Origin: Haloarcula rubra
GTDB taxonomy: Archaea > Halobacteriota > Halobacteria > Halobacteriales > Haloarculaceae
DNA length: 64,000 bases
Reading direction: 5' to 3'
NCBI RefSeq assembly: GCF_019599465.1
Contig: NZ_RKLR01000006.1
Coordinates: forward strand, 186,001 to 250,000
Made by a program: the position numbers and the translations under genes. The notes beneath the pieces were generated by a model. It ran no database searches and had not been told where the DNA came from. It saw nothing but the letters and a program-made list of their open reading frames with translations. Below, piece by piece: positions 1 to 64,000 of this stretch; position 1 is the first letter of the stretch; each line of letters begins with the position of its first letter.

Positions 1-796
<796 letters not shown>

Positions 797-1786
797 ATGG
801 CAGACCCAACCCCCACACCGGGCATCCACCACGTGACGTGCATCGCTGGCGACCCACAGCGGAACATGGACTTCTGGGTCGAGACGCTCGGCCTGCGACT
901 CGTGAAGCGATCCATCAATCAGGACGACCCCGGCACATACCACTTCTTCTTCGCGGACGCCGAGGGGACGCCGGGGACGAGCATGACCTTCTTCCCGTGG
1001 GAAGACCTTACACAGGGAAAGGTCGGCTCTGGACAGGTCTCCCGGACCGCGTTCCGCGTCCCAGAGGGTAGTCTGGACTACTGGGAGGACCGGTTCGAGG
1101 AGTACGACGTCGACTACGACGACCGCGTCGAACGGTTCGGAGAGACGGTTCTCCCGTTCCGTGACCCGGACGGCCTGCCGGTCGAACTCGTCGAAGTCGA
1201 GATTCCCGACGACGACCCGACCGTCCCGTGGTCCGAGTTCGTCCCGGTGGAGTACGCCATCCGCGGGTTCCACTCGGTGACGCTGTGGCTGGCCGACCCG
1301 GAACCGACCGAAGACCTGCTTCGGACGATGGGACTGGAAGAAGTCGGTACAGAACAGGCACAAGGTGACACGCCGGGCGACGAGCGAACGCGATTCGCCG
1401 CGTCAGGGCCCGTCGGCAAGTACGTCGACGTCCTCCCGACCATCGAAGGGGGCCGGCAAGGCCACGGGACAGTCCACCACGTCGCCTTCCAGACGCCGAC
1501 CGACGAGGACCAGCAAACGATGCGCGAAGCCGTCCAGTCCGCGGGGCTCCGACCGACTCAGCAGATAGACCGCCACTGGTTCCGGTCGGTGTACTTCCGG
1601 GAGTTCGGCGGAGTGTTGTTCGAACTGGCGACCAGCGGCCCCGGCTACACCGACGACGAACCACTCTCCGAGCTCGGCGAGCGTCTCGTCCTCCCCGGGA
1701 AGTTCGAAGGCCAGCGTGAGCAGATAGAAGCCGGTCTCACAGATGTTACGGTGCCGAGAGCGTCGAAAGCCGAGGCAGACGACTGA
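797..1786 (+). CDS. VOC-family ring-cleaving dioxygenase (MhqO/LinE-like)
   Basis: 329 residues, the usual length for two-domain vicinal-oxygen-chelate dioxygenases that open (hydro)quinone rings with Fe(II). The two halves each carry a glyoxalase-like beta-alpha-beta-beta-beta module (about 8-135 and 155-283). Candidate metal ligands are the His pair at 11-12 (GIHHVTC), the His pair at 227-228 (VHHVAF) and Glu276 (FELATSGPGY). The start ATG at 797 gives the expected N-terminus directly before GIHHVT. It stands alone between katG and a small minus-strand gene. In bacteria relatives detoxify hydroquinones or thiol-reactive compounds; the substrate here cannot be read from the sequence. Confidence 0.85.
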   Translation: MADPTPTPGIHHVTCIAGDPQRNMDFWVETLGLRLVKRSINQDDPGTYHFFFADAEGTPGTSMTFFPWEDLTQGKVGSGQVSRTAFRVPEGSLDYWEDRFEEYDVDYDDRVERFGETVLPFRDPDGLPVELVEVEIPDDDPTVPWSEFVPVEYAIRGFHSVTLWLADPEPTEDLLRTMGLEEVGTEQAQGDTPGDERTRFAASGPVGKYVDVLPTIEGGRQGHGTVHHVAFQTPTDEDQQTMREAVQSAGLRPTQQIDRHWFRSVYFREFGGVLFELATSGPGYTDDEPLSELGERLVLPGKFEGQREQIEAGLTDVTVPRASKAEADD

Positions 1787-1834
1787 GACGAACGCAGGGT
1801 AACGAGAGCAATGTGTGGGACAGTTCCAGTTCTT

Positions 1835-2182
1835 TCAGTTCGCCAGAATCTCGGATAACCGTGCCTCGCCCAGTGTGTCGACCAGTTGCGCGAGTTCGAC
1901 GACGCGTTCCTCACCCAGAGTGTCGACTAGTTGTCGAATCTCCTCTGGATCGAAGGTACGGGCGACATAGCCGAGGTTCTCGACCATCTCCGTGGTCCGT
2001 TCGACCACGTCCTCGTCGGGGACGAGACTCAGCGGCCGGTTCGTGAACCGACCGTCGTCGTTGTAGTAACAGAACCGGAGTTCTGCCTCGTCGGCGTCGT
2101 CCGGCTTGACGACTTGCAGGACCCCGGTGCCATCCTCCCACTCGTCCAGTTCCACCTCGAGGAGCGTCTCGTAGCGAGTCAT
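1835..2182 (-). CDS. Small acidic protein with tandem LVDTLGE repeat
   Basis: 115 residues from ATG at 2182 (MTRYETLLEVELDEWEDG); an upstream in-frame TTG at 2197 is less likely. The N-terminal 75 residues look like a compact beta-rich unit (VLQVVKPDDADEAELRFCYY). The C-terminus holds two adjacent 15-residue copies starting LVDTLGEER and LVDTLGEAR, also recognisable in the DNA as a tandem repeat (about 1841-1930). No function is recognised. The high acidic content and clean codon use support a real haloarchaeal gene. Confidence 0.65.
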   Translation of the reverse strand: MTRYETLLEVELDEWEDGTGVLQVVKPDDADEAELRFCYYNDDGRFTNRPLSLVPDEDVVERTTEMVENLGYVARTFDPEEIRQLVDTLGEERVVELAQLVDTLGEARLSEILAN

Positions 2183-2410
2183 AGCAGCCGATACCAATCG
2201 ATTGCACGTATCTCTTGGGACTGCATCTGTGGGAGTAACCGACTCAGTTTGGGAGACGCAACTGCCCCTAAGTATCGTTCGGCCGGATCTCCATGGCGGC
2301 CGCCGTCGGCAGGCTCGACGAACGGTGCCCGTACGAAAGTGTGTGTTGGCGGTCCGCTAGTGTGACCGGAGAAAAACATCTTTCCCCGACCCGGACCTCG
2401 ACAGAAGTAG

Positions 2411-3718
2411 ATGACCCCGACGAGCTCCCGGCCACCGACGCCACCCGGCAAGCCGATGGTCGGGCATACAGCGGCCTTCGTGCGCGACCCCTTCGGCTTC
2501 ATCAGACAGTCGGTCGACTCGACTGGCGACGCGTTCCGTATGCAGTTACTCGGCAAGGACGTGTACGTGCTGGCACACCCGGACTACGTCGGCACGGCGT
2601 TGTCTAATCCGGAGAGGTTCGCTAAGCCCGACGATTTCGAAGTAGCGTTCGGGGATGCCCTCCTCGCCGTGGAGGGTGACCAGTGGCGGCGTCAGCGCCA
2701 CTCGATGGAGCCGTTCTTCAGTCCGCGACGTATCGCCGACCACGCCGAAACGATGGCGGAGGTCGCCGAGTCGCGAATCGGTGGGTGGGCCGCCGACACG
2801 TCTGTCCGTGTCGACGAGGAGATGAAGGCGGTCGCTCTGGAGAACCTGTTCGAAGTCGTACTCGGACAGTCAGTCTCGGATGGGGAAATCGACGAGTTAT
2901 CCACTGCCGCCCGCGACCTCAACCTGTGGTTCAAGCCGACGTCGTGGGCCCTCCCCGAGTGGGTGCCGACGCCGTCGCGTCACAAGTTCGAGCGCGCCAG
3001 TACGGAGTTGCGTGACCGAGCGGGGACCCTGTTGGCCGAGACGGGCGAGAGGCCCCGAGAGGATAGCCTGCTCGCCACACTTGCCGAGTTGCGTGACGAC
3101 CCCGATTCGGGGTACGACGAGGCGGAGGTGCTCGACCAAGTGGTCGGGATGCTGTTCGCTGGCCACGAGACGACGGCACTCGCGATGACGTACGCATTGC
3201 ACCAGCTCGCGACACACCCAACGGTTGCCGAACGGTTACACGCCGAAATCGACGACGTCATCGACGGCACACCGACGTTCGACCAGTTGCAAGAGTTGGA
3301 CTACCTCGAACGGGTCGTCGACGAGACGCTTCGCCTCTATCCCCCGGTCCACGCGATTCCACGAGTCACGACCGAGTCGGTCGACGTCGGAGACTACACC
3401 CTCCCCGAAGGGGCGACCGTGTTGCTCAGCGTCTGGTGTCTCCACCGCGATGCTCGATTCTACGACGACCCGCTCACGTTCGACCCCGACCGGTGGGCAG
3501 GTACCTCGCCGAGGGACCGAGGGCACGCGTTCGTCCCGTTCGGAGCGGGGCCACGCATCTGTATCGGCCGACACTTCGCTCGCCTCGAAGCGAAGGCCGT
3601 CATCGCCGAAGTCGGCCGCCGGTATCACATAGACGCCGCGGACGGGATGGAGGTGATGCCCCAGATGACGACCCAGCCAGCGGACCCGGTACGTCTCCGA
3701 GTGTCTGACCGGACCTGA
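2411..3718 (+). CDS. Cytochrome P450
   Basis: 435 residues, soluble, no membrane anchor. The I-helix oxygen-binding motif AGHETTA is at 250-256, the K-helix ETLR (ExxR) at 305-308, and the haem-binding loop FGAGPRICIG at 377-386 with Cys384 as the axial thiolate. The proline-rich start (RPPTPPGKPMVGH) follows the usual P450 layout. The ATG at 2411 fits the family length. It is monocistronic and converges on the ABC transporter operon. Haloarchaeal P450s of this type are annotated from genomes; substrate and redox partner are unknown, and no ferredoxin or reductase gene is adjacent. Confidence 0.93.
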   Translation: MTPTSSRPPTPPGKPMVGHTAAFVRDPFGFIRQSVDSTGDAFRMQLLGKDVYVLAHPDYVGTALSNPERFAKPDDFEVAFGDALLAVEGDQWRRQRHSMEPFFSPRRIADHAETMAEVAESRIGGWAADTSVRVDEEMKAVALENLFEVVLGQSVSDGEIDELSTAARDLNLWFKPTSWALPEWVPTPSRHKFERASTELRDRAGTLLAETGERPREDSLLATLAELRDDPDSGYDEAEVLDQVVGMLFAGHETTALAMTYALHQLATHPTVAERLHAEIDDVIDGTPTFDQLQELDYLERVVDETLRLYPPVHAIPRVTTESVDVGDYTLPEGATVLLSVWCLHRDARFYDDPLTFDPDRWAGTSPRDRGHAFVPFGAGPRICIGRHFARLEAKAVIAEVGRRYHIDAADGMEVMPQMTTQPADPVRLRVSDRT

Positions 3719-3774
3719 GAGTCGCGATGGGAAGGGTCGACGTGTGGTTGGAAACCCGTGAGACGTCGCTACGA

Positions 3775-5058
3775 CTACCGTACGTTGTCGGGTTCGACGA
3801 GGTGACAGGCGGCCCGATGCTCATCTGTCACCCACACTTCTTCGGGGTTTTCTTGAGCACAGACTGTCGGGAACGCGGCGTCGAGGTGTTCGTGCGCTCC
3901 GGCGACGTCGCCGCCGAGAACCTCTGACAGCGCCGCGTCGAGAACGTCCTCTGCGTCACGGTCACCCAGCGTGTCAGGGATGCCGAACTCCGCACGGATG
4001 GCGCCCCGAACTTGCCCGTCGGTCACTGTCTCGACGGGCCTGCCGGACTCGGCGGCGACGAACTCACGGACAGAGTCTGGGTCGACGCCGTCCGTGGCGA
4101 GACGACGGCGGAAGTCGAGGACTGCCCGCCAGGCCTGCTGGTTGATGTCGTACCCCGGCGGCGGGATGACCTTCGGACAGCGGGTGTGGAAGCGACAGCC
4201 ACTCGGCGGGTCGCTCGCTGACGGCACATCTCCACGTAACTCGACCCGATTGCCGCGTTTTCGCGGGTCCAGCGTCGGTATCGAGGCGACGAGCACCTGC
4301 GTGTACGGGTGCTGTGGCGTGTCGAACAGGCGGGTTGTCGGGGCGTACTCGACGATTTCGCCGAGGTACATCACGGCGACTCGGTCACAGATTTCCCGGA
4401 CGATACCCATGTCGTGGGTGATGACGACGATGCCGAGGCCGAACTCCCGCTGAAGGTCCTCCAACAATCCGAGAATCGCCGACTGTACGGACACGTCGAG
4501 CGCACTCGTGGGTTCGTCGGCGATGAGAAGGTCCGGGTTGAGGACGAGCGCTCTGGCCAGCGCGACACGTTGTTTCTGCCCGCCCGAGAACTCGTGTGGA
4601 TACCGGTCGGCGTCCTCCGCCGATAGGCCGACTCGCTCCAGGAGGTCTGCGGTCACCTCTCGCCGGAGTTCGCGGTCGGTTACGCCGTGGACGACGAGCG
4701 GTTCGGCGACGGACTCGCCGATAGTCATCCGCGGGTCGAAACTGGCGCTCGGGTCCTGAAATATCATCTGGGCCTTCCGGCGGAACGCCTTGAGTTCGCG
4801 CCCAGAGAGGTCTGTAATGTCCTCGCCCTCGAAGCGTATCGACCCCGCGGTGGGCTCTTCGAGACGGAGCATCGTCCGGGCCGCAGTCGATTTCCCACAC
4901 CCGGACTCGCCGACGAGGCCGACTGTCTCACCCCGATGTACCGAGAGGTCGATGCCGTCGACGGCCCGCACAGTCCCGACCTGTCGCCTGAGGATACCCT
5001 CGGTAATGGGGAAGTGCTTCGTCAGGTTCTCCACCTCGAACAGCGGTGAGTCAGCCAT
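3775..5058 (-). CDS. dppF: Peptide/nickel-type ABC transporter ATP-binding protein (DppF/OppF)
   Basis: Second ATPase of the importer, 427 residues from ATG at 5058 (MADSPLFEVENLTKHF). Walker A GESGCGKS lies at 50-57, with the ABC signature YPHEFSGGQKQR and a Walker B ending in DEPTSALD. The start overlaps the end of the preceding ATPase gene by 8 bases, and longer upstream reading has no family similarity. The C-terminal oligo_HPY region is split: CRFHTRCPKVIPP is separated from the closing Cys motif (FPTVCAQENPEEVW) by roughly 100 charged residues, so the protein is about 90 residues longer than bacterial OppF. It powers solute import at the membrane with the four genes upstream. Confidence 0.93.
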   Translation of the reverse strand: MADSPLFEVENLTKHFPITEGILRRQVGTVRAVDGIDLSVHRGETVGLVGESGCGKSTAARTMLRLEEPTAGSIRFEGEDITDLSGRELKAFRRKAQMIFQDPSASFDPRMTIGESVAEPLVVHGVTDRELRREVTADLLERVGLSAEDADRYPHEFSGGQKQRVALARALVLNPDLLIADEPTSALDVSVQSAILGLLEDLQREFGLGIVVITHDMGIVREICDRVAVMYLGEIVEYAPTTRLFDTPQHPYTQVLVASIPTLDPRKRGNRVELRGDVPSASDPPSGCRFHTRCPKVIPPPGYDINQQAWRAVLDFRRRLATDGVDPDSVREFVAAESGRPVETVTDGQVRGAIRAEFGIPDTLGDRDAEDVLDAALSEVLGGDVAGAHEHLDAAFPTVCAQENPEEVWVTDEHRAACHLVEPDNVR

Positions 5059-6112
5059 CGGACTCACCAGCACTGTGACCGTCCCTGAGCACCGCCGGGT
5101 CACCGCTCGGGCCGTGGTACACGCAGGAGGCGGTCTGTGTCTGCGTCTCTTCGACGTCGTAGAGCGGTGGCTGGTCGCCGGTGTGACACTCGTCACGAGC
5201 GTAGTCGCATCGGGCGGCGAACCGACAGCCGGGAGGAGGGTCGTGGAGGTCCGGAAGCCGACCCCCGATACTCCGTAGTGGCCGGCCTCGACCTGGCAGA
5301 CAATCGAACAACACCTGCGTGTACGGATGGGCTGGGGCGTCGAACACCTCGTAGACGCTCCCTCGTTCCATCACTTTCCCAGCGTACAGCACGACGACCC
5401 GGTCGGCCAGTTCGGCCACGACGCCGAGGTCGTGCGTGATGAGAAGAATCGACATGTCGTACTCGGCCTGCACCGCTTCGAGAAGGTCCAGTACCTGCGC
5501 TTGAATCGTGACGTCCAGCGCCGTCGTCGGTTCGTCGGCGATGAGGAGGTCCGGGTTGGCCGCGAGTGCCATGGCGACGACGATACGCTGTTTCATCCCG
5601 CCGGAGAACTCGTGCGGGTAGTCGTCGTACCGCGTCGTCGCGTCCGGAATCCCGACCTGATCCAGCAACGTGAGCGTCCGCTCTCTGGCCGCGGCGTCGC
5701 TCACGTCCTCGTGGACCTGTATCGCCTCACGAATCTGCCAGCCGACGGTGAAACAGTGGTTGAGTGCGTGCTGCGGGTCCTGAAACACGTGCGCGATGCG
5801 GTTGCCACGAACCCTGCGAAGTTCCCGTTCGGAGAGCGAGAGCAGGTCACGGCCGTCGAGTTCGGCCACACCGCGGACGACACGACCGGGCGGCATCCGA
5901 ATCAACTTCGTAATCGTCTCGGCGGTGACGGTCTTCCCGCTACCGCTCTCGCCGACGAGACAAACCGTCTCCCCCTGTTCCACGTCGAATTCGACGCCGT
6001 CGACGGCCCGAAGTGGCCCTCTGTCGGTGTCGAACTCGACGGTGAGGTCGCGAACGGACAGGAGCGGCGTCCCCTGTTGCCTCTCAGTCCGTTGCTCGTG
6101 TCGCTGGCCCAT
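5051..6112 (-). CDS. dppD: Peptide/nickel-type ABC transporter ATP-binding protein (DppD/OppD)
   Basis: 353 residues from ATG at 6112 (MGQRHEQRTERQQGTPLLSV). Walker A GESGSGKT is at 54-61, the signature YPHEFSGGMKQR and Walker B LLIADEPTTALD follow, and the C-terminal oligo_HPY motif (PPGCRFAARC) is complete. The ATG shares one base with the stop of the permease gene upstream (TGATG), which points to translational coupling. The longer reading frame reaching to 6499 runs into permease-coding sequence and is not used. Pairs with DppF to form the ATPase heterodimer. Confidence 0.93.
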   Translation of the reverse strand: MGQRHEQRTERQQGTPLLSVRDLTVEFDTDRGPLRAVDGVEFDVEQGETVCLVGESGSGKTVTAETITKLIRMPPGRVVRGVAELDGRDLLSLSERELRRVRGNRIAHVFQDPQHALNHCFTVGWQIREAIQVHEDVSDAAARERTLTLLDQVGIPDATTRYDDYPHEFSGGMKQRIVVAMALAANPDLLIADEPTTALDVTIQAQVLDLLEAVQAEYDMSILLITHDLGVVAELADRVVVLYAGKVMERGSVYEVFDAPAHPYTQVLFDCLPGRGRPLRSIGGRLPDLHDPPPGCRFAARCDYARDECHTGDQPPLYDVEETQTQTASCVYHGPSGDPAVLRDGHSAGESDG

Positions 6113-7284
6113 CACTCCACCTCCGAGCGCGGGTCGAGCGCATCCCTGAGTGCGTCGCCCACGAAGTTGAAGGCCAGAATCGTCAGGAACAGAAAGACGC
6201 CGGGGACGGTGGAAATCCACCACGCGGTCCGGAGGTCCGAGCGACCGGCGGCAATGGTCTGGCCCCACGAGGGTATCGTCGGGTCGCCCAGCGAGAGAAA
6301 GGCCAGCCCCGCCTCGAACAGGATGAGGCCGGGAATCAACAGCGTCAGATTCGTGATGACTGTTCCGGAGACGTTCGGCAGGATGTGCCGCCTGATGACG
6401 TGTGCAGTGCCCGCGCCGGCACAGCGCGCCACCTCGACGTACTCGTCTTCGGACCGCTGGAGGGCCGCGCTTCGCACGAGTCTGGCGGTCCCGCCCCAAC
6501 TGAAGAGGCCGAACACGAGGATGAACATCAATAGACTCCCGCCGAAGAGGTAGATGAGCAGGAGGTACAGCAGGAACGAGGGGAACACCTGCTGGATGTC
6601 GACGTACCGCATCAACACCTCGTCGACGAGGCCGCCGACGTACGCGGCGACAGTGCCGACCGTCGCCCCGATGCTGATGATGAGGAACGACGTTATCAAG
6701 CCGATTCGAATCGAGACGCGCATCCCGAGGACGACCAGCGACAGGATGTCCTTGCCGTCGCCCGTCGTCCCGAGGGGGAACTGCCAGTTCCCGTGACAGC
6801 GGCCGCCGACGACGTCACCGACGCAACTGAGCGGGACAGTGCTGTCGACACTGAGACCGACTGGCGGCTGATAGCTCTGTGTGAGCGCGACCTGTGGTTT
6901 GCTGACTATCAGTGGCCCGACCAGTCCTAGCGTGAAGACGACTATCAGAAACCAGAGGCTGACCACGGCAGCCCGGTTCTTCCGGAATTCTCGCCAGTAG
7001 TGGGCGGTCATCCGCCGATGGGTCGCCAGTGGGACGAGGACGTAGAAGACGAACAGTGACAGCGACACCACGAACAGCCAGTCCAGTTGGGTCAGGTCCC
7101 AGCCGTCGCGGAACAGGGGGTTCGGCGAGAACAGCGGGGCTTCCCGAACGTAGTCGAACGCGAAGACGACCGCGAGGGCTGCCAACGTCGTCAGGAACCC
7201 TGCTGTCTGTCGACCCACGGCGATACCGTGGTTCGCCTCCCAGTCGATATCCTCGAAACGGCGACGGGGTGTGTCGGTACTCAT
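6112..7284 (-). CDS. dppC: ABC transporter permease (DppC-like)
   Basis: 390-residue inner permease subunit. Two membrane segments precede a long N-terminal loop (about 33-100), followed by the BPD_transp_1 core with the EAA-type loop (SRSAALQRSEDEY region, ending in RRHILPNV) that contacts the ATPases. The C-terminus FVGDALRDALDPRS is typical of DppC/OppC. The N-terminal extension of about 100 residues is longer than in E. coli DppC but common in haloarchaea. It overlaps the upstream permease by one base. Confidence 0.92.
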   Translation of the reverse strand: MSTDTPRRRFEDIDWEANHGIAVGRQTAGFLTTLAALAVVFAFDYVREAPLFSPNPLFRDGWDLTQLDWLFVVSLSLFVFYVLVPLATHRRMTAHYWREFRKNRAAVVSLWFLIVVFTLGLVGPLIVSKPQVALTQSYQPPVGLSVDSTVPLSCVGDVVGGRCHGNWQFPLGTTGDGKDILSLVVLGMRVSIRIGLITSFLIISIGATVGTVAAYVGGLVDEVLMRYVDIQQVFPSFLLYLLLIYLFGGSLLMFILVFGLFSWGGTARLVRSAALQRSEDEYVEVARCAGAGTAHVIRRHILPNVSGTVITNLTLLIPGLILFEAGLAFLSLGDPTIPSWGQTIAAGRSDLRTAWWISTVPGVFLFLTILAFNFVGDALRDALDPRSEVE

Positions 7285-8252
7285 CAGCGGTCACCGTAGT
7301 CGATGCGGGGGTCCAGCACGGTGTAGGCGACGTCCTGCAACAGGTTGCCGATGACGGCGATGAACACGCCGACGAGCGTCGTCGCCAACACCAGTGGAGT
7401 GTCCTGATTCTGGATGGCCTTGAAACTCAACTGTCCCAGTCCGGGGATGCCGAACACCACCTCGACGAGGTAGGAACTCGCGATGAACAGTCCGAGCAGG
7501 TCCGCCACGAGAATCGTCGAGAGCGGCACTGCCGCGGGCCGAAGCACGTGCAACAGCAGTATTCGCCGCTCCGAGACGCCCTTCGCCTTCGCCGTCTTCG
7601 TGAACGTCGCCTCGACGTACTCCAGCGCTTCTGCCCGAGTGTACCGCGTCAAACTCGCGATAGAACCGGTCGTCAGGACGAAAACTGGCAGAACCAGTTG
7701 TCTGGCGTTGGCTAGACTGAAGACCGGCGCGTCCGGATCGAAGACGATTGGGACCATATCGAGGTGGACGCCGAACACCACCAGTAGGACGATGCCGAAC
7801 CAGAAGTTCGGAATCGCGTACCCGAAGAACGCGACGAACGTCGCGGCGTAGTCGAACCGGGAGTACTGGTGCGTCGCCGAGTACAGGCCGATAGAGAGTC
7901 CGAGCGCCACCGTGAGAATCGTCCACGGCACGGAGTACATCATCGTGTACGGCAGGGCGTCGGCGATGGCCGCAGTCACCGGTTGGCCTCGCGAAGTGCT
8001 ATACCCCCAGTTGAACGTCGCCATGTTGGTCATGTAGTCGGTGTACTGTCGCCAGAGCGGCCGGTCGAGGCCGCGCTGTTGTTCGTACGCCGCTCTGGCG
8101 GCCTCCGCGTCGCCACCGGAGACAGCGGCCTGGAACTGGATACTGGTGAGCGCCTGTTGCTCTGTGACGTACAGCAGTGCCCACGTAATCGAGAGGATGA
8201 CGAACGTCGCGACGATGGCCCAGAGCAGCCGCCGGGCGACGTACCACCTCAT
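7284..8252 (-). CDS. dppB: ABC transporter permease (DppB-like)
   Basis: 322 residues with about six membrane spans, beginning MRWYVARRLLWAIVATFVIL as in DppB/OppB. The coupling loop near YTRAEALEYVEATFTKTAKA and the C-terminal DVAYTVLDPRIDYG are family hallmarks. The ATG at 8252 overlaps the substrate-binding protein stop by four bases (ATGA), so the operon reads binding protein, DppB, DppC, DppD, DppF. Forms the transmembrane channel with DppC. Confidence 0.93.
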   Translation of the reverse strand: MRWYVARRLLWAIVATFVILSITWALLYVTEQQALTSIQFQAAVSGGDAEAARAAYEQQRGLDRPLWRQYTDYMTNMATFNWGYSTSRGQPVTAAIADALPYTMMYSVPWTILTVALGLSIGLYSATHQYSRFDYAATFVAFFGYAIPNFWFGIVLLVVFGVHLDMVPIVFDPDAPVFSLANARQLVLPVFVLTTGSIASLTRYTRAEALEYVEATFTKTAKAKGVSERRILLLHVLRPAAVPLSTILVADLLGLFIASSYLVEVVFGIPGLGQLSFKAIQNQDTPLVLATTLVGVFIAVIGNLLQDVAYTVLDPRIDYGDR

Positions 8253-10123
8253 GACTCGAAGTAGTACGTCTGGGAGTTCCAGCCGCTCGCGAACGTCTCC
8301 GTCGGCCCGACGAGTTCGTCCTGTGCGCCGACGATGTTCGACGGCATGAGCAGGAACCCGAACGGCTGTTCCCGGGCGAGTTGCTCGAACACCTCGGCGA
8401 ACAGTTCGCGCCGTTGTTCCTCGTCGACGGTGCTAGACGCCTCTGCATACAGTTCGGGGATGTTCGACTCGGGGACGTAGCCGTAGTAGTTGACGTTACC
8501 CCTCGTTCTGAAGAACGTGGCACTCGAACTGGGCGTTCGCGGGTAGGTGTTGAACCCGAGGACGACGGACATGTCCCACGGTTCCTGACTGACGGATACG
8601 CCACGTGGACCGCCGTTGAACGCGCCGGCGCTCCACGGGACCTCCTTCCCACTCGGCGGACTGTTCGCCGCGTACTTCTGCTGGAACGTGTTGCCGGGGA
8701 CTGTCTCGATTCCGACGCGAATGCCGAGGTTGGCTTCGACCTCTTGAGCGACGAGTTCCGCCAGCGTCTGGTTCGTCCTGCTCGCGGAACTGGCGTACAG
8801 CGAGAGCGTCACAGCCGACCCGTCGGGGCCGATGAGTGTCTCCCCGTCGTACCGGTAGTCTGTGTCTTCGATGGCGCGCCGCATTCGGCTTCTGGCAGGG
8901 GCGCGTCCGTAGAGGTCACCGACCCCGAAGCGATACTCCTCGATGCCCTCTTCGACGTACCACTTCGAGAAGCGTGGCTGCATCGTAAATGCTGGATCGG
9001 CGAACCCGCGATACAGATTGTCTGCCAGCGTCTGCTTGTTGACGGCACAGACGAACGCCTGCCGGACCGGTATCTTCCGGAACAGTCGCCAGCCGTTGGC
9101 ACGCATATTGTACTTTATCGCCTGCACGAACGGTTGTGGCTGGACGTAGACGTCGACCGTCTCGAGGTCCTGGAACTCCCGGGCGTTCTGTGGAGGGATA
9201 CCGGCGCTCGTCACTTCGCCCTCGCGCAACGCGTTCAGTCGTGAGGACTCCTCCGCGATGACCCGTATCGTGTACGAGTCGAAGTACGGGACGTTGCGCC
9301 ACTCCTCGCCGACGTCGTCCGCCTCGCGGATGTAATACTCCTCGTTGCGTGTGGTGACGTACTGCGATTCACGTTCCCACTCTTCGAACGTGTACGGCCC
9401 GAGGTTACCGGTGTACTGGAGTTGGTTGATCTCCTCGTCCTGCTGGAGACCCTGTGTGTCTTTGTCGGGAACGTACTTCTCCAGAATTCCCTTCGGCAGA
9501 CATCTCTGGCCCCACAGGACTGGTTTGAGTGGGAAGGAAGGGTCGACTTCAGGGAGCCGAATCTCGAAGGTCAGGTCGTCTATCTGCTCGACCGGAATCG
9601 GTTCGCCCTGTCGGAACCAGTCGCCGGCGTTCGTGTAACCCGCCCAGTTGTCCTCCCCTTGGAAGACGTTCCGTATCATGTACACCCAGTCCTCGGCGGT
9701 CATCTGCCCGTACCCGCCGCTCCAGCGAAGGTTGTCACGGAGCGTGATTCGATAGGTCTGTCCGTCCTCCGTCGATGGCTCGGCCCAGAGCGGGAACACG
9801 TTCTGGTCTTCGTCGACGGCCCACGCGCCGTCGAGTGTGAGACCGACGAACGCTCCGGACGTAGTGTCGTTGGTGAACAGCCAGTTCAGCGAGTTCGCGT
9901 CGGACCCGGCGACGCCGGCGAACTCACCGGCCGGTCTTCGTACACCCGTCTCGTCGGTGCCTCCCTCGATCTCTGTCGCCCCGGGTTGCGTATCGCCGCC
10001 GCCGTCACCGAACAATCCGTTACAGCCGGCTGCCGACGCCGTGGCGCCGATGCCTAACGTCCGGAGTATATCACGTCGGGTCGGCGTCGAAAGCGTCCGG
10101 GAAACGTCGCTTTCGTTTGACAT
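8249..10123 (-). CDS. dppA: Extracellular solute-binding lipoprotein of the DppA/OppA family
   Basis: 624 residues, family 5 extracellular solute-binding protein. The N-terminus has a twin-arginine signal (TRRDILRTLGIGATASAAGC) with Arg16-Arg17 and a lipobox Cys34, so it is probably exported folded by Tat and lipid-anchored outside the cell, the haloarchaeal norm. An acidic, Gly-rich linker follows the Cys. The body contains typical SBP_bac_5 stretches (TLRDNLRWSGG; RQAFVCAVNKQ). It opens the five-gene ABC operon and sets its specificity, which may be peptides or other oligomers and cannot be decided here. An AT-rich promoter region lies just upstream. Confidence 0.92.
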   Translation of the reverse strand: MSNESDVSRTLSTPTRRDILRTLGIGATASAAGCNGLFGDGGGDTQPGATEIEGGTDETGVRRPAGEFAGVAGSDANSLNWLFTNDTTSGAFVGLTLDGAWAVDEDQNVFPLWAEPSTEDGQTYRITLRDNLRWSGGYGQMTAEDWVYMIRNVFQGEDNWAGYTNAGDWFRQGEPIPVEQIDDLTFEIRLPEVDPSFPLKPVLWGQRCLPKGILEKYVPDKDTQGLQQDEEINQLQYTGNLGPYTFEEWERESQYVTTRNEEYYIREADDVGEEWRNVPYFDSYTIRVIAEESSRLNALREGEVTSAGIPPQNAREFQDLETVDVYVQPQPFVQAIKYNMRANGWRLFRKIPVRQAFVCAVNKQTLADNLYRGFADPAFTMQPRFSKWYVEEGIEEYRFGVGDLYGRAPARSRMRRAIEDTDYRYDGETLIGPDGSAVTLSLYASSASRTNQTLAELVAQEVEANLGIRVGIETVPGNTFQQKYAANSPPSGKEVPWSAGAFNGGPRGVSVSQEPWDMSVVLGFNTYPRTPSSSATFFRTRGNVNYYGYVPESNIPELYAEASSTVDEEQRRELFAEVFEQLAREQPFGFLLMPSNIVGAQDELVGPTETFASGWNSQTYYFES

Positions 10124-10270
10124 TAACTAGCACAGAAGAACTGTGAGTAGATTAACTATTTGGATTTTTGCACCGTCTAGACGATGTCGCTAGGGAATTT
10201 CACCGGTTCGCCGTTCCCCCGCCGAAACGAGTCCGAGGCCCATTTACCACTCGACTGCATGGGGCCATGT

Positions 10271-10888
10271 ATGGAACCGGACGACGTCCGCCGAGACTGG
10301 GCCGAGCGTTCGGGCAAGTACTCGCCGACGTACTACGCAGATATCGGCCCGAACGAGGTGAGCGAGACGCTCGTCGACGTGTTGAGCCACTACGTGTCGG
10401 ACGATGCCGCCATACTCGAAATCGGGTGTGGCTCCGGGCGTCACCTCGCGCACCTGCTGGACGACGGCTACGAGGACCTCACCGGCGTCGACATCAACGC
10501 CGACTCCTTCGACGTGATGGCAGAGAACTATCCACGACTCGCCGAGACGGGAACGTTCCAGACGGGCGCAATCGAGGACGTGGTCGAGGAGTTTCCGGAC
10601 GACGCATTCGACGTCGTCTACACCGTCGAGACGCTCCAGCATATCCACCCAGACGACGTGTGGGTGTTCGAGGAGATTGCACGAATCTGTGGCGACCTGC
10701 TGGTGACGGCCGAGAACGAGGGCAACAGTCCCGAGCGAGGTCGGTCGGACGCCGAGGTGAGCTACGTCGACGACGAGTTCCCGCTGTACCATCGCAACTG
10801 GAAGGAGGTGTTCTCGGAGTTGGGGTTCGCCCAGCTCATCCGTGAGCCGACTGCACGCGACACGATTCGCGTGTTCCGTGGACTTTGA
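10271..10888 (+). CDS. Class I SAM-dependent methyltransferase
   Basis: 205 residues from ATG at 10271 (MEPDDVRRDWAERSGKYSPT); alternatives at 10259 and 10184 add a tail without family character. The Rossmann motif I ILEIGCGSGRHL lies at 48-59, with acidic motif II GVDINADS and a post-motif LQHIHPDD. It resembles small-molecule methyltransferases (Methyltransf_11/25). Substrate unknown. It diverges from the ABC operon and is followed at once by a GC-rich hairpin and T-run. Confidence 0.82.
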   Translation: MEPDDVRRDWAERSGKYSPTYYADIGPNEVSETLVDVLSHYVSDDAAILEIGCGSGRHLAHLLDDGYEDLTGVDINADSFDVMAENYPRLAETGTFQTGAIEDVVEEFPDDAFDVVYTVETLQHIHPDDVWVFEEIARICGDLLVTAENEGNSPERGRSDAEVSYVDDEFPLYHRNWKEVFSELGFAQLIREPTARDTIRVFRGL

Positions 10889-10894
10889 CATACT

Positions 10895-10918
10895 CCCCGC
10901 GCTGAAGCACGGGGTTTT
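10895..10918 (+). terminator. GC-rich hairpin plus T-run after methyltransferase gene
   Basis: Nine-base arms CCCCGCGCT (10895-10903) and AGCACGGGG (10906-10914) pair with one mismatch around a GA turn, followed by TTTT. It begins seven bases after the methyltransferase stop and could act as a terminator. The same kind of CCCCGCGCTGAAGC hairpin is also familiar at the ends of haloarchaeal IS200/IS605-type elements, so its origin may be mobile. Confidence 0.5.
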
Positions 10919-11292
10919 CCTCGAATCTCCGTAACGCGGCGAGTTCTCACTGCTAGAGCCGAACAGACCTGAGCGAGTCCGGGACTGAGCGACGACGGTC
11001 GGTGCCACCCCGTGACTAACACTTTTCTGTCGGCTAAGATAACCAATCCTGTCGAACCGGGTGGGGTTAAGGTAGATACCTGTGCGACTGAGGATACCAG
11101 ACGTGGTCGGAGAACGTGATTCAGCGCCGATTATGAACTGTCTAAATACATTCGAGACCGTTTTGGAAGTTCGCACCGGCGTCGTGAAACTGGCTAAAAT
11201 CGACTAATTCTGGTAAACAGTGTTGAATCGAGGACAACGGTCTGTCGTTTATATGCGGATAGCTCTGCATGGTGAAGATACGCGAAGCACCA
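10919..11292. other. Non-coding stretch, possible mobile-element remnant
   Basis: No convincing gene is seen in these 374 bases. Together with the hairpin at 10895-10914, the block to about 11090 resembles the non-coding end region that accompanies TnpB-type (IS200/IS605) elements in haloarchaea, but no transposase fragment can be recognised. A TATA-like TTTATA at 11248-11253 probably serves the small gene at 11293. Confidence 0.3.
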
Positions 11293-11550
11293 ATGTCCAC
11301 CGTCGACTCCTCCCTCCCACGGTTGCCCACCGTCGTCCCGACCCTCCGAGCGCTGGCCTCGCGCGTCGCCAAGTCCTGTCTGACCGCCGTCAGAGCCACG
11401 GCCTTCTGGGCGACGATACCGTTGCCACTGGTCGTCCTCGGGATGCTCGTGAGCGGTGTCGTCACCACGGCACCGCTGCTCGTGGCAGGTCTCGTTCTCT
11501 TGAACGTCCTCTGTGCGGCCGTCGGCCACGACCACTCCCCGGGTAGCTGA
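11293..11550 (+). CDS. Small membrane protein, function unknown
   Basis: 85 residues from ATG at 11293 (MSTVDSSLPRLPTV); an ATG at 11269 in frame would add eight residues. A basic amphipathic N-terminal part is followed by hydrophobic stretches (IPLPLVVLGMLVSGVV and LLVAGLVLLNVLCAAV), i.e. two membrane spans or one hairpin. A TATA-like TTTATA at 11248-11253 is placed for a short leader to 11293. No known family is recognised. Confidence 0.5.
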   Translation: MSTVDSSLPRLPTVVPTLRALASRVAKSCLTAVRATAFWATIPLPLVVLGMLVSGVVTTAPLLVAGLVLLNVLCAAVGHDHSPGS

Positions 11551-11849
11551 AACTCCTACGGGCCTGTCAACGTCAGCGACGCCGTTTTCCTTCGCCAGGA
11601 TGGACGGGCGTCCGCGAGGACGACGACACTCACACTGGGCGCCGTCTCGCCGACCATGCCTGCCAACAAATCGCCTGCGAATGTCGCCAGTTCACTCGCC
11701 GCTGGGGTCGCAGACGGGCCGCAGTCGCGTCGGTCGCTTCACCCGACCCCGACGAACGTGTCCGACCGTGACGTGGTCCGAGAACACCGATTTCGACAGT
11801 GCTAAGCACGTATCACCGAGTGTGTTCGTGGTATTCCGCTTCGTGAGGT
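11551..11849. other. Intergenic region without recognised content
   Basis: About 300 bases. A 49-codon reading frame on the plus strand (11655-11804) has no clear coding character or similarity I can name. A TATA-like TTTATAG at about 11866-11872 lies just inside the next gene and does not obviously serve anything. Confidence 0.3.
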
Positions 11850-12095
11850 TCAGGCACCGGTGTCGTCTTTATAGTGGTTCGGCGTCGCCTCTATCGCCGT
11901 GACCATGCCGAGGGTTGCCTCGGACGTGTCGACGACCGATAGACCGGCTTCAACGAGTTCGACCGGTCGCTGGTTCCAGCGACGTCCCTTCGCCTCGTAG
12001 TGGCCGTCGGCACGCCAGTCGGGGAAACAATTCACAACAGAGACGTTGCCCCGACCGCGCTCTCGGAGTTCCTGTTCAGGCGGGTCCGGAGTCAT
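11850..12095 (-). CDS. Hypothetical small protein
   Basis: 81 residues from ATG at 12095 (MTPDPPEQELRERGRGN). Charged and soluble, with a Trp/Arg-rich centre (FPDWRADGHYEAKGRRWNQR). No domain recognised. It is the only sizeable frame in the gap between the membrane protein and the histidine kinase; the rather basic middle is unlike its acidic neighbours, so it could be spurious. Confidence 0.4.
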   Translation of the reverse strand: MTPDPPEQELRERGRGNVSVVNCFPDWRADGHYEAKGRRWNQRPVELVEAGLSVVDTSEATLGMVTAIEATPNHYKDDTGA

Positions 12096-12200
12096 CGAGT
12101 CGCCGTCACGTCCCTCCTCGAGACTGCCGTTTCCGAGTGAGGGACTCCGAGGGGGAGTTAGCAGTCACGTCGTGGCCGGTCTGAACGGGCGGCCGTGGCC

Positions 12201-13763
12201 TTACTCGTTCGCAAGCGGGAGTCGGACGACGAACACCGCACCGCTCGGGTCGTTGTCTTCGACGCGGACCCGCCCGCCGTATGCTTCGACCATCGTGTCG
12301 ACGAAGAAGAGGCCGAACCCCGACCCCGTGGACTTCGCGTGACCGGTCTCTCCGCGTCTGAAGATTGTGTCCTTCTCGTCGTCGGGGATGCCGGTCCCGG
12401 TGTCGGCGATGCTAACTGTCGCGCAGTCGCCCTGCTTCTCGACGGTGACGGTGATGCTGAGGCCGTCGGGGTCGTTGTGAACGACGGTGTTTCTGAGGAT
12501 GTTTGCGAAGACCTCGGACAGCAACTCGTTCGCCAGCACAGTCGTCTCCGCCGGCGCGGACGCCTCGACATCGACGACTGGATACGCCGAACGGACCGAC
12601 GCCAGTTCGCCTTCGAGAATCGGACCGAGGTCGATAGGTTCGACGTCTACCGTCCCGTCGCCGGTCAACGTATCGACGACCGATTTGACCCGCTGGACGA
12701 CGCCGACGACGTCGTCGGACCACTTCTCTATCGTCTCTGCATACTGACGGTACTCGTCGTCTTCGAGTTGCTCGGAGAGCGTCTCAGCGCGCGCCTGAAT
12801 GACGAGCATGGCGTTCAGGACGTCGTGTCTGATGATGCTGTTGAAGAACTCCATCTGAGAGGAGGTCTTGGCCAGCATCTGCTCGCGTTCCGCACGGTCG
12901 AGCGCACTCGCAGACGCCGCGGCGAGCAGTTCGGCACCGTACACCTCGTTGTCGTCGAACGGTCTCGCCCTCGTCGACCCGACGGTCAGGAGGCCGAACT
13001 CGTCGAGGGGGACGACGAGTTCTCGCTGCCGGTCGGCCCCGTCGAGACCGGTCGAGGGTATCGGCTTCGAGTTGTCGAGTTCTCTGGTCTCGCCCTCGAC
13101 GAAGGCGTTCCAGCGAGGGCACCCCTCGTCGGCGGAAATAGAGGCCGTCTCCGTGGCCGTCGGACGGGGGCCGGTCTGTGCGAGCGGAGACAGATTCGTC
13201 CCCGACTCGTCTGGGGTCCAGATTGTGGCGATAGGGCGGTTCAAAACCGTTACTGCGGCATCGACGGCGATGGCACACACTCTCTCTGGGTCGGCCGTGT
13301 CGTTCATCCGCTGGGTCGCGTCGTGCAGAGCCGCTATCGTCTCGTTGCGCCGTCGGAGTTCGACGAATCGACGCCGGTGTGCGAGTAGCCCGTCGATGCG
13401 TGCTTCTAACTCCTGCTGTCTGATTGGCGTCTCGATGACGTCGTCGACACACCGCCAGACCGACGGTGGGAGGTCGGAGACGTCCCGCCGACTCACCAAC
13501 AGAGACGGTAGATACTCGCCGGCGCGTGCTTGGTCGAGACTGTCGCGATACGTCTGGTACGTCTGTCCGTCCACGATAGCCGCATCGAAGGGGTCGTCGA
13601 GTGAATCGTGGCCGTCGAGGACGACGACGTCGTGCGACCCAGAGAGCCACTCGACGAGCAGTCGTCTGTCCCGGGCGGCCCGAACCCCGACGAGTACGGT
13701 CGGTGTGTCGGCGGTGATTTCGGTGTCCACCGTTCGCACTCGCTCGGAGTCCCCACCGATCAT
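12201..13763 (-). CDS. Histidine kinase with N-terminal receiver-like and GAF domains
   Basis: 520 residues, soluble. A receiver-like domain occupies about 20-130 (acceptor candidate Asp65 in AAIVDGQ), a GAF-like domain about 140-290, then a HisKA segment with the phospho-acceptor His313 (SIIRHDVLNAM), the N-box around NILRNTVVHND (421-431), G1 box DTGTGIP (454-460) and G2 box GSGFGLFF (480-487). Its ATG overlaps the stop of the KaiC-like gene by four bases. As the last gene of a four-gene operon it is the likely signalling output or input partner of the KaiC-like ATPase and HalX receiver. Confidence 0.9.
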   Translation of the reverse strand: MIGGDSERVRTVDTEITADTPTVLVGVRAARDRRLLVEWLSGSHDVVVLDGHDSLDDPFDAAIVDGQTYQTYRDSLDQARAGEYLPSLLVSRRDVSDLPPSVWRCVDDVIETPIRQQELEARIDGLLAHRRRFVELRRRNETIAALHDATQRMNDTADPERVCAIAVDAAVTVLNRPIATIWTPDESGTNLSPLAQTGPRPTATETASISADEGCPRWNAFVEGETRELDNSKPIPSTGLDGADRQRELVVPLDEFGLLTVGSTRARPFDDNEVYGAELLAAASASALDRAEREQMLAKTSSQMEFFNSIIRHDVLNAMLVIQARAETLSEQLEDDEYRQYAETIEKWSDDVVGVVQRVKSVVDTLTGDGTVDVEPIDLGPILEGELASVRSAYPVVDVEASAPAETTVLANELLSEVFANILRNTVVHNDPDGLSITVTVEKQGDCATVSIADTGTGIPDDEKDTIFRRGETGHAKSTGSGFGLFFVDTMVEAYGGRVRVEDNDPSGAVFVVRLPLANE

Positions 13764-15226
13764 CTGCCGTCTGCTGACCCCTCGTCGGTGAACTCGGGCG
13801 TCCCGCTGAGAACGCCTCGGAGTCCGGTGAGCGGTTTCCCGACCGTGATGCCGTGTTGCGTGATTTCGAACTCCCGGAGGGTCCGCTCGAAATCGCTGGT
13901 TCGCTTTTTCAAGATTCCGATGGCTTTCCGCAATCTGCCGTTCATCTCCAGATAGCGGAGGAAGACGATGTTGTCGGCGAGGTAGCTGACCTTGCTCTTG
14001 GTCGGCTGGAACTGGCCGGTCACGTTGTCGACGCAGTCGACCAGAATCACCGTGACGCCCATATTCTTGAGGTATCGGCCGAGGCTGTTTAGCTCCCGCT
14101 CGAGGTCGGCTTCGTCCCCTTGGAGCGAGAGGCGGTAACCGTCGATGCCGTCTATCATCACGATTCGGGCGTCACGCTGTTCGACCTCTTCGCGGACCAT
14201 CGCGGCGAACTCGGCCGGTGACTTATCGAGCGGTGTCACGTCTTTGATAGTCAGTGTTCCGCGCTCGACCATCGTCTTGGCGGGGACGTTCACCGATTCG
14301 CAGCGGGCGAGGAGCGTCGCCCTGTTCTCCTCGAACATGTAGATGGCGGACCGCTCACCGCGCCCGGCCGCCTCCTTCATGAACTGGGTGCCGAGGGTCG
14401 TCTTCCCCACACCTGTCGGCCCGCTGAGTACCGTCACGGTCCCCCGCTCGACGCCGCCGTTCAGGAGTTGGTCAACCTCTGGAACGCCGGAGGAGACGAC
14501 TTCGGACGTGAAATCCTGACTGTGTACCTCGGGGTGCAAGACGGGATAGACCTGTATGCCTTCGTCGGTGATGCGGACCGAGTGGTGGCCGTCTTCGGTA
14601 CCGGACCCACGGAACTTCGGGACGGAGATGGCTCTCCCGTTCTCGGTTCGGGTCAACTCGAACGTCCCGTCGCTGACGTACTGGAGGTCGTCGTCCGGCG
14701 ACTCGGGCGTGGCCTGTGAGGTGAACAGAACGGTCGCGCCCCGCTGTCTGAAGAACTGTATCAGCCCGTTTATTTGCTTTCGGAACTGGTACGTGTCCGG
14801 CGAGAGGTTCCGAAGTTGTGTGAGTGGGTCGATGAACACTCGGTCGGGGTCTAGTTCTCGAACACGTTCGTCGATGGCGCTCACGACGTCCGGGCCTTCG
14901 ACTTCGCTGGGCGCGAAGATTTCGTACTGCTGACCGTCGGTGAAGGCCTCTGACCCGGGGCTCATATCCAGAAACTCGACGCCTTCGAGGTCGAATCCCA
15001 ACGTCTCGGCGTTGGCACGGACGTCAGATTCGGACTCCTCTAGGTTGACGAACAGAGACGACGACTCGCTCGGCCCGCTAGTGAGAAAGTGCTGCCCGAG
15101 GATGGTTTTTCCCGTCCCCGGACGTCCGGTCACCATGTACGTTCGACCGGGCACGAGGCCGCCGTGGAGCACGGTGTCGAGGCCGTCGATGCCGGTGGTA
15201 CACCGCCTCTCGTCGTCCTCAGCCAT
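13760..15226 (-). CDS. KaiC-like dual-domain ATPase
   Basis: 488 residues from ATG at 15226 (MAEDDERRCTTGIDGLDTVL). Two RecA-type KaiC domains are present: Walker A GRPGTGKT at 34-41 and GPTGVGKT at 269-276, each with a downstream acidic Walker B region (VFIDPL; IVMIDGIDG). This is the two-domain architecture of circadian-clock KaiC but without kaiA/kaiB beside it. The gene overlaps the HalX receiver gene upstream (8 bases) and the histidine kinase downstream (4 bases). In haloarchaea such proteins often travel with two-component genes and are thought to act as ATP-driven signalling modules; clock activity is not implied. Confidence 0.9.
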   Translation of the reverse strand: MAEDDERRCTTGIDGLDTVLHGGLVPGRTYMVTGRPGTGKTILGQHFLTSGPSESSSLFVNLEESESDVRANAETLGFDLEGVEFLDMSPGSEAFTDGQQYEIFAPSEVEGPDVVSAIDERVRELDPDRVFIDPLTQLRNLSPDTYQFRKQINGLIQFFRQRGATVLFTSQATPESPDDDLQYVSDGTFELTRTENGRAISVPKFRGSGTEDGHHSVRITDEGIQVYPVLHPEVHSQDFTSEVVSSGVPEVDQLLNGGVERGTVTVLSGPTGVGKTTLGTQFMKEAAGRGERSAIYMFEENRATLLARCESVNVPAKTMVERGTLTIKDVTPLDKSPAEFAAMVREEVEQRDARIVMIDGIDGYRLSLQGDEADLERELNSLGRYLKNMGVTVILVDCVDNVTGQFQPTKSKVSYLADNIVFLRYLEMNGRLRKAIGILKKRTSDFERTLREFEITQHGITVGKPLTGLRGVLSGTPEFTDEGSADGR

Positions 15227-15812
15227 TGACGACCCTCCGTTTCGGTTCATTCTTGTCGATTTGGTGAAACAACGCCGTCGTATCCCGGGCGCTCAGTCCG
15301 TGCGAGATTTCGTCTGTTTCGGCACTGACGGTCTGGATACGCCGCACGAGGCGGGAATACGCCGCACTCTCTTTCAGTTCGGCGTCCGTCTTTCGGTCCA
15401 TGAGCGTCGCCCGCTTGGCGACGAGTGCAAACAGTTCGGACAGTTTCCAGCCGTAGTCGCTCCGACGGCAGAGTGACTGGACGACCGCCCGGAGCTCCTC
15501 AACAGTGACGGGTTTCAGCACGTACTCGTGTGCCGGCATGTCGACGATGTCGAAGTCAGATTCGACCGCGGTGACAACGGCAACTTGACAGTCGTAATCC
15601 GAGTCTGCTATCGCATCGAGGATGCCCTCGTCGGTGTGGTCTGGGCGTACAGGGTCAAGCAGAACGACCGAGATGTCGTCGTCGAGCCTGTCGAGCGCCA
15701 TCTCGGCGTCGTGGGCGACCCGGACTCGATACGACGATGAGAGCCATCCCGCGTATAGGTCGGCGACGTTCGGGTCGTCGACGACCAGAACGCCCGGTTC
15801 GTTGCCTACCAT
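15219..15812 (-). CDS. HalX-domain response regulator
   Basis: 197 residues from ATG at 15812 (MVGNEPGVLVVDDPNVADLY). The receiver domain (about 7-120) has the acidic pair VVDD, the phospho-acceptor Asp53 (VVLLDPVRPDH) and Lys100 (YVLKPVT). The C-terminal part (LSELFALVAKRATLMDRKTD and onward) matches the HalX domain found after haloarchaeal receivers. The start overlaps the HalOD1 gene end by 7 bases. It has no DNA-binding output of its own, so it likely relays phosphate to or from the kinase at 12201-13763. Confidence 0.9.
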   Translation of the reverse strand: MVGNEPGVLVVDDPNVADLYAGWLSSSYRVRVAHDAEMALDRLDDDISVVLLDPVRPDHTDEGILDAIADSDYDCQVAVVTAVESDFDIVDMPAHEYVLKPVTVEELRAVVQSLCRRSDYGWKLSELFALVAKRATLMDRKTDAELKESAAYSRLVRRIQTVSAETDEISHGLSARDTTALFHQIDKNEPKRRVVNG

Positions 15813-16129
15813 GACGTCGGAGACGGACTGTTCGATTGCTCCGACCCGCACTGTTCTATCAGTACCTCGCCGCCGGCAGCGACGCGAACGTCGCACCCCG
15901 CGAATCGGAACCTAACTCCCCCGGCCGCCCGATCAGACTCGGGGGCCGGTTCGAAGACGCTGTTGAGGGCGTCCGGGTCGATGACGTCGTACAGTGGACG
16001 TTCGGTTGCGTAATTTTTGTCGCCGACGACGTGGCTGATCCCGTCAAGAATAGTCGTCGTCAGAGCCGTGTCGCCACCCCACTCGTGACGACACCGGTGT
16101 TCGGCGATAGATGTACGCTCTCCATTCAT
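15806..16129 (-). CDS. HalOD1 output-domain protein
   Basis: 107 residues from ATG at 16129 (MNGERTSIAEHRCRHEW). The pattern TILDGISHVVGDKN, then PLYDVIDPDALNSVF, then VRFRFAGCDVRVAAGGEVLI is that of the HalOD1 domain, a haloarchaea-specific domain usually fused to or placed beside signalling proteins. First gene of the four-gene overlapping operon. A CATATG palindrome sits across its start. Biochemical function unknown. Confidence 0.85.
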   Translation of the reverse strand: MNGERTSIAEHRCRHEWGGDTALTTTILDGISHVVGDKNYATERPLYDVIDPDALNSVFEPAPESDRAAGGVRFRFAGCDVRVAAGGEVLIEQCGSEQSNSPSPTSW

Positions 16130-16222
16130 ATGGTACGATAGTGGTACGCTCAGGATAATCGTAGTGTAGACTCTAGTGGTACTGTGACTCGCCGACACTC
16201 TAGGTGGCTAGAGACAGGGCTG

Positions 16223-19200
16223 TCAGGGTGCGTCGAGTATGGCCGAGATTATCTTTCGTTCGGCCGCTCGGAGGTGGTACTGGTATGTCGAGGCGGCGAT
16301 GTCGCGTGTTTCGGCGAGTTTACTGCTCGTCGTCTCTCGCGGCCACTCGTAGAACCCGCCGAAGTGCGCCGTTTTGAGGGCATCCAGTTGCCGGTCCGTC
16401 AGTTCGTCGAGTATCTCCTCGTGGAACATCTCCCGAGGTTCGACGGGGGTGGGGTTCTCGCGTCGGGCCAGCAGAGTCGTCTCGGGATACAGCGATCGAA
16501 CCTCCTCGATAAACGACCGGACGCCGTCCGATTCGGACAACACGGTCACCAGCGTCGTCGTCCCGCCCTCCGCCGTGAGCGTCCGCAGGGTGGCGTCGCT
16601 CGCTCTGAGAGCCGCCACCAGCGGCGGCGTCGAGATACGCAACTGATATAGTCCGTCTCCGTCCTTGACTGAGAGCGGTTGCACCGAGCGAACGGTCTCG
16701 AAGGACGTGAGTTTCTCTGCGACGTCGGCCGGGGTTCCGCGCAGGCGACAGAACAGCCTGTCCGTGTCACTGTCATCGCGTATCATACCGACGACAGCCA
16801 TCTCGGCCCGGAGTTCGGCCGTCAGACGGTTAGTGAACAGGCGGTCGGTGGTTATCTGTAGCTCCACCTCCGTCCGCTGGGTCGCTTGCATCCCTTCGGG
16901 CCCCGGGACGTTGTGGAGGGCGTAGCCAATCGTGTCGCCCAACTCGTCCAGGACGGTCCTCTCTCTCTCGTCGAACGTGTCGGGGGCGTCCGCGTGGATG
17001 ACGAGGACGGCGTCGACGTAGTCGCTGTCTCCCACCGGGACCGCCGCTATCGACTGATATCCGTAACTGAGCGCGACACTCCGATGCCCCTTCCACTCGT
17101 CGTCGTCGAGAATGTTCCCGGCGACCTGAATCTCGTTCTCGTGGTACGCGGCCTCGACGAGTCTTGCAATCTGTGGATAAGACCCACCCGACCGGAGTTC
17201 GTCGACGAACTCCGAGTCGACCCCCTGCCACTCCTCGGGAGTCACGGCGTCGCTATCTGCGTCTCTTTCCCCCCACCACGCGAAAGTGTACTGGTTCGCC
17301 GTGGCGAACTGTTCGCAGACGTCCGCTCTAATCTCCGCCCGTGTGGACGATCGAACGAGCGTCTGCACGATTTCGCGGATTATCTCGTTGAGCCGGTTCA
17401 CCTGTTCGAGCACCCGGTTCTGCTGTTGGAGCTGTCGGTCCCGCGTCTGTATCGTCGACGCCTTGCCCGCCCGGTCGAGCGTGGCTTCGAGTCCCTCTCC
17501 GACGAGACGAGTGATTTCGCGCTCGGAACTGGCAACGGATTGGTCAGTGGTCAGTCCACCGACGAGGACGCCGTGATTGCCGATTGGTACGACCAGTCCG
17601 GACTCGAAGGGCGGTGTCGTGTCGTTTCTCTCGGTCTGCTCCCTGTCCCAGTCGCGTACCTCGTCCTCAACGAACGCCGTCCACAGGACGCCGCCGTCCG
17701 TCCGAGACGCGGCGCTCTCGTCGAGATACCCCTCCCCGTCCGCCTGCACGAGCGGCGTGAGCGACTGGCTGCCGTCGAACTCGTAGAACACCGCCGCGTC
17801 GAAGTCGAGGAGTTCGGTCAACGTCTCTGTCGCGACGTCCGCGATAGCCGCTCGCTCCTCGGCACGCGTCATCTCTCGCATCCGGTCGTGTAGCGTGGTC
17901 AGACGCTCCTCGTACCGGTGCTGCTCGGTGACGTCGATGACCACTGCCTGCCCGACGCGCTCACCCTGCCACCACCCGGACGTGGTCTTCACGCGAACGT
18001 GGCGGACGTCGCCGTCGTCGCGGACGAGTCGGAACTCTGTCGGGCCGACGACGTCCCGGTCGTGTATCACCGCCTCTATCTCGGCCTCCGCGATGCCGTG
18101 GTCGTCGGGGTGGATGAAATCGAACACCGAGCGACCGACGAGTTCGTCGCGACTGTCCACCCCGAGCAACTCGACTGTCGCGTCGTTACACCAGACGGTG
18201 TCGCCGTCCGCGTCGAACAGATTGATTGGGGCCGGCGAGTCCTCGACCAAGTTGCGGTAGCGCTGTTCCCGCCGTTCGAGTCGCTGTTCGTACTCCCGCT
18301 GGTCGGTCATGTCCCGAATCACGGAGAGGTGCTGGCCGGGCACGACGTCGCTCGTCGCGGCGTACTCCACGATGCGTTCCTCGCCGTCGGACCGGACGAG
18401 CGGGAAGGTTCCACGTCGGGACCCGTCGTCGATAAACCCCTGCCACGCGCTCGCCTCGTCGAACCCGTCGTCGATGAACTCGTCCACCGGACGGCCGAGT
18501 AGCGCCTCCCGAGAGAGGCCGAACAACTCGATCGCGCTTTCGTTCGCGTCGAGGAACCGCCGGTCGTCGTCCAGTATCACCATCGCGTCGAACGCTTCCT
18601 CGAAGACGGCCCGGAACCGGTCACGCTGTTGCTGGAGGTCACGCTCCCGTTCCCGGTGCTCGGTGATGTCGCGGACGAAGCCGACGATCCGTATCACGTC
18701 GCCGTCGTCGTCGAGAATCGGTTTGCTCTCGCCCCGGACCCAGCGCTGTTCGCCGTCCTCCGTCCGGACTCTGTACTCGACTTCGTCGGCCGTCCCGTTC
18801 GAGAGTCGCTCCATAGACGCCCGTGCTTTCGACCGGTCCTCGGGATGGACGAACTCGAGGAACGACTTCGGTTCACGCTTCAGACGGGCGATCGATCTGT
18901 CCCATATGTCCTCGTACGCCGAGTTGACGAACAGGAGTTCACGCCACTCCCCGTCGAACGCGAACAGAATGTCGTCGGTCCGTTCGGCCAGTTGGGTCAA
19001 CAGCTGCTCGTTCGACTCGGCCGACCGTCGTGCCCGATGTCGGTCGACAGCGTCGCGTATCCGGTGTTCGAGGACGGCGTACTGGGCGTCCTCACCGTTT
19101 CGCTGGACGTAGTCGGTGGCACCGGCCGCCAACGCATTGGCGACGTCCGACTCGTCTCTCGCGCTGCCGAAGAGGAGAACCGGGAGGTTGGGGTGGTCCT

Positions 19201-19429
19201 CTCGAACCGCCCGCAAGAACTGGTGAGAATCGGTTTCGGGACGGGCATCCTCGACGACCAAGCAGTCAACGGTCGTCTCCTCGAGCGTCTCACGGGCTTC
19301 ACTCACATCGTCTGCCGCTGTGATTTCCATTCCGTCGCTGCCTTCCGCCAGAGATGCGCTGACTGCCGTTTCGACCGCCGAGTCGGCGGTCACGTAGAGG
19401 ACGGTAATCGGGTTATCTGGAGGGTTCAT
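16223..19429 (-). CDS. Multi-domain PAS/GAF sensor with bat-type HTH regulator
   Basis: 1068 residues from ATG at 19429 (MNPPDNPITVLYVTADSAVE). Order: receiver-like domain (about 8-125), three PAS domains with PAC motifs (about 145-510, e.g. RIVGFVRDITEHRERE), two GAF-like domains (about 525-840), the bacterioopsin-activator linker, and a C-terminal HTH_10 (LTDRQLDALKTAHFGGFYEW ... STYQYHLRAAERKI). A one-protein sensor and transcription regulator, since no kinase domain is present. It reads toward the HalOD1 operon with a 93-base gap, so co-transcription is possible. Ligand and targets unknown. Confidence 0.9.
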   Translation of the reverse strand: MNPPDNPITVLYVTADSAVETAVSASLAEGSDGMEITAADDVSEARETLEETTVDCLVVEDARPETDSHQFLRAVREDHPNLPVLLFGSARDESDVANALAAGATDYVQRNGEDAQYAVLEHRIRDAVDRHRARRSAESNEQLLTQLAERTDDILFAFDGEWRELLFVNSAYEDIWDRSIARLKREPKSFLEFVHPEDRSKARASMERLSNGTADEVEYRVRTEDGEQRWVRGESKPILDDDGDVIRIVGFVRDITEHRERERDLQQQRDRFRAVFEEAFDAMVILDDDRRFLDANESAIELFGLSREALLGRPVDEFIDDGFDEASAWQGFIDDGSRRGTFPLVRSDGEERIVEYAATSDVVPGQHLSVIRDMTDQREYEQRLERREQRYRNLVEDSPAPINLFDADGDTVWCNDATVELLGVDSRDELVGRSVFDFIHPDDHGIAEAEIEAVIHDRDVVGPTEFRLVRDDGDVRHVRVKTTSGWWQGERVGQAVVIDVTEQHRYEERLTTLHDRMREMTRAEERAAIADVATETLTELLDFDAAVFYEFDGSQSLTPLVQADGEGYLDESAASRTDGGVLWTAFVEDEVRDWDREQTERNDTTPPFESGLVVPIGNHGVLVGGLTTDQSVASSEREITRLVGEGLEATLDRAGKASTIQTRDRQLQQQNRVLEQVNRLNEIIREIVQTLVRSSTRAEIRADVCEQFATANQYTFAWWGERDADSDAVTPEEWQGVDSEFVDELRSGGSYPQIARLVEAAYHENEIQVAGNILDDDEWKGHRSVALSYGYQSIAAVPVGDSDYVDAVLVIHADAPDTFDERERTVLDELGDTIGYALHNVPGPEGMQATQRTEVELQITTDRLFTNRLTAELRAEMAVVGMIRDDSDTDRLFCRLRGTPADVAEKLTSFETVRSVQPLSVKDGDGLYQLRISTPPLVAALRASDATLRTLTAEGGTTTLVTVLSESDGVRSFIEEVRSLYPETTLLARRENPTPVEPREMFHEEILDELTDRQLDALKTAHFGGFYEWPRETTSSKLAETRDIAASTYQYHLRAAERKIISAILDAP

Positions 19430-19602
19430 CGCCGGAGGGGAGTTCGTCGTCGAGGGCAGTCTGCGTGGCCTGCGGGCGGTGCATCGTTGCCCCATCTCTC
19501 AGCTATATATGTGAACTCTTCGCTCTTTAGAGGGTCAAATTCCTCTCCCGTCCACATGGGTCTGGCCACGGCGAGCGCCGGAAACGTCGTCCCAAAACAA
19601 TA

Positions 19603-19610
19603 TTTATAAA
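19603..19610 (+). promoter_or_regulatory. TATA element of acetyl-CoA synthetase gene
   Basis: TTTATAAA in an AT-rich block, about 34 bases before the ATG at 19644. With the usual archaeal spacing transcription would begin about 10 bases before the start codon. Confidence 0.5.
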
Positions 19611-19643
19611 TAATGATGTTTTGAACGTACACTTACAGGCCAC

Positions 19644-21587
19644 ATGACGACAGACAACTCTACCGTCGACCTCGTTACACCACAGTTGCGCGCGCTCTTG
19701 CGAGAGGGAGAGGAGAGTCCCGAGACGCTCTGGGCCAGGGTCGCCGACGACCTGCACTGGTTCGAACCGTGGGACGCCGTCTACGAGGAGGACGGCGTCG
19801 CCGACTTCGCGTGGTTCTCCGGTGGGCGGACCAACATGAGCTACAACGCCGTCGACTACCACGTCGAGAACGGTGGCGGAAACCGTGCGGCGATGGTGTT
19901 CGAGACGGGGGAACGGGGCGGTAACGAAGTGTACACGTACAGCGAACTACGTCACGAGGTGGAGCAAGTCGCGGGGATGCTCAGAGCCTACGGCGTCGAA
20001 AAGGGTGACCGCGTCACCATCTACATGCCGATGAGTCCCGAGGCAGTCGTCTCGATGCTGGCGTGTACGCGCATCGGAGCGATTCATTCGGTCGTGTTCG
20101 GTGGCTTCGGCGCCGGAGCGCTCGCCGACCGTATCGAACTCGCGGAGCCGAAACTCCTGCTCACGGCCGACGTGGGCTTTCGCGAGGGTGGGACTGTCGA
20201 CCTGAAGTCCATCGTCGACCGCTGTTTCGACGACCACGAGTCGGTCCACGACATCGTCGACGACACTATCGTGCTCTCACGAGGCGACGAGGAGACCACC
20301 CTACGCGACTACGAGACGGACTGGGACGACGCTCTCGCGGCGGGAGCGGACGAAGATACCTCACACGTGGAGATGGACGCGACAGACCCAGCGTTCATCC
20401 TTCCCACCTCGGGGACGACCGGCAAACCGAAGGGGACCGTCCACCAGCATGGCGGCTACCAGACCCACGTCTACGCCATGGCGAAGTGGATGTTCGACTT
20501 AGACGAGACGGACACGTGGTTCGCCACCTCCGACATCGGCTGGATCGTCGGCCACTCCTACATCGTCTACGCGCCGCTGCTGACCGGGTCGACGACAGTG
20601 GTGTACGAGGGTACTCCGACCTATCCCGACGCCGGTATCTGGTGGGACCTCGTCGAACGGCACGGTGTCGACAAAATTTTCACCGCGCCCACGGCGATTC
20701 GGGCGCTGGCCGGCTACGACGACGAGTTCCACGAGCGCGCGGACCTCTCCTCGTTGGAGGCGATCTTCTCGGCCGGCGAACCACTCAACCCGCCGGCGTG
20801 GGAGTGGCTTCAGCAGGAGGTGCTGGACGACGAGGTGCCGGTCATCGACCACATGTGGCAGACCGAGACAGGCGGCCCCATCATCGGCAACCCCTACGGC
20901 ATCAACACGCTCCCTATCAAGCCCGGCTCTGCGGGTATCGCGCTCCCCGGCATCGAGGTAGACGTCGTGGACTTCGACGGCGAACCGCTCGAACCCGGCG
21001 AGGAAGGCGCGCTCGTCGTCGAGAAACCGTTCCCCGGCATGACGCCGACCCTCTGGGAAGGCCACGACCGGTACGAACTCGAATACTGGCAGCAAATCGA
21101 GGATCTGTACTGGGTCGGCGACGCCGTCTCGATGGACGAGGACGGTTACCTCTGGTTCAGCGGCCGCGCGGACGAGGTCATCACCATCGCGGGCCACCGT
21201 ATCGGTCCGACCGACATCGAGGACGCACTCGTCGCTCACGAGGCCGTCGTTGAGGCCGCTGTCGTCGGTAAACCCGATCCGGAGAAGACCGAAGTCGCTG
21301 CCGCGTTCGTCGTCCTCCGAGACAGTTACGACGGCGACGAAGCGCTGGCCGACGAACTACGTACGGCCGTCCGAGAGGACGTCGGGCCAATCGCTATCGT
21401 CGGGGAACTGGAGTTCGTCGACCAACTGCCGAAGACGCGGTCCGGGAAAATAATGCGGCGGACCATCCGGGACATCATGTTGGACGAAGACCTCGGCGAC
21501 GTCTCGACGATGGAAGACGAGTCAGCCGTCGACGAAATCGAGGCGGCGACCGAGGACATCGACGCGGACGCCGACGTCGGGAACTGA
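19644..21587 (+). CDS. acs: Acetyl-CoA synthetase (acyl-CoA synthetase, AMP-forming)
   Basis: 647 residues, the usual ACS length. It activates acetate (or propionate) to the CoA thioester with ATP. Seen: N-terminal ACAS_N region (WFEPWDAVYEED), P-loop TSGTTGKPKG, a conserved GWIVGHSYIVYAPLL, MWQTETGG with the Trp that limits the pocket to short acyl chains, the hinge region SGRADEVITIAGHRIGP, and the catalytic Lys602 in PKTRSGKIMRR, which is the residue acetylated in bacteria. The acidic tail is a halophile trait. Preceded by a good TATA box; rdfA follows after 78 bases. Confidence 0.93.
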   Translation: MTTDNSTVDLVTPQLRALLREGEESPETLWARVADDLHWFEPWDAVYEEDGVADFAWFSGGRTNMSYNAVDYHVENGGGNRAAMVFETGERGGNEVYTYSELRHEVEQVAGMLRAYGVEKGDRVTIYMPMSPEAVVSMLACTRIGAIHSVVFGGFGAGALADRIELAEPKLLLTADVGFREGGTVDLKSIVDRCFDDHESVHDIVDDTIVLSRGDEETTLRDYETDWDDALAAGADEDTSHVEMDATDPAFILPTSGTTGKPKGTVHQHGGYQTHVYAMAKWMFDLDETDTWFATSDIGWIVGHSYIVYAPLLTGSTTVVYEGTPTYPDAGIWWDLVERHGVDKIFTAPTAIRALAGYDDEFHERADLSSLEAIFSAGEPLNPPAWEWLQQEVLDDEVPVIDHMWQTETGGPIIGNPYGINTLPIKPGSAGIALPGIEVDVVDFDGEPLEPGEEGALVVEKPFPGMTPTLWEGHDRYELEYWQQIEDLYWVGDAVSMDEDGYLWFSGRADEVITIAGHRIGPTDIEDALVAHEAVVEAAVVGKPDPEKTEVAAAFVVLRDSYDGDEALADELRTAVREDVGPIAIVGELEFVDQLPKTRSGKIMRRTIRDIMLDEDLGDVSTMEDESAVDEIEAATEDIDADADVGN

Positions 21588-21665
21588 ATCGCCCGACACC
21601 GGTCGCGCACCGAGTCCCGGACAGAACACATCGTTAATCAACCGCGACGGCCTATCCGATATACG

Positions 21666-22280
21666 ATGTCAGCGGAGTCGGGCACGACGTGTAAGGTCGA
21701 CCGGGTCGCCGAGAAGCGGGGACTCGCCGAACTGGACGACGAGATGCGGGAGCGCTGGGCTGACGGCGACAGCCTCCGCGAGCTCGAACGCTACTGTAAC
21801 GAGGCGATACTCCGGTCGGCGATGCGGGCGGCGGGGATGGACACCCTCGACGGTGAGGCGGCTAACCTCTATCGCCTCCTCACCGACGACGACGTCGGGC
21901 CGGGCAAACGCATCGACGCCAAGTCCAGACTCCAGCGCAACGGATTGGACCCCGAGACGCTCACGAGCGACTTCGTGAGCTACCAGACCGTCCGGACTCA
22001 CCTCAACGATTGCCTCGACGTGACCACGGCCCGGGACAGCACGCTCTCTGTCGACAGCGCCCGGAACACGGTCCTCAAACTCGTCTCGCGCACCGAATCC
22101 GTGACCAACCAGACTATCGCCCGTCTCACCGAACAGGGATCGCTGACGATTCCGTCACCCTCGGTGACGCTGAGCCTCCGCGTCGCCTGCGGTGAGTGTG
22201 GCGACGAGTACACGTTCACCGGGCTACTCGAACGTGGGGGTTGCTCCTGTCAGGGCACCGAGGACGCGGCGGAGACCTAG
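21666..22280 (+). CDS. rdfA: Rod-determining factor RdfA family protein
   Basis: 204 residues. It matches the haloarchaeal RdfA family, needed for rod shape in Haloferax volcanii: start with SGTTCKVDRV, conserved YRLLTDDDVGPG near 75, SRTESVTNQTIARL near 140, and a C-terminal four-Cys cluster (CGECGDEY ... GGCSC) likely to bind zinc. It converges on an SMC-like gene; the two share a palindromic CTAG at 22277-22280 in which both stop codons lie. This same gene pairing is known for RdfA relatives. The biochemical role is not established. Confidence 0.85.
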   Translation: MSAESGTTCKVDRVAEKRGLAELDDEMRERWADGDSLRELERYCNEAILRSAMRAAGMDTLDGEAANLYRLLTDDDVGPGKRIDAKSRLQRNGLDPETLTSDFVSYQTVRTHLNDCLDVTTARDSTLSVDSARNTVLKLVSRTESVTNQTIARLTEQGSLTIPSPSVTLSLRVACGECGDEYTFTGLLERGGCSCQGTEDAAET

Positions 22281-24220
22281 GAGTCCGCGACGAACGACTG
22301 CGTAGAGATGGTGTCGTAACGCCCGTCGAGTTGTGCCCGTTCTTCCGGCAAGACGGCCGTGACGACGTAGTCGGCGGACTCGCCGAAGTGTTGCATGAGG
22401 CCGTGGATGCGCTCTGCGTCGAACATCTCGACGGCGTCGACGACGATGAACGGGACTTCCTCGGCGACGTCGTGGACCAGATAGCCTGCCAAGGCGACGA
22501 TGAGGCCGATGACTTCCCGTTCGCTCTTGCTGAGGCTGTCCACTGTGTCGTCGTATGCTGTGCCGTCCTCGGTCGCTCGGACTACGTGTATCTCGAACTC
22601 GGTTTCGGACGTTATCCGGTCACCGGAGGAGCGACGTTCCAGCCAGATACGTTCTATCGAGTCGTACTCGAGCGTGTCGAGGACGTGTTGCATCGTCTCG
22701 TTGAACGTGCTCACGAGGTCCCGTTCGAGTTCGTCGATGCGGTCACGCTGGGCCTGTAGCTCGGTCGCCACCGCGTCTCGGTCCGCCTCGATATCCGCTC
22801 GCTCGGCGAGTGCTGCCTCGACCTCGGCTATCTCCGACTCGATGCGCTCCAAGTCGCTGGCCAGTTGCCCACGTTCGTACTCGAGGTCGCTCACCGCGTC
22901 GTAGTAAGTAGCTAGCTGTTCGTCGTCCGCTGATGCGTCGTCGATGTTCCGTTGCAGGGCCTCGATTTCTGTTTCGAGCGCTCGCCGGTCGGATTCGAGG
23001 GATTCGAGCGTCGTCTCCCGGCGCTCGATTTCGTCTTGGATGTCCTCGCGCCGGGCGCGCAACTCCTCGCGGCTCTCCCGTCGCTGTTCCAGTTCACGTT
23101 TCTGTTCGGAGAGGCGCTGGATGCGGTCGGTGACGGCATCGCGTTCGGCGCGTTTCTCCTGAACGATACTCTTGACGGCTTCGACCTGGTCGGCTATCTC
23201 GGCGCGTTCGACGGTGCTACCGCACGTCCAGCAGGTGATGGTCTGAGAGGCCGGGTCCAGTTCCGAAACGATGTCGTCGGACCTCATCGCACTCGGGATG
23301 TCGGCGGACTCGTCCAGCACCTGTGAGTTCATCTCCACGATGGGGCTCAGGGCGTTGATTGTCGACGTGAGCCGTTGTTTCTGTTGGTGAAGGGTTTCGA
23401 GTTCGGCGTCGAGGTCTGCGACATCCGTCTCGGGGTCGTCACCCTCCGTCGCCTCCAACTGCTCCGTGACCGTTTCCAACTCCGACCGGAGTTCCTCGAT
23501 AGCGGCCTCCTGACTGGAGATTCGCTGTCGGAGGTCGTTTCTCTCGGAGCGTTTCTCGCGCAAGGCTTCCGTTTCGCCGTCTCCGCCGTCGGCTTCGGCT
23601 TCGAGCGTTTCGATAGCGTCGCGTTTCTCCTGAAGCTCCGCCTCGACGTCGGCGAGTTCTTCCCGAAGACTGTTCTCTCGCGTTCGAAGGCCCGGCAGTC
23701 GGTTCTCCATCGAGTCGAGTTCCGCTAGGCGGTCGTCGAGCGCCTGTTTCTCGTCGGTCAAGCGGCGTATCTCCGACTCGATGGCGTCGGTGTCCACGGG
23801 ACGCATCAAATACTCGTAGAGGTCCTCGTCGGCGAGGACCGCCTGCCGAATCGGGTTCGTCTCGGTCAGCGCGACGAACAACTCACACAGGTCGTCCGCG
23901 CTGGAGAATAGGTCGGCGCTTCGGACGACGGTGTCACTCCCTTCGCGACCGAGTTCGACGTGGAACTCCGTACCGTGCAGCGTCATGCTGACCCGGCCCA
24001 CTTCGGCATCGCTCTTAAGCGGTGGCAACGGGCCACCCAATACGCCTGCAAGTGACCGCAAGAGAGACGACTTGTTCGATGCGTTCCGACCTGAGAGGAG
24101 TGTAACGCCCTCGGTAATCGTCAACTCTGCGTCCTCGATGCCGCCGATGTTCTCCACCCTGAGTTCGAAGTAATCGTCTGCCGCGCGCGAACCTGTCTCG
24201 TTGTTGTTCGTCGTATCCAT
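22277..24220 (-). CDS. Archaea-specific SMC-related protein (Rad50-like ATPase with zinc-hook CxxC)
   Basis: 647 residues. Walker A GRNASNKSSLLRSL starts at 44, replacing the usual GxxGxGKS. Long coiled coils cover about 145-285 and 340-510, separated by a hinge containing Cys330-X2-Cys333 (TCWTCGSTVER), like a Rad50 zinc hook. The C-terminal head has the signature-like SLSKSEREVIGLIVALAG and a Walker B-like VPFIVVDAVEMFD with Asp in place of the usual DEP. The Walker A Gly-Lys step reads NKSS, so nucleotide binding is plausible but unusual. Convergent partner of rdfA, so a role in chromosome or cell-shape organisation is inferred. Confidence 0.85.
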   Translation of the reverse strand: MDTTNNNETGSRAADDYFELRVENIGGIEDAELTITEGVTLLSGRNASNKSSLLRSLAGVLGGPLPPLKSDAEVGRVSMTLHGTEFHVELGREGSDTVVRSADLFSSADDLCELFVALTETNPIRQAVLADEDLYEYLMRPVDTDAIESEIRRLTDEKQALDDRLAELDSMENRLPGLRTRENSLREELADVEAELQEKRDAIETLEAEADGGDGETEALREKRSERNDLRQRISSQEAAIEELRSELETVTEQLEATEGDDPETDVADLDAELETLHQQKQRLTSTINALSPIVEMNSQVLDESADIPSAMRSDDIVSELDPASQTITCWTCGSTVERAEIADQVEAVKSIVQEKRAERDAVTDRIQRLSEQKRELEQRRESREELRARREDIQDEIERRETTLESLESDRRALETEIEALQRNIDDASADDEQLATYYDAVSDLEYERGQLASDLERIESEIAEVEAALAERADIEADRDAVATELQAQRDRIDELERDLVSTFNETMQHVLDTLEYDSIERIWLERRSSGDRITSETEFEIHVVRATEDGTAYDDTVDSLSKSEREVIGLIVALAGYLVHDVAEEVPFIVVDAVEMFDAERIHGLMQHFGESADYVVTAVLPEERAQLDGRYDTISTQSFVADS

Positions 24221-24557
24221 CGTATCTTCCCTCAGTGAGTGTATTGGCAGGTCATGACGCTAGTCGTCGACTACGAGGACCCAGACCGACGTGACCTCCG
24301 CCGGCAGACGGGCATATTGTGTCGCCATCGCTTGCTCTCTGTTCGAGTGCGTCCCCCGTCTAGTTGTCGACTTCGGCAGGCGGCACACGTCTCAGTCGTG
24401 AACGTACTATCGACGACCAGTATCGACAGCGTCGTGGCTCGCGTATCGGATTCAGTATCTGCAATTGTGTACGCTGACCTATGTACGTTTTGTGTTTAAA
24501 AAGACGTTGCATATTCCACATTAACGCCCATCATATTCAGGTGCGTCATCAAGTCAC
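24221..24557. other. Divergent intergenic region with TATA element
   Basis: 337 bases between the SMC-like gene (leftward) and the HalOD1 gene (rightward). TTTAAAA at 24495-24501 is a plausible TATA element for the HalOD1 gene, which would give a leader of about 30 bases. No gene is seen. Confidence 0.45.
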
Positions 24558-24848
24558 ATGGGCGTAGCACAAACAGACGGCCCCGACGGAACGACTCACC
24601 ACCTCAGTCACCAGTGGGACGGTAACAGCAGTGTGAGTGAGACGATACTAAACGCGGTCGCGAGGTACGCCGCCGTGTCGCGAGAATCGTTGCCGCCGAT
24701 GGACGAGAGCATCAACACAGACGCACTGGACAGTCTGTTCGAAGCGGGGACGGAGAGCACCACTACACCGGGGTGTGTTACGTTTTCGTACTACGGATAC
24801 ACCGTCGTCGTCCAGAGCACCGGGCAGATATTCCTCAGAGAGAGCTGA
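24558..24848 (+). CDS. Stand-alone HalOD1 domain protein
   Basis: 96 residues from ATG at 24558 (MGVAQTDGPDGTTHHL). The body repeats the HalOD1 pattern seen at 15806-16129: SETILNAVARYAAVS, then PMDESINTDALDSLF, then CVTFSYYGYTVVVQSTGQIFL. It stands alone with its own promoter. Such proteins are numerous in haloarchaea and are thought to be signalling outputs; nothing more can be read. Confidence 0.8.
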   Translation: MGVAQTDGPDGTTHHLSHQWDGNSSVSETILNAVARYAAVSRESLPPMDESINTDALDSLFEAGTESTTTPGCVTFSYYGYTVVVQSTGQIFLRES

Positions 24849-25074
24849 GTCGATCGACTCCGTCCGACTAGACGAAGACGAACGGGGCCTGGCCACTGTC
24901 TGAGTAGGTTTGAGCCTCCTTCTGGGCCTGTGCGCATCTTTTAGTCGTCATCAGCACACTCTAGTCACCGGTGCAGTAACCTACCTAATTAAACATTCCC
25001 AATTTTCTCGACATAAATGCCCGGAATTATACCCCTCAACCCCTATCTGTGGGGAACCAGTAATTAGATTCGAG

Positions 25075-25236
25075 ATGAACAAAATCCAAACCCAAGACGA
25101 GAAGTCGACCACGACAGAGAAGTTCTACATGCCGGCTGTCACGCTTCCCCCGCACCTCGACCGCATCGAGGACGTGGTATCCGACGTCTTCGATTTCCAC
25201 GGTGTGGTCCTCATCCCCGACAGTTACAACAAATAG
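25075..25236 (+). CDS. Small acidic hypothetical protein
   Basis: 53 residues from ATG at 25075 (MNKIQTQDEKSTTTEKF), ending VVLIPDSYNK. The middle (PPHLDRIEDVVSDVFDFHG) is acidic and could form a helix. The 226 bases upstream are AT-rich with ACCTAATTAAAC near 24981-24992 as a possible promoter. No family recognised; coding status rests on composition and a clean start. Confidence 0.5.
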   Translation: MNKIQTQDEKSTTTEKFYMPAVTLPPHLDRIEDVVSDVFDFHGVVLIPDSYNK

Positions 25237-25529
25237 TCGCGCTGACGCCGACATGCCGACGAGATCTACTGTCGGACTGTTCTACGTTTTCGGACTGCGG
25301 CAGTATCGACGATAGGCAGCTACCACTGTTTTCGATTCCGGATAACTCTCAGATCATCCTGAGCGGTGAAGCTGCCGTGAGGCTAGGCCGACGCTGTCGG
25401 TCACATCTAAACACTATTGTATGCCGGTTGTGTACGTTCACTGAACAGGGTACGACCGAACGCACCACCACACGACGACCGAGGTCCGGTCCGCTCGCTG
25501 GTGGTGCCACAACACGTCCTGCACGTTAC

Positions 25530-26189
25530 ATGTCGATTACAGCTAAAGTACACATCGAACACGAACGACTCGCACTCGTCCCGACGCTTCAGACCCTCGA
25601 AGGGATCAATATACGAGTCATCACACAGGGAAACACCGACCCGGGTTCGACCGTGTTCCCGTTTCTCATCGAGTACGACGACAGAGACGAGTTAGAGGCG
25701 ACGCTTGACGAGGACCCGACGGTCGATAGCTACGAACTCGTCGACTGGACCGACCGAACCGGAATCTACTATATCGAACACTCGCCGGAGACGAAGCTCA
25801 TCAGTACCGTCGTCACGGACGTCAACGGTTTCCTCGTCCACACCGAGACGAAGCGCCACGGATGGTTGGTTCGCCTCCTGCTCCCCGACCGTGCGGCGCT
25901 GAACACTATCTGGGAGTACGCCAACGAGAACGACATCGCCCTCGACATCATCGAGATATACGGCAACAGCGAGACGGGTGGCGAACAGTCCTACGGCCTG
26001 ACCGAGGAGCAACGCACCGCGCTGACGATAGCTTACGATGAGGGATACTTCGGAGAACCGCGCGACATCTCACTCAACGAGGTGGCCGACGAGATTGGAC
26101 TCTCGTCGACGGCTATGAGCGGCCGACTGCGCCGTGGGATGCGGAACCTCGTCGGGGCGACGCTCGTCGACGACGACACCGAGGAGTGA
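25530..26189 (+). CDS. Bat-like HTH_10 transcription regulator
   Basis: 219 residues from ATG at 25530 (MSITAKVHIEHERLALVPTL). The N-terminal 150 residues are the bacterioopsin-activator-type sensing domain; the C-terminal HTH_10 reads LTEEQRTALTIAYDEGYF, then ISLNEVADEIGLSSTAMSGR. Haloarchaea carry many paralogs. The roughly 290 bases upstream hold nothing else recognisable. The gene is probably monocistronic; targets unknown. Confidence 0.88.
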   Translation: MSITAKVHIEHERLALVPTLQTLEGINIRVITQGNTDPGSTVFPFLIEYDDRDELEATLDEDPTVDSYELVDWTDRTGIYYIEHSPETKLISTVVTDVNGFLVHTETKRHGWLVRLLLPDRAALNTIWEYANENDIALDIIEIYGNSETGGEQSYGLTEEQRTALTIAYDEGYFGEPRDISLNEVADEIGLSSTAMSGRLRRGMRNLVGATLVDDDTEE

Positions 26190-26230
26190 CGCCGCCGACC
26201 CCGTCACTGTATCCGTAGACGCTACTCTGA

Positions 26231-26485
26231 CTATTTGGACCGATAAACGGGCCTGAGCGACGTCACGTCTTTGTCGTATCCGAGCCACTTGCTGAGAGCA
26301 GTGGCTACCAACACTAGATAGACTGGGAACAGGACGAGGAGTGTGTACCCGGCGACGACGGGCGTGATCGTACCGAAACTGTACAGTAACGCGACCGCTG
26401 CGAGTCCGACGATGGCACCGGCGACGATGCCGAGCCGAAACGCGTAGGCGGCGGCTGGACCCGGTTTGGTCCGAATCGCATTCAT
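26231..26485 (-). CDS. Small two-span membrane protein
   Basis: 84 residues from ATG at 26485 (MNAIRTKPGPAAAYAFRLGI). Two hydrophobic segments (about 14-36 and 43-62) and a basic C-terminus. It converges with the HTH regulator. No family or function recognised. Confidence 0.6.
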   Translation of the reverse strand: MNAIRTKPGPAAAYAFRLGIVAGAIVGLAAVALLYSFGTITPVVAGYTLLVLFPVYLVLVATALSKWLGYDKDVTSLRPVYRSK

Positions 26486-27100
26486 GTGGGCCTTAACGGC
26501 TACAATCCAATAAGTCGCGCGGGACGGTGGGTATCGTGTGTCGCCCGAGACGTGGTGACGACCACCAGGAACTGCGACGCCGCTCCCCAGCGTGTCATTC
26601 GAACGGGTCGTTGTGTCACCTGTCACCATCCGGCCGCAGATCGACATTATATATTTATCTTATAAGTTGGCGAACTATCAATATACTATTTCTATGTGAA
26701 GAGCCATTCTTCACTTAATAGAACCGTAGACGAATACTATAAGATATCCCACAGAAATAGAGAGCACCGGACATAACCGGAAACTATCTAGGGAGAAAGG
26801 TACATTAGACCGTCTTGTGTCCACTAATCGATACTCGCACAGTCTGGACCACCGCGCCTAACATAGTAATCAGACCGATACGAGAGTTCTCGTCAGTCCG
26901 AGAAACGACACTGTACGTCTTCAGAGTGTGCACATATATTAGATTTATTACTATACTATTTTATTTATAGCTCTGTCTGAGTTGGTCCACGCTGACAGCC
27001 TCAGCGACAGAGGCCACCACTAGGGCCGACGCCGAAACGTGTTCCGGCCGCGTCCCGATGAGTCAGGTTTTGTATCCAGACGTCCTCTCTGTGGGACGAG
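26486..27100. other. Long AT-rich intergenic region
   Basis: 615 bases without a convincing gene, much richer in A and T than the flanks between about 26645 and 26975 (for example TATACTATTTC and ATTACTATACTATTTTATTT). It separates two divergent genes and must hold their promoters. No transposase fragment, tRNA or clear repeat array is seen. The folA ATG at 27101 follows GTGGGACGAG, a weak ribosome-binding site. Confidence 0.5.
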
Positions 27101-27601
27101 ATGCGAATCGCACTCGTCGCCGCCGTCGCGGCCAACGGGGTCATCGGGTCTGAAGGAGGGATTCCGTGGCACTACCCGACAGACCTGCAACACTTCAAGG
27201 AAACCACCGTCGGGCATCCGGTCATAATGGGACGACGGACCTTCGACACCATCTATCGAGAGCTGGGCACGCCGCTACCGGACCGTCGGAACATCGTCCT
27301 GACGCACCGGCCGGAGAGTCTCCCGGACGGCGTCGTGCCCGTGGATTCGACGGCAGCGGCGCTTCGAGCGGCCGAAACCGACGACGTGTCGACGACGTAC
27401 GTCGTCGGCGGTGGCGCCGTTTACGAGCAGTTCCTCCCGCGCGCGGACGAACTGATTCTGACCGAGATACACGAGGCGGTCGACGGTGACACGGCCTTTC
27501 CGGCAGTCGAGTGGGACCACTGGCACGAGACAGACCGCGAGCGACACGAAGCGTTCGATATCGTCTGGTACGCGCGCTCAGGCGAACCGCCTGACGAGTG
27601 A
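27101..27601 (+). CDS. folA: Dihydrofolate reductase
   Basis: 166 residues. It reduces dihydrofolate to THF with NADPH. Seen: [20 protein letters not shown], the substrate loop [17 protein letters not shown] with the family acidic residue after the Pro-Trp segment (Asp of PTDLQHF), MGRRTFDTI for cofactor binding, and the conserved [13 protein letters not shown]. The length is typical. It sits 108 bases ahead of the DmdA-like demethylase gene, which has its own TATA box. Supplies the THF that all the one-carbon enzymes to the right require. Confidence 0.95.
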
Positions 27602-27606
27602 ATATA

Positions 27607-27655
27607 GGTGAGAATCACCGTCGAGAAGTGCCAGATTGCTACCGGTATATAAAAA
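27607..27655 (+). promoter_or_regulatory. TATA box and upstream dyad of the demethylase gene
   Basis: TATATAAAAA at 27646-27655 is the strongest TATA element of the window. A small inverted repeat, GGTGA (27607-27611) and TCACC (27615-27619) around GAA, lies 26 bases upstream of it, directly after the folA stop, at a place where an activator or repressor could sit. The predicted transcript start is near 27680, with about 30 bases of leader. Confidence 0.5.
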
Positions 27656-27709
27656 GTAGGGGTAATCAGCGTCATCTTTTATGAGAGACACCAGTCTTTG
27701 TCCACAAGC

Positions 27710-29095
27710 ATGTCCGGGAACGAAAGTCATCCCAATCACCCTAGTGTCGACCAGTCGGATCGGACAGTACCACGGAACTTGCGGCAGACCGGCGACCCCG
27801 GCATCGAGATGCTCGTCTCGACTCGTGTCCGCAAGTCACCGTTCTTCCACAAGTCCTTCAACGAGGAGGGTGCGTGGCGTGCTACCGTCTACAACCGACT
27901 CTATCACCCCCGCGGTCTCATCGAAGAGGAAGATGGCGGCGTGATGAAGGAGTACGATGCGCTGACCAACGATGTCACGCTCTGGGACGTCGCCGTCGAG
28001 CGCCAGATTCGCGTGAAGGGCCCCGACGCCGAGGAGCTGACGAACTACGTCGTCACCCGCGACGTGACGAGCATGGACGCGATGGACGGGAAGTACGTCA
28101 TCCTCTGTAACGAGGACGGTGGCGTCCTGAACGACCCCGTTCTGCTGCGTCCCGAAGAAGACGAGTTCTGGTTCTCTATTTCGGACTCGACCCTGATGCA
28201 GTGGCTCCAGGGAGTCAACGTCGACAACGAATTCGACGTCGAAATCGACGAGATCGACGTGGCCCCGATGCAGATTCAGGGGCCCAAATCCGAGGACGTC
28301 ATGGTCGACGTCGTCGGTGACGAGGTCAAGGACATCCCGTACTACGGCCTGATGGACGCCGAGATCAACGGAGCCGAAGTCCTCATCAGCCAGACCGGTT
28401 TCTCCGGTGAGGCTGGCTTCGAGATTTACGTCCGAGACGCCCACGAAAACGCCGAGCGTGTCTGGGACCCTGTTATGGCGAGCGTCAAAGACCACGGCGG
28501 TCGTCAGATCGCGCCGGGCCACCACCGTCGGATCGCCGCCGGTATCATGTCGTGGGGTCAGGACCTCGACCACGAGACGTCCCCGTTCCAGGTCAACCTC
28601 GGCTATCAGGTCCCCGACGACAAGGACGCCGACTACATCGGTAAAGAAGAACTCGAGCGCCAGAAGGAACTCATCGAGAACGGCGAGTACCCGTTCGAGC
28701 ACAAACTCATCGGCCTGAAGCTGGCCGGCGAGCCGATTCGGGACTACGCCCCGGACTTCTGGCTCATCTCCGACCCCGACACGGGCGAAGAATGCGGGTA
28801 CGTCACCTCGCCGTGGTGGAACCCGGACCTCGAGACGAACATCGCCATGGGCTTCGTGCCGGCCGACAAACTGCAGGAAGTCACCGACACGCCGCTCAAC
28901 GACGAAATCTACGACGAAGAACTGGACCTCGAGTTCCAGGTCCACCTGCCCGACGAGTACGCCGAAGAGGAAGGTGAACCGGTGTTCGCTACCGTCGCGA
29001 AGGTGCCGTTCAAGGAGTCCGTCAACCCGAGCGCTCGCGAACAGGCGAAACTCAACGCGCGCAAGGAAGCCGAAGCAGAGTCCAGCGACGACTAA
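27710..29095 (+). CDS. GcvT/DmdA-family THF-dependent demethylase
   Basis: 461 residues from ATG at 27710 (a TTG at 27698 is in frame). The GcvT fold binds THF and accepts a one-carbon group. The region 78-235 resembles DMSP demethylase DmdA and related O/N/S-demethylases: EYDALTNDVTLWDVAVERQI, RVKGPDA, NDPVLLRPEED, then APMQIQGPKSED (186-196), then TGFSGEAGFEIYV. DmdA is about 370 residues; this protein is longer, with an acidic C-terminal extension, closer in length to LigM/DesA demethylases. It is not the glycine-cleavage T protein, as no P, H or L genes are adjacent. Proximity to glyA and a MetF-like gene suggests methyl-THF is its product. Substrate (DMSP, betaine or another methylated compound) is undecided. 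Confidence 0.8.
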   Translation: MSGNESHPNHPSVDQSDRTVPRNLRQTGDPGIEMLVSTRVRKSPFFHKSFNEEGAWRATVYNRLYHPRGLIEEEDGGVMKEYDALTNDVTLWDVAVERQIRVKGPDAEELTNYVVTRDVTSMDAMDGKYVILCNEDGGVLNDPVLLRPEEDEFWFSISDSTLMQWLQGVNVDNEFDVEIDEIDVAPMQIQGPKSEDVMVDVVGDEVKDIPYYGLMDAEINGAEVLISQTGFSGEAGFEIYVRDAHENAERVWDPVMASVKDHGGRQIAPGHHRRIAAGIMSWGQDLDHETSPFQVNLGYQVPDDKDADYIGKEELERQKELIENGEYPFEHKLIGLKLAGEPIRDYAPDFWLISDPDTGEECGYVTSPWWNPDLETNIAMGFVPADKLQEVTDTPLNDEIYDEELDLEFQVHLPDEYAEEEGEPVFATVAKVPFKESVNPSAREQAKLNARKEAEAESSDD

Positions 29096-29138
29096 TCGGC
29101 GCCACCCTGTCGCTCATACCACACCACCCGCTCCGCTC

Positions 29139-29145
29139 TTTTTTT
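29139..29145 (+). terminator. T-run terminator after demethylase gene
   Basis: Seven consecutive T about 45 bases after the stop at 29095, preceded by a C-rich stretch, the usual archaeal T-rich terminator form. It lies between two convergent genes. Confidence 0.55.
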
Positions 29146-29185
29146 GCCTTGACCCAGTGTAGAGGCGGCTGTCCCGTCTTAGAAC

Positions 29186-30004
29186 CTACCCTGTAATCGT
29201 GACTGGTCGCTCCGAGGACAGCAGGACGTCCTGTGAGATGCTTCCCATGATGACCTTCTGCACGCCGGTCCGCTTTCGGCCGCCCATCACGATACTGCTC
29301 GCGTCGACGTCGCTCGCGGTATCGAGTATCTTTCGGGCAATCTCCCCGCCCACTGCGGTCCGTTCGACGGGGATGTCTCGCTCCTCGAGGTACTCTGCTG
29401 CTGCGACGGCTGCCCCGATTTCCTCGAACTCGTGGGGCGGGGCACCCGCGTAGTCCTGATGCCGGAACACGTAGAGAACAGTCGCTCGAACGTTCTCTGC
29501 GGCCCCGGGTAGCCCGGCAACGAACTCCGCCTGATTGAGTGCCCGTTCGCGACCCTGATCGACCGGCACCAGTACGTGGCGCTCGCCCTCGCCGAACACC
29601 ATTCCGGTGCCGGTAATCGTGACCGGCCGCTCCGCCGAGACGAACACGTCGTGGACGGTGCTTCCGAGTAGGACTTTCGCCACCCCCGACCGCTTCCGTC
29701 CGCCCATGACGAGTTCGTGGCTGTCCAGCGCATCCGCAGCGTCGATAATCGCTGCAGCCACGTCACCTTCCTCTACGCGTCGGTCCACGGTTATGCCCGC
29801 CGTCTCCAGATGCTCGGCGGCCGCGACGGCAGCATCCACCGTGCCGAACGAGACGCTGTCGGCCCGTTCGAGGTCGTCAGGTGGGACGACGTGGAGCACT
29901 GTCGCCTCGATGTCCGGTTCGGCGTCGGACAGTCTCGCCACGTACTTCGCCTGGTGGAGCGCGCGGTTCTCGTTCTCGTCGACCGGAATGAGCGTCCTGT
30001 ACAT
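29186..30004 (-). CDS. Tandem UspA-domain stress protein
   Basis: 272 residues from ATG at 30004 (MYRTLIPVDENENRAL), with GGTGG just before it; a GTG at 30022 is possible. Two universal-stress-protein domains of about 135 residues lie head to tail, each ending in a nucleotide-binding loop: GGRKRSGVAKVLLGSTVHDV and GGRKRTGVQKVIMGSISQDV. The copies are clearly an internal duplication. Role in the cluster unclear; possibly general stress. Confidence 0.88.
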   Translation of the reverse strand: MYRTLIPVDENENRALHQAKYVARLSDAEPDIEATVLHVVPPDDLERADSVSFGTVDAAVAAAEHLETAGITVDRRVEEGDVAAAIIDAADALDSHELVMGGRKRSGVAKVLLGSTVHDVFVSAERPVTITGTGMVFGEGERHVLVPVDQGRERALNQAEFVAGLPGAAENVRATVLYVFRHQDYAGAPPHEFEEIGAAVAAAEYLEERDIPVERTAVGGEIARKILDTASDVDASSIVMGGRKRTGVQKVIMGSISQDVLLSSERPVTITG

Positions 30005-30085
30005 CCCACCTGGAACTGGCACCTCGCCACAAATATAGACTAGCCTACAAATAGTGGCTGGGACCGAGGTCCCCGCTCCGGTCGC

Positions 30086-31333
30086 TCAGTCGTAGAGGGT
30101 GTATTCGTCGGTGAGTTCGTCGACGCGCTGGCTGACCTCGGCGACGACGTCGTCGTCGTGGGGCGCGTCGACGACGTCGTAGATGAGATCAGCGACTTCG
30201 CGACACGCTTCCTCACCGAAACCACGCGTCGTGAGACAGGGCGTGCCGGCGCGGATGCCCGACGGGTTGAACGCGGAGCGCGTTTCGCCGGGGACGGTGT
30301 TGGCGTTGAGGACGATACCGGCCTCCTCGAGGCTTTCCTCTACCTCCTTACCCGTGGTGTCGGGATGCGACGGCCGCAGGTCGACCAGCACGAGGTGGTT
30401 GTCCGTGCCGCCGGAGACGAGGTCCAGTCCGTGTTCCTGGAGTCGGTCGCCCAACGCCTTCGCGTTGGCGACGGTCTGTTCCGCGTAACGTTCGAACTCG
30501 GGTTCGAGGGCCTCGCCGAACCCGACGGCCTTGCCAGCGACGTTGTGCATGGCCGGGCCGCCCTGTGCACCTGGGAACACCGCACTGTCGATGTCACTGG
30601 CGTACTCCTCGTCGCACATGATGATACCACCGCGACCTGCGCGGATGGTCTTGTGCGTGCTGCCGGTGACGAAGTCGGCGATACCCACGGGCGACTCGTG
30701 GACGCCAGCGGCCACGAGGCCGGTGATATGCGCGATGTCCGCGAGGTGGTAGGCGTCTACGGCGTCTGCCGTCGCCTGAATCCGCTCGAAGTCGACTTCG
30801 CGCGGGTACGCCGAGTACCCCGAGACGATGATGTCCGGGTCGAACGACTCGGCCGTCTCGCGAAGTCCCTCGTAGTCGACGTAGCCGGTCTCGGCATCGA
30901 CTTCGTACTGTTCGACCTCGTAGACCTGCCCGGCGAAGTTCGCCGGGTGACCGTGCGAGAGGTGGCCGCCGTGGGTCAGGTCCAGCGAGAGTATCTTGTC
31001 GCCCGGTTCGAGCGCGGCGAGGTAGACACCCATGTTCGCCTGCGACCCGGAGTGTGGTTGGACGTTGACGTGGTCGGCACCCCACAGTTCCGTCGCGCGG
31101 TCGATGGCCAACTGTTCGACGTCGTCGGCGTACTCACAGCCACCGTAGTATCGTTCGCCGGGATATCCCTCGGCGTAGTTGTTTGTCAACTCGGAGCTCT
31201 GGGCCTCCATGACGGCCTCGGAGACGTGGTTCTCGCTCGCGATCATCGCCAGCGTGTCGTTCTGGCGGGCACGCTCGCCTTCGAGAGCCTCGGCTACGGC
31301 TGGGTCTGTCGCTCTGACAGTTTCGTACGTCAT
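30086..31333 (-). CDS. glyA: Serine hydroxymethyltransferase
   Basis: 415 residues from ATG at 31333 (MTYETVRATDPAVAEALEGE). PLP enzyme that interconverts glycine plus methylene-THF with serine plus THF. The PLP lysine is Lys228 in TGSTHKTIRAGRGG; the N-terminal IASENHVSEAV, YYGGCEYAD and VQPHSGSQAN are signature stretches. Length is typical of prokaryotic SHMT. A TATA-like ATAAAGA (minus strand, near 31391-31397) lies about 60 bases upstream, so it may be transcribed apart from the MetF-like gene 131 bases before it. In this context it would join glycine from demethylated betaines with a one-carbon unit to give serine. Confidence 0.95.
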   Translation of the reverse strand: MTYETVRATDPAVAEALEGERARQNDTLAMIASENHVSEAVMEAQSSELTNNYAEGYPGERYYGGCEYADDVEQLAIDRATELWGADHVNVQPHSGSQANMGVYLAALEPGDKILSLDLTHGGHLSHGHPANFAGQVYEVEQYEVDAETGYVDYEGLRETAESFDPDIIVSGYSAYPREVDFERIQATADAVDAYHLADIAHITGLVAAGVHESPVGIADFVTGSTHKTIRAGRGGIIMCDEEYASDIDSAVFPGAQGGPAMHNVAGKAVGFGEALEPEFERYAEQTVANAKALGDRLQEHGLDLVSGGTDNHLVLVDLRPSHPDTTGKEVEESLEEAGIVLNANTVPGETRSAFNPSGIRAGTPCLTTRGFGEEACREVADLIYDVVDAPHDDDVVAEVSQRVDELTDEYTLYD

Positions 31334-31464
31334 GGCAAAGAGCAGGAGCCAGAGCGGCAATAAACTGGCTCTCGACAGAACGTGTCTGTATCTTTATGCG
31401 ACGTGTCGACGGCCGTCGGCAGCGATTCGTGAGCGGGGAATCAAAATGCGGCGTGTCGGCCGAC

Positions 31465-32325
31465 TTACTTTTCGAGGCGTTCGTACCGCCACGACTCCGT
31501 ATCGGGAGTCTGGTTGAACGTGTATATGTGTACGCCCTTGATGTTGTACTCGTCGTCGTCGACGTATGGGGCCAGACCGTCGATGAGGTCGTCGGGCTTG
31601 TACGTCCCCCGTGACCCGACGAGTTGCTTGATGAAGCCGAGGACACCAGTCGTCTTCTTGAGGAACTTGATGGAGTCACCGACGCCGACCTTCTGCGATA
31701 TCTGGAGCAATCGCTGATACTTCATGACACCGGGGATGCCGATTTCGACGGGGAGGTCGACGCCCCGGGCGCGAATCTTCTCGATCCATTCCAGCACGGT
31801 ATCGGGGTCGTAGCAGAGTTGCGTGACGATGTACGTCGCGTACGGTGCCTTCTTCTCCATGGCTTCGGCCAGCGTCTCGTCGTCGATGAAGTCGTGGCCC
31901 TCCGGGTAGCCGGTGATGCCGACCTCCTCGAACGAGTACTCCATGCCGTCGAGTGTCGAGAGGAGGTCGTACGCCGACTCGAACTCGCCCTCCGGTTCCT
32001 CTCGGTCGCCGCCCGGGACGAAGATGTCAGTGATGCCTGCCTCTGTGAGACGCTGGGCTATCTCCTCGAGGTGTTCCCGGTCACGGACGTAGCGCGCGGC
32101 GATGTGCGGGACGACTTCGAATCCCTGCTCGACGGCGTCCTCGGTCCGCTCGAGCGTCGCCTCGATGCCGAGTTGCGGAGAGGTCGTGATGGCAATAGTC
32201 GCGCCGTCGGGGAGATGCGTTATCTCCTCGTCGAAACTGTCGAACGGCATCAACTCGAAGCGAGCGTTCGTGAGGAGGTTCTCGACCCCGTCCTCCGGCG
32301 TCATGGTAGGACTTCGCAAGGACAT
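31465..32325 (-). CDS. metF: Methylene-THF reductase-like protein
   Basis: 286 residues from ATG at 32325, or 279 from ATG at 32304 (MTPEDGVENLLTNARFELMP). The family is a TIM barrel binding FAD and interconverting methylene-THF and methyl-THF. Seen: the barrel strands PDGATIAITTSPQLGIEATL, PHIAARYVRDREHLEEIAQR, DIFVPGGDREEP, the VGITGYPEGH motif of MetF, then YIVTQLCYDPDTVLEWI. It is more divergent than bacterial MetF. Beside glyA and the DmdA-like gene, it could work oxidatively on methyl-THF. A TATA-like CTTAAA lies at about 32385-32390. Confidence 0.82.
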   Translation of the reverse strand: MSLRSPTMTPEDGVENLLTNARFELMPFDSFDEEITHLPDGATIAITTSPQLGIEATLERTEDAVEQGFEVVPHIAARYVRDREHLEEIAQRLTEAGITDIFVPGGDREEPEGEFESAYDLLSTLDGMEYSFEEVGITGYPEGHDFIDDETLAEAMEKKAPYATYIVTQLCYDPDTVLEWIEKIRARGVDLPVEIGIPGVMKYQRLLQISQKVGVGDSIKFLKKTTGVLGFIKQLVGSRGTYKPDDLIDGLAPYVDDDEYNIKGVHIYTFNQTPDTESWRYERLEK

Positions 32326-32405
32326 TACTTACCGATGAGAGGTATCGGGGATACTTTTGTTTGTGGGTGCTTCACCGAACCCGTTTAAGTTGTGTCCGGA
32401 GGAAC

Positions 32406-33479
32406 TCAAGCCGCACGGGGGGTACATTCCCGGATACGACTGGCGACTCGCTCGTACGAGACAGTCTGTTCCGGGTTGTCCGACAACTGCCGCATGACGA
32501 GGTCCAGCAAGTTCAGTTCCTCCAGTAGTTCCTGCGTTTGCTGGCGTCCGAGGTCGAGGTGTCGCTGCACTTCGTAGACGGTTACCGAATCGACGACCGC
32601 GTCGGCGATGTCCTCCAGATGGACGTTCTCTGGGAGACCGAGTCCGTCGGTGACGAGTTGCTCGTCTGGAATCGTCTCCATCGGGTCCTCCGGGGCCGCC
32701 GTCACGGCCTGGTCCGCGTCCGTCGCCGGATTCACTGGGTTGGCGTCCGCGTCCGTCGTGTCGACGCCGGTCGAGGTGTCGTAGGAAGTCGGGTCGTGGA
32801 CGTCAGCCTCTATCATGTACCGCCGAACCGTCTCCGAGGAGACGTCCATTTCGATTCGCTCGCTCATCTCCGTGAAGTTCTCACAGGTCTCGTAGAGACG
32901 CTCGAGGTACGCCGTGTCCTCGTAGGGTGGCACGTCGTCGTCACGGACGGCCGCGAGTTCGTCTCGTTCGTCTTCAGTCTGTGCATCGTCGCTGTCGGAG
33001 CGCGGCGCGGACGGGTCGGCGCGGCCCCCGTCGAGAGCTGTCTGTTCCGGCGTCGATTGGTCCACTTTCCCTGAGTCGTGGACGCCGTCTTCCACGGCGA
33101 CTGCGTCGGCCGTCGTTTCCTCGGCTGGGTCGATAGTGAGTTCGACGCCCAGAACGATACCACCGTCTTCGACGCGGACTGCCTCTTCGCTCGCCGAGAT
33201 AGAAGCCGCAGTCGTCGGCGGGAGCGAAGCGAGAGCGGAAGATGAGAACTCGACCTGTAACCCACCGCCGTCGGTCAAGGTCGCCGTCTTCGGGGTCAGG
33301 TCAGAGTGCACGTCGTCACCGCTCGCTGCACACAGTGATACTGGGACCTCCATCGAGACGTTTAGCGACCCATCGTCGCTGTCGGTCGCAGTCGCTTCGA
33401 CGTCTCTGACGGTCCGGCCACGCGACTCGTACTGGTCGACGATTTCGGAGAGGACACCGAACGAGGTTTGTAGACCCAT
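32406..33479 (-). CDS. Haloarchaeal HTH protein, probable regulator
   Basis: 357 residues from ATG at 33479 (MGLQTSFGVLSEIVDQYESR). The N-terminal 120 residues are beta-rich. An acidic low-complexity linker follows (about 125-175). Then come two helix-turn-helix-like segments: YLERLYETCENFTEMSERIE with SSETVRRYMI, and LEDIADAVVDSVTVYEVQRH with ELLEELNLLDLV. This layout is seen in uncharacterised haloarchaeal proteins. A palindromic TATA and a six-base inverted repeat lie in its own promoter, which suggests autoregulation. Target genes unknown; the neighbouring one-carbon genes are candidates by position only. Confidence 0.75.
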   Translation of the reverse strand: MGLQTSFGVLSEIVDQYESRGRTVRDVEATATDSDDGSLNVSMEVPVSLCAASGDDVHSDLTPKTATLTDGGGLQVEFSSSALASLPPTTAASISASEEAVRVEDGGIVLGVELTIDPAEETTADAVAVEDGVHDSGKVDQSTPEQTALDGGRADPSAPRSDSDDAQTEDERDELAAVRDDDVPPYEDTAYLERLYETCENFTEMSERIEMDVSSETVRRYMIEADVHDPTSYDTSTGVDTTDADANPVNPATDADQAVTAAPEDPMETIPDEQLVTDGLGLPENVHLEDIADAVVDSVTVYEVQRHLDLGRQQTQELLEELNLLDLVMRQLSDNPEQTVSYERVASRIRECTPRAA

Positions 33480-33499
33480 GTTATTGCTTATCTATGACA

Positions 33500-33547
33500 C
33501 GTTATGGAGCATAACGATGTGTGAGTAATAACCAACCTATTTAAATA
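33500..33547 (-). promoter_or_regulatory. Promoter and operator candidate of the HTH gene
   Basis: TATTTAAATA at 33538-33547 is a perfect ten-base palindrome and fits a TATA box for the leftward HTH gene. About 25 bases downstream, over the predicted transcript start, is an inverted repeat: CGTTAT (33500-33505), five-base spacer, ATAACG (33511-33516). This is the position of a repressor site. Confidence 0.5.
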
Positions 33548-33608
33548 CCCGGAATACAGCGCTGGATATCTTACCCGTGGCCCGTTCAGCGTGTGGGCCC
33601 GAACAGAA

Positions 33609-34565
33609 TCACAGGGGTGTCGCGAGACCGGCGATTCGCTCACCGGCCACGACCACGGCCTCTCGGGCGAGAGAGTAGGCGACGCCGCCGTCCTCGGCGG
33701 TGGGCGTCTGGAGTCGCTCGAACGTCGACGGCGAGTAGACGGTCCCCAGTGTCTCGCCGGCGCTCACGTGGTCGCCGACAGAGAGGTCTGGTCGGAGTTC
33801 GAATAGGCCCGACTCGGCGGCCGTGATGGTGGCTCCGTCGTTACGGAGTCGCGTCTGGTCGGGTGGTCGGGTCGGGTCGTCCGGCAGTACGTCCAATTCG
33901 CGGAGCACGTTTTCTACGCCAGCGACGCCGGTGTCGATGGCCGAGTGGGTGACTGTCCTACTGTTCGCGAGTTCGACGGTTATCGCTGGGATGCCTGCGC
34001 GTGCGGCCGCCGTCCGAAACGTCCCACTGAACTCGTCGTCCGCCGGCGTCTCGTCGCTGTCGACGACGAGGTACTCCGTCCCGAACGACTCCGCCAGCGA
34101 CTCGGCATCGGTCTCCCCGTCCTGATATCGGACGTGTTCGAGCATGTCAGCCGTCCCCGTGTGGAGATCGATGGCGGCGTCTGCATCGGTCACGAGGTCC
34201 CACAACCGTGCGGCCAGTCGTTCCTGGAGACTCCCGTCCTCGTCGCCCGGCCAGACGCGGTTCAGGTTCGGGTTCATCACGTCGTACTCCGCCGGTGTCA
34301 TGTACGAGCGGTGGTCGAACGCCAGCGGGTTCACCACCGGGACGACGACGATGCTGCCCGCGATTGCTGTATCGACCAGTCGGTCGTGGAGACGCCGCAG
34401 TGCCGCCGGGCCGTTGAGTTCGATGCCGTGCTGGGCCCCCTGTACGTAGACGGTCGGGCCGGGACCACCGTCGTACCTGTGGAGGGTCACCGACACTTCG
34501 CTGCCCGACGGGAGGCGACCGAGACGACGGTCGCTCTTCGCGTGAGTGACAGACTCGTATTCCAT
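33609..34565 (-). CDS. Succinylglutamate desuccinylase/aspartoacylase family hydrolase
   Basis: 318 residues from ATG at 34565 (MEYESVTHAKSDRRLGRLPS). Zinc carboxypeptidase-like fold: zinc ligands His46 and Glu49 in GAQHGIELNG and His135 in DLHTGTADM, an Asn-Arg site at MNPNLNRVWPG, and a catalytic Glu in ITVELANS. The C-terminal beta domain (VGDHVSAGETLGTVYSP) is lipoyl-like as in this family. Members remove N-acyl groups from amino acids, including ectoine-pathway DoeB. Divergent to the creatininase-like gene (76 bases). Substrate unknown, but position among osmolyte genes is suggestive. Confidence 0.85.
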   Translation of the reverse strand: MEYESVTHAKSDRRLGRLPSGSEVSVTLHRYDGGPGPTVYVQGAQHGIELNGPAALRRLHDRLVDTAIAGSIVVVPVVNPLAFDHRSYMTPAEYDVMNPNLNRVWPGDEDGSLQERLAARLWDLVTDADAAIDLHTGTADMLEHVRYQDGETDAESLAESFGTEYLVVDSDETPADDEFSGTFRTAAARAGIPAITVELANSRTVTHSAIDTGVAGVENVLRELDVLPDDPTRPPDQTRLRNDGATITAAESGLFELRPDLSVGDHVSAGETLGTVYSPSTFERLQTPTAEDGGVAYSLAREAVVVAGERIAGLATPL

Positions 34566-34641
34566 ACCTCGCCACTGCGGCGCGAGTGTAAAAAGCACCG
34601 GGAGTACGGGCTTTATTCGAGTTCGCACAGACGGTGCGAGT

Positions 34642-35376
34642 ATGCACATCGAAGCCGAGACGTGGACGGACCTCGACGACGTCGAGACGAACCTCGCCCT
34701 GCTTCCGGTCGGAAGCACGGAGCAACACGGGCCGCACGCGCCACTCGGAACGGACACGCTCAACGCGGAGGCGGTGGCCGAACGGGCCGCCGGAGAGTAC
34801 GACGGTGAGGTAGTGGTCGCACCTGCGATTCCAGTCAGCGTCGCCGAGGAGCACCGAGCGTTTACCGGAACACTCTGGGTGTCGGAGTCGACGTTCCGGG
34901 ACTACGTCCGCGACGTCGTGGGAAGTCTGGCCCACCACGGCTGGGACCGAGTTGTCCTCGTCAACGGCCACGGTGGTAACATCGCCGCACTGCGGGAAGT
35001 GGCGAGTCGGATTTCGAGACACGACGACGCGTACGCGGTGTCGTTCACTTGGTTCGACGAGGTGGGAGACCACAGTTCCGACATGGGCCACGGCGGCCCC
35101 CTCGAAACGGCCCTCCTCCAGCACGCGAACCCGGAGACGGTCCACGAGGACCGCCTCGATTCGGCCGCAGAGAACGGGAGCGACCGCTGGGGTGACTGGC
35201 AGGGCCGTGTCAACCTCGCCTTCGACTCCGACGAGTTTACCGAGAACGGAGTGGTCGGCGACCCCCGCAATGGGAGCGCCGAACTGGGTGAGAACCTGCT
35301 GACTTCGGCCGCGGACGCACTCACGGATCTGTTAGACGCCGTCGAAGAGCGTCAGCCAGGTCCCAGAGAGGACTGA
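34642..35376 (+). CDS. Creatininase-family amidohydrolase
   Basis: 244 residues from ATG at 34642 (MHIEAETWTDLDDVETNLAL). Family metal-site residues are present: Glu27 and His29 in STEQHGPHAPLGTD, Asp38, His110 in VNGHGGN, and the MGHGGPLETALLQH segment with His150 and Glu155. The length equals creatinine amidohydrolase (about 258). Archaeal relatives include ArfB of riboflavin synthesis, so the family does not fix the reaction. The nearby sarcosine-type enzymes make a creatinine/creatine route conceivable, but no creatinase gene is in the window. Confidence 0.85.
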   Translation: MHIEAETWTDLDDVETNLALLPVGSTEQHGPHAPLGTDTLNAEAVAERAAGEYDGEVVVAPAIPVSVAEEHRAFTGTLWVSESTFRDYVRDVVGSLAHHGWDRVVLVNGHGGNIAALREVASRISRHDDAYAVSFTWFDEVGDHSSDMGHGGPLETALLQHANPETVHEDRLDSAAENGSDRWGDWQGRVNLAFDSDEFTENGVVGDPRNGSAELGENLLTSAADALTDLLDAVEERQPGPRED

Positions 35377-35381
35377 ACGCG

Positions 35382-35801
35382 TTACTCCGTGAGTTCGTTC
35401 CAGCGCTCGACGCCCGCTTCTGCTACTGTTCGGTCCTGTGAGACGGCGCCCCCAGAGACGCCGATAGTGCCGACGATGTCGCCGTCGCGTTCGAGCGGGT
35501 ACCCGCCGCCGAAGATGACGATTCGCCCCTCGTCGGTCGTCTGGAGGCCGTAGAGGGAGTTACCCGGTTCCGACGGCTCTGCGAGTTCGTGCGTGGGAGT
35601 CTCCAGAGCGGCCGAGGTGTAGGCCTTGTTTCGGGAGATGCTCACCGATGCCAGCCAGGCACCGTCCATGCGGTGCTGTGCGACGAGGTTTCCCTCGCTG
35701 TTGGCCACGGTGATGACCATCGGATTGTCGATTTCCTCGGCTTTCGATTCGGCGGCAGCTATCAGTTCTGTCGCTGTCTCCAGCGAGATGGAGTCGACCA
35801 T
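35382..35801 (-). CDS. GlcG/HbpS-family protein
   Basis: 139 residues from ATG at 35801 (MVDSISLETATELIAAAESK). The pattern NPMVITVANSEGNLVAQHRM, SRNKAYTSAAL, then GGYPLERDGDIVGTIGVSGG is the heme-degradation/GlcG domain, found in haem-binding HbpS and in GlcG of glycolate operons. It converges on the creatininase-like gene with five bases between stops. Catabolic operons often hold such a gene; its role is unproven. Confidence 0.85.
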   Translation of the reverse strand: MVDSISLETATELIAAAESKAEEIDNPMVITVANSEGNLVAQHRMDGAWLASVSISRNKAYTSAALETPTHELAEPSEPGNSLYGLQTTDEGRIVIFGGGYPLERDGDIVGTIGVSGGAVSQDRTVAEAGVERWNELTE

Positions 35802-36087
35802 GCAAGTGAGACCGCACCCGAGAGGCGGAAAAACGTTGTCACCACTTGCGTACTGGAATTTCAGGCATGGAGCGCAGTTCGTGACGTAGAGGGCTGTTAG
35901 AGACCGTATACTCGTGGATGTCGGCTACCACTGTCACCGGCCTCGAGTCACCGTTACGTGTGTTTCACATCACTATCACTGTGAAGCGAGAAACCTCTAC
36001 CAGACAGCGAAGTGATTGGTTGAAAACCACCGGGGGGACAGGGGATAACTATATTTGACCGCCAGAATCACCTTCGAGTCAGGATTC
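35802..36087 (+). promoter_or_regulatory. Upstream region of first FAD-GcvT gene with two small dyads
   Basis: A TATA-like ACTATATTTG at about 36048-36057 lies 30-40 bases before the ATG at 36088. Just upstream is TGGTT (36017-36021), GAA, AACCA (36025-36029), an inverted repeat at the usual place for an archaeal activator or repressor. Farther up, TTCAC (35964-35968) and GTGAA (35981-35985) form a second weak dyad with a 12-base spacer. No gene is seen in the gap. Confidence 0.4.
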
Positions 36088-38661
36088 ATGGAGACGACAG
36101 ACAGCCTGCCGACCGAAGCTGGTACCGTCATCGTCGGTGCCGGCATCGTCGGTTGTAATCTGGCGTATCAACTCACGGAACTAGGACGCGACGACGTGGT
36201 CGTCGTCGACCAAGGGCCGATGCCGACGACAGGCGGGTCCTCGACCCACGCGCCCGGCATCATGTTCCAGACGGCCGAGCCGAAGGTACTCAGTCAGTTC
36301 GCAGATTACAGCCGTCGGCTGTACTCCGAACTCGAAGGCGCCGACGGACAACAGGCCTACAACGAAGTCGGCGGCATCGAAGTCGCCCGGAGCGAGGAGC
36401 GGATGGACTTCCTCCAGCGCAGGGTCGAACACGCCAAAGCGTGGGGTATCGACGACCCACAACTCCTCTCTCCGGAGGAGGTTACCGACCATCTACCGCT
36501 CGTCGACTCCGACCAGATACTGGGCGGGTACTACTCGCCGACGGACGGGCAGGTGTCGGGCGTCGTGGCCTGTGACGCACTCGCTCGGGAAGCGATGGAC
36601 AACGGCGCGAAGTTCGTCCCGCACACCCGTACTGAGGACGTCGTGACGGAGGGCGACTCCATCGAGGGTGTCGTCACCGAACACGGCACCATCGACTGTG
36701 ACGAAGTCGTCGTCGCGACGAACATCTGGGCCCGACAGTTGGGCGAGAAACTCGACGTCCACCTCCCGGTGACGCCCGTCGAACACCAGTACACGATGAC
36801 GGAGTCACTCGACGAACTCTCGGAGAGCGCCGTCGACATCACGGACCACCCGCTGTTCGAGAACTACGAGAACGTCTCTGGCGAGAAGGCCAAGCGCCTG
36901 CTCGTCGGCCCCGACCGGCCAATCCTCCGGGACCAAGACAACGCGATGTACTACCGGAACCACGGTGACGCCTACGGTATCGGCTCGTACAACCACGAGC
37001 CAATCGTTCCGGACCCGCAGGAGCTGGGCGGGAACGACCCGGACGGTGAACAGGGCTCTGTCCACGAGTTCACCGACTACCACATGAACACGGCGACCCA
37101 CCCGGACCGTCCGGACAAGGCGCCGCGACAGGCCAGCGACGAACTCATCCCGGCAACGAAGGACAAGAAACTCGAACACAAGTACAACGGGATGTTCGCC
37201 GAGTCGCCCAACGGCCTCCCCGTCATGGGGCCGGTACAGGAGTACGACGGTCTCTGGACGGCGGCAGCCATCTGGGTCACCCACGCCGGTGGGGCCGGGA
37301 AGGCACTGGCCGAATGGATGGAGAACGGCGTCCCGCGACTCCCCGAAGGCCCCATCGACCTCGCGCACTGCGACGTCAACCGCTTCGACGAACACGAGGG
37401 CAGTTGGGACTTCGCCCGCGACATCGGCGGCGAGGAGTACCGCATCGTCTACAACATCATGCACCCGAAGTGGGTGTGGACGGACCACCAGCGAGACATC
37501 CGCCGGACGCCGATGTACCACTCCCACGAGGAGTGGGACGCGGAGATGTGGGCCGAGGCCGGATGGGAGGCCCCGCAGTGGTTCGACGCCAACGCGGACC
37601 TGTTAGCCGAGTACGGCGACCAGATTCCCGAGCGTGAAGGCTGGGAAGGGAAGTACTACTCACCCATCGAGGGCGCCGAAGCGCTACACGTCCGGAACAA
37701 GGTCGGTCTGCACGACATGACCGCCTTCAACAAGATGGAGGTCGTCGGCGAGGACGCCGGCGAGTTCGTCCAGTACCTCTGTACGAACGACATGGACCTC
37801 GACGTGGGCGACGTGAAGTACACCCTCATGTGCAACGAGGCCGGCGGTGTCCGGGCCGACATCACGGTCACGCGCACGGACGAGGACCGCTACCTGCTCC
37901 TGACCACGGGCCGCGAAGTCGGGAACAACCACGTCGCGTGGGTCCGCGAGCAGTCGCCCGAAGACGTCCTCGTCAACGACGTCACCTCGAACCTCGCAGC
38001 GATGGTCTGTACCGGACCGGACGCTCGGAAGGTGTTGTCGAAGGTCACCGACGTCGACCTCTCGGACGACGCCTTCCCGTTCTTCACCAGCCAGCAGTTC
38101 TTCGTGAAGAACGTCCCAGTGACTGCGCTCCGCGTGTCCTACGCCGGCGAACTCGGCTGGGAGCTGTACACGCCCTCCGAGTACGGCGAACGCCTCTGGG
38201 AACACATTCTGGAAGCCGGCGAAGAATACGACATCCGGCCCTACGGGAACGGCGCGCTCGACGCCCTACGCATCGAGAAAGGCTTCCGCCTGTGGGGCGA
38301 GGACCTCCACACCGAACACAACCCGTACGAGGCTGGTCTCGGGTGGGCCGTCGACCTAGATACCGACTTCATCGGCAAGGAGGCCGTCGCCGCGGCCGCG
38401 AACGGGGACAACATCGACCACGAGGTTGCGTGCCTGACGTTGGACGACCCGGAGGCCGTGGTGCTGGACGACCGGCCCGTGCTCGACGGTGACGAAGTGT
38501 TAGGATACCTCCACAGCGCGGAGTACGGGTACACGGAGGGGGCCTGCGTCGCGTACACCTACCTCCCGCCGGAGTACGCCGAACCCGGCACCGACGTAGA
38601 GATTCTCTACGAGGGCGAGCGCTACGAGGCGACGGTCCGCGAGGAACCGCTCGTCTCCTAG
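36088..38661 (+). CDS. FAD oxidase-GcvT fusion, dimethylglycine/sarcosine dehydrogenase family (copy 1)
   Basis: 857 residues from ATG at 36088 (METTDSLPTEAGTVIVGAGI); an in-frame TTG at 36055 is less likely. N-terminal DAO-type FAD domain with VGAGIVG (16-22) and His54 in GGSSTHAPGIM, at the position of the histidine that carries covalent FAD in DMGDH and SARDH. The FAO_M linker domain follows (about 390-450), then a C-terminal GcvT domain (about 460-857) that takes up the one-carbon unit onto THF: LHDMTAFNKMEVVG, then YAGELGWELYTPSEYGERLW, then DFIGKEAV. Oxidative N-demethylation to methylene-THF is the family reaction; electrons go to ETF. Copy 2 follows on the same strand after 212 bases. 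Which N-methyl substrate it prefers is not evident. Confidence 0.88.
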   Translation: METTDSLPTEAGTVIVGAGIVGCNLAYQLTELGRDDVVVVDQGPMPTTGGSSTHAPGIMFQTAEPKVLSQFADYSRRLYSELEGADGQQAYNEVGGIEVARSEERMDFLQRRVEHAKAWGIDDPQLLSPEEVTDHLPLVDSDQILGGYYSPTDGQVSGVVACDALAREAMDNGAKFVPHTRTEDVVTEGDSIEGVVTEHGTIDCDEVVVATNIWARQLGEKLDVHLPVTPVEHQYTMTESLDELSESAVDITDHPLFENYENVSGEKAKRLLVGPDRPILRDQDNAMYYRNHGDAYGIGSYNHEPIVPDPQELGGNDPDGEQGSVHEFTDYHMNTATHPDRPDKAPRQASDELIPATKDKKLEHKYNGMFAESPNGLPVMGPVQEYDGLWTAAAIWVTHAGGAGKALAEWMENGVPRLPEGPIDLAHCDVNRFDEHEGSWDFARDIGGEEYRIVYNIMHPKWVWTDHQRDIRRTPMYHSHEEWDAEMWAEAGWEAPQWFDANADLLAEYGDQIPEREGWEGKYYSPIEGAEALHVRNKVGLHDMTAFNKMEVVGEDAGEFVQYLCTNDMDLDVGDVKYTLMCNEAGGVRADITVTRTDEDRYLLLTTGREVGNNHVAWVREQSPEDVLVNDVTSNLAAMVCTGPDARKVLSKVTDVDLSDDAFPFFTSQQFFVKNVPVTALRVSYAGELGWELYTPSEYGERLWEHILEAGEEYDIRPYGNGALDALRIEKGFRLWGEDLHTEHNPYEAGLGWAVDLDTDFIGKEAVAAAANGDNIDHEVACLTLDDPEAVVLDDRPVLDGDEVLGYLHSAEYGYTEGACVAYTYLPPEYAEPGTDVEILYEGERYEATVREEPLVS

Positions 38662-38759
38662 GTCGTACGAGCCCATCAAATCGTATCGCGTTCTTGTCAC
38701 GCTGTGGTTCGAGAGACACACGCCGTCTCGGGCCTGTGTCCGCCGTCGTTGCGGAGTAA

Positions 38760-38787
38760 CTGAATATCCCGATATCGACGTATTCAG
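38760..38787. promoter_or_regulatory. 28-base compound inverted repeat upstream of FAD-GcvT copy 2
   Basis: Perfect seven-base arms CTGAATA (38760-38766) and TATTCAG (38781-38787) flank the eight-base palindrome CGATATCG (38770-38777). Both share one centre, so 22 of 28 positions are symmetric. It lies 48-75 bases upstream of the TATA box and well outside any gene, as expected of a dimeric regulator site. Confidence 0.6.
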
Positions 38788-38833
38788 ACGGTCTCCAGAG
38801 GTATTCCTATAGAGCCGTGTCGAGCCCGCCGGT

Positions 38834-38842
38834 GTATTTAAG
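38834..38842 (+). promoter_or_regulatory. TATA element of FAD-GcvT copy 2
   Basis: GTATTTAAG lies 32-40 bases before the ATG at 38874, which predicts a transcript with a leader of only a few bases, usual in haloarchaea. Confidence 0.5.
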
Positions 38843-38873
38843 AGAGTGACAGAAGGACCTCGATACGAGATAC

Positions 38874-41426
38874 ATGAGCACAGAGGCTCCCCCATCACGG
38901 GCGGATACCGTCATCATCGGTGCCGGTGCCGTCGGGTGTAGTGTCGCGTACCACCTGACAGAACTCGGTGCCGAGGACGTAACGGTCATCGACCAAGGAC
39001 CGCTGCCGGTAACGGGCGGGTCGTCCGTCCACGCACCCGGCATCATGTTCCAGACGTCGCCGTCGAAGATTCAGACGAAGGCAGCTCACTACACGAGTCG
39101 GTTACTCTCGGACGCTGGCGTGTACGACGAGGTAGGCGGAATCGAACTCGCTCGGAGCGAGGACCGAATGGACTTCCTCCGACGCCGCAAGGAGTGGGCG
39201 ACGTCCTACGGACTGCCCGAGCCACAGCTCCTCTCCCCGGAGGAGGTTACAGACCACCTCCCGATGGTCGACGAGGACGAGATTCTGGGCGGGTACTACT
39301 CCCCGACAGACGGCCGCGTCGACGGCATCGCGGCGCTCCAGTGGTACATCGGCGAGTCCTCTGCGGACTTCTACGGCAACACCGAGGTCACCGACCTCGA
39401 CGTCTCCGGCGGCGAGATACAGGCCGTCGAGACCGACCAGGGTCGCATCGAGTGTGGCCGCTGTGTCATCGCCACGAACAACTGGGGCTACCAGACCGGG
39501 CAGTTGGCGGGACTGGACCTGCCCATCGCGCCCGTCGAACACCAGTACGTCGTCACCGAACCGATGGAAGAACTGGCCGACGCCGACTCCTCCGTCGGGG
39601 ACAACACGACGGGACTGGACGTACCCGGCGAACGCTCCATCGCGGAGTACATGAGCGAGGGGCCGCACCGACCGGTCGGCCGCGACCAGGACCACTCGCT
39701 GTACTTCCGGACTCACGGCGACTCGCTGGGGATGGGGTCGTACAACCACGAGACCCTGTCCGTGGACCCCGAGGAGATGGGCAAGAACTCCGAGGAGCGG
39801 CAGGCGTCGGTCCGCGGGTTCACCGAGGAACACTGGACGAAGCCGACCCACCGCGGCCGTGACAAGTCCGCGAAGCAGGCCTTCGACGAACTGCTCCCGG
39901 ACACCCAGGACGTGGACTACGAGATGACCGAGAACGGCATCTTCGTGTTCACGCCCGACGGGATGCCCGCCGTCGGCGAGACGGCGCAAGTCGACGGTCT
40001 CTGGACGGCACTGGCTATCTGGTGGACCCACTCCGGCGGCTACGGCCGCATCCTCGCCGAGTGGATGGAGAACGGCACGCCGCGGCTCCCGTCCGGGCCA
40101 GTCGACACTGGCGGCATCCACGTCCGACGGTTCGAACCCCACGCGGGCGAGAAGGACTACTTCGTGGATCGCGGCGCGAAGCGGTACGAGCAGGTGTACA
40201 GCATCGTCGAACCGCGCTGGCAACCCGACGACCACCGCCGTCTGCGCACCAGCCCGTTCTACCATCAGGAGAAGGAACTGGGCGCCGAATTCTACCAGAG
40301 CGGTGGCTGGGAGTCGCCGCAGTACTACGAGTCGAATGAGGACCTCGTCGACAAGTACGAAGACCAGATTCCCGAACAGGACGGCTGGCAGGGCATCAAC
40401 CGCTCGCAAATCGAGGCCGCCGAACACCTCCACACCCGCGAGAACGTGTCGATGTTCGACATGACCTCGTTCAGTTCCATCATGGTCGAGGGTGAGGGGA
40501 GCGAGGCATTCCTCCAGCGAGTGTGTAGCAACGACATGGATATCGACGTCGGGCAGGTCCGCTACTCGCTGCTGCTGAACGAAGGCGGCGGCATCCTCGC
40601 GGACATCACCGTCGTCCGACTCGACGACGAGGAGTACATGGTCACCACCGGCGGTGGCAACTCGCCGGGCATCCACGGCGGATGGTTAGAAGAGCACGCG
40701 CCAGAGACCGTCTCGGTCCACATCGAGGAGGGCGCGAAGTCCACCATCGGGCTCTGGGGGCCGAAGTCGCGGCTCCTGCTCCAGCGGTGTACCGACGCCG
40801 ACGTGACGAACGACGGGTTCCCGTACTTCCGCGCGAAGCAGATGTACGTCGGCGAGGTGCCGGTCATCGCCATGCGCGTCTCGTACGTGGGTGAACTCGG
40901 CTGGGAACTGTGGACGCCGACGGAGTACGGCCAGCGCCTCTGGGAGACGCTCTGGGAGGCCGGCCAGGACCTCGACGTCCGCCCGATGGGCGGCGGCGCT
41001 CTCAGTTCGATGCGACTGGAGAAAGGCTTCAGACTCTGGGGCACCGACATCGACACGGACTCGAACCCGTTCGAGGCCGGTCTCCCCTTCGCCGTCGACA
41101 TGGACACCGACTTCATCGGCAAGGAGGCACTCGAATCGGCGAAAGCCGACGGCATCGACAACCGCATCACGCCGCTCACCGTCGACGACTCGTCGGACAT
41201 CATGCTCTCGGGGCGTCCCGTCCTGAAGGACGGCGAAGCCATCGGTTACGTGCAGGCCGGCGACTACGGCTACAGTATCGGCGAGTCCATCGCCTACACG
41301 TACGTACCGAGCGAGTACGCCGAGGCAGGCACGTCGGTCCAGATTCAGTGCGAGGGCGAGACCTACGACGCGACGGTTCGGGACGAACCGCTGTTCGACC
41401 CCGGCCGGGAGAAGATACTCCGATGA
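38874..41426 (+). CDS. FAD oxidase-GcvT fusion, dimethylglycine/sarcosine dehydrogenase family (copy 2)
   Basis: 850 residues from ATG at 38874 (MSTEAPPSRADTVIIGAGAV). Architecture as copy 1: FAD-binding IGAGAVG near 15-21, His53 in GGSSVHAPGIMFQT as candidate covalent-FAD histidine, FAO_M region, then GcvT domain (FDMTSFSSIMVEG, YVGELGWELWTPTEYGQRLW, MDTDFIGKEAL). Copies 1 and 2 are closely similar along their whole length and clearly paralogs. It is followed after 61 bases by the serine/threonine dehydratase gene, probably one transcript. One copy may act on dimethylglycine and the other on sarcosine; the sequence alone does not tell which. Confidence 0.88.
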   Translation: MSTEAPPSRADTVIIGAGAVGCSVAYHLTELGAEDVTVIDQGPLPVTGGSSVHAPGIMFQTSPSKIQTKAAHYTSRLLSDAGVYDEVGGIELARSEDRMDFLRRRKEWATSYGLPEPQLLSPEEVTDHLPMVDEDEILGGYYSPTDGRVDGIAALQWYIGESSADFYGNTEVTDLDVSGGEIQAVETDQGRIECGRCVIATNNWGYQTGQLAGLDLPIAPVEHQYVVTEPMEELADADSSVGDNTTGLDVPGERSIAEYMSEGPHRPVGRDQDHSLYFRTHGDSLGMGSYNHETLSVDPEEMGKNSEERQASVRGFTEEHWTKPTHRGRDKSAKQAFDELLPDTQDVDYEMTENGIFVFTPDGMPAVGETAQVDGLWTALAIWWTHSGGYGRILAEWMENGTPRLPSGPVDTGGIHVRRFEPHAGEKDYFVDRGAKRYEQVYSIVEPRWQPDDHRRLRTSPFYHQEKELGAEFYQSGGWESPQYYESNEDLVDKYEDQIPEQDGWQGINRSQIEAAEHLHTRENVSMFDMTSFSSIMVEGEGSEAFLQRVCSNDMDIDVGQVRYSLLLNEGGGILADITVVRLDDEEYMVTTGGGNSPGIHGGWLEEHAPETVSVHIEEGAKSTIGLWGPKSRLLLQRCTDADVTNDGFPYFRAKQMYVGEVPVIAMRVSYVGELGWELWTPTEYGQRLWETLWEAGQDLDVRPMGGGALSSMRLEKGFRLWGTDIDTDSNPFEAGLPFAVDMDTDFIGKEALESAKADGIDNRITPLTVDDSSDIMLSGRPVLKDGEAIGYVQAGDYGYSIGESIAYTYVPSEYAEAGTSVQIQCEGETYDATVRDEPLFDPGREKILR

Positions 41427-41487
41427 GCCGCCGCCGGCATCGCTCGACGACCGACCGGGGGTAACTCCCGGCACCGACAAACCACTC

Positions 41488-42735
41488 ATGACAACGTCAG
41501 AATCCTCGGAACTGCCCGTCACCTACGCAGACATCGAACGGGCGCGTGAACGCCTCGACGACGACACCGTCGTCAAGAAGACGCCGGTCGAACGGAGTTC
41601 GTCGCTCGACGAGTTCGTCGGCGGTGAGGTGTACCTGAAGATGGAACACCTCCAGTGGACGGGGTCGTTCAAGACCAGAGGCGCGTACAACAAGATTTCA
41701 CAGGACGTCGAACAGGGCGTCGACGAGTTCGTCGCCGCCAGCGCGGGTAACCACGCACAGGGCGTCGCCCTCGCGGCGACGAAGTGCGGGGCGGACTCGA
41801 CCATCTTCATGCCGGTCAACGCCCCGCAGGCGAAGGTCGACGCGACACGAGGGTACGGCGCGACGGTCGAACTCGTCGGCAAGGACTTCCAGGAGACGAT
41901 GGCCCACGCGCAGGCCGCCGTCGAGGAGACGGACGCCGCGTTCGTCCACGCGTACGACGATACAGACATCATCGCCGGCCAAGGCACCCTCGGCGCCGAG
42001 ATGTATCACGACTGTCCCGACGTGGACACCGTGGTCGTGCCTATCGGTGGCGGCGGCCTCATCAGCGGCGTCTCGACGGCCATCAAGCACCTCTCGCCGG
42101 AGACGCGCGTCGTCGGCGTGCAGGCGACCGGCGCGGAGACGGTCCACGAGAGTCTGGACAAGGGGATGCCAGTGACGTTGGACGAGGTGGACACCATCGC
42201 CGACGGTATCGCGACCGGCGGCATCTCCGAGACGACCCTGAGCATCATCGAGCGCAACGTCGACGACGTGGTGACCGTCACCGACACCCAAATCGCGCAG
42301 GCCATCCTCCTGTTGATGGAACGCGCGAAGCAAGTGGTCGAGGGGGCGGCCGCCGCCTCAGTCGCTGCCATCCTGAGCGACGACCTCGACGTCACCGACG
42401 AGACGGTGATGCCCCTGCTCTGTGGCGGAAACCTCGACATGACTCAGCTCCGGACGGTGCTCATCCACGCGCTCACCGAGCGTCGCCAACTCATGCGCCT
42501 CCGGGTCCGAATCGACGACCGGCCCGGTGTCATGGAAGACATCTCCGGGACTATCGCGGACCAAGGCGCGAACATCCACGACGTCCGCCACGAGCGCTCC
42601 GTCGAAGACTTAGACGTCGGCGAGGCGTACCTCGTCTTCAACGTCGAGACCAGCGGACAGGAACACGCCGCCGCTATCGTCGACGCCATCCGCGAAACGG
42701 GATACCTGGTCGAAGACATCGCTCGAACTGTCTGA
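41488..42735 (+). CDS. ilvA: Threonine/serine ammonia-lyase (IlvA/TdcB-like) with ACT domain
   Basis: 415 residues. PLP lysine Lys62 in WTGSFKTRGAYNK, the tetraglycine phosphate loop VPIGGGGLISG near 185, and a C-terminal ACT domain (about 330-415, RVRIDDRPGVMEDISGTIAD). Family members deaminate L-threonine or L-serine to 2-oxobutyrate or pyruvate. Directly downstream of FAD-GcvT copy 2, in a cluster with glyA, it most simply turns serine into pyruvate and ammonia as the exit of demethylated osmolyte carbon. Biosynthetic threonine dehydratase for isoleucine is the alternative reading. Confidence 0.88.
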   Translation: MTTSESSELPVTYADIERARERLDDDTVVKKTPVERSSSLDEFVGGEVYLKMEHLQWTGSFKTRGAYNKISQDVEQGVDEFVAASAGNHAQGVALAATKCGADSTIFMPVNAPQAKVDATRGYGATVELVGKDFQETMAHAQAAVEETDAAFVHAYDDTDIIAGQGTLGAEMYHDCPDVDTVVVPIGGGGLISGVSTAIKHLSPETRVVGVQATGAETVHESLDKGMPVTLDEVDTIADGIATGGISETTLSIIERNVDDVVTVTDTQIAQAILLLMERAKQVVEGAAAASVAAILSDDLDVTDETVMPLLCGGNLDMTQLRTVLIHALTERRQLMRLRVRIDDRPGVMEDISGTIADQGANIHDVRHERSVEDLDVGEAYLVFNVETSGQEHAAAIVDAIRETGYLVEDIARTV

Positions 42736-42878
42736 CAGGTGTCTTAGTCCTCCGCAGTTCCACGGGGTGTGAGTGAGCATTTCGCCCGACTTTTCGACGA
42801 TAGTATTTACCGAATACTGATACTTCTCGGGGGAAATTATTTCCGCGCAGTCGTGGAAGTACGATTGCACCGTAGGGT

Positions 42879-43322
42879 ATGTACGAACACATATTAATTC
42901 CGTACGACGGAAGTGCTGAATCGAAGAAGGGGGCGACACACGGTATCGAACTCGCTGCCGAACTCGGGTCGACCGTTCACGCCCTCTACGTCATGGACCT
43001 CCCCGGCGTCCCCCGGGCGATGTCGATACGGGACGACGAGGAGACCATCCGTGAAGAGTACGAGCAGTACGGTGATGAGACACTGGACGAGATAGCCGAA
43101 GTCGCCGCCGAGTACGGCGTCGAGTGTGAGCGAGCGCTCCGGTCCGGTACTCCGAGTGAAGAAATCGTCGCCTATGCTGACGAGGAAGGCCTCGACGTCA
43201 TCGTGATGGGCTCTGCGTATCGCGGAAAAATAGGCACCATACTCGGTGGGACGACAGACAAAGTGGTGCGGACCGCGACAGTCCCAGTCATCACACAGCG
43301 GATGGAAATGGACGAACTGTAG
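42879..43322 (+). CDS. Single-domain universal stress protein (UspA family)
   Basis: 147 residues. Begins MYEHILIPYDGSAESKKGA and ends with the ATP-binding motif VMGSAYRGKIGTILGGTTDKVV. Typical USP length. It follows the dehydratase gene after 143 bases and has an own AT-rich upstream block. A T-run (CTTTTTC) near 43351-43357 may terminate it. Confidence 0.9.
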   Translation: MYEHILIPYDGSAESKKGATHGIELAAELGSTVHALYVMDLPGVPRAMSIRDDEETIREEYEQYGDETLDEIAEVAAEYGVECERALRSGTPSEEIVAYADEEGLDVIVMGSAYRGKIGTILGGTTDKVVRTATVPVITQRMEMDEL

Positions 43323-43367
43323 TGTCACGGGCGAGACGTCGTGCTGTCGTAGCTTTTTCTTCGAGAC

Positions 43368-43529
43368 TCAGGTGTCGACGAGTCTGGTCTCCCGCAGATA
43401 GATAACGAGACTCGCACAGAGGAAGCTGAAACCCGCCACCCGCAGGTCACCGTTCGACATCGCGAGCAACGCCGTCCCAATCAGCAAGACGGCGAGGCCG
43501 GCCGCGGCGGTCGCCACCAGATTAGCCAT
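43368..43529 (-). CDS. Small membrane protein, function unknown
   Basis: 53 residues from ATG at 43529 (MANLVATAAAGLAVLLIGTA). Two hydrophobic segments around a short polar turn (MSNGDLRVA) and a charged tail RETRLVDT. Such tiny two-span proteins are common in haloarchaea. It lies convergent to uspA; no family recognised. Confidence 0.55.
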   Translation of the reverse strand: MANLVATAAAGLAVLLIGTALLAMSNGDLRVAGFSFLCASLVIYLRETRLVDT

Positions 43530-43581
43530 GGAGACGAGACGGTCGGCTGATAAATAAAGGCACCCGGCACAGACCGTCGCC

Positions 43582-43998
43582 TCAGTACGAGTGTTTGAAC
43601 TCCCAGTGATACCGGCAGTTGTGACACGTCGCCCACTCGGGGACGTCGAATGCCTGCGGATGTCGCTGGCCGTGTTCCATCTGGTTACCACACACCGGAC
43701 AGACAAAGTACTCTACCTCCAATTCGGGGAAGTCTTCGTGAGAAAACTCGGCGACACAGCGAGGACAGTCGATGTCTGCTCGCGGGCCGGGCTGGTCGAT
43801 ATTTGCACCGCAACGTGGACACCGCAGAACCACCGGAGGACGATGCCCCCACCCCACGTCGCCATCGATGGTCGTGGTATGCGTCTCTGGGCTGGAAAGC
43901 CGGAAACTCTTCGAATCCGGGTCGGCCTTTAGTGGGTTGACGACGGCCTCGAAGGCCGCCCTGAGCCGAGCAAACACGACCTTCAGGAATTCCATCAT
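43582..43998 (-). CDS. Zinc-ribbon protein with two CxxC pairs
   Basis: 138 residues from ATG at 43998 or 43995 (MMEFLKVVFARLRAAFEAVV). An N-terminal amphipathic helix is followed by CPRCGANIDQPGPRADIDCP with a further Cys pair (CPRC) and, near the C-terminus, CPVCGNQMEHGQRH with CHNC. This makes two probable zinc ribbons. No enzymatic domain. It is divergent to the BCCT gene at 44453. Function unknown. Confidence 0.65.
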   Translation of the reverse strand: MMEFLKVVFARLRAAFEAVVNPLKADPDSKSFRLSSPETHTTTIDGDVGWGHRPPVVLRCPRCGANIDQPGPRADIDCPRCVAEFSHEDFPELEVEYFVCPVCGNQMEHGQRHPQAFDVPEWATCHNCRYHWEFKHSY

Positions 43999-44452
43999 TA
44001 TTGGTTGTTGTTGTTGGTTCACTGTCTTAATTCGCGTTGGTCGACGACATCGGCCACAGAACGATCGATGACCGCTACCAGAAGCATCACGAGCTGTCAC
44101 GTGATAACCGAAGGAGGACACGAGAACAGTCTTCGATTGAACCGGCACAGGGGGGATTAGTACCTTCCTACCCGTAGTATATGGGCGAAGTTTTAATATA
44201 TTGCACTCGTTCCTTCGGGGTGAGGTAGTCTAACACACGACGGAGGTTCGGACACCGATGGCCAGATTACCGGTCCGACGCTTGTCGAACCGCGTACGAT
44301 GGCCCGGTGAGAAGCTCAGAGTCGGCCGAGACGGCGTCTTGGCCGCGTGCTCGAACGAAAATGGGGAATCGGGCGGAGTGAACGACCCGACACGACGGGA
44401 ACACCGAGAATGAAATCACGTACAATGCGGATACGCACGACGGGGGTAACGT
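43999..44452 (+). promoter_or_regulatory. Long leader/regulatory region of BCCT transporter 1 with stable hairpin
   Basis: 454 bases without a gene. A good TATA-like TTTTAATATA lies at 44191-44200, some 250 bases before the transporter ATG. Between them is a strong hairpin: CGGCCGAGAC (44323-44332), loop GGC, GTCTTGGCCG (44336-44345), a ten-base stem with a single G-U pair. If the TATA is used, the hairpin lies in a 5' leader of about 225 bases, unusual for haloarchaea. Confidence 0.45.
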
Positions 44453-46249
44453 ATGTCAGAAAGTGACGACACCACTGGAGCGATGTCGGACGGATTGCAG
44501 GTAGAGCTGTTCCATCCCGAGTCCGACCGGGAACCCGGTGACACCAACATCCAGCGTTTCGGGTTCGACGTCCATCCGATAGTCTTCCCGGTATCGCTGG
44601 TCATCATCGTCGCCTTCGTTGCGGCAACCATCGGCCTCGGTGAGCAGGCGTCGGCGGTGTACACGGACATATTCAACTTCATCAACGGAACCTTCGGTTG
44701 GTTCTACATTCTGGCGGTGAACCTGTTCATCGTCACGATACTGTACTTCGCTTTCAGCAAGTACGGCAACATCAGAATCGGCGGGGTGGAGGCCGAGAAA
44801 GAGTTCAGCGACTTCTCGTGGATGGCGATGCTGTTCAGCGCAGGCATGGGTATCGGCCTCATGTTCTTCAGTGTCGCCGAGCCGATGTGGCACTTCGGTT
44901 CCGGCGCCTCGGATTTCATGGTCGTCCCGCCCACTTTCGGTGCGGAGGGCGGTACAGCAGGTGCCGCCAGTGCCGCGATGGCACAGACGTTCTTCCACTG
45001 GGGATTCCATCCGTGGGCCATCTACGGACTGGTCGGTCTCGGACTGGCCTTCTTCTCGTTCAACCGCGGCCTCCCGCTAACGTTCCGGTCGATTTTCTGG
45101 CCGCTCCTGGGTGAGCGTATCTACGGGTGGCCCGGACACGTCATCGACCTCGTGACCGTCTTCGCGACGCTGTTCGGCCTTTCGACGTCGCTGGGTCTCG
45201 GTGTCGCACAGATAAACACCGGCCTGTCGTACGTCGGAGGGGACATCCTCGGCCTCGTCAACGTCCCGACAGGGACGGTACCACAAGTCGTCCTCATCGC
45301 GGTTATCACCGGCATCGCGACGCTCTCCGTCGCGGCTGGTCTCGAAAGCGGTGTCAAGCGCCTCAGCACGCTGAACCTCTACCTGATGTTCGCCATGCTG
45401 GGGTTCCTGCTCATCGTCGGCCCGACGGTGTACATCTTCGGGACGTTCGCCGACGGTCTCGGTGCCTACCTCGGCAACTTCCTGACGCTGAGCTTCTTCA
45501 CCGGCACTATCGGTGGCTCCGCCGCTCTGGGCGGCTACACCGTCAAGGGCTGGATGGGAAGCTGGACCGTCTTCTACTGGGGTTGGTGGATCGCGTGGTC
45601 GCCGTTCGTCGGGATGTTCATCGCACGCATCTCGAAAGGGCGCACCGTCCGCGAGTTCGTGCTCGGTGTGCTGTTCCTGCCGGCCATGTTCTCGTTCCTC
45701 TGGCTGGCGACGTTCGGCGGGTCGGCCCTCTGGGTCGAACTCGCTGGGGGCGGCGGTATCGCCTCGGCTGTTGCGAATCAGGGCCAGACTGTCGCGATGT
45801 TCGCCATGCTCGAGCAGTTCCCGCTGGGAGCCGTCACGGGACTGCTCGCGACGCTGCTGGTCGTCACCTTCTTCGTGACGTCCTCTGACTCTGGGTCGCT
45901 GGTCGTCGACCACCTGACCTCGGGTGGCAAGCACGACGTGCCGAGAGTCCAGCGTATCTTCTGGGCGGTCACGGAGGGCGCAGTCGCTGCAACGCTCCTC
46001 ATCGGCGGCGGCCTCGGGGCCCTGCAGACGGCCGCGATTACCACCGGCTTGCCGTTCGCGGTCATCCTCTGCCTGATGTGTTACACCGTCTATCTGGGAC
46101 TGGACAACGAGTACGAGATTCTCGAGTCCGAACAGTTCCAGGAGCGCATCCAGGACATGACCGCCGAAGAGGACGTCGACATCACGAAAGCCGGCGGCGA
46201 CGTCGTGACCGACGTCCAAGGCAGTGCGGACCCCGAAGGCAGCGACTGA
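44453..46249 (+). CDS. BCCT-family osmolyte transporter 1 (betaine-type)
   Basis: 598 residues, twelve membrane spans with acidic termini. It carries the sodium-coupled betaine-type features: GMGIG at 131-135 in the unwound helix, HWGFHPWAIY near 182-191, and the aromatic box WTVFYWGWWIAWSPFVG with Trp376, Trp378, Trp379 and Trp382 matching the Trp residues of BetP. Likely imports glycine betaine or a similar trimethylated compound with Na+. It has a long leader and is followed by a second BCCT gene after 228 bases. The hydrophilic C-terminal tail (about 560-598) is acidic and might sense osmotic state, as in BetP. Confidence 0.92.
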   Translation: MSESDDTTGAMSDGLQVELFHPESDREPGDTNIQRFGFDVHPIVFPVSLVIIVAFVAATIGLGEQASAVYTDIFNFINGTFGWFYILAVNLFIVTILYFAFSKYGNIRIGGVEAEKEFSDFSWMAMLFSAGMGIGLMFFSVAEPMWHFGSGASDFMVVPPTFGAEGGTAGAASAAMAQTFFHWGFHPWAIYGLVGLGLAFFSFNRGLPLTFRSIFWPLLGERIYGWPGHVIDLVTVFATLFGLSTSLGLGVAQINTGLSYVGGDILGLVNVPTGTVPQVVLIAVITGIATLSVAAGLESGVKRLSTLNLYLMFAMLGFLLIVGPTVYIFGTFADGLGAYLGNFLTLSFFTGTIGGSAALGGYTVKGWMGSWTVFYWGWWIAWSPFVGMFIARISKGRTVREFVLGVLFLPAMFSFLWLATFGGSALWVELAGGGGIASAVANQGQTVAMFAMLEQFPLGAVTGLLATLLVVTFFVTSSDSGSLVVDHLTSGGKHDVPRVQRIFWAVTEGAVAATLLIGGGLGALQTAAITTGLPFAVILCLMCYTVYLGLDNEYEILESEQFQERIQDMTAEEDVDITKAGGDVVTDVQGSADPEGSD

Positions 46250-46390
46250 CTCTTCCTTCGCGTTTCTCCTCTCGGTCTCAAACCGACGAGTAGCGACTGC
46301 CCTATCCACACCAACGACGGAGACGGTCTCACGTCTGTCATGCGTTTTTCCGACTTCTCGATTTACTCGCGAATAAAACAACGAAAGAGG

Positions 46391-46427
46391 TATTTTAGCT
46401 ATCTTGGCGGGCACACTTGAACGTGTG
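46391..46427 (+). promoter_or_regulatory. Promoter with dyad ahead of BCCT transporter 2
   Basis: TATTTTAGC at 46391-46399 could be a TATA element. CACAC (46412-46416) and GTGTG (46423-46427) around TTGAAC form an inverted repeat near the predicted transcript start, where a repressor could bind. This suggests the second transporter is transcribed separately from the first. Confidence 0.35.
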
Positions 46428-46477
46428 TCATATGTAATCTCAGGATTGACCACCGGGCCCCGAAGATTGAGGGATGC

Positions 46478-48073
46478 ATGCGGACGATACGCACGACAGT
46501 ACAACAGTTCGTCGACGAGCTCGACCTCTCCGTGTTTGGGGTCGGGTTCTCGGTATCGTTGCTGGCGATTCTGGTGTTCTTCCTGAACCCGGAAGCGTCG
46601 GCAGCACAGATGGGACAGATAAACGAGTACCTCTGGACGGAGTTCATGTGGGTCTACGTCGGGACGATGTTCCTGATGGTCGTCTTCAGCCTGTGGCTGA
46701 TGTTCGGCCGATGGGGATCCATCAAGCTCGGGAAACCCGACGACGACCCCGAGTTCAGCCTGCTCTCGTTCTTCTCGATGATGTTCTCGGCCGGTATCGC
46801 GGCCGGCATCGTCTTCTGGGGGCCTGCGGAGGCGCTGAGCCACTACGAGACGGTGCCACCGCTCGTCGGCGCCGACTCCAAGACGCCGGCAGCAGCGGTC
46901 GGTGCGATACAGTACACGCTGTTCCACTGGGGTATCTCCTACTGGGTTCCGTACCTCATCGTCGCGATTCCGATAGCCTACTACGCGTTTCGGAAAGACG
47001 CCCCCATGCGCGTCTCGACGCTCATCGCGCCGTTCGTCGGCGTCGACAACCTCGATGGGTTCTGGGCGAAGACCATCGACATCCTCGCGGTGTTCGCGAC
47101 CATCGGCGGTATCGCGACGACGCTCGGGTTCGTCGGCAAGCAGTTCCTCACGGGACTCACCTACACACTCGGTGTCTCGCTCGGTGACGGCGGGACGGTG
47201 CTGATGATAACGGGGCTGACGGTGGCGTTCACCGTCTCCGTCACCCTCGGCGTCAAGAAGGGTATCGCGAGGGTATCGCTGTTCAACATGGCCGTCTTCG
47301 CACTGCTAGCCGTCGCCACGTTCCTGCTGGGTCCAACCAACTACATCATGAACACGGGCCTGCAAGCGGTCGGGGGCTACTTCGGCCAGTTCCTGACGAT
47401 GAGCCTCTACACGAACGCCGCTGGCACCGGTGAGTGGGTCGGGAACTGGACCGTGTTCTACTGGGCGTGGGTGTTCTCGTGGGCTCCGTTCGGCGGTCTG
47501 TTCGTCGCCAGAATCTCGAAAGGACGAACGATCCGGCAGGTCGTGGCGACGGCGCTGGTCGGCGCGACGGCCTCTACGATTCCGTGGTTCCTGACGATGG
47601 GCGGGAGCGCCATCTACTTCGAGCGCAACGACATCGCGCCGATGCTGGAGATGGTCGACCAGTACGGCGTCTCAGTTTCGGGGTTCCCGTTGTTCGCCAG
47701 TCTCCCGTTCGGTGAAGTGCTGGCGGCAGTGTTCCTGTTGCTTGTGGTGACGTTCTTCGTCACCTCCGCGGACTCCTCGACGCTCGCGCTGGGGATGCTC
47801 ACGACGGGCGGCAAGCAACACCCATCGACGGTCAATCGGGTCATCTGGGGCGGCCTGATGGGCGGCCTCGCGTCCCTGCTCATCGTCGGCGGGGGCATCA
47901 GTGCGCTCCGCTCGTCGGCTATTATCACCGGCTTCCCGTTCGCACTCATCTCCGTCGTCGCCATCGTCGGCATGGCGTTGGAGTTCCAGTCGGTCCGGCC
48001 GCTGCTGACGGCCGAGCGAGACCGGCCAACCCCCGGAACCAGCCGGTCGGCGGCAAGCACTGACGACGATTGA
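46478..48073 (+). CDS. BCCT-family transporter 2 (divergent substrate site)
   Basis: 531 residues, twelve spans, shorter tails than transporter 1. Family identity is clear from WTVFYWAWVFSWAPFGG and RISKGRTIRQVV. Compared with transporter 1 the aromatic box has Val332 where betaine carriers have the third Trp (WAWVFSW against WGWWIAW) and the glycine-rich sodium/substrate motif reads AGIAAG (105-110) instead of GMGIG. FHWGISYWVPYL replaces FHWGFHPWAIYG. Substrate and coupling ion may therefore differ, for example dimethylglycine, sarcosine, carnitine-like or sulfonium compounds. Start ATG at 46478 gives MRTIRTTVQQFVDEL. Confidence 0.9.
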   Translation: MRTIRTTVQQFVDELDLSVFGVGFSVSLLAILVFFLNPEASAAQMGQINEYLWTEFMWVYVGTMFLMVVFSLWLMFGRWGSIKLGKPDDDPEFSLLSFFSMMFSAGIAAGIVFWGPAEALSHYETVPPLVGADSKTPAAAVGAIQYTLFHWGISYWVPYLIVAIPIAYYAFRKDAPMRVSTLIAPFVGVDNLDGFWAKTIDILAVFATIGGIATTLGFVGKQFLTGLTYTLGVSLGDGGTVLMITGLTVAFTVSVTLGVKKGIARVSLFNMAVFALLAVATFLLGPTNYIMNTGLQAVGGYFGQFLTMSLYTNAAGTGEWVGNWTVFYWAWVFSWAPFGGLFVARISKGRTIRQVVATALVGATASTIPWFLTMGGSAIYFERNDIAPMLEMVDQYGVSVSGFPLFASLPFGEVLAAVFLLLVVTFFVTSADSSTLALGMLTTGGKQHPSTVNRVIWGGLMGGLASLLIVGGGISALRSSAIITGFPFALISVVAIVGMALEFQSVRPLLTAERDRPTPGTSRSAASTDDD

Positions 48074-48079
48074 CGGCCT

Positions 48080-48310
48080 TCAGTAGTACTTCCAGTCGTC
48101 TTCGTCGGACCCGCGCTTGACCCCGTCCTCGCTGTCTTGGTCCTCCTCCATCTCGTCCGGCCAGCGGACGCCGTCGCCCGCGAGGCTCTTGTAGGCGAAC
48201 GCACCGAACGCGACGAGTAACATGAGCAGGACGAGCGCACCGACGGCACCGATTAGTTGTGCGGCGACTTCCCCGAAGCCGAAGTCGAACGGTAACTGGA
48301 GCAGGAGCAT
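48080..48310 (-). CDS. Small membrane protein with acidic tail
   Basis: 76 residues from ATG at 48310 (MLLLQLPFDFGFGEVAAQLI). One long hydrophobic segment (about 13-43) followed by a strongly acidic tail (EMEEDQDSEDGVKRGSDEDD) ending WKYY. Convergent with BCCT 2, six bases between stops. Possibly co-transcribed with the membrane protein gene at 48352-48942. Function unknown. Confidence 0.65.
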   Translation of the reverse strand: MLLLQLPFDFGFGEVAAQLIGAVGALVLLMLLVAFGAFAYKSLAGDGVRWPDEMEEDQDSEDGVKRGSDEDDWKYY

Positions 48311-48351
48311 ACAGTCTCGTACGGGTCCCGCACGTTTCAGGGTTCGTAGGG

Positions 48352-48942
48352 CTACGCCGGGTCCGCAGGGGGACCGCTTCCGTGGACCCACCGGCGCGCC
48401 GGTCCGCCGAGGCCGATGGCGGCGATAGCGAGCCAGACGGCCACACTCACCACGGCTGGGAGCACCAACCAAGCGACGGCACTGACCGCCCCTACGCCGA
48501 CCAGTCCGGCCCACGGGTCCCGCCCGCCGAACGACTCGGTGACCCAGACGCCGACGACGGCGAATCCGAGACCGCCGAGCGAGAGGAACGCGACGGCGAA
48601 GACGACGGCACCCAGGGCGGTCAGGACTGTCGTCCCGATTCCGAGGTTCGCCAGTTGGCTGAACGCGTAGACGACGAAGAAGGTCACGATACCGAAAGCC
48701 ATCAGACCGTATACGACGGCGGCCAGCGGACGCTCACTGGAGGCCTCGACGGCCCCGTCGAGGCGGCCGCCGCCCCGATAGATGACGGCACCACCGAACA
48801 GGATTGTCAGCAGGAACGATGCCGCCGCCCGAACCGCTGGGGACGCCTCGGTGACCATCGACGGGTCGAACGCCTGTATCGGGAGTATCGACGGTGACCC
48901 GAAGAGTGGGGGACCGATAGCTGACACGGTGGCTGCTAGCAT
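48352..48942 (-). CDS. Polytopic membrane protein, function unknown
   Basis: 196 residues from ATG at 48942 (MLAATVSAIGPPLFGSPSIL). Four or five hydrophobic spans, with a short basic loop (YRGGGRLDGAVEASSERP) after the first, and a Gly-rich core. The pattern resembles uncharacterised haloarchaeal membrane proteins. It precedes the small acidic-tail membrane protein by 41 bases on the same strand. Confidence 0.7.
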   Translation of the reverse strand: MLAATVSAIGPPLFGSPSILPIQAFDPSMVTEASPAVRAAASFLLTILFGGAVIYRGGGRLDGAVEASSERPLAAVVYGLMAFGIVTFFVVYAFSQLANLGIGTTVLTALGAVVFAVAFLSLGGLGFAVVGVWVTESFGGRDPWAGLVGVGAVSAVAWLVLPAVVSVAVWLAIAAIGLGGPARRWVHGSGPPADPA

Positions 48943-49017
48943 ACTACGGGATTTCGAGACGTGTTGTGAAAAACTGTCGGTCGGTATCTCGCCCTGTTGC
49001 GCCGTGCTAGCCTCGGT

Positions 49018-51405
49018 CTACACGTCGTTCGCCGCCGAGACAGTACGTACCGCCGCCACGTTCTCTTCGACATCGTGGACCCGAACCACCTCTACGTTCC
49101 GCTCGGCCGCCATAGTCGTTACTGCGATGGTCGGCGGCAAGCGATCGCCGCTCGAACAGTCGACCCGTTCGAACATCGTTTTCCGAGAGTGGCCGACCAT
49201 CACCGGGCAACCGAGGGCTCGAAGTTCTGCGAGTCGGTCGACCAGCGCGAAGGATTCGGCGGCGTCCTTGCCGAACCCACAGCCCGGGTCGACGATAATT
49301 TGCTCCCGGTCGAGACCCGCCTGTTCGGCCAGCAAGATCTGTTCACGGAGGTCCGAGACCACGTCGGCGACCACGTCGTCGTACGTCACCGTCCGGTCCG
49401 GGTCGACGGGTGCCGAGAGGCTGTGCATGAGTACCAGCGATGCGTCGTGGTCGGCGACGACGAATCGCATCTCCGGGTCGGAGAGGCCCGAGACGTCGTT
49501 GACGATGTCGGCACCCGCGTCCAGTGCGGCGTCCGCGACTGCCGCCTTGCGAGTGTCGACAGAGATGGGTACGTCGAGCGACGAGAGCGTCTCTATGACC
49601 GGGACCACGCGGTCGATCTCCTCACTTGCCGGGACCGGGTCGGCGCCGGGACGAGTACTCTCCCCGCCCACGTCCAAGATGTCTGCGCCGGCCGCGACCA
49701 TCTCCTCGGCGCGTTCGACCGCCGCGTCGAGGCGGTTGTACTCCCCGCCGTCGTGGAAACTGTCGGGTGTGACGTTCAGAATCCCCATCACGGCAGTCCC
49801 CTCGGTATCGATGGCGGGGGGTGATGGGGGGCCCTCGAGCACCGCCCCCAGTTGCTCGGCGAGGTGTCCGAGGCCGTGGCCCTCGTCTGTTAGACTACTC
49901 GCCAGAGCACGAAGTTGAGTAGGGGCCCCCGAGAGCGTCGTCGAGACCAGTTTCTCCGGCGCGTCACGGTCGGTGCGCACACACGTACCGCCGATTGACT
50001 CCAGACGCTCGCTCACGACGGCCGCCTGCTCGGGCCTGAGGGTCGTCGAGAGGACGCGGCTATCGACGCCGTCGGCGGTCGTCCCCCCGTCGGCTCTGGC
50101 CGTCAGCGTCACCGAACTCGACGGGCCGGCGTCTTTGGGAACGACCGTCCGCGTCCAGCGGTCCCGTGCCTCCGCGACGGCGTACAGCGACCCGGCGACG
50201 AGGACGCAGTCGGACTCGTCGGCGGCGGCTATCGCTCGTTCCGTCGCCTCGGGGACGGACTCAATACGCTGGACCGTCTCGGCATGACCAGCGAGAGCGT
50301 CGCCGAGTGTCTCGACAGTCGCCGCGCGGTCCACCGCCGGACGCGTCGCGTACGCCGTGTCGACCGGCGGGAGTTCGGCGACCATCTCCTCGATGTCCTT
50401 CCCGCCCATCGCCGCGAAGACGAGGTGCAGGTCGTCGTAGTCGTACCGCGAGAGCAGATCAGAGAGCGTCGCTACTGCGCCGGGGTTGTGTGACCCGTCG
50501 AGGACGATCAGTGGGTCCGTCGAGCGGACTTCGAACCGACCGGGCCACGTCGCCTTTCGCAGCCCGTCTGCTATCGTCTGTTCGTCTATGGACGCTACCT
50601 GTCTGGCGAGCGTTGCAGCGACACCCGCGTTCGTCGCCTGATGCTTACCTAACAGTTTGAGGTTCGTCGCTACGGCCCAGTCCGGCCCGGTTATCGAGAC
50701 GTGATTCTCGACGGCGGAGGACATCCCGTTCTCGACGGCTGAGACGTCGGCATCCTCTCCGCCGACCTGTATCACGTCCGACTCCGTCCGGATAGCGTCG
50801 AGTGCCGCACCGTCGGCCCCGGTAACGAGTGGTCCGTCCGCGGGCGCGACCTGTGCCTTGTCGCGAGCGATTTCCTCGACGGTGTCACCGAGCAGGTCGG
50901 TGTGCTCCAAACTGACGCTCGTGACGGCGCTCGCGACGGGGTCTACAGCGCTGGTCGCGTCGTACCGGCCGCCGATACCGACTTCGAGGACGGCGACGTC
51001 CACATCCTCGGCGCCGAAGTGGTACAGCGCGAGTGCGGTGAGGACTTCGAAGTGCGTGGGCATGTCGTCGTCCGCTCGCAACCGCTCGAGACAGGGGTCG
51101 ATTCGCTCGACGAACTCCGTGACCCGCTCTTTGGGGACCTTGCGGCCGTTGACCGTCACTTGCTCGCGAAAGTCGTTCAGTGCCGGCGACGTGAACAAGC
51201 CCACGTCTAGGCCGGCAGTCCGGAGGACGCTCTCCAGCATGCGGGCGGTACTCCCCTTGCCGTTCGAACCCGCTATCTGGACGCAGTCGACGGATGCCTG
51301 TGGAGTCCCGAGGTGTGAGAGCATCCGCGCCGTCGTCTCCGTCCCGAGTTTGGGCCGACGGCGCTGTAGCGACTGCAAGTAGTCGGCAGACTCGTGGTAC
51401 TCCAT
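49018..51405 (-). CDS. folCP: FolC-FolP fusion: folylpolyglutamate/dihydrofolate synthase and dihydropteroate synthase
   Basis: 795 residues from ATG at 51405 (MEYHESADYLQSLQRRRPKL). The N-terminal Mur-ligase-like FolC has the ATP loop AGSNGKGS (45-52) and the glutamate-adding domain with LDGSHNPGA. The C-terminal DHPS begins near 538 with VMGILNVTPDSFHDGG, DVGGESTRPGA, SVDTRK, NDVSG, DPGCGFGK and VGHSRKTMF, all the pterin and pABA site loops. About 100 residues between (430-535) match neither and may be a linker domain. FolP-FolC fusions are known in haloarchaea. It serves folate biosynthesis with FolE and FolA of this window, and is divergent to the AlaX-like gene. Confidence 0.93.
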   Translation of the reverse strand: MEYHESADYLQSLQRRRPKLGTETTARMLSHLGTPQASVDCVQIAGSNGKGSTARMLESVLRTAGLDVGLFTSPALNDFREQVTVNGRKVPKERVTEFVERIDPCLERLRADDDMPTHFEVLTALALYHFGAEDVDVAVLEVGIGGRYDATSAVDPVASAVTSVSLEHTDLLGDTVEEIARDKAQVAPADGPLVTGADGAALDAIRTESDVIQVGGEDADVSAVENGMSSAVENHVSITGPDWAVATNLKLLGKHQATNAGVAATLARQVASIDEQTIADGLRKATWPGRFEVRSTDPLIVLDGSHNPGAVATLSDLLSRYDYDDLHLVFAAMGGKDIEEMVAELPPVDTAYATRPAVDRAATVETLGDALAGHAETVQRIESVPEATERAIAAADESDCVLVAGSLYAVAEARDRWTRTVVPKDAGPSSSVTLTARADGGTTADGVDSRVLSTTLRPEQAAVVSERLESIGGTCVRTDRDAPEKLVSTTLSGAPTQLRALASSLTDEGHGLGHLAEQLGAVLEGPPSPPAIDTEGTAVMGILNVTPDSFHDGGEYNRLDAAVERAEEMVAAGADILDVGGESTRPGADPVPASEEIDRVVPVIETLSSLDVPISVDTRKAAVADAALDAGADIVNDVSGLSDPEMRFVVADHDASLVLMHSLSAPVDPDRTVTYDDVVADVVSDLREQILLAEQAGLDREQIIVDPGCGFGKDAAESFALVDRLAELRALGCPVMVGHSRKTMFERVDCSSGDRLPPTIAVTTMAAERNVEVVRVHDVEENVAAVRTVSAANDV

Positions 51406-51502
51406 AGCACATATGGTCGGCTTCGGCCTGATTAAGCTATCGCCGTCCCACGGAGCGGGCTCGAGCGCGTGATTTATTGGCATGGCTCCCGAGGCGATGG
51501 GC

Positions 51503-52702
51503 ATGACTGTGGAAGCGACAGCCAACCTCGCCAGCGACCAGCCGTACGTGACGTCGTTCGACGCGACGGTCCGCGCCGTCGACGGCCGTGACGTGACGCT
51601 GAACAGGACGTACTTCTACGCCGAGGGCGGTGGCCAACCGGCCGACAGGGGTACACTCGCCGGCGTCGACGTCGTCGACGTCCAGAAACGCGACGGTGAA
51701 ACGATCCATACGCTCGCCGAGACACCCGGAATCGAAGTCGGCGAGACGATAAGCGGCGAGATAGACGAGCAGTTCCGTACGTACAGCATGCGGGCCCACA
51801 CCGCGAGTCACGTGGTCTACGGCGTCGGCCGGAAACTGTTCGACAGTCACGGTTACGGCGGGTTCGACATCGGTGAGGATAGCGTCCGCCTCGACTTCGA
51901 CGCCGACGCGGACGCTGACGAGGTGAACGCGCTTACCTTCCAGCGGATGGCCAACGAGGCAGTCTGGGACAGCCGGTCGGTGGAGTGGTACGAGATGGAC
52001 GTAGAGGAAGCACGCGCCGACGACGACATCGTGTTCAACCTCGGTGACGCCGATCCGACGGACAGCGTCCGTATCGTGGAAATCGACGGGTGGGACATCT
52101 CGGCCTGTGGGGGCACGCACGTTCGGAACACGAACGAGATCGGGCCCATCGAGGTCGTCGACGTCTCGAACCCGGGTGCAGACCTCGTCCGTGTCGAGTA
52201 CACCGTTGGACCCTCGGCGATTCAACGACAGGTAGACCGGCGACGGAGTGCGTCCCGTGCGGCCGACACGCTAGATACGAGCGTCGACGATCTCGCCCGG
52301 CGGGCACAGGGACTGTTAGAGGAGAAAAAGTCGTTACAGGCCGAGGTGGACGACCTCCACGAGCGACTGTTGGACGCCCGCATCTCGTCGCTGGCGGCGG
52401 ACACGGCGGCCAGAGACGGCCAGGAGTGGCTGGTCGGCACCATCGATGGCGCCGGTCCCAACACCGTCGCCGACCGCGTGGGAGCGCTTGACGACGATAT
52501 AGCGGACGTGGTTGTCCTCGTCGGACGGGACGGGGCGACGTTCGTCGTCGTCGGCACGAACGGCGAGACGGACGCGAACGCTGTCATCGACGACGTGACC
52601 GGCGAGTTCGGCGGGGGCGGCGGCGGCCAACCGACGCTCGCGCAAGGCGGCGGTCTCGACGCCGACCCCGAATCGGTCGTGGAGTATCTGCGCGAAGGGT
52701 AG
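51503..52702 (+). CDS. alaX: Alanyl-tRNA editing protein (AlaX-L type, with DHHA1 domain)
   Basis: 399 residues from ATG at 51503 (MTVEATANLASDQPYVTSFD); an ATG at 51482 adds seven residues. The SAD/editing domain has the zinc quartet His99 and His103 in MRAHTASHV, with Cys202 and His206 in ACGGTH. A short coiled coil (about 265-292) leads into a DHHA1 domain ending FGGGGGGQPTLAQGGG. There is no aminoacylation domain, so it is a free-standing deacylase of mischarged Ser- or Gly-tRNA(Ala), not AlaRS. An editing enzyme within a serine/glycine-producing cluster is a neat but possibly chance neighbour. Confidence 0.88.
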   Translation: MTVEATANLASDQPYVTSFDATVRAVDGRDVTLNRTYFYAEGGGQPADRGTLAGVDVVDVQKRDGETIHTLAETPGIEVGETISGEIDEQFRTYSMRAHTASHVVYGVGRKLFDSHGYGGFDIGEDSVRLDFDADADADEVNALTFQRMANEAVWDSRSVEWYEMDVEEARADDDIVFNLGDADPTDSVRIVEIDGWDISACGGTHVRNTNEIGPIEVVDVSNPGADLVRVEYTVGPSAIQRQVDRRRSASRAADTLDTSVDDLARRAQGLLEEKKSLQAEVDDLHERLLDARISSLAADTAARDGQEWLVGTIDGAGPNTVADRVGALDDDIADVVVLVGRDGATFVVVGTNGETDANAVIDDVTGEFGGGGGGQPTLAQGGGLDADPESVVEYLREG

Positions 52703-52844
52703 CACGCACCGACGGTGGGGTTCGAATCTCGTCACGTTGTCTGACAGACACGACGAGCGAACAGAGCGACGCCGAACACATCCTATCCCCCACTTGTCAG
52801 CTACACTAACATTATTACGGCGGTGAGGGGAAGGTCCGGGTGAG

Positions 52845-54572
52845 ATGTCTCTAGACGACGACCCACAGGACCCGATTCCGACGGACTACGATATCGCACA
52901 GTCGACCGACATGGAACCGATTTGGGAGCTCGTAGAGCCGTGGGGCCTCGGCCTCGACGACCTCCAATACTTCGGGGAGTACACCGCGAAGGTCAAACAC
53001 CACGCCATCGACCGCCTCCGTGAGAACGCTGAGAACAAAGAGGAGAACCTCGTACTGGTGACGGGAATGACGCCGACGCCGAAGGGCGAGGGGAAGACCG
53101 TCACGACAGTCGGTCTGGGCCAGACGCTCAACCATCTGGGCGAGGACGCGATGATCGCCATCCGAGAACCGTCGCTCGGCCCGGTGTTCGGCGTCAAGGG
53201 CGGCGCGGCCGGCGGCGGCCGCTCGCAGGTGCTCCCGATGGAGGACATCAACCTCCACTTCACGGGCGACTTGCATGCGCTGACGGCGGCACACAACCTC
53301 ATCGCGGCGATGCTCGACGCGCGCCTCTCGCAGGGTAACGACCTCGACATCAACGTCAACGACGTCGCGTGGAAGCGCGCGCTGGACATGAACGACCGCG
53401 CGCTCCGCGAGACCGTCGTGGGTCTGGGCGGCGAGAGCGGTGGTACCCCGCGAGAGGACGGGTTCAAACTGACGGCGGCCTCCGAACTGATGGCCGTCCT
53501 CTGTCTGGCCTCGGACCTCGAAGACCTCAAAGAGCGCATCTCGCGCATCATCGTCGCCTACGGCGAAGACGGCGAGACCATCACCGTCGACGACATCGAG
53601 GCGACGGGGCCGGTCACGATGCTCCTGCGCGACGCCATCAAGCCAAACGTCGTCCAGACCATCGAGGGTACGCCCGCGTTCGTCCACGGCGGTCCGTTCG
53701 CGAACATCGCCCACGGGACGAACTCGCTCATCGCCGACAAGGCCGCGTTCGGCATGGGCGACTACCTCGTCACCGAGGCCGGCTTCGGGTCGGACCTCGG
53801 CGCCGAGAAGTTCATGAACATCGTCTGCCGGCTGGGCGACATGACACCGAACGCCGTCGTGCTGGTCTCCTCGGTCCGTGCGCTCCAGTACCACGGACTG
53901 GACCAGTGGCCGGTCGACTTCGACGAGATCGACGAGTCCGGCGTCGACGCCGTCGAGGCCGGCTTCGAGAACCTCGACAAGCACGTCTCGAACCTCCAGA
54001 AGTTCGGCGTCCCGGTCGTCGTCGCCCTCAACCGCTTCCCGGACGACACCGAGGAAGAGGTGCAAGCCGTCCTGGACCACTGTGAGGAGGACCTCGGCGT
54101 CAGAGTCGCCGAGTCCGAAGTGTTCGAAAAGGGCAGCGAGGGTGGCGAAGACCTCGGCAACCACGTCATCGACGCCGTCGAGGAGAGCGACGAGGACGAG
54201 TTCGAGTACCTCTACGACGAGGAGGCCCCCATCAAGGAGAAGATAGAGACCGTCGCCACCGAAATCTACGGTGCCGATGGCGTGAAATTCACCGGGGGCG
54301 CACTGGACGACATCGACCGCATGCAGGACCTCGGCTTCGACGACGTCCCAGTGTGCATGTCCAAGACGTTCCACTCCTTCAGCGACGACGCCAGCAAGAA
54401 GGGCGCGCCGGAGGGCTGGGAACTGGAGATCAGCGAGGTGTACCCGTCGGCCGGTGCCGGCTTCATCGTCGCGCTGACCGCGGACGCGCTGACGATGCCG
54501 GGACTCCCGCAGCGTCCCGCCGCCGCCGACATGGACATCGACGAGGACGGCAACATCTCCGGTCTGTTCTGA
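52845..54572 (+). CDS. fhs: Formate-tetrahydrofolate ligase
   Basis: 575 residues, typical length. It joins formate and THF using ATP, or in reverse makes ATP and formate from formyl-THF. Phosphate loop TPTPKGEGKTVTTVGLGQ at 76-93; REPSLGPVFGVKGGAAGGG is the signature for formate/THF site; later FHGGPFANIAHG-type sequence (VHGGPFANIAHGTNS) and VTEAGFGSDLGAEKF. ATG at 52845 follows GGTGAG six bases upstream. Followed by a hairpin terminator and then by the membrane ETF oxidoreductase gene. In a methyl-oxidising route it would release formate for FdhA. Confidence 0.96.
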   Translation: MSLDDDPQDPIPTDYDIAQSTDMEPIWELVEPWGLGLDDLQYFGEYTAKVKHHAIDRLRENAENKEENLVLVTGMTPTPKGEGKTVTTVGLGQTLNHLGEDAMIAIREPSLGPVFGVKGGAAGGGRSQVLPMEDINLHFTGDLHALTAAHNLIAAMLDARLSQGNDLDINVNDVAWKRALDMNDRALRETVVGLGGESGGTPREDGFKLTAASELMAVLCLASDLEDLKERISRIIVAYGEDGETITVDDIEATGPVTMLLRDAIKPNVVQTIEGTPAFVHGGPFANIAHGTNSLIADKAAFGMGDYLVTEAGFGSDLGAEKFMNIVCRLGDMTPNAVVLVSSVRALQYHGLDQWPVDFDEIDESGVDAVEAGFENLDKHVSNLQKFGVPVVVALNRFPDDTEEEVQAVLDHCEEDLGVRVAESEVFEKGSEGGEDLGNHVIDAVEESDEDEFEYLYDEEAPIKEKIETVATEIYGADGVKFTGGALDDIDRMQDLGFDDVPVCMSKTFHSFSDDASKKGAPEGWELEISEVYPSAGAGFIVALTADALTMPGLPQRPAAADMDIDEDGNISGLF

Positions 54573-54602
54573 GGACCGCGGTCCGACCGCCTCAGCTCTT
54601 TT
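54573..54602 (+). terminator. Palindrome plus T-run after fhs
   Basis: The perfect twelve-base palindrome GGACCGCGGTCC (54573-54584) starts at the base after the fhs stop codon and is followed by CTCTTTTC at 54596-54603. The hairpin and T-run suggest a terminator. Confidence 0.55.
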
Positions 54603-54837
54603 CTGCCCGGAGAACCGCTTTTAACGGTTGCTAAACTTCTCTCACCCAGTCCCAAGAGTCCGCGGTTGACCCGGGATGTGCGCCAAATCGAGAGCCGAAA
54701 GCCGCTGGTCAACCCTCTTTTCGGTCGCTTACTTGAATGGCCAGAGAATTATGGGGTCGGGTTCTTTCGCGTCTGAGCGGAATCGGTCCGTGTCGGTCGC
54801 GGGGAGAGCACCGCGTCTCGAACTCGGAGCGCAGACT

Positions 54838-57009
54838 ATGACACCGTTAGCTGGATTACTGTTCCAGTCGGGTGCCGAAGTGACCCGACCAACGTTCTGG
54901 CGTATCGGGCCGATAGGAAAAGTGCTGTTCTACTATCTCGCTGCCGTCGCAATCGGGGTCTTCCTCGTCGGGAGCTACCAACGCGTCATGCAGTACACCG
55001 AGGGGAGATCGGAATCGTTCCCGCGCCTCGACGAACTGCCGCGCCGTGTCGTCGCCGCCGGGCGGACGGTCCTCTCGAACCGGACGCTGTTCGACGGTGA
55101 CGTCGTCGCTGGATTGATGCACGCGATGGTCATGTGGGGGTTTCTGACGCTCCTCATCGCGACGACGATTCTCGGCATCGACATGGACCTCTATCGTCCA
55201 CTGACCGGGGAATCCTTCTTTACCGGACAGTTCTACCTCTCGTACTCGTTCGTCGTCGACGCGATGGGGCTCCTGTTCGTCGTCGGTCTGGGGGTCGCTC
55301 TCTATCGCAGGTACGGTGTTCGCACCGAACGGCTCTGGGACCGTCACACCGGACTCGAGGACGGGGCGTTCGTCTGGGCGCTGTTCGCACTCGGTGTCGG
55401 CGGCTACCTCACCGAGGGCGTTCGCATCCTCGGGCAGTCGTTCCCACCGTTCGAGACGGTGAGTTTCGTCGGCTGGGGGGTCGCAGTAGCCCTCGAACGA
55501 ATTGGAGTGACCCCGGACGCGGCGGCGACGGTCTATCCAGTCGTCTGGTGGGCACACTCGCTGCTCGCACTGGCATTCGTCGCGGCGATTCCGATGGGAA
55601 AGCCGTTCCACATGCTCGCTTCCTTCGCCAACGTCGTCGCACGCGACGACGACGCTGGGAGACGGTTACCCGGCATCCCGGGAGACATCGAAGCGACGAA
55701 CGCGGAGTCGGTCACTGACTTCTCGTGGAAAGAGCTCCTCGACCAGGACGCCTGTACGAAGTGTGGTCGATGCTCGTCGGTCTGTCCGGCGAACGCCTCC
55801 GGGCGCGACCTCGACCCGCGTAACGTGGTGCTGGACCTGAAGGAGTACCGCGAGGCACGTGACGCAGGTTCGGAGGCCGTCCCCATCGTCGCCGACGGGA
55901 CGGAGAGCGTAGTCGACAGCACGACGCTGGAGTCGTGCATGGCCTGTATGGCCTGCATGGACGCGTGTCCCGTCGACGTCGAACACCTGCACTCGTTCAC
56001 GCGGATGAACCGCCAACTCGTCGACCAAGGCGACGTCGACCCGAACCTGCAGGACACGTTCCAGAATGTCATGCGTGAGGGGAACACGCTCGGCAACCCA
56101 CAGCGCGAGCGGGGGGCTTGGACCGAAGACCTGACCTTCGACGTCGAGGACGCTCGCGAGACGGAGGTCGAGTACCTCTGGTACGTCGGTGACTACCCGA
56201 GTTACGACGAGCGGAACAAGAAGGTGGCAAAGTCGCTGGCGACACTCCTCGAGCGCGCCGGCGTCGAGTACGGCATCCTCTACGAGGACGAACAGTACGA
56301 TGGGAACGACGTCCGCCGTATCGGAGAGGAGTTCCTCTTCCTCCAACAGGCAGGGCACCACGTCGAGACGTTCGAGGACTGTGAGTTCGACAAGATCGTC
56401 TGCACGGATCCTCACTCGTACAACACCTTCCAGAACGAGTATCCAGAGGTCGACTTCGAGAAGTTCGCCGACGACCCGATGATGGCGGTCGACGTCGACG
56501 GCTCGTGGGACGGCGCACCGGTGTACCACTGGACTCAGGTCGTCGAGGAACTGGTCGAGTCGGGCGCACTCGACCTCTCGGGTAACGAACTCGACTACAC
56601 GGTGACCTACCACGACCCCTGTCACCTCGGTCGGTACAACGACGAGTACGAAGCGCCACGCGAACTCATCGAAGCGACGGGGTGCGAACTCGTCGAGATG
56701 CCGCGCAATCGCGACGACTCGTTCTGTTGCGGTGGCGGTGGCGGCGGCCTCTGGTTGGATTTCGACGACGACCCGAAACCCAGCGAGGAGCGACTTCGCG
56801 AGGCGCTTCAGGACACCGAGACCGCCGGCGAAGTCGAGAAGTTCGTGGTCGCGTGTCCGATGTGCCTGACAATGTACGAGGACGGGCGCAAGACCGGCGG
56901 CTACGAGGACGAGATAGCGGTCGTCGACGTGGCCGAACTGCTCGTCGAAGCGGTCGATCAGCGGACGACGACCGAGCCAGCGGCCGTCGCGCAACCCGCG
57001 GACGGGTAG
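54838..57009 (+). CDS. Membrane ETF:quinone oxidoreductase-like Fe-S protein (EMO/HdrD-like)
   Basis: 723 residues from ATG at 54838 (MTPLAGLLFQSGAEVTRPTF); the upstream extension to 54676 lacks family character. Six or so N-terminal membrane spans form a NarI-like cytochrome b with candidate haem ligands His95, His240 and His258. Two [4Fe-4S] ferredoxin motifs follow: Cys306/309/312/316 (CTKCGRCSSVCP) and Cys367/370/373/377 (CMACMACMDACP). The C-terminal half is CCG-type (HDPCHLGRY at 592-600, CCGG at 630-633, VACPMC), as in heterodisulfide reductase HdrD. This combination is that of the ETF:(methyl)menaquinone oxidoreductase found beside etfBA. Here etfB and etfA lie 0.8-2.5 kb away, so it probably passes flavin electrons into menaquinone. 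Confidence 0.88.
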   Translation: MTPLAGLLFQSGAEVTRPTFWRIGPIGKVLFYYLAAVAIGVFLVGSYQRVMQYTEGRSESFPRLDELPRRVVAAGRTVLSNRTLFDGDVVAGLMHAMVMWGFLTLLIATTILGIDMDLYRPLTGESFFTGQFYLSYSFVVDAMGLLFVVGLGVALYRRYGVRTERLWDRHTGLEDGAFVWALFALGVGGYLTEGVRILGQSFPPFETVSFVGWGVAVALERIGVTPDAAATVYPVVWWAHSLLALAFVAAIPMGKPFHMLASFANVVARDDDAGRRLPGIPGDIEATNAESVTDFSWKELLDQDACTKCGRCSSVCPANASGRDLDPRNVVLDLKEYREARDAGSEAVPIVADGTESVVDSTTLESCMACMACMDACPVDVEHLHSFTRMNRQLVDQGDVDPNLQDTFQNVMREGNTLGNPQRERGAWTEDLTFDVEDARETEVEYLWYVGDYPSYDERNKKVAKSLATLLERAGVEYGILYEDEQYDGNDVRRIGEEFLFLQQAGHHVETFEDCEFDKIVCTDPHSYNTFQNEYPEVDFEKFADDPMMAVDVDGSWDGAPVYHWTQVVEELVESGALDLSGNELDYTVTYHDPCHLGRYNDEYEAPRELIEATGCELVEMPRNRDDSFCCGGGGGGLWLDFDDDPKPSEERLREALQDTETAGEVEKFVVACPMCLTMYEDGRKTGGYEDEIAVVDVAELLVEAVDQRTTTEPAAVAQPADG

Positions 57010-57018
57010 CCGATCGCC

Positions 57019-57612
57019 TCACCAGTTTCTGTTGGCCCGGACCTGCGAAAGCGCCTCCTCCGCGGCAACTTCCATCTCCGCCGCCCGCCGTTCCATCTCC
57101 GTGACGAACTCCGGGTCCTCTATGGTCGCAAGGTTTGCGTGGACGGTGGATACGGAGCCTTCGAGAGCGGCGTGAGCCAGCAGTGCGCCGACGACAGCGT
57201 CGGGGACAGCGACCTGCGTCCCCTTCGCCGTGACGGTGACAGCGGCGTCGACGACGTCGAGGCAGATCTCTGCTGTCTCTATTGGGACCATCGTCGACCG
57301 CTTCGCTGCCTTCTGTATCCGGTCCGAGTCCCCCGACTCGAACGCCGTTTGCACTCGGTCGACGGCCCGCACGTCGTCATCGGCGAGTTCGAGTAGCCGA
57401 CGCCGACTCGCGGCGAGTGTGTCACGACAGTCGGTCATTTCGTCGGCGACGTCAGCGTGCTCCTCTGTCCCGAGCGTGTGGATACAGACCATCTCACAGA
57501 GCGCCGCGCCCATCGCACCGCTGATCCCGGCAACCGCGCCGCCGCTGGGTGTCACTTCGTTCGACGCAACGTTTTCGAGGAACTCGCCAATCGTCCGGTC
57601 GGCGAGCGTCAC
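57019..57612 (-). CDS. fchA: Methenyl-THF cyclohydrolase / formiminotransferase-cyclodeaminase family (FchA-like)
   Basis: 197 residues from GTG at 57612 (MTLADRTIGEFLENVASNEV), with GGAGGG a few bases upstream. The FTCD_C fold is marked by PSGGAVAGISGAMGAALCEMV near 22-42 and an all-helical remainder; the stand-alone size matches clostridial FchA (about 210), which converts methenyl-THF to formyl-THF. Located between the ETF oxidoreductase and etfA. With Fhs it makes the two lower steps from methenyl-THF to formate. Cyclodeaminase of histidine breakdown is the alternative but no formiminotransferase part is present. Confidence 0.85.
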   Translation of the reverse strand: MTLADRTIGEFLENVASNEVTPSGGAVAGISGAMGAALCEMVCIHTLGTEEHADVADEMTDCRDTLAASRRRLLELADDDVRAVDRVQTAFESGDSDRIQKAAKRSTMVPIETAEICLDVVDAAVTVTAKGTQVAVPDAVVGALLAHAALEGSVSTVHANLATIEDPEFVTEMERRAAEMEVAAEEALSQVRANRNW

Positions 57613-57770
57613 GGTAGCCCTCCGGTAGCGCTTCGCCCCACCGAGGTGAGTGACGTCCTACAGGTGGTGTCCGAAAATCGACACCGCGAGGTCCAGTAGC
57701 GATGCACAGGCAGATTTCAGGGCGCCCGGTCCTAACTGTTACGCTGAAGGCGCTCGGCCGAGAGCCGACG

Positions 57771-58739
57771 TCAGGGCTCCTTGCCTAGCGCCGCGTTCAG
57801 TTCGGGCACGACCTCGTGGAGGTCACCGACGACTGCGTAGTCGGCCTTCTGCATGATAGCCGCCTCGGGGTCCGTGTTGATGGCCAGAATGTTGTCCGCG
57901 CCCTTACAGCCGACCATGTGCTGGACCGCACCGCTGATACCACAGGCGATGTAGAGGTCGGGGCTGATCTTCGCGCCGGTCTGGCCAATCTGGTCCTCGT
58001 GTGGTCGCCAGCCCTCGTTGACGGCGGCCCGCGACGCACCGACCGTGCCGCCGAGACGGTCGGCCAACGTCTCCAGTTTGTCGTAGTCGTCCGGCCCGCC
58101 GACGCCTCGGCCACCGCCGACGACGACTCGGGCCTCACCCAACGCGACACCGGTCGTGTCGGACTCCTCGACCCTGTCGACGCTAACACGGAAGTCCGAC
58201 TCGTCGAGTTCGAGAGTGAACGGCCGTACGGTCGGTGCGGTGACGGTGTCTGCTTCCGAGGGCGAGAACTCGTGTTCGGCGGCCGTCAGCAGTTTCGTCT
58301 CGCTGTCCAGTACAGCGTGTTCCACGAGGCTCCCGCCCCACCGCTGTCGAGCCAGTTCGTACGTCTCTCCGGCCTCGACGTCCAGACAGTTCGAAACCAC
58401 GGGGAGGTCACGCTTCGCGCCGACGTGGGCCAACACCTCCTGTCCACGGTCGGTCCCCGGGGCCACGACGGCCTCCGGGCCCTCGGTGTCGACGAGTTGG
58501 CCGACGCTCTCGGCCCACGCTTCGGGCGCGTACGTGTCCAATCGCTCGTCGTCGGCGTGGTGGACCGTCTCGACACCGTAGGTGCCGAGATGGTCGGCAG
58601 TGGCCGCTCCCTCGGCACCGAAGACGACGGCGTCCAGTCGAGACGCCGTGTCGGCCGCTAGCTCACGGGCCAGCGTGAGAGCTTCGAGCGACGGTTCTGT
58701 CGGCGTGCCACCGGTGTGTTCGACGAACGCGAGTATCAT
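57771..58739 (-). CDS. etfA: Electron transfer flavoprotein, alpha subunit
   Basis: 322 residues from ATG at 58739 (MILAFVEHTGGTPTEPSLEA). The C-terminal FAD domain carries the family signature: VVVGGGRGVGG, then GASRAAVNEGW, QIGQTGAKISPDLYIACGIS, GAVQHMVG, and AINTDPEAAIMQKADYAVVGD. etfB ends one base before its ATG region, so the two are translated from one message (order FAD-GcvT copy 3, etfB, etfA). Accepts electrons from the dehydrogenase upstream and hands them to the membrane oxidoreductase at 54838-57009. Confidence 0.95.
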   Translation of the reverse strand: MILAFVEHTGGTPTEPSLEALTLARELAADTASRLDAVVFGAEGAATADHLGTYGVETVHHADDERLDTYAPEAWAESVGQLVDTEGPEAVVAPGTDRGQEVLAHVGAKRDLPVVSNCLDVEAGETYELARQRWGGSLVEHAVLDSETKLLTAAEHEFSPSEADTVTAPTVRPFTLELDESDFRVSVDRVEESDTTGVALGEARVVVGGGRGVGGPDDYDKLETLADRLGGTVGASRAAVNEGWRPHEDQIGQTGAKISPDLYIACGISGAVQHMVGCKGADNILAINTDPEAAIMQKADYAVVGDLHEVVPELNAALGKEP

Positions 58740-58740
58740 G

Positions 58741-59514
58741 TCACGTCACCTCCAGTTCGTTCTCGAGGAGGTCGGCCACGGCCTGGACTGCCTCGACTCC
58801 CTCACCGAGGACCTCCGCGTCTCCCTCCCCGGTATCCGGGGCCTCTAGTCGGAGTTTCTCGATACCGCCGGCGAACTCGCTGGATGGCGGGTCGCTGCGC
58901 TGAATCGACTGCTTGCGTGCCTGCATCTTCGCGCGCATCGAGGCGTAGCGGGGTTCGTTCACACCTTCCTTCACGCCCACGGCCGCCGGAAGGTCCAGTT
59001 CGTACACCTCCATGCCGCCGGTGACGTCTCGCTTCGCGACGACCGTTCCGTCTTCGACGTCGAGGTGCGAGACACCCCCGACGAAGGGGACGTCGAGTGC
59101 CTCGGCCACGCGCACGCCGACCTGATGGTTCCCCGCGTCGGCCGACTCGTCGCCGAACAGCAGGAGGTCGAACCCGAGGTTCGCGTCCGCGTCGTCCCGT
59201 ACGGCGTCGGCTATCGCGGTTGCCGTCTCTCGGGGTCGCCACTCCTCCCCCTCCGTCTCGAGGAGGACGGCCTCGTCCGCGGTCATCGCCAGTCCCGTCC
59301 GAAGTTGTTCCTCAGCGTCCGGCGGGCCGAGCGAGAGCACTGTCGCGGTGCCCTCGTGTGCTTCCGCCTGTTGAATCGCCGCCTCGACGGCACACTCCTC
59401 GTGTGGCGATATCGTGAACCCGAGATTGCTGGCGTCGATGTGCTGGTCGTCGTCGGTCAGCGTTATCTTCGCACCCGTATCCGGTACTCGCTTGATGCAT
59501 GCTAGCGTGTCCAT
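58741..59514 (-). CDS. etfB: Electron transfer flavoprotein, beta subunit
   Basis: 257 residues from ATG at 59514 (MDTLACIKRVPDTGAKITLT), with GAGGAG eight bases before it. Hallmarks: ISPHEECAVEAAIQ near 35, DLLLFGDESADAGNHQVGVR near 115, and the C-terminal AVGVKEGVNEPRYASMRAKM recognition loop. It lies 38 bases after FAD-GcvT copy 3 and directly before etfA. The ETF is of the conventional non-bifurcating type as far as the motifs show. Confidence 0.95.
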   Translation of the reverse strand: MDTLACIKRVPDTGAKITLTDDDQHIDASNLGFTISPHEECAVEAAIQQAEAHEGTATVLSLGPPDAEEQLRTGLAMTADEAVLLETEGEEWRPRETATAIADAVRDDADANLGFDLLLFGDESADAGNHQVGVRVAEALDVPFVGGVSHLDVEDGTVVAKRDVTGGMEVYELDLPAAVGVKEGVNEPRYASMRAKMQARKQSIQRSDPPSSEFAGGIEKLRLEAPDTGEGDAEVLGEGVEAVQAVADLLENELEVT

Positions 59515-59552
59515 ATCGTATCTCCTCGTTGGTCGGTTGATTGCATGTGGTC

Positions 59553-62087
59553 TCAGCTCCTGATTCGCTCGTTCTCCGGGTCGAACAGCGGTCTGCTCCC
59601 GACTACCTCGACGGTCACCGGGTACTGCTGCCCCATGTACTCTACCTGCAGGCTGCGCCCCTCCTCGGCGTACGACTGCGGGAGGTACGCCATCAGGAGG
59701 TGTTTCCCGACGGTCGGCCCGGTACCGGCGCTCGTCACGTACGACCGGCGTCCGTCGTCGTCGACGAGTACGTTTCCGTCGTCGTCGAGAACCGGTTCGT
59801 TACCCAGCATGAACCGGCGCTCGCCGCCGTCGGGAGCGTGGTCGTCGACGGAGAGCGTACACAGCGTGGCCGTGTTCTCCCGGTCGATTGCCTCCGCGTA
59901 TGCCTCCTTGCCGATGAAGTCCGCGTCCTTGACGCCGTGGAAGGTGAGGCCCGCTTCGGCGGGGTCGTACTCCAGTTCCAGTTCGTGACCGAACAGTCGG
60001 TAGCCTTTCTCCAAACGGCCGGTCGTCCCGTAGACGCCCATCCCTGCCGGGCGGACGTCGTGGTCCTGACCGGCCTCCCAGAGCACGTCCCAGAGCCGCT
60101 GCCCCTGCCCCATCGGGGCGTAAATCTCCCAGCCCTGTTCGCCGATGTAGGAGAGTCGCATCGCCCACGCGTCGATTTCGCCGATGGTGACCGACTGTGC
60201 AGTGTAGGGCTCGAAGGTCTCGTGAGACATGTCTTCCTCTGCGACGCTGTCGACGAGGTCCCGGGCGTTCGGGCCCCAGACGCCGAGCGTACACAGCGAC
60301 TCCGAGCGGTCTATCAACGTGACGTCGGCGTCGTCAGGGATGTGGCCCTCGAACCACGCCCGGTCGGAGCCACCGGCGGCCCCACCGGTCACGACTCTGT
60401 AGTGTTCCGGACCGAGTCTGGCGATGGTCAGGTCCGAGACGAACCCGCCGTTCGCGGCGAGTATTGGCGTGTATACGGTCTTGCCGACGTCGACGTCGAC
60501 GCGACCGACGGCCATCCGTTCGAGGTAGTCGACGACGTCGGAGCCTCGGAAGTCGAATATGCTGAACCCCATGTCCCCGATCATGGACACGTGGTCCCGC
60601 GTGTGGAGGTGCTCGGCGAGGATTATGGGTGACCACCACCGAGCGTCCCACTCGTTGGGTCGTCGGAAGTCTTCCAACTCGTCTTCGTACCGCTCCAACA
60701 GGTCGCTGTTGGACTCGTACCACTGCGGTCGTTCCCAGCCGGCGGCTTCGAAGAACCGCGCGTCGAGGTCCTGCTGTCGCTCGTAGAACGGACTGGTCCG
60801 AATCTCCCGTGCGGACTGGTACTGTTCGGCCGGGTGAACGATGTCGTAGATTTTCTGGAACCCCTCGCTGGCCCGGTCCTTGACGAACGAGCGGGACGTG
60901 CCGTACTCGTAGAAGCGGTTGACGTCCGCGCCGTGCAGGTCGATATCCGACCACCCTCGCGTCATCCACTGTGCGACCGCCTCGCCGATGGCCGGAGCCT
61001 CCTTTATCCAGATAGCCGCACACGACCACAGGCCGTCGACGTCCTGTAGCGGACCGAGAAGTGGCCCACCGTCGGGCGTCTGGGAGAGCAGTCCGTCGAT
61101 TTCGTGTCGGATGCCGGCCTCCGGGTCGTCCAGGAGGTCGGGCACGATTTCCAGCGCGTCCTGCATCGACTGCTCGAAGGCGTCGTCGGTCAGCGGCGGT
61201 TGCGTCGGGGACAGCGGCGCTTCCTCGATAGACGGCACGTCTTCGACGTCCCAGAGTATCGGTCGGTGTTGGTAGGACCCGACCTCGAGGTCGTTACCGT
61301 GCTGTCGCTCGTACATCTGGGTGTCCATGTCCCGGACGACCGGGAACGATATCTCGCCGTCGTAGTCCTCGAAGAAGGAGATGGGGCCGACGCTGACCAT
61401 CTGATGGACCGCCGGCGTCAGCGGGATGTCGACGCCGGCCATCTCGGCGATTTTCGGGCTCCAGAGCCCCGCCGCGATGACGACTTCGTCGGCGGAGACG
61501 GTACCTCGGTCGGTCTCGACGGCCTGTATCGCCCCGTTCTCGACGTGAAGGTCCAGCACTTCGGTGTTCGGCGAGACGGTGAGGCCACCGTCGGCGTACT
61601 CGTCGGCACGGGCCCGCATCACTTCGCCCGCGCGGAGGGGGTCACAGGTCCCGGCTCCGGGGCTGTAGAAGCCCACCTTGACGAGGTCTGTGTTCACGTA
61701 CGGGACCATCTCCTCGACCTCCGACGGTGTCAGGAGTTCGGCCGGTTCACCCCACGCTTTCGCCGACTGCACGCGCCGTTTCAGTTCCTCGACCCGCTCG
61801 GCCGTGCGTGCGACCTCGATGCCCCCACTGTTCGTGAACGTGTCCATGTCCTCGTACTGCTCGATGCTCCGCTGGGTGAGATGGGTCATCTCCTTGGAGT
61901 GTTCGACCGGCATCAAGAAGTTCGAGGCGTGGCCAGTCGAACCGCCCGGGTCGGGGAGTGGCCCCTTGTCGACGACGACGATGTCGTCTCGCCCCATACG
62001 TGTGAGGTGATACGCGAGGCTGTTGCCGACGATGCCGCCGCCGATTATCACCGTCTTCGTCTCCGGTGGAAGGTCGTTCGAACTCAC
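59553..62087 (-). CDS. FAD oxidase-GcvT fusion, dimethylglycine/sarcosine dehydrogenase family (copy 3)
   Basis: 844 residues from GTG at 62087 (reads MSSNDLPPETKTVIIGGGIV). FAD-binding IGGGIVG at 15-21, candidate covalent-FAD His53 in GGSTGHASNFLMPVE, a FAO_M domain (about 385-440), and a GcvT domain (SMIGDMGFSIFDFRG, YIGEQGWEIYAPMGQGQRLW, DADFIGKEAY). It is more divergent from copies 1 and 2 than they are from each other; GGSTGHASNF replaces GGSS-HAPGIM around the His. It is the first gene of an operon with etfB and etfA, direct support that these enzymes donate to ETF. Substrate probably another N-methyl glycine derivative. Confidence 0.88.
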   Translation of the reverse strand: MSSNDLPPETKTVIIGGGIVGNSLAYHLTRMGRDDIVVVDKGPLPDPGGSTGHASNFLMPVEHSKEMTHLTQRSIEQYEDMDTFTNSGGIEVARTAERVEELKRRVQSAKAWGEPAELLTPSEVEEMVPYVNTDLVKVGFYSPGAGTCDPLRAGEVMRARADEYADGGLTVSPNTEVLDLHVENGAIQAVETDRGTVSADEVVIAAGLWSPKIAEMAGVDIPLTPAVHQMVSVGPISFFEDYDGEISFPVVRDMDTQMYERQHGNDLEVGSYQHRPILWDVEDVPSIEEAPLSPTQPPLTDDAFEQSMQDALEIVPDLLDDPEAGIRHEIDGLLSQTPDGGPLLGPLQDVDGLWSCAAIWIKEAPAIGEAVAQWMTRGWSDIDLHGADVNRFYEYGTSRSFVKDRASEGFQKIYDIVHPAEQYQSAREIRTSPFYERQQDLDARFFEAAGWERPQWYESNSDLLERYEDELEDFRRPNEWDARWWSPIILAEHLHTRDHVSMIGDMGFSIFDFRGSDVVDYLERMAVGRVDVDVGKTVYTPILAANGGFVSDLTIARLGPEHYRVVTGGAAGGSDRAWFEGHIPDDADVTLIDRSESLCTLGVWGPNARDLVDSVAEEDMSHETFEPYTAQSVTIGEIDAWAMRLSYIGEQGWEIYAPMGQGQRLWDVLWEAGQDHDVRPAGMGVYGTTGRLEKGYRLFGHELELEYDPAEAGLTFHGVKDADFIGKEAYAEAIDRENTATLCTLSVDDHAPDGGERRFMLGNEPVLDDDGNVLVDDDGRRSYVTSAGTGPTVGKHLLMAYLPQSYAEEGRSLQVEYMGQQYPVTVEVVGSRPLFDPENERIRS

Positions 62088-62476
62088 CGACGACTCACCC
62101 GCGGTTGGTCACGCAACTCGCTGAACGGTCGATTCGCAACTACGGCTCGCGGTGTGGTAGCTCTCCGCATCATGCGTTCCGTTTCGAACGAGGAATGTCG
62201 GGGGAGTGAATCAGGCACCACCGTTCTGCGGGCCTTTATCAATCGAGGGACGATTCGGTCCCGAGAGCCCGTGAACGTATCGTCGACAGTGCTTTGCTGT
62301 CGTAGTCCGTAGTTCTGCGATAGAAGGCGTCAGAGTCGAGATTTTTGAGGAGAACCTGTAGAGAGCGACGCCAACAGCGATGCTGTGGGCGTGTGGTCGA
62401 CCCAAACGGCTCCGAACGAATCCCTAACTTATCGTGTAAACTGGACTGATAGTTGGGGAACTGTCTCGTGGTCGGG
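62088..62476. other. Intergenic region with promoter of FAD-GcvT copy 3 operon
   Basis: 389 bases without a gene. A minus-strand TATA-like GATAAAGG near 62233-62240 lies about 150 bases before the GTG at 62087, which implies a longish leader. CGTTC and GAACG around 62170-62188 form a small inverted repeat within that leader. Nothing else recognised. Confidence 0.35.
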
Positions 62477-63118
62477 TCAGTGGCCGTCCGACGTGGTGCC
62501 GTGACGTCGAATGGCTTCACGGAACTGGTCGCGGTCGGCCTCGCTGAACGTCCCCGCTTGTTCCCTCGTCGTCGTCTCCGTCGACGTCTCGACGCCGCGC
62601 ATGACCTCGCACATGTGCGTCGCCGTCACTTCGACGGCCACGCCGCGGGCGCCCAGTTCCTCGGCGAGGCCCGTCGCGATATCGTTGGTCAGTGCCTCCT
62701 GCGTGGTCAGCTGCCGCGATTGCCACCGAACGTAGCGAATGAGTTTGGAGAGCCCGACCATCTCCTCGTCCGGTCGGTACGCGACGTGGGCGACGCCGTC
62801 GAACGGGAGCATGTGGTGTTCGCACATGCTGTGGAGCGGGATACCGGTCTTGACGACGAGGCTGTCCGTCTCCGCCTCGAACGTTCTCATGACCGGCTTC
62901 GCCTCGTGCCTCGTCCCCTCCGTGAGCGTCTCCAGCATCTCTGGGACGCGGCGGTTCCACGTGTCGTAGATACCTGCCTCGTCGGGGTTCCGCCCGACCG
63001 CTTCCAGAAGTAGTCGTGCGCCCTCACGGGCCTTTTGCTCGTCGAACCCGGCCATCGGACCGGTCGTCTCGCCGCCAGTGTCGTACTGGAACTCGGCCTG
63101 CTGTTCCTGCGAATCCAT
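62477..63118 (-). CDS. folE: GTP cyclohydrolase I (type IA)
   Basis: 213 residues from ATG at 63118 (MDSQEQQAEFQYDTGGETTG). The first step of pterin/folate synthesis, GTP to dihydroneopterin triphosphate. Zinc site Cys99, His101/102 in HSMCEHHMLPF and Cys170 in ATHMCE; GLSKLIRYVRWQSRQLTTQE is the family signature. The N-terminal tail is acidic. A TATA at 63145-63151 predicts a nearly leaderless transcript. Completes, with FolCP and FolA, much of a THF supply line inside the window; haloarchaea more often use MptA-type cyclohydrolase, so a FolE here is notable. Confidence 0.95.
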   Translation of the reverse strand: MDSQEQQAEFQYDTGGETTGPMAGFDEQKAREGARLLLEAVGRNPDEAGIYDTWNRRVPEMLETLTEGTRHEAKPVMRTFEAETDSLVVKTGIPLHSMCEHHMLPFDGVAHVAYRPDEEMVGLSKLIRYVRWQSRQLTTQEALTNDIATGLAEELGARGVAVEVTATHMCEVMRGVETSTETTTREQAGTFSEADRDQFREAIRRHGTTSDGH

Positions 63119-63144
63119 TACGTCGGACAAACGGAATCCAGCGT

Positions 63145-63151
63145 ATAAAAC
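63145..63151 (-). promoter_or_regulatory. TATA element of folE
   Basis: Read on the minus strand this is AGTTTTATACGC, with TTTTATA centred about 28 bases before the folE ATG, so transcription would start a few bases from the start codon. Confidence 0.55.
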
Positions 63152-63217
63152 TACTGTCGACTGGAGTGAATTCGGTCAACGTGCGCTGTGCCTAACACTG
63201 ATAGTACTGTGAAAATA

Positions 63218-63246
63218 GTATTAATACAGTGTAATTACCACACTGT
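63218..63246. promoter_or_regulatory. Overlapping palindromes between fdh and folE
   Basis: The perfect ten-base palindrome GTATTAATAC (63218-63227) overlaps a perfect seven-base inverted repeat: ACAGTGT (63226-63232), seven-base spacer, ACACTGT (63240-63246). A further ACTGT occurs at 63206-63210. The block lies about 75 bases upstream of the folE TATA and just past the formate dehydrogenase gene, so it could be an operator or part of a transcript end. Confidence 0.4.
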
Positions 63247-63265
63247 TTAGTTTTAGAGTTTCGTA

Positions 63266-63270
63266 AAAAC
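63266..63270 (-). terminator. T-run after formate dehydrogenase gene
   Basis: On the minus strand CTGTTTTTACG follows the stop codon of the formate dehydrogenase gene by about 12 bases, the simple T-rich archaeal terminator form. Confidence 0.4.
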
Positions 63271-63282
63271 AGGTTGAGGACC

Positions 63283-64000
63283 TCAGTCGTCGCCGGCCAC
63301 GCTACCCGCTCCGGCATCGGGCGTTCGGAGGACGGCTTCGTCCGTCTCCGGGCCGAGCGGTTCCAGCCTGACGCTCGACACCTTGTACTCCGGAATCCCT
63401 GCCGTGGGGTCGAACGTCTCCCCGGTGAGTTTGTTCACCGCGCCGGCGGCGAAGTGCATCGGGATGAACAGCGTTCCCGGCCCCACGCGGTCGGTGACCT
63501 GTGCTTTGACCACGATGGACCCGCGACGGGACTCCACCCGGACGTATTCGCCGTCGGCGACGCCCAACTGCTCGGCCGTGTCGGGGTGAATCTCCACGAA
63601 GCTCTCGCCGACGTGGCTCATCAGCCCTTCGACGCGCCGCGTAATCTGGCCCGTATGCCAGTGGTACAGCACGCGCCCCGACGTCAGCGTCAGCGGGAAC
63701 TCCTCGTCTGGGACTTCACCGGGATGGCCGCCGTCGGCCGGGACGAATCGTGCGAGGCCGTCGTCGTGGTTGAAGTTCCCCTCCTCGTAGTCGTAGAGGT
63801 ACGGCGTCCCCGGGTGGTCCTCGTCCCAGCAGGGCCACTGCAGGCCGTGTTCCTCACCCGATTCGAGGCGCTCGTACGTGACGCCGCCGTAGATGGGCGC
63901 CAGCGAGTTGATCTCGTCCATCACCTCGCGCGGGTGGTCGTAGTCCCAGTCGTAGCCCAACCGGTTGGCGAGCGCCTGCGTAATCTCCCAGTCCTGCCGG
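63283..64000 (-). CDS. fdhA: Formate dehydrogenase alpha subunit, C-terminal part (truncated by window edge)
   Basis: The last 238 residues of a molybdopterin oxidoreductase; the reading frame runs off the right edge (RQDWEITQALANRLGYDWDY is the first visible part). The Molydop_binding domain is seen: LTSGRVLYHWHTGQITRRVE, IHPDTAEQLGVADGEYVRVE, RGSIVVKAQVTDRVGPGTLF and IPMHFAAGAVNKLTG. This matches FdhA/FdhF-type formate dehydrogenases, with HW and HTGQ before the terminal barrel. A related nitrate or arsenate enzyme is less likely. Oxidises formate released by Fhs to CO2. The catalytic Cys or Sec and the Fe-S site lie outside the window. Confidence 0.85.
   Translation of the reverse strand, partial: RQDWEITQALANRLGYDWDYDHPREVMDEINSLAPIYGGVTYERLESGEEHGLQWPCWDEDHPGTPYLYDYEEGNFNHDDGLARFVPADGGHPGEVPDEEFPLTLTSGRVLYHWHTGQITRRVEGLMSHVGESFVEIHPDTAEQLGVADGEYVRVESRRGSIVVKAQVTDRVGPGTLFIPMHFAAGAVNKLTGETFDPTAGIPEYKVSSVRLEPLGPETDEAVLRTPDAGAGSVAGDD

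Follow-up and report, generated by a model that had tools for sequence, protein, structure and literature searches.

The window, a stretch of 64,000 nt of Haloarcula rubra (GCF_019599465.1, contig NZ_RKLR01000006.1, positions 186,001-250,000), carries a DmdA-like gene together with genes which, judged from the proteins they appear to encode, make its surroundings a betaine and one-carbon island:

25530-26189 (+): HTH_10 regulator, 219 aa
27101-27601 (+): dihydrofolate reductase-like, from its sequence and the dihydrofolate reductase annotation at the syntenic Haloarcula hispanica locus
27646-27654 (+): TATATAAAA, TATA-box-like, 64 nt upstream of the ATG at 27710 and the sole copy in the 64-kb window
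27710-29095 (+): DmdA-superclade GcvT-fold protein, 461 aa, proposed glycine betaine:THF methyltransferase (ORF, profile searches, tree)
30086-31333 (-): GlyA-like serine hydroxymethyltransferase, named from its sequence; conserved neighbor
31465-32325 (-): MTHFR-like (divergent MetF), proposed methyl-THF oxidizer (Pfam MTHFR, 5e-15; co-occurrence in 69/69 genomes)
32406-33479 (-): conserved protein with no Pfam match; in many haloarchaeal loci it separates the MTHFR from an AstE/AspA-like gene
34642-35376 (+): creatininase-family amidohydrolase
36088-38661 (+): FAD-GcvT, dimethylglycine/sarcosine dehydrogenase type (profile searches)
38874-41426 (+): FAD-GcvT, second copy
41488-42735 (+): PLP serine/threonine dehydratase with ACT domain
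44453-46249 (+): BCCT transporter, best match betaine_BCCT
46478-48073 (+): BCCT transporter, second copy
49018-51525 (-): FolC-FolP folate synthesis fusion
52845-54572 (+): formate-tetrahydrofolate ligase (FTHFS)
54676-57009 (+): Fe-S/CCG protein, possible ETF:quinone electron acceptor
57019-57612 (-): methenyl-THF cyclohydrolase, FchA-like
57771-58739 (-): electron transfer flavoprotein alpha
58741-59514 (-): electron transfer flavoprotein beta
59553-62087 (-): FAD-GcvT, third copy
62477-63130 (-): GTP cyclohydrolase I

The glyA and MetF-like genes lie 1.0 and 2.4 kb from the DmdA-like gene, the latter distance as given in the initial annotation. In Haloarcula hispanica, the annotated order is dihydrofolate reductase, DmdA-like gene (annotated as "glycine cleavage system protein T"), methylenetetrahydrofolate reductase, two FAD oxidoreductases, threonine ammonia-lyase, and BCCT. 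The DmdA-like gene there is HAH_RS18290 on pHH400 and the reductase gene is HAH_RS18285. As to the claim that the strongest promoter of the window drives the gene, the sigma-70 scan is not applicable to archaea and is uninformative, and high expression of the gene is an unsupported inference.

The ORF runs from an ATG at 27710 to a stop at 29095 and encodes 461 aa, in agreement with its first description. Both its GC3 (0.82) and its acidic product resemble those of the neighboring genes, and on these grounds it looks like a genuine haloarchaeal gene. All three stretches previously noted as reminiscent of DMSP demethylase (WDVA, NDPVLL, and IQGPKSED) are found in the protein. The excess over the 369-aa DmdA is 92 residues, close to the number anticipated, but its supposed, mostly C-terminal, position was only about half right; about 28-30 residues are N-terminal, roughly a dozen are internal, and about 50 belong to the C-terminal part. 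The Pfam domain GCV_T was matched at 3.1e-43 with 148.3 bits, exceeding the gathering score of 25.6. The top NCBIfam match was DmdA (NF009133, 7.6e-74), with 248.8 bits against a curated cut-off of 410, so that membership in DmdA is not met; none of the 292 Halobacteria genomes searched has a member above this cut-off. The second NCBIfam match was GcvT (161 bits, below the cut-off of 300), and the top PDB match was the DmdA structure 3tfh (2e-43). The LigM/DesA aryl O-demethylases were ruled out by their NCBIfam cut-offs (39.5 vs. 580 and 49.8 vs. 800 bits).

The maximum-likelihood tree of 62 rows places the protein in a DmdA superclade of 51 rows, divided by a long branch from GcvT and FAD-GcvT (100/100 support). 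An identity as the glycine-cleavage T-protein, which would have refuted the initial annotation, was thus rejected by its position outside the GcvT clade and by its GcvT score. Besides the clade of the target, the superclade contains true DmdA along with two proteins close to it, a group with members from Phaeobacter plasmids and elsewhere, and a small set of SAR86 proteins. The target clade (35 rows, 99/99) includes haloarchaea, SAR86, and other gammaproteobacteria and is separate from the characterized true DmdA. Within it, the haloarchaeal sequences form a monophyletic group (100/100) that nests inside the gammaproteobacterial ones and has SAR86 plus G651 as its sister (98/95); identity to the query is 62-64% for the SAR86 proteins. 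On the simplest reading of the tree, haloarchaea acquired the gene by transfer from bacteria.

In common with DmdA (Pelagibacter 3tfh; Rhodobacterales), the protein has the GcvT fold, the NDP motif, and other shared residues, and the active-site motifs of the superclade are invariant across 36 sequences. Unlike DmdA, it belongs to its own clade with N- and C-terminal extensions, and its genomic context is that of a dimethylglycine dehydrogenase and an MTHFR instead of dmdBCD. An N-terminal segment, HPNHPSVDQSDR...NLRQ, is conserved in the target clade, which also has YHPRG and HHRRIAAG where DmdA carries other residues. Phe231, which is aligned to W197 of Pelagibacter (the DMSP Trp, mapped here to W171 of PMC7487153), is also invariant in the 36 sequences, whereas true DmdA has Trp or Tyr (Tyr in three Rhodobacterales DmdA). 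Inference of the substrate from this single position is weak, as DmdA itself varies there. As an inferred THF methyltransferase, the protein would be a variant within the DmdA type.

Of two AlphaFold models, one was of low quality (pLDDT 61), and the other, built with FAD-GcvT rows, reached a pLDDT of 77.9. Comparison of this better model with DmdA 3tfh aligned 361 residues with an rmsd of 2.5 and Z of 36.2. However, GcvT, DmdA, and DMGDH structures all match it within one or two Z units (Z 36-37). The fold therefore confirms the GcvT-fold superfamily and leaves the substrate undecided.

Gene order around the DmdA-like gene was examined in 53 haloarchaeal loci whose flanks extend 9 kb or more in both directions. 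An MTHFR is found within 10 kb in 47 of them, FAD-GcvT in 30, a serine/threonine dehydratase in 23, and BCCT in 21. The dehydratase, GlyA, and FTHFS are among the most conserved haloarchaeal neighbors. Orthologues of the HTH_10 regulator (64-92% identical) are located just upstream of the gene in many haloarchaea, and weaker homologues lie 4-530 bp from GbcA-like genes.

The DmdA-like gene, MTHFR-like proteins, GbcA-like Rieske proteins, and PF16350, used as a mark of dimethylglycine/sarcosine dehydrogenase-type proteins, were searched for in the same 292 Halobacteria genomes and were found in 69, 72, 49, and 100 genomes, respectively. All 69 genomes with the DmdA-like gene have an MTHFR-like protein, compared with three of the 223 without it. 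All 69 also contain PF16350. Among the 100 genomes with PF16350, the DmdA-like gene or GbcA-like was found in 98, leaving two exceptions; the four converse exceptions are weak GbcA matches. Both genes are present in 16 genomes, and MTHFR occurs in only one of the 33 which have GbcA-like without the DmdA-like gene. Such a pattern would be expected of two enzymes that serve one first step, of which just one makes methyl-THF. The p-values of co-occurrence ignore the kinship of the genomes and thus overstate independence. Moreover, no anti-correlation between the DmdA-like gene and GbcA-like was detected over all 292 genomes (p = 0.14), and consequently their complementarity among PF16350-positive genomes is partly a selection effect. 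The only sampled Halobacteria with an MTHFR-like protein and without the DmdA-like gene are G057, G222, and G264.

The seven GbcA-only clusters that were fetched (L191-L197) contain FAD-GcvT, BCCT, and serine/threonine dehydratase; neither the DmdA-like gene nor MTHFR was found in them. Of the genomes in genus g39, five carry GbcA-like alone, and G216 has FTHFS, the DmdA-like gene, MTHFR, and FolD beside its GbcA-like gene as well. The GbcA-like Rieske genes (L124:9774-11027 (-) and L191-L197) are placed in clusters that also hold BCCT, FAD-GcvT, and a FAD gene resembling monomeric sarcosine oxidase, and they score far below the GbcA cut-off.

SAR86 are abundant marine gammaproteobacteria. In a SAR86 locus (L112), a BCCT transporter, FAD-GcvT, and the DmdA-like gene stand in tandem with gaps of 40-50 bp. 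Two other gammaproteobacteria (G403 and G520) carry a BetI-MTHFR fusion gene 12-40 bp upstream of the DmdA-like gene. The BetI part exceeds the NF001978 cut-off of 118 bits in both (140 and 132 bits), and the MTHFR domain is divergent. To our knowledge, a fusion of the BetI choline repressor with MTHFR has not been described before; the two genes are located at L166:8083-9612 (+) and L167:7723-9252 (+), directly upstream of the DmdA-like gene. Separate MTHFR genes adjoin it in three more bacteria (G504, G380, and G497). PF16350 is found in all 11 gammaproteobacterial genomes with closer members (including G403) versus two of the 19 without the gene, and it is missing from three basal bacterial genomes that carry a member.

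Glycine betaine ranks among the main osmolytes in saline waters, and its first methyl group is known to be removed by enzymes that depend on oxygen (GbcAB), on homocysteine (BHMT), or on a corrinoid protein (MtgB). The 461-aa protein is probably a THF-dependent glycine betaine demethylase; the data establish its family, phylogeny, gene order, and co-occurrence across genomes, and its catalysis, its substrate, and the direction in which MTHFR runs are inferred. In the proposed route, betaine would be imported by a BCCT carrier, and the protein would move a methyl group from its quaternary nitrogen to N5 of THF, in a redox-neutral transfer of the DmdA type yielding dimethylglycine and 5-methyl-THF. 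The neighboring MTHFR-like protein, working in the oxidative direction, would convert 5-methyl-THF to methylene-THF, which could proceed to formate or, via GlyA, to serine. The FAD-GcvT dehydrogenases would take dimethylglycine through sarcosine to glycine and pass the electrons to ETF. The firmest inference, held with considerable confidence, is the production of methyl-THF, and the link to methyl-THF anticipated by the initial annotation is supported by the MTHFR in every genome with the gene. Between the two candidates it had named, the betaine route is favored by the co-occurrence of PF16350, the exchange with the GbcA-like oxygenase, the BetI-MTHFR fusion, and the lack of BHMT; neither BHMT-type (PF02574) nor MttB-type (PF06253) proteins were found in the host genome. 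The genetic links expected of the proposed glycine betaine:THF methyltransferase, to methyl-THF oxidation and to dimethylglycine oxidation, are both borne out by co-occurrence.

DMSP or another betaine as substrate is not excluded, though DMSP looks the less likely of the two candidates. The donor could be a different quaternary amine (proline betaine, carnitine, choline, or similar), with the same transfer to THF, the same MTHFR link, and a product that feeds FAD-GcvT. The specificity of BCCT carriers and of FAD-GcvT enzymes is not strict, which leaves room for such a donor, and one copy in G520 (L165:3720-9813) adjoins a cis-3-hydroxyproline dehydratase-like enolase, an aminotransferase-like gene, and FAD-GcvT, a hint of proline betaine metabolism. 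On the other hand, the serine/threonine dehydratase, GlyA, and FTHFS neighbors fit glycine as the product, and the choline sensed by BetI belongs to betaine metabolism; such a donor is quite possible, though given less weight than glycine betaine. Still less probable is a divergent DmdA that demethylates the sulfonium DMSP to methylmercaptopropionate. DmdA is indeed the nearest characterized family, a bacterial relative with 61% identity (L161) has a DmdB-like ligase and an enoyl-CoA hydratase adjacent, and relatives of 36-39% in P. inhibens P88, G355, and Marivivens are found beside DmdB/DmdD-type acyl-CoA ligase and enoyl-CoA hydratase genes. But in the haloarchaeal loci examined (fetched loci, not whole genomes), homologues of the P. 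inhibens DmdC and DmdD are absent from all and DmdB matches of just 28-29% occur in three. In addition, the Phe at the position of W197 differs from the Trp/Tyr of DmdA, and the link to PF16350 and the exchange with GbcA-like would remain unexplained.

The GcvT fold, along with PF16350 in every genome with the gene, would also suit an accessory aminomethyltransferase that passes the one-carbon unit of dimethylglycine/sarcosine oxidation to THF, with MTHFR and GbcA-like unrelated. Yet a GcvT domain already exists within the FAD-GcvT proteins, and the product would be methylene-THF, which explains neither the strict MTHFR link nor the absence of MTHFR in GbcA-only genomes; this role is therefore judged improbable. 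YgfZ and IBA57 are non-catalytic members of the GcvT-fold family, and a folate-binding protein of regulatory or YgfZ-like type, without methyl transfer, is conceivable by analogy. Against it stand the nested position in the DmdA superclade with invariant active-site motifs and the catabolic operon context, and very little weight is given to it. As regards glycine betaine itself, it was reported not to improve the growth of Haloquadratum walsbyi (PMC3102087), and the presence of the DmdA-like gene in Haloquadratum is evidence against the betaine role. The Haloquadratum loci (L062 and L068) lack the usual neighbors. The ligase and hydratase next to the L161 relative and the three basal bacterial members without PF16350 also weigh against betaine. 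A GbcA-like Rieske protein is encoded on a different contig of the host genome (140 bits, GbcA cut-off 670); where both genes occur, the first step could be doubled or the substrates could differ.

GbcAB is proposed for the same step and GbcA-like genes occupy similar clusters, but it is a Rieske oxygenase which depends on O2 and makes no methyl-THF. MtgB/MttB corrinoid methyltransferases and BHMT likewise demethylate betaine non-oxidatively; their folds are unrelated and they need cobalamin or homocysteine. The best explanation of the data is a betaine:THF methyltransferase independent of oxygen, cobalamin, and homocysteine. It is somewhat probable, again as an inference, that this constitutes a fourth way of betaine demethylation, with direct DmdA-like transfer to THF and oxidation of the methyl group via a reversed MTHFR, spread in gammaproteobacteria (including SAR86) and haloarchaea. 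If true, it supplies the missing first step for SAR86 and for haloarchaea with dimethylglycine dehydrogenase-type genes and no known betaine demethylase, explains the near-exclusive occurrence of Halobacteria MTHFR with the DmdA-like gene, and predicts strains able to use betaine without oxygen.

No report of a THF-dependent betaine demethylase was found in the open-licence papers searched. In work from 2020 on how DmdA evolved, homologues from Halobacteriales and further halophiles were assigned to a "non-DmdA" clade that lacks the DMSP-specific Trp; the authors gave it no function or pathway and compared it by fold to dimethylglycine dehydrogenase (PMC7487153). The 461-aa protein is very likely a member, and AEM59334.1 of that list is probably from Haloarcula hispanica. 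In SAR11, the DmdA-like aminomethyltransferases SAR11_1303 and SAR11_1265 lie beside metF or near betaine transport genes, and a role of SAR11_1303 in betaine metabolism was postulated (PMC3160333); SAR11, however, has BHMT, and that work includes no co-occurrence test. A comparison of ten haloarchaea in 2011 reported dimethylglycine-oxidase-like genes near BCCT carriers and no first-step enzyme (PMC3102087).

A second paralogue, 69-70% identical, forms its own subclade (L123:9480-10853 (-), in the host genome C34:14645-15757, and L175:6912-8417) and possibly acts on another substrate. In Natronococcus (L069/L175), it is in tandem with the first copy. The operon that holds the 38% relatives (L176:9971-14049 and L172:6524-10578) is conserved and also encodes an OsmC-family protein, an enoyl-CoA hydratase, and a DmdB-like ligase, perhaps another onium demethylation pathway. 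In Marivivens (L204:5998-11157), a gene whose sole annotation is GcvT C-terminal barrel protein lies in an operon of AMP-ligase, acyl-CoA dehydrogenase, and dmdD; it groups with DmdA and is probably an unannotated DMSP demethylase.
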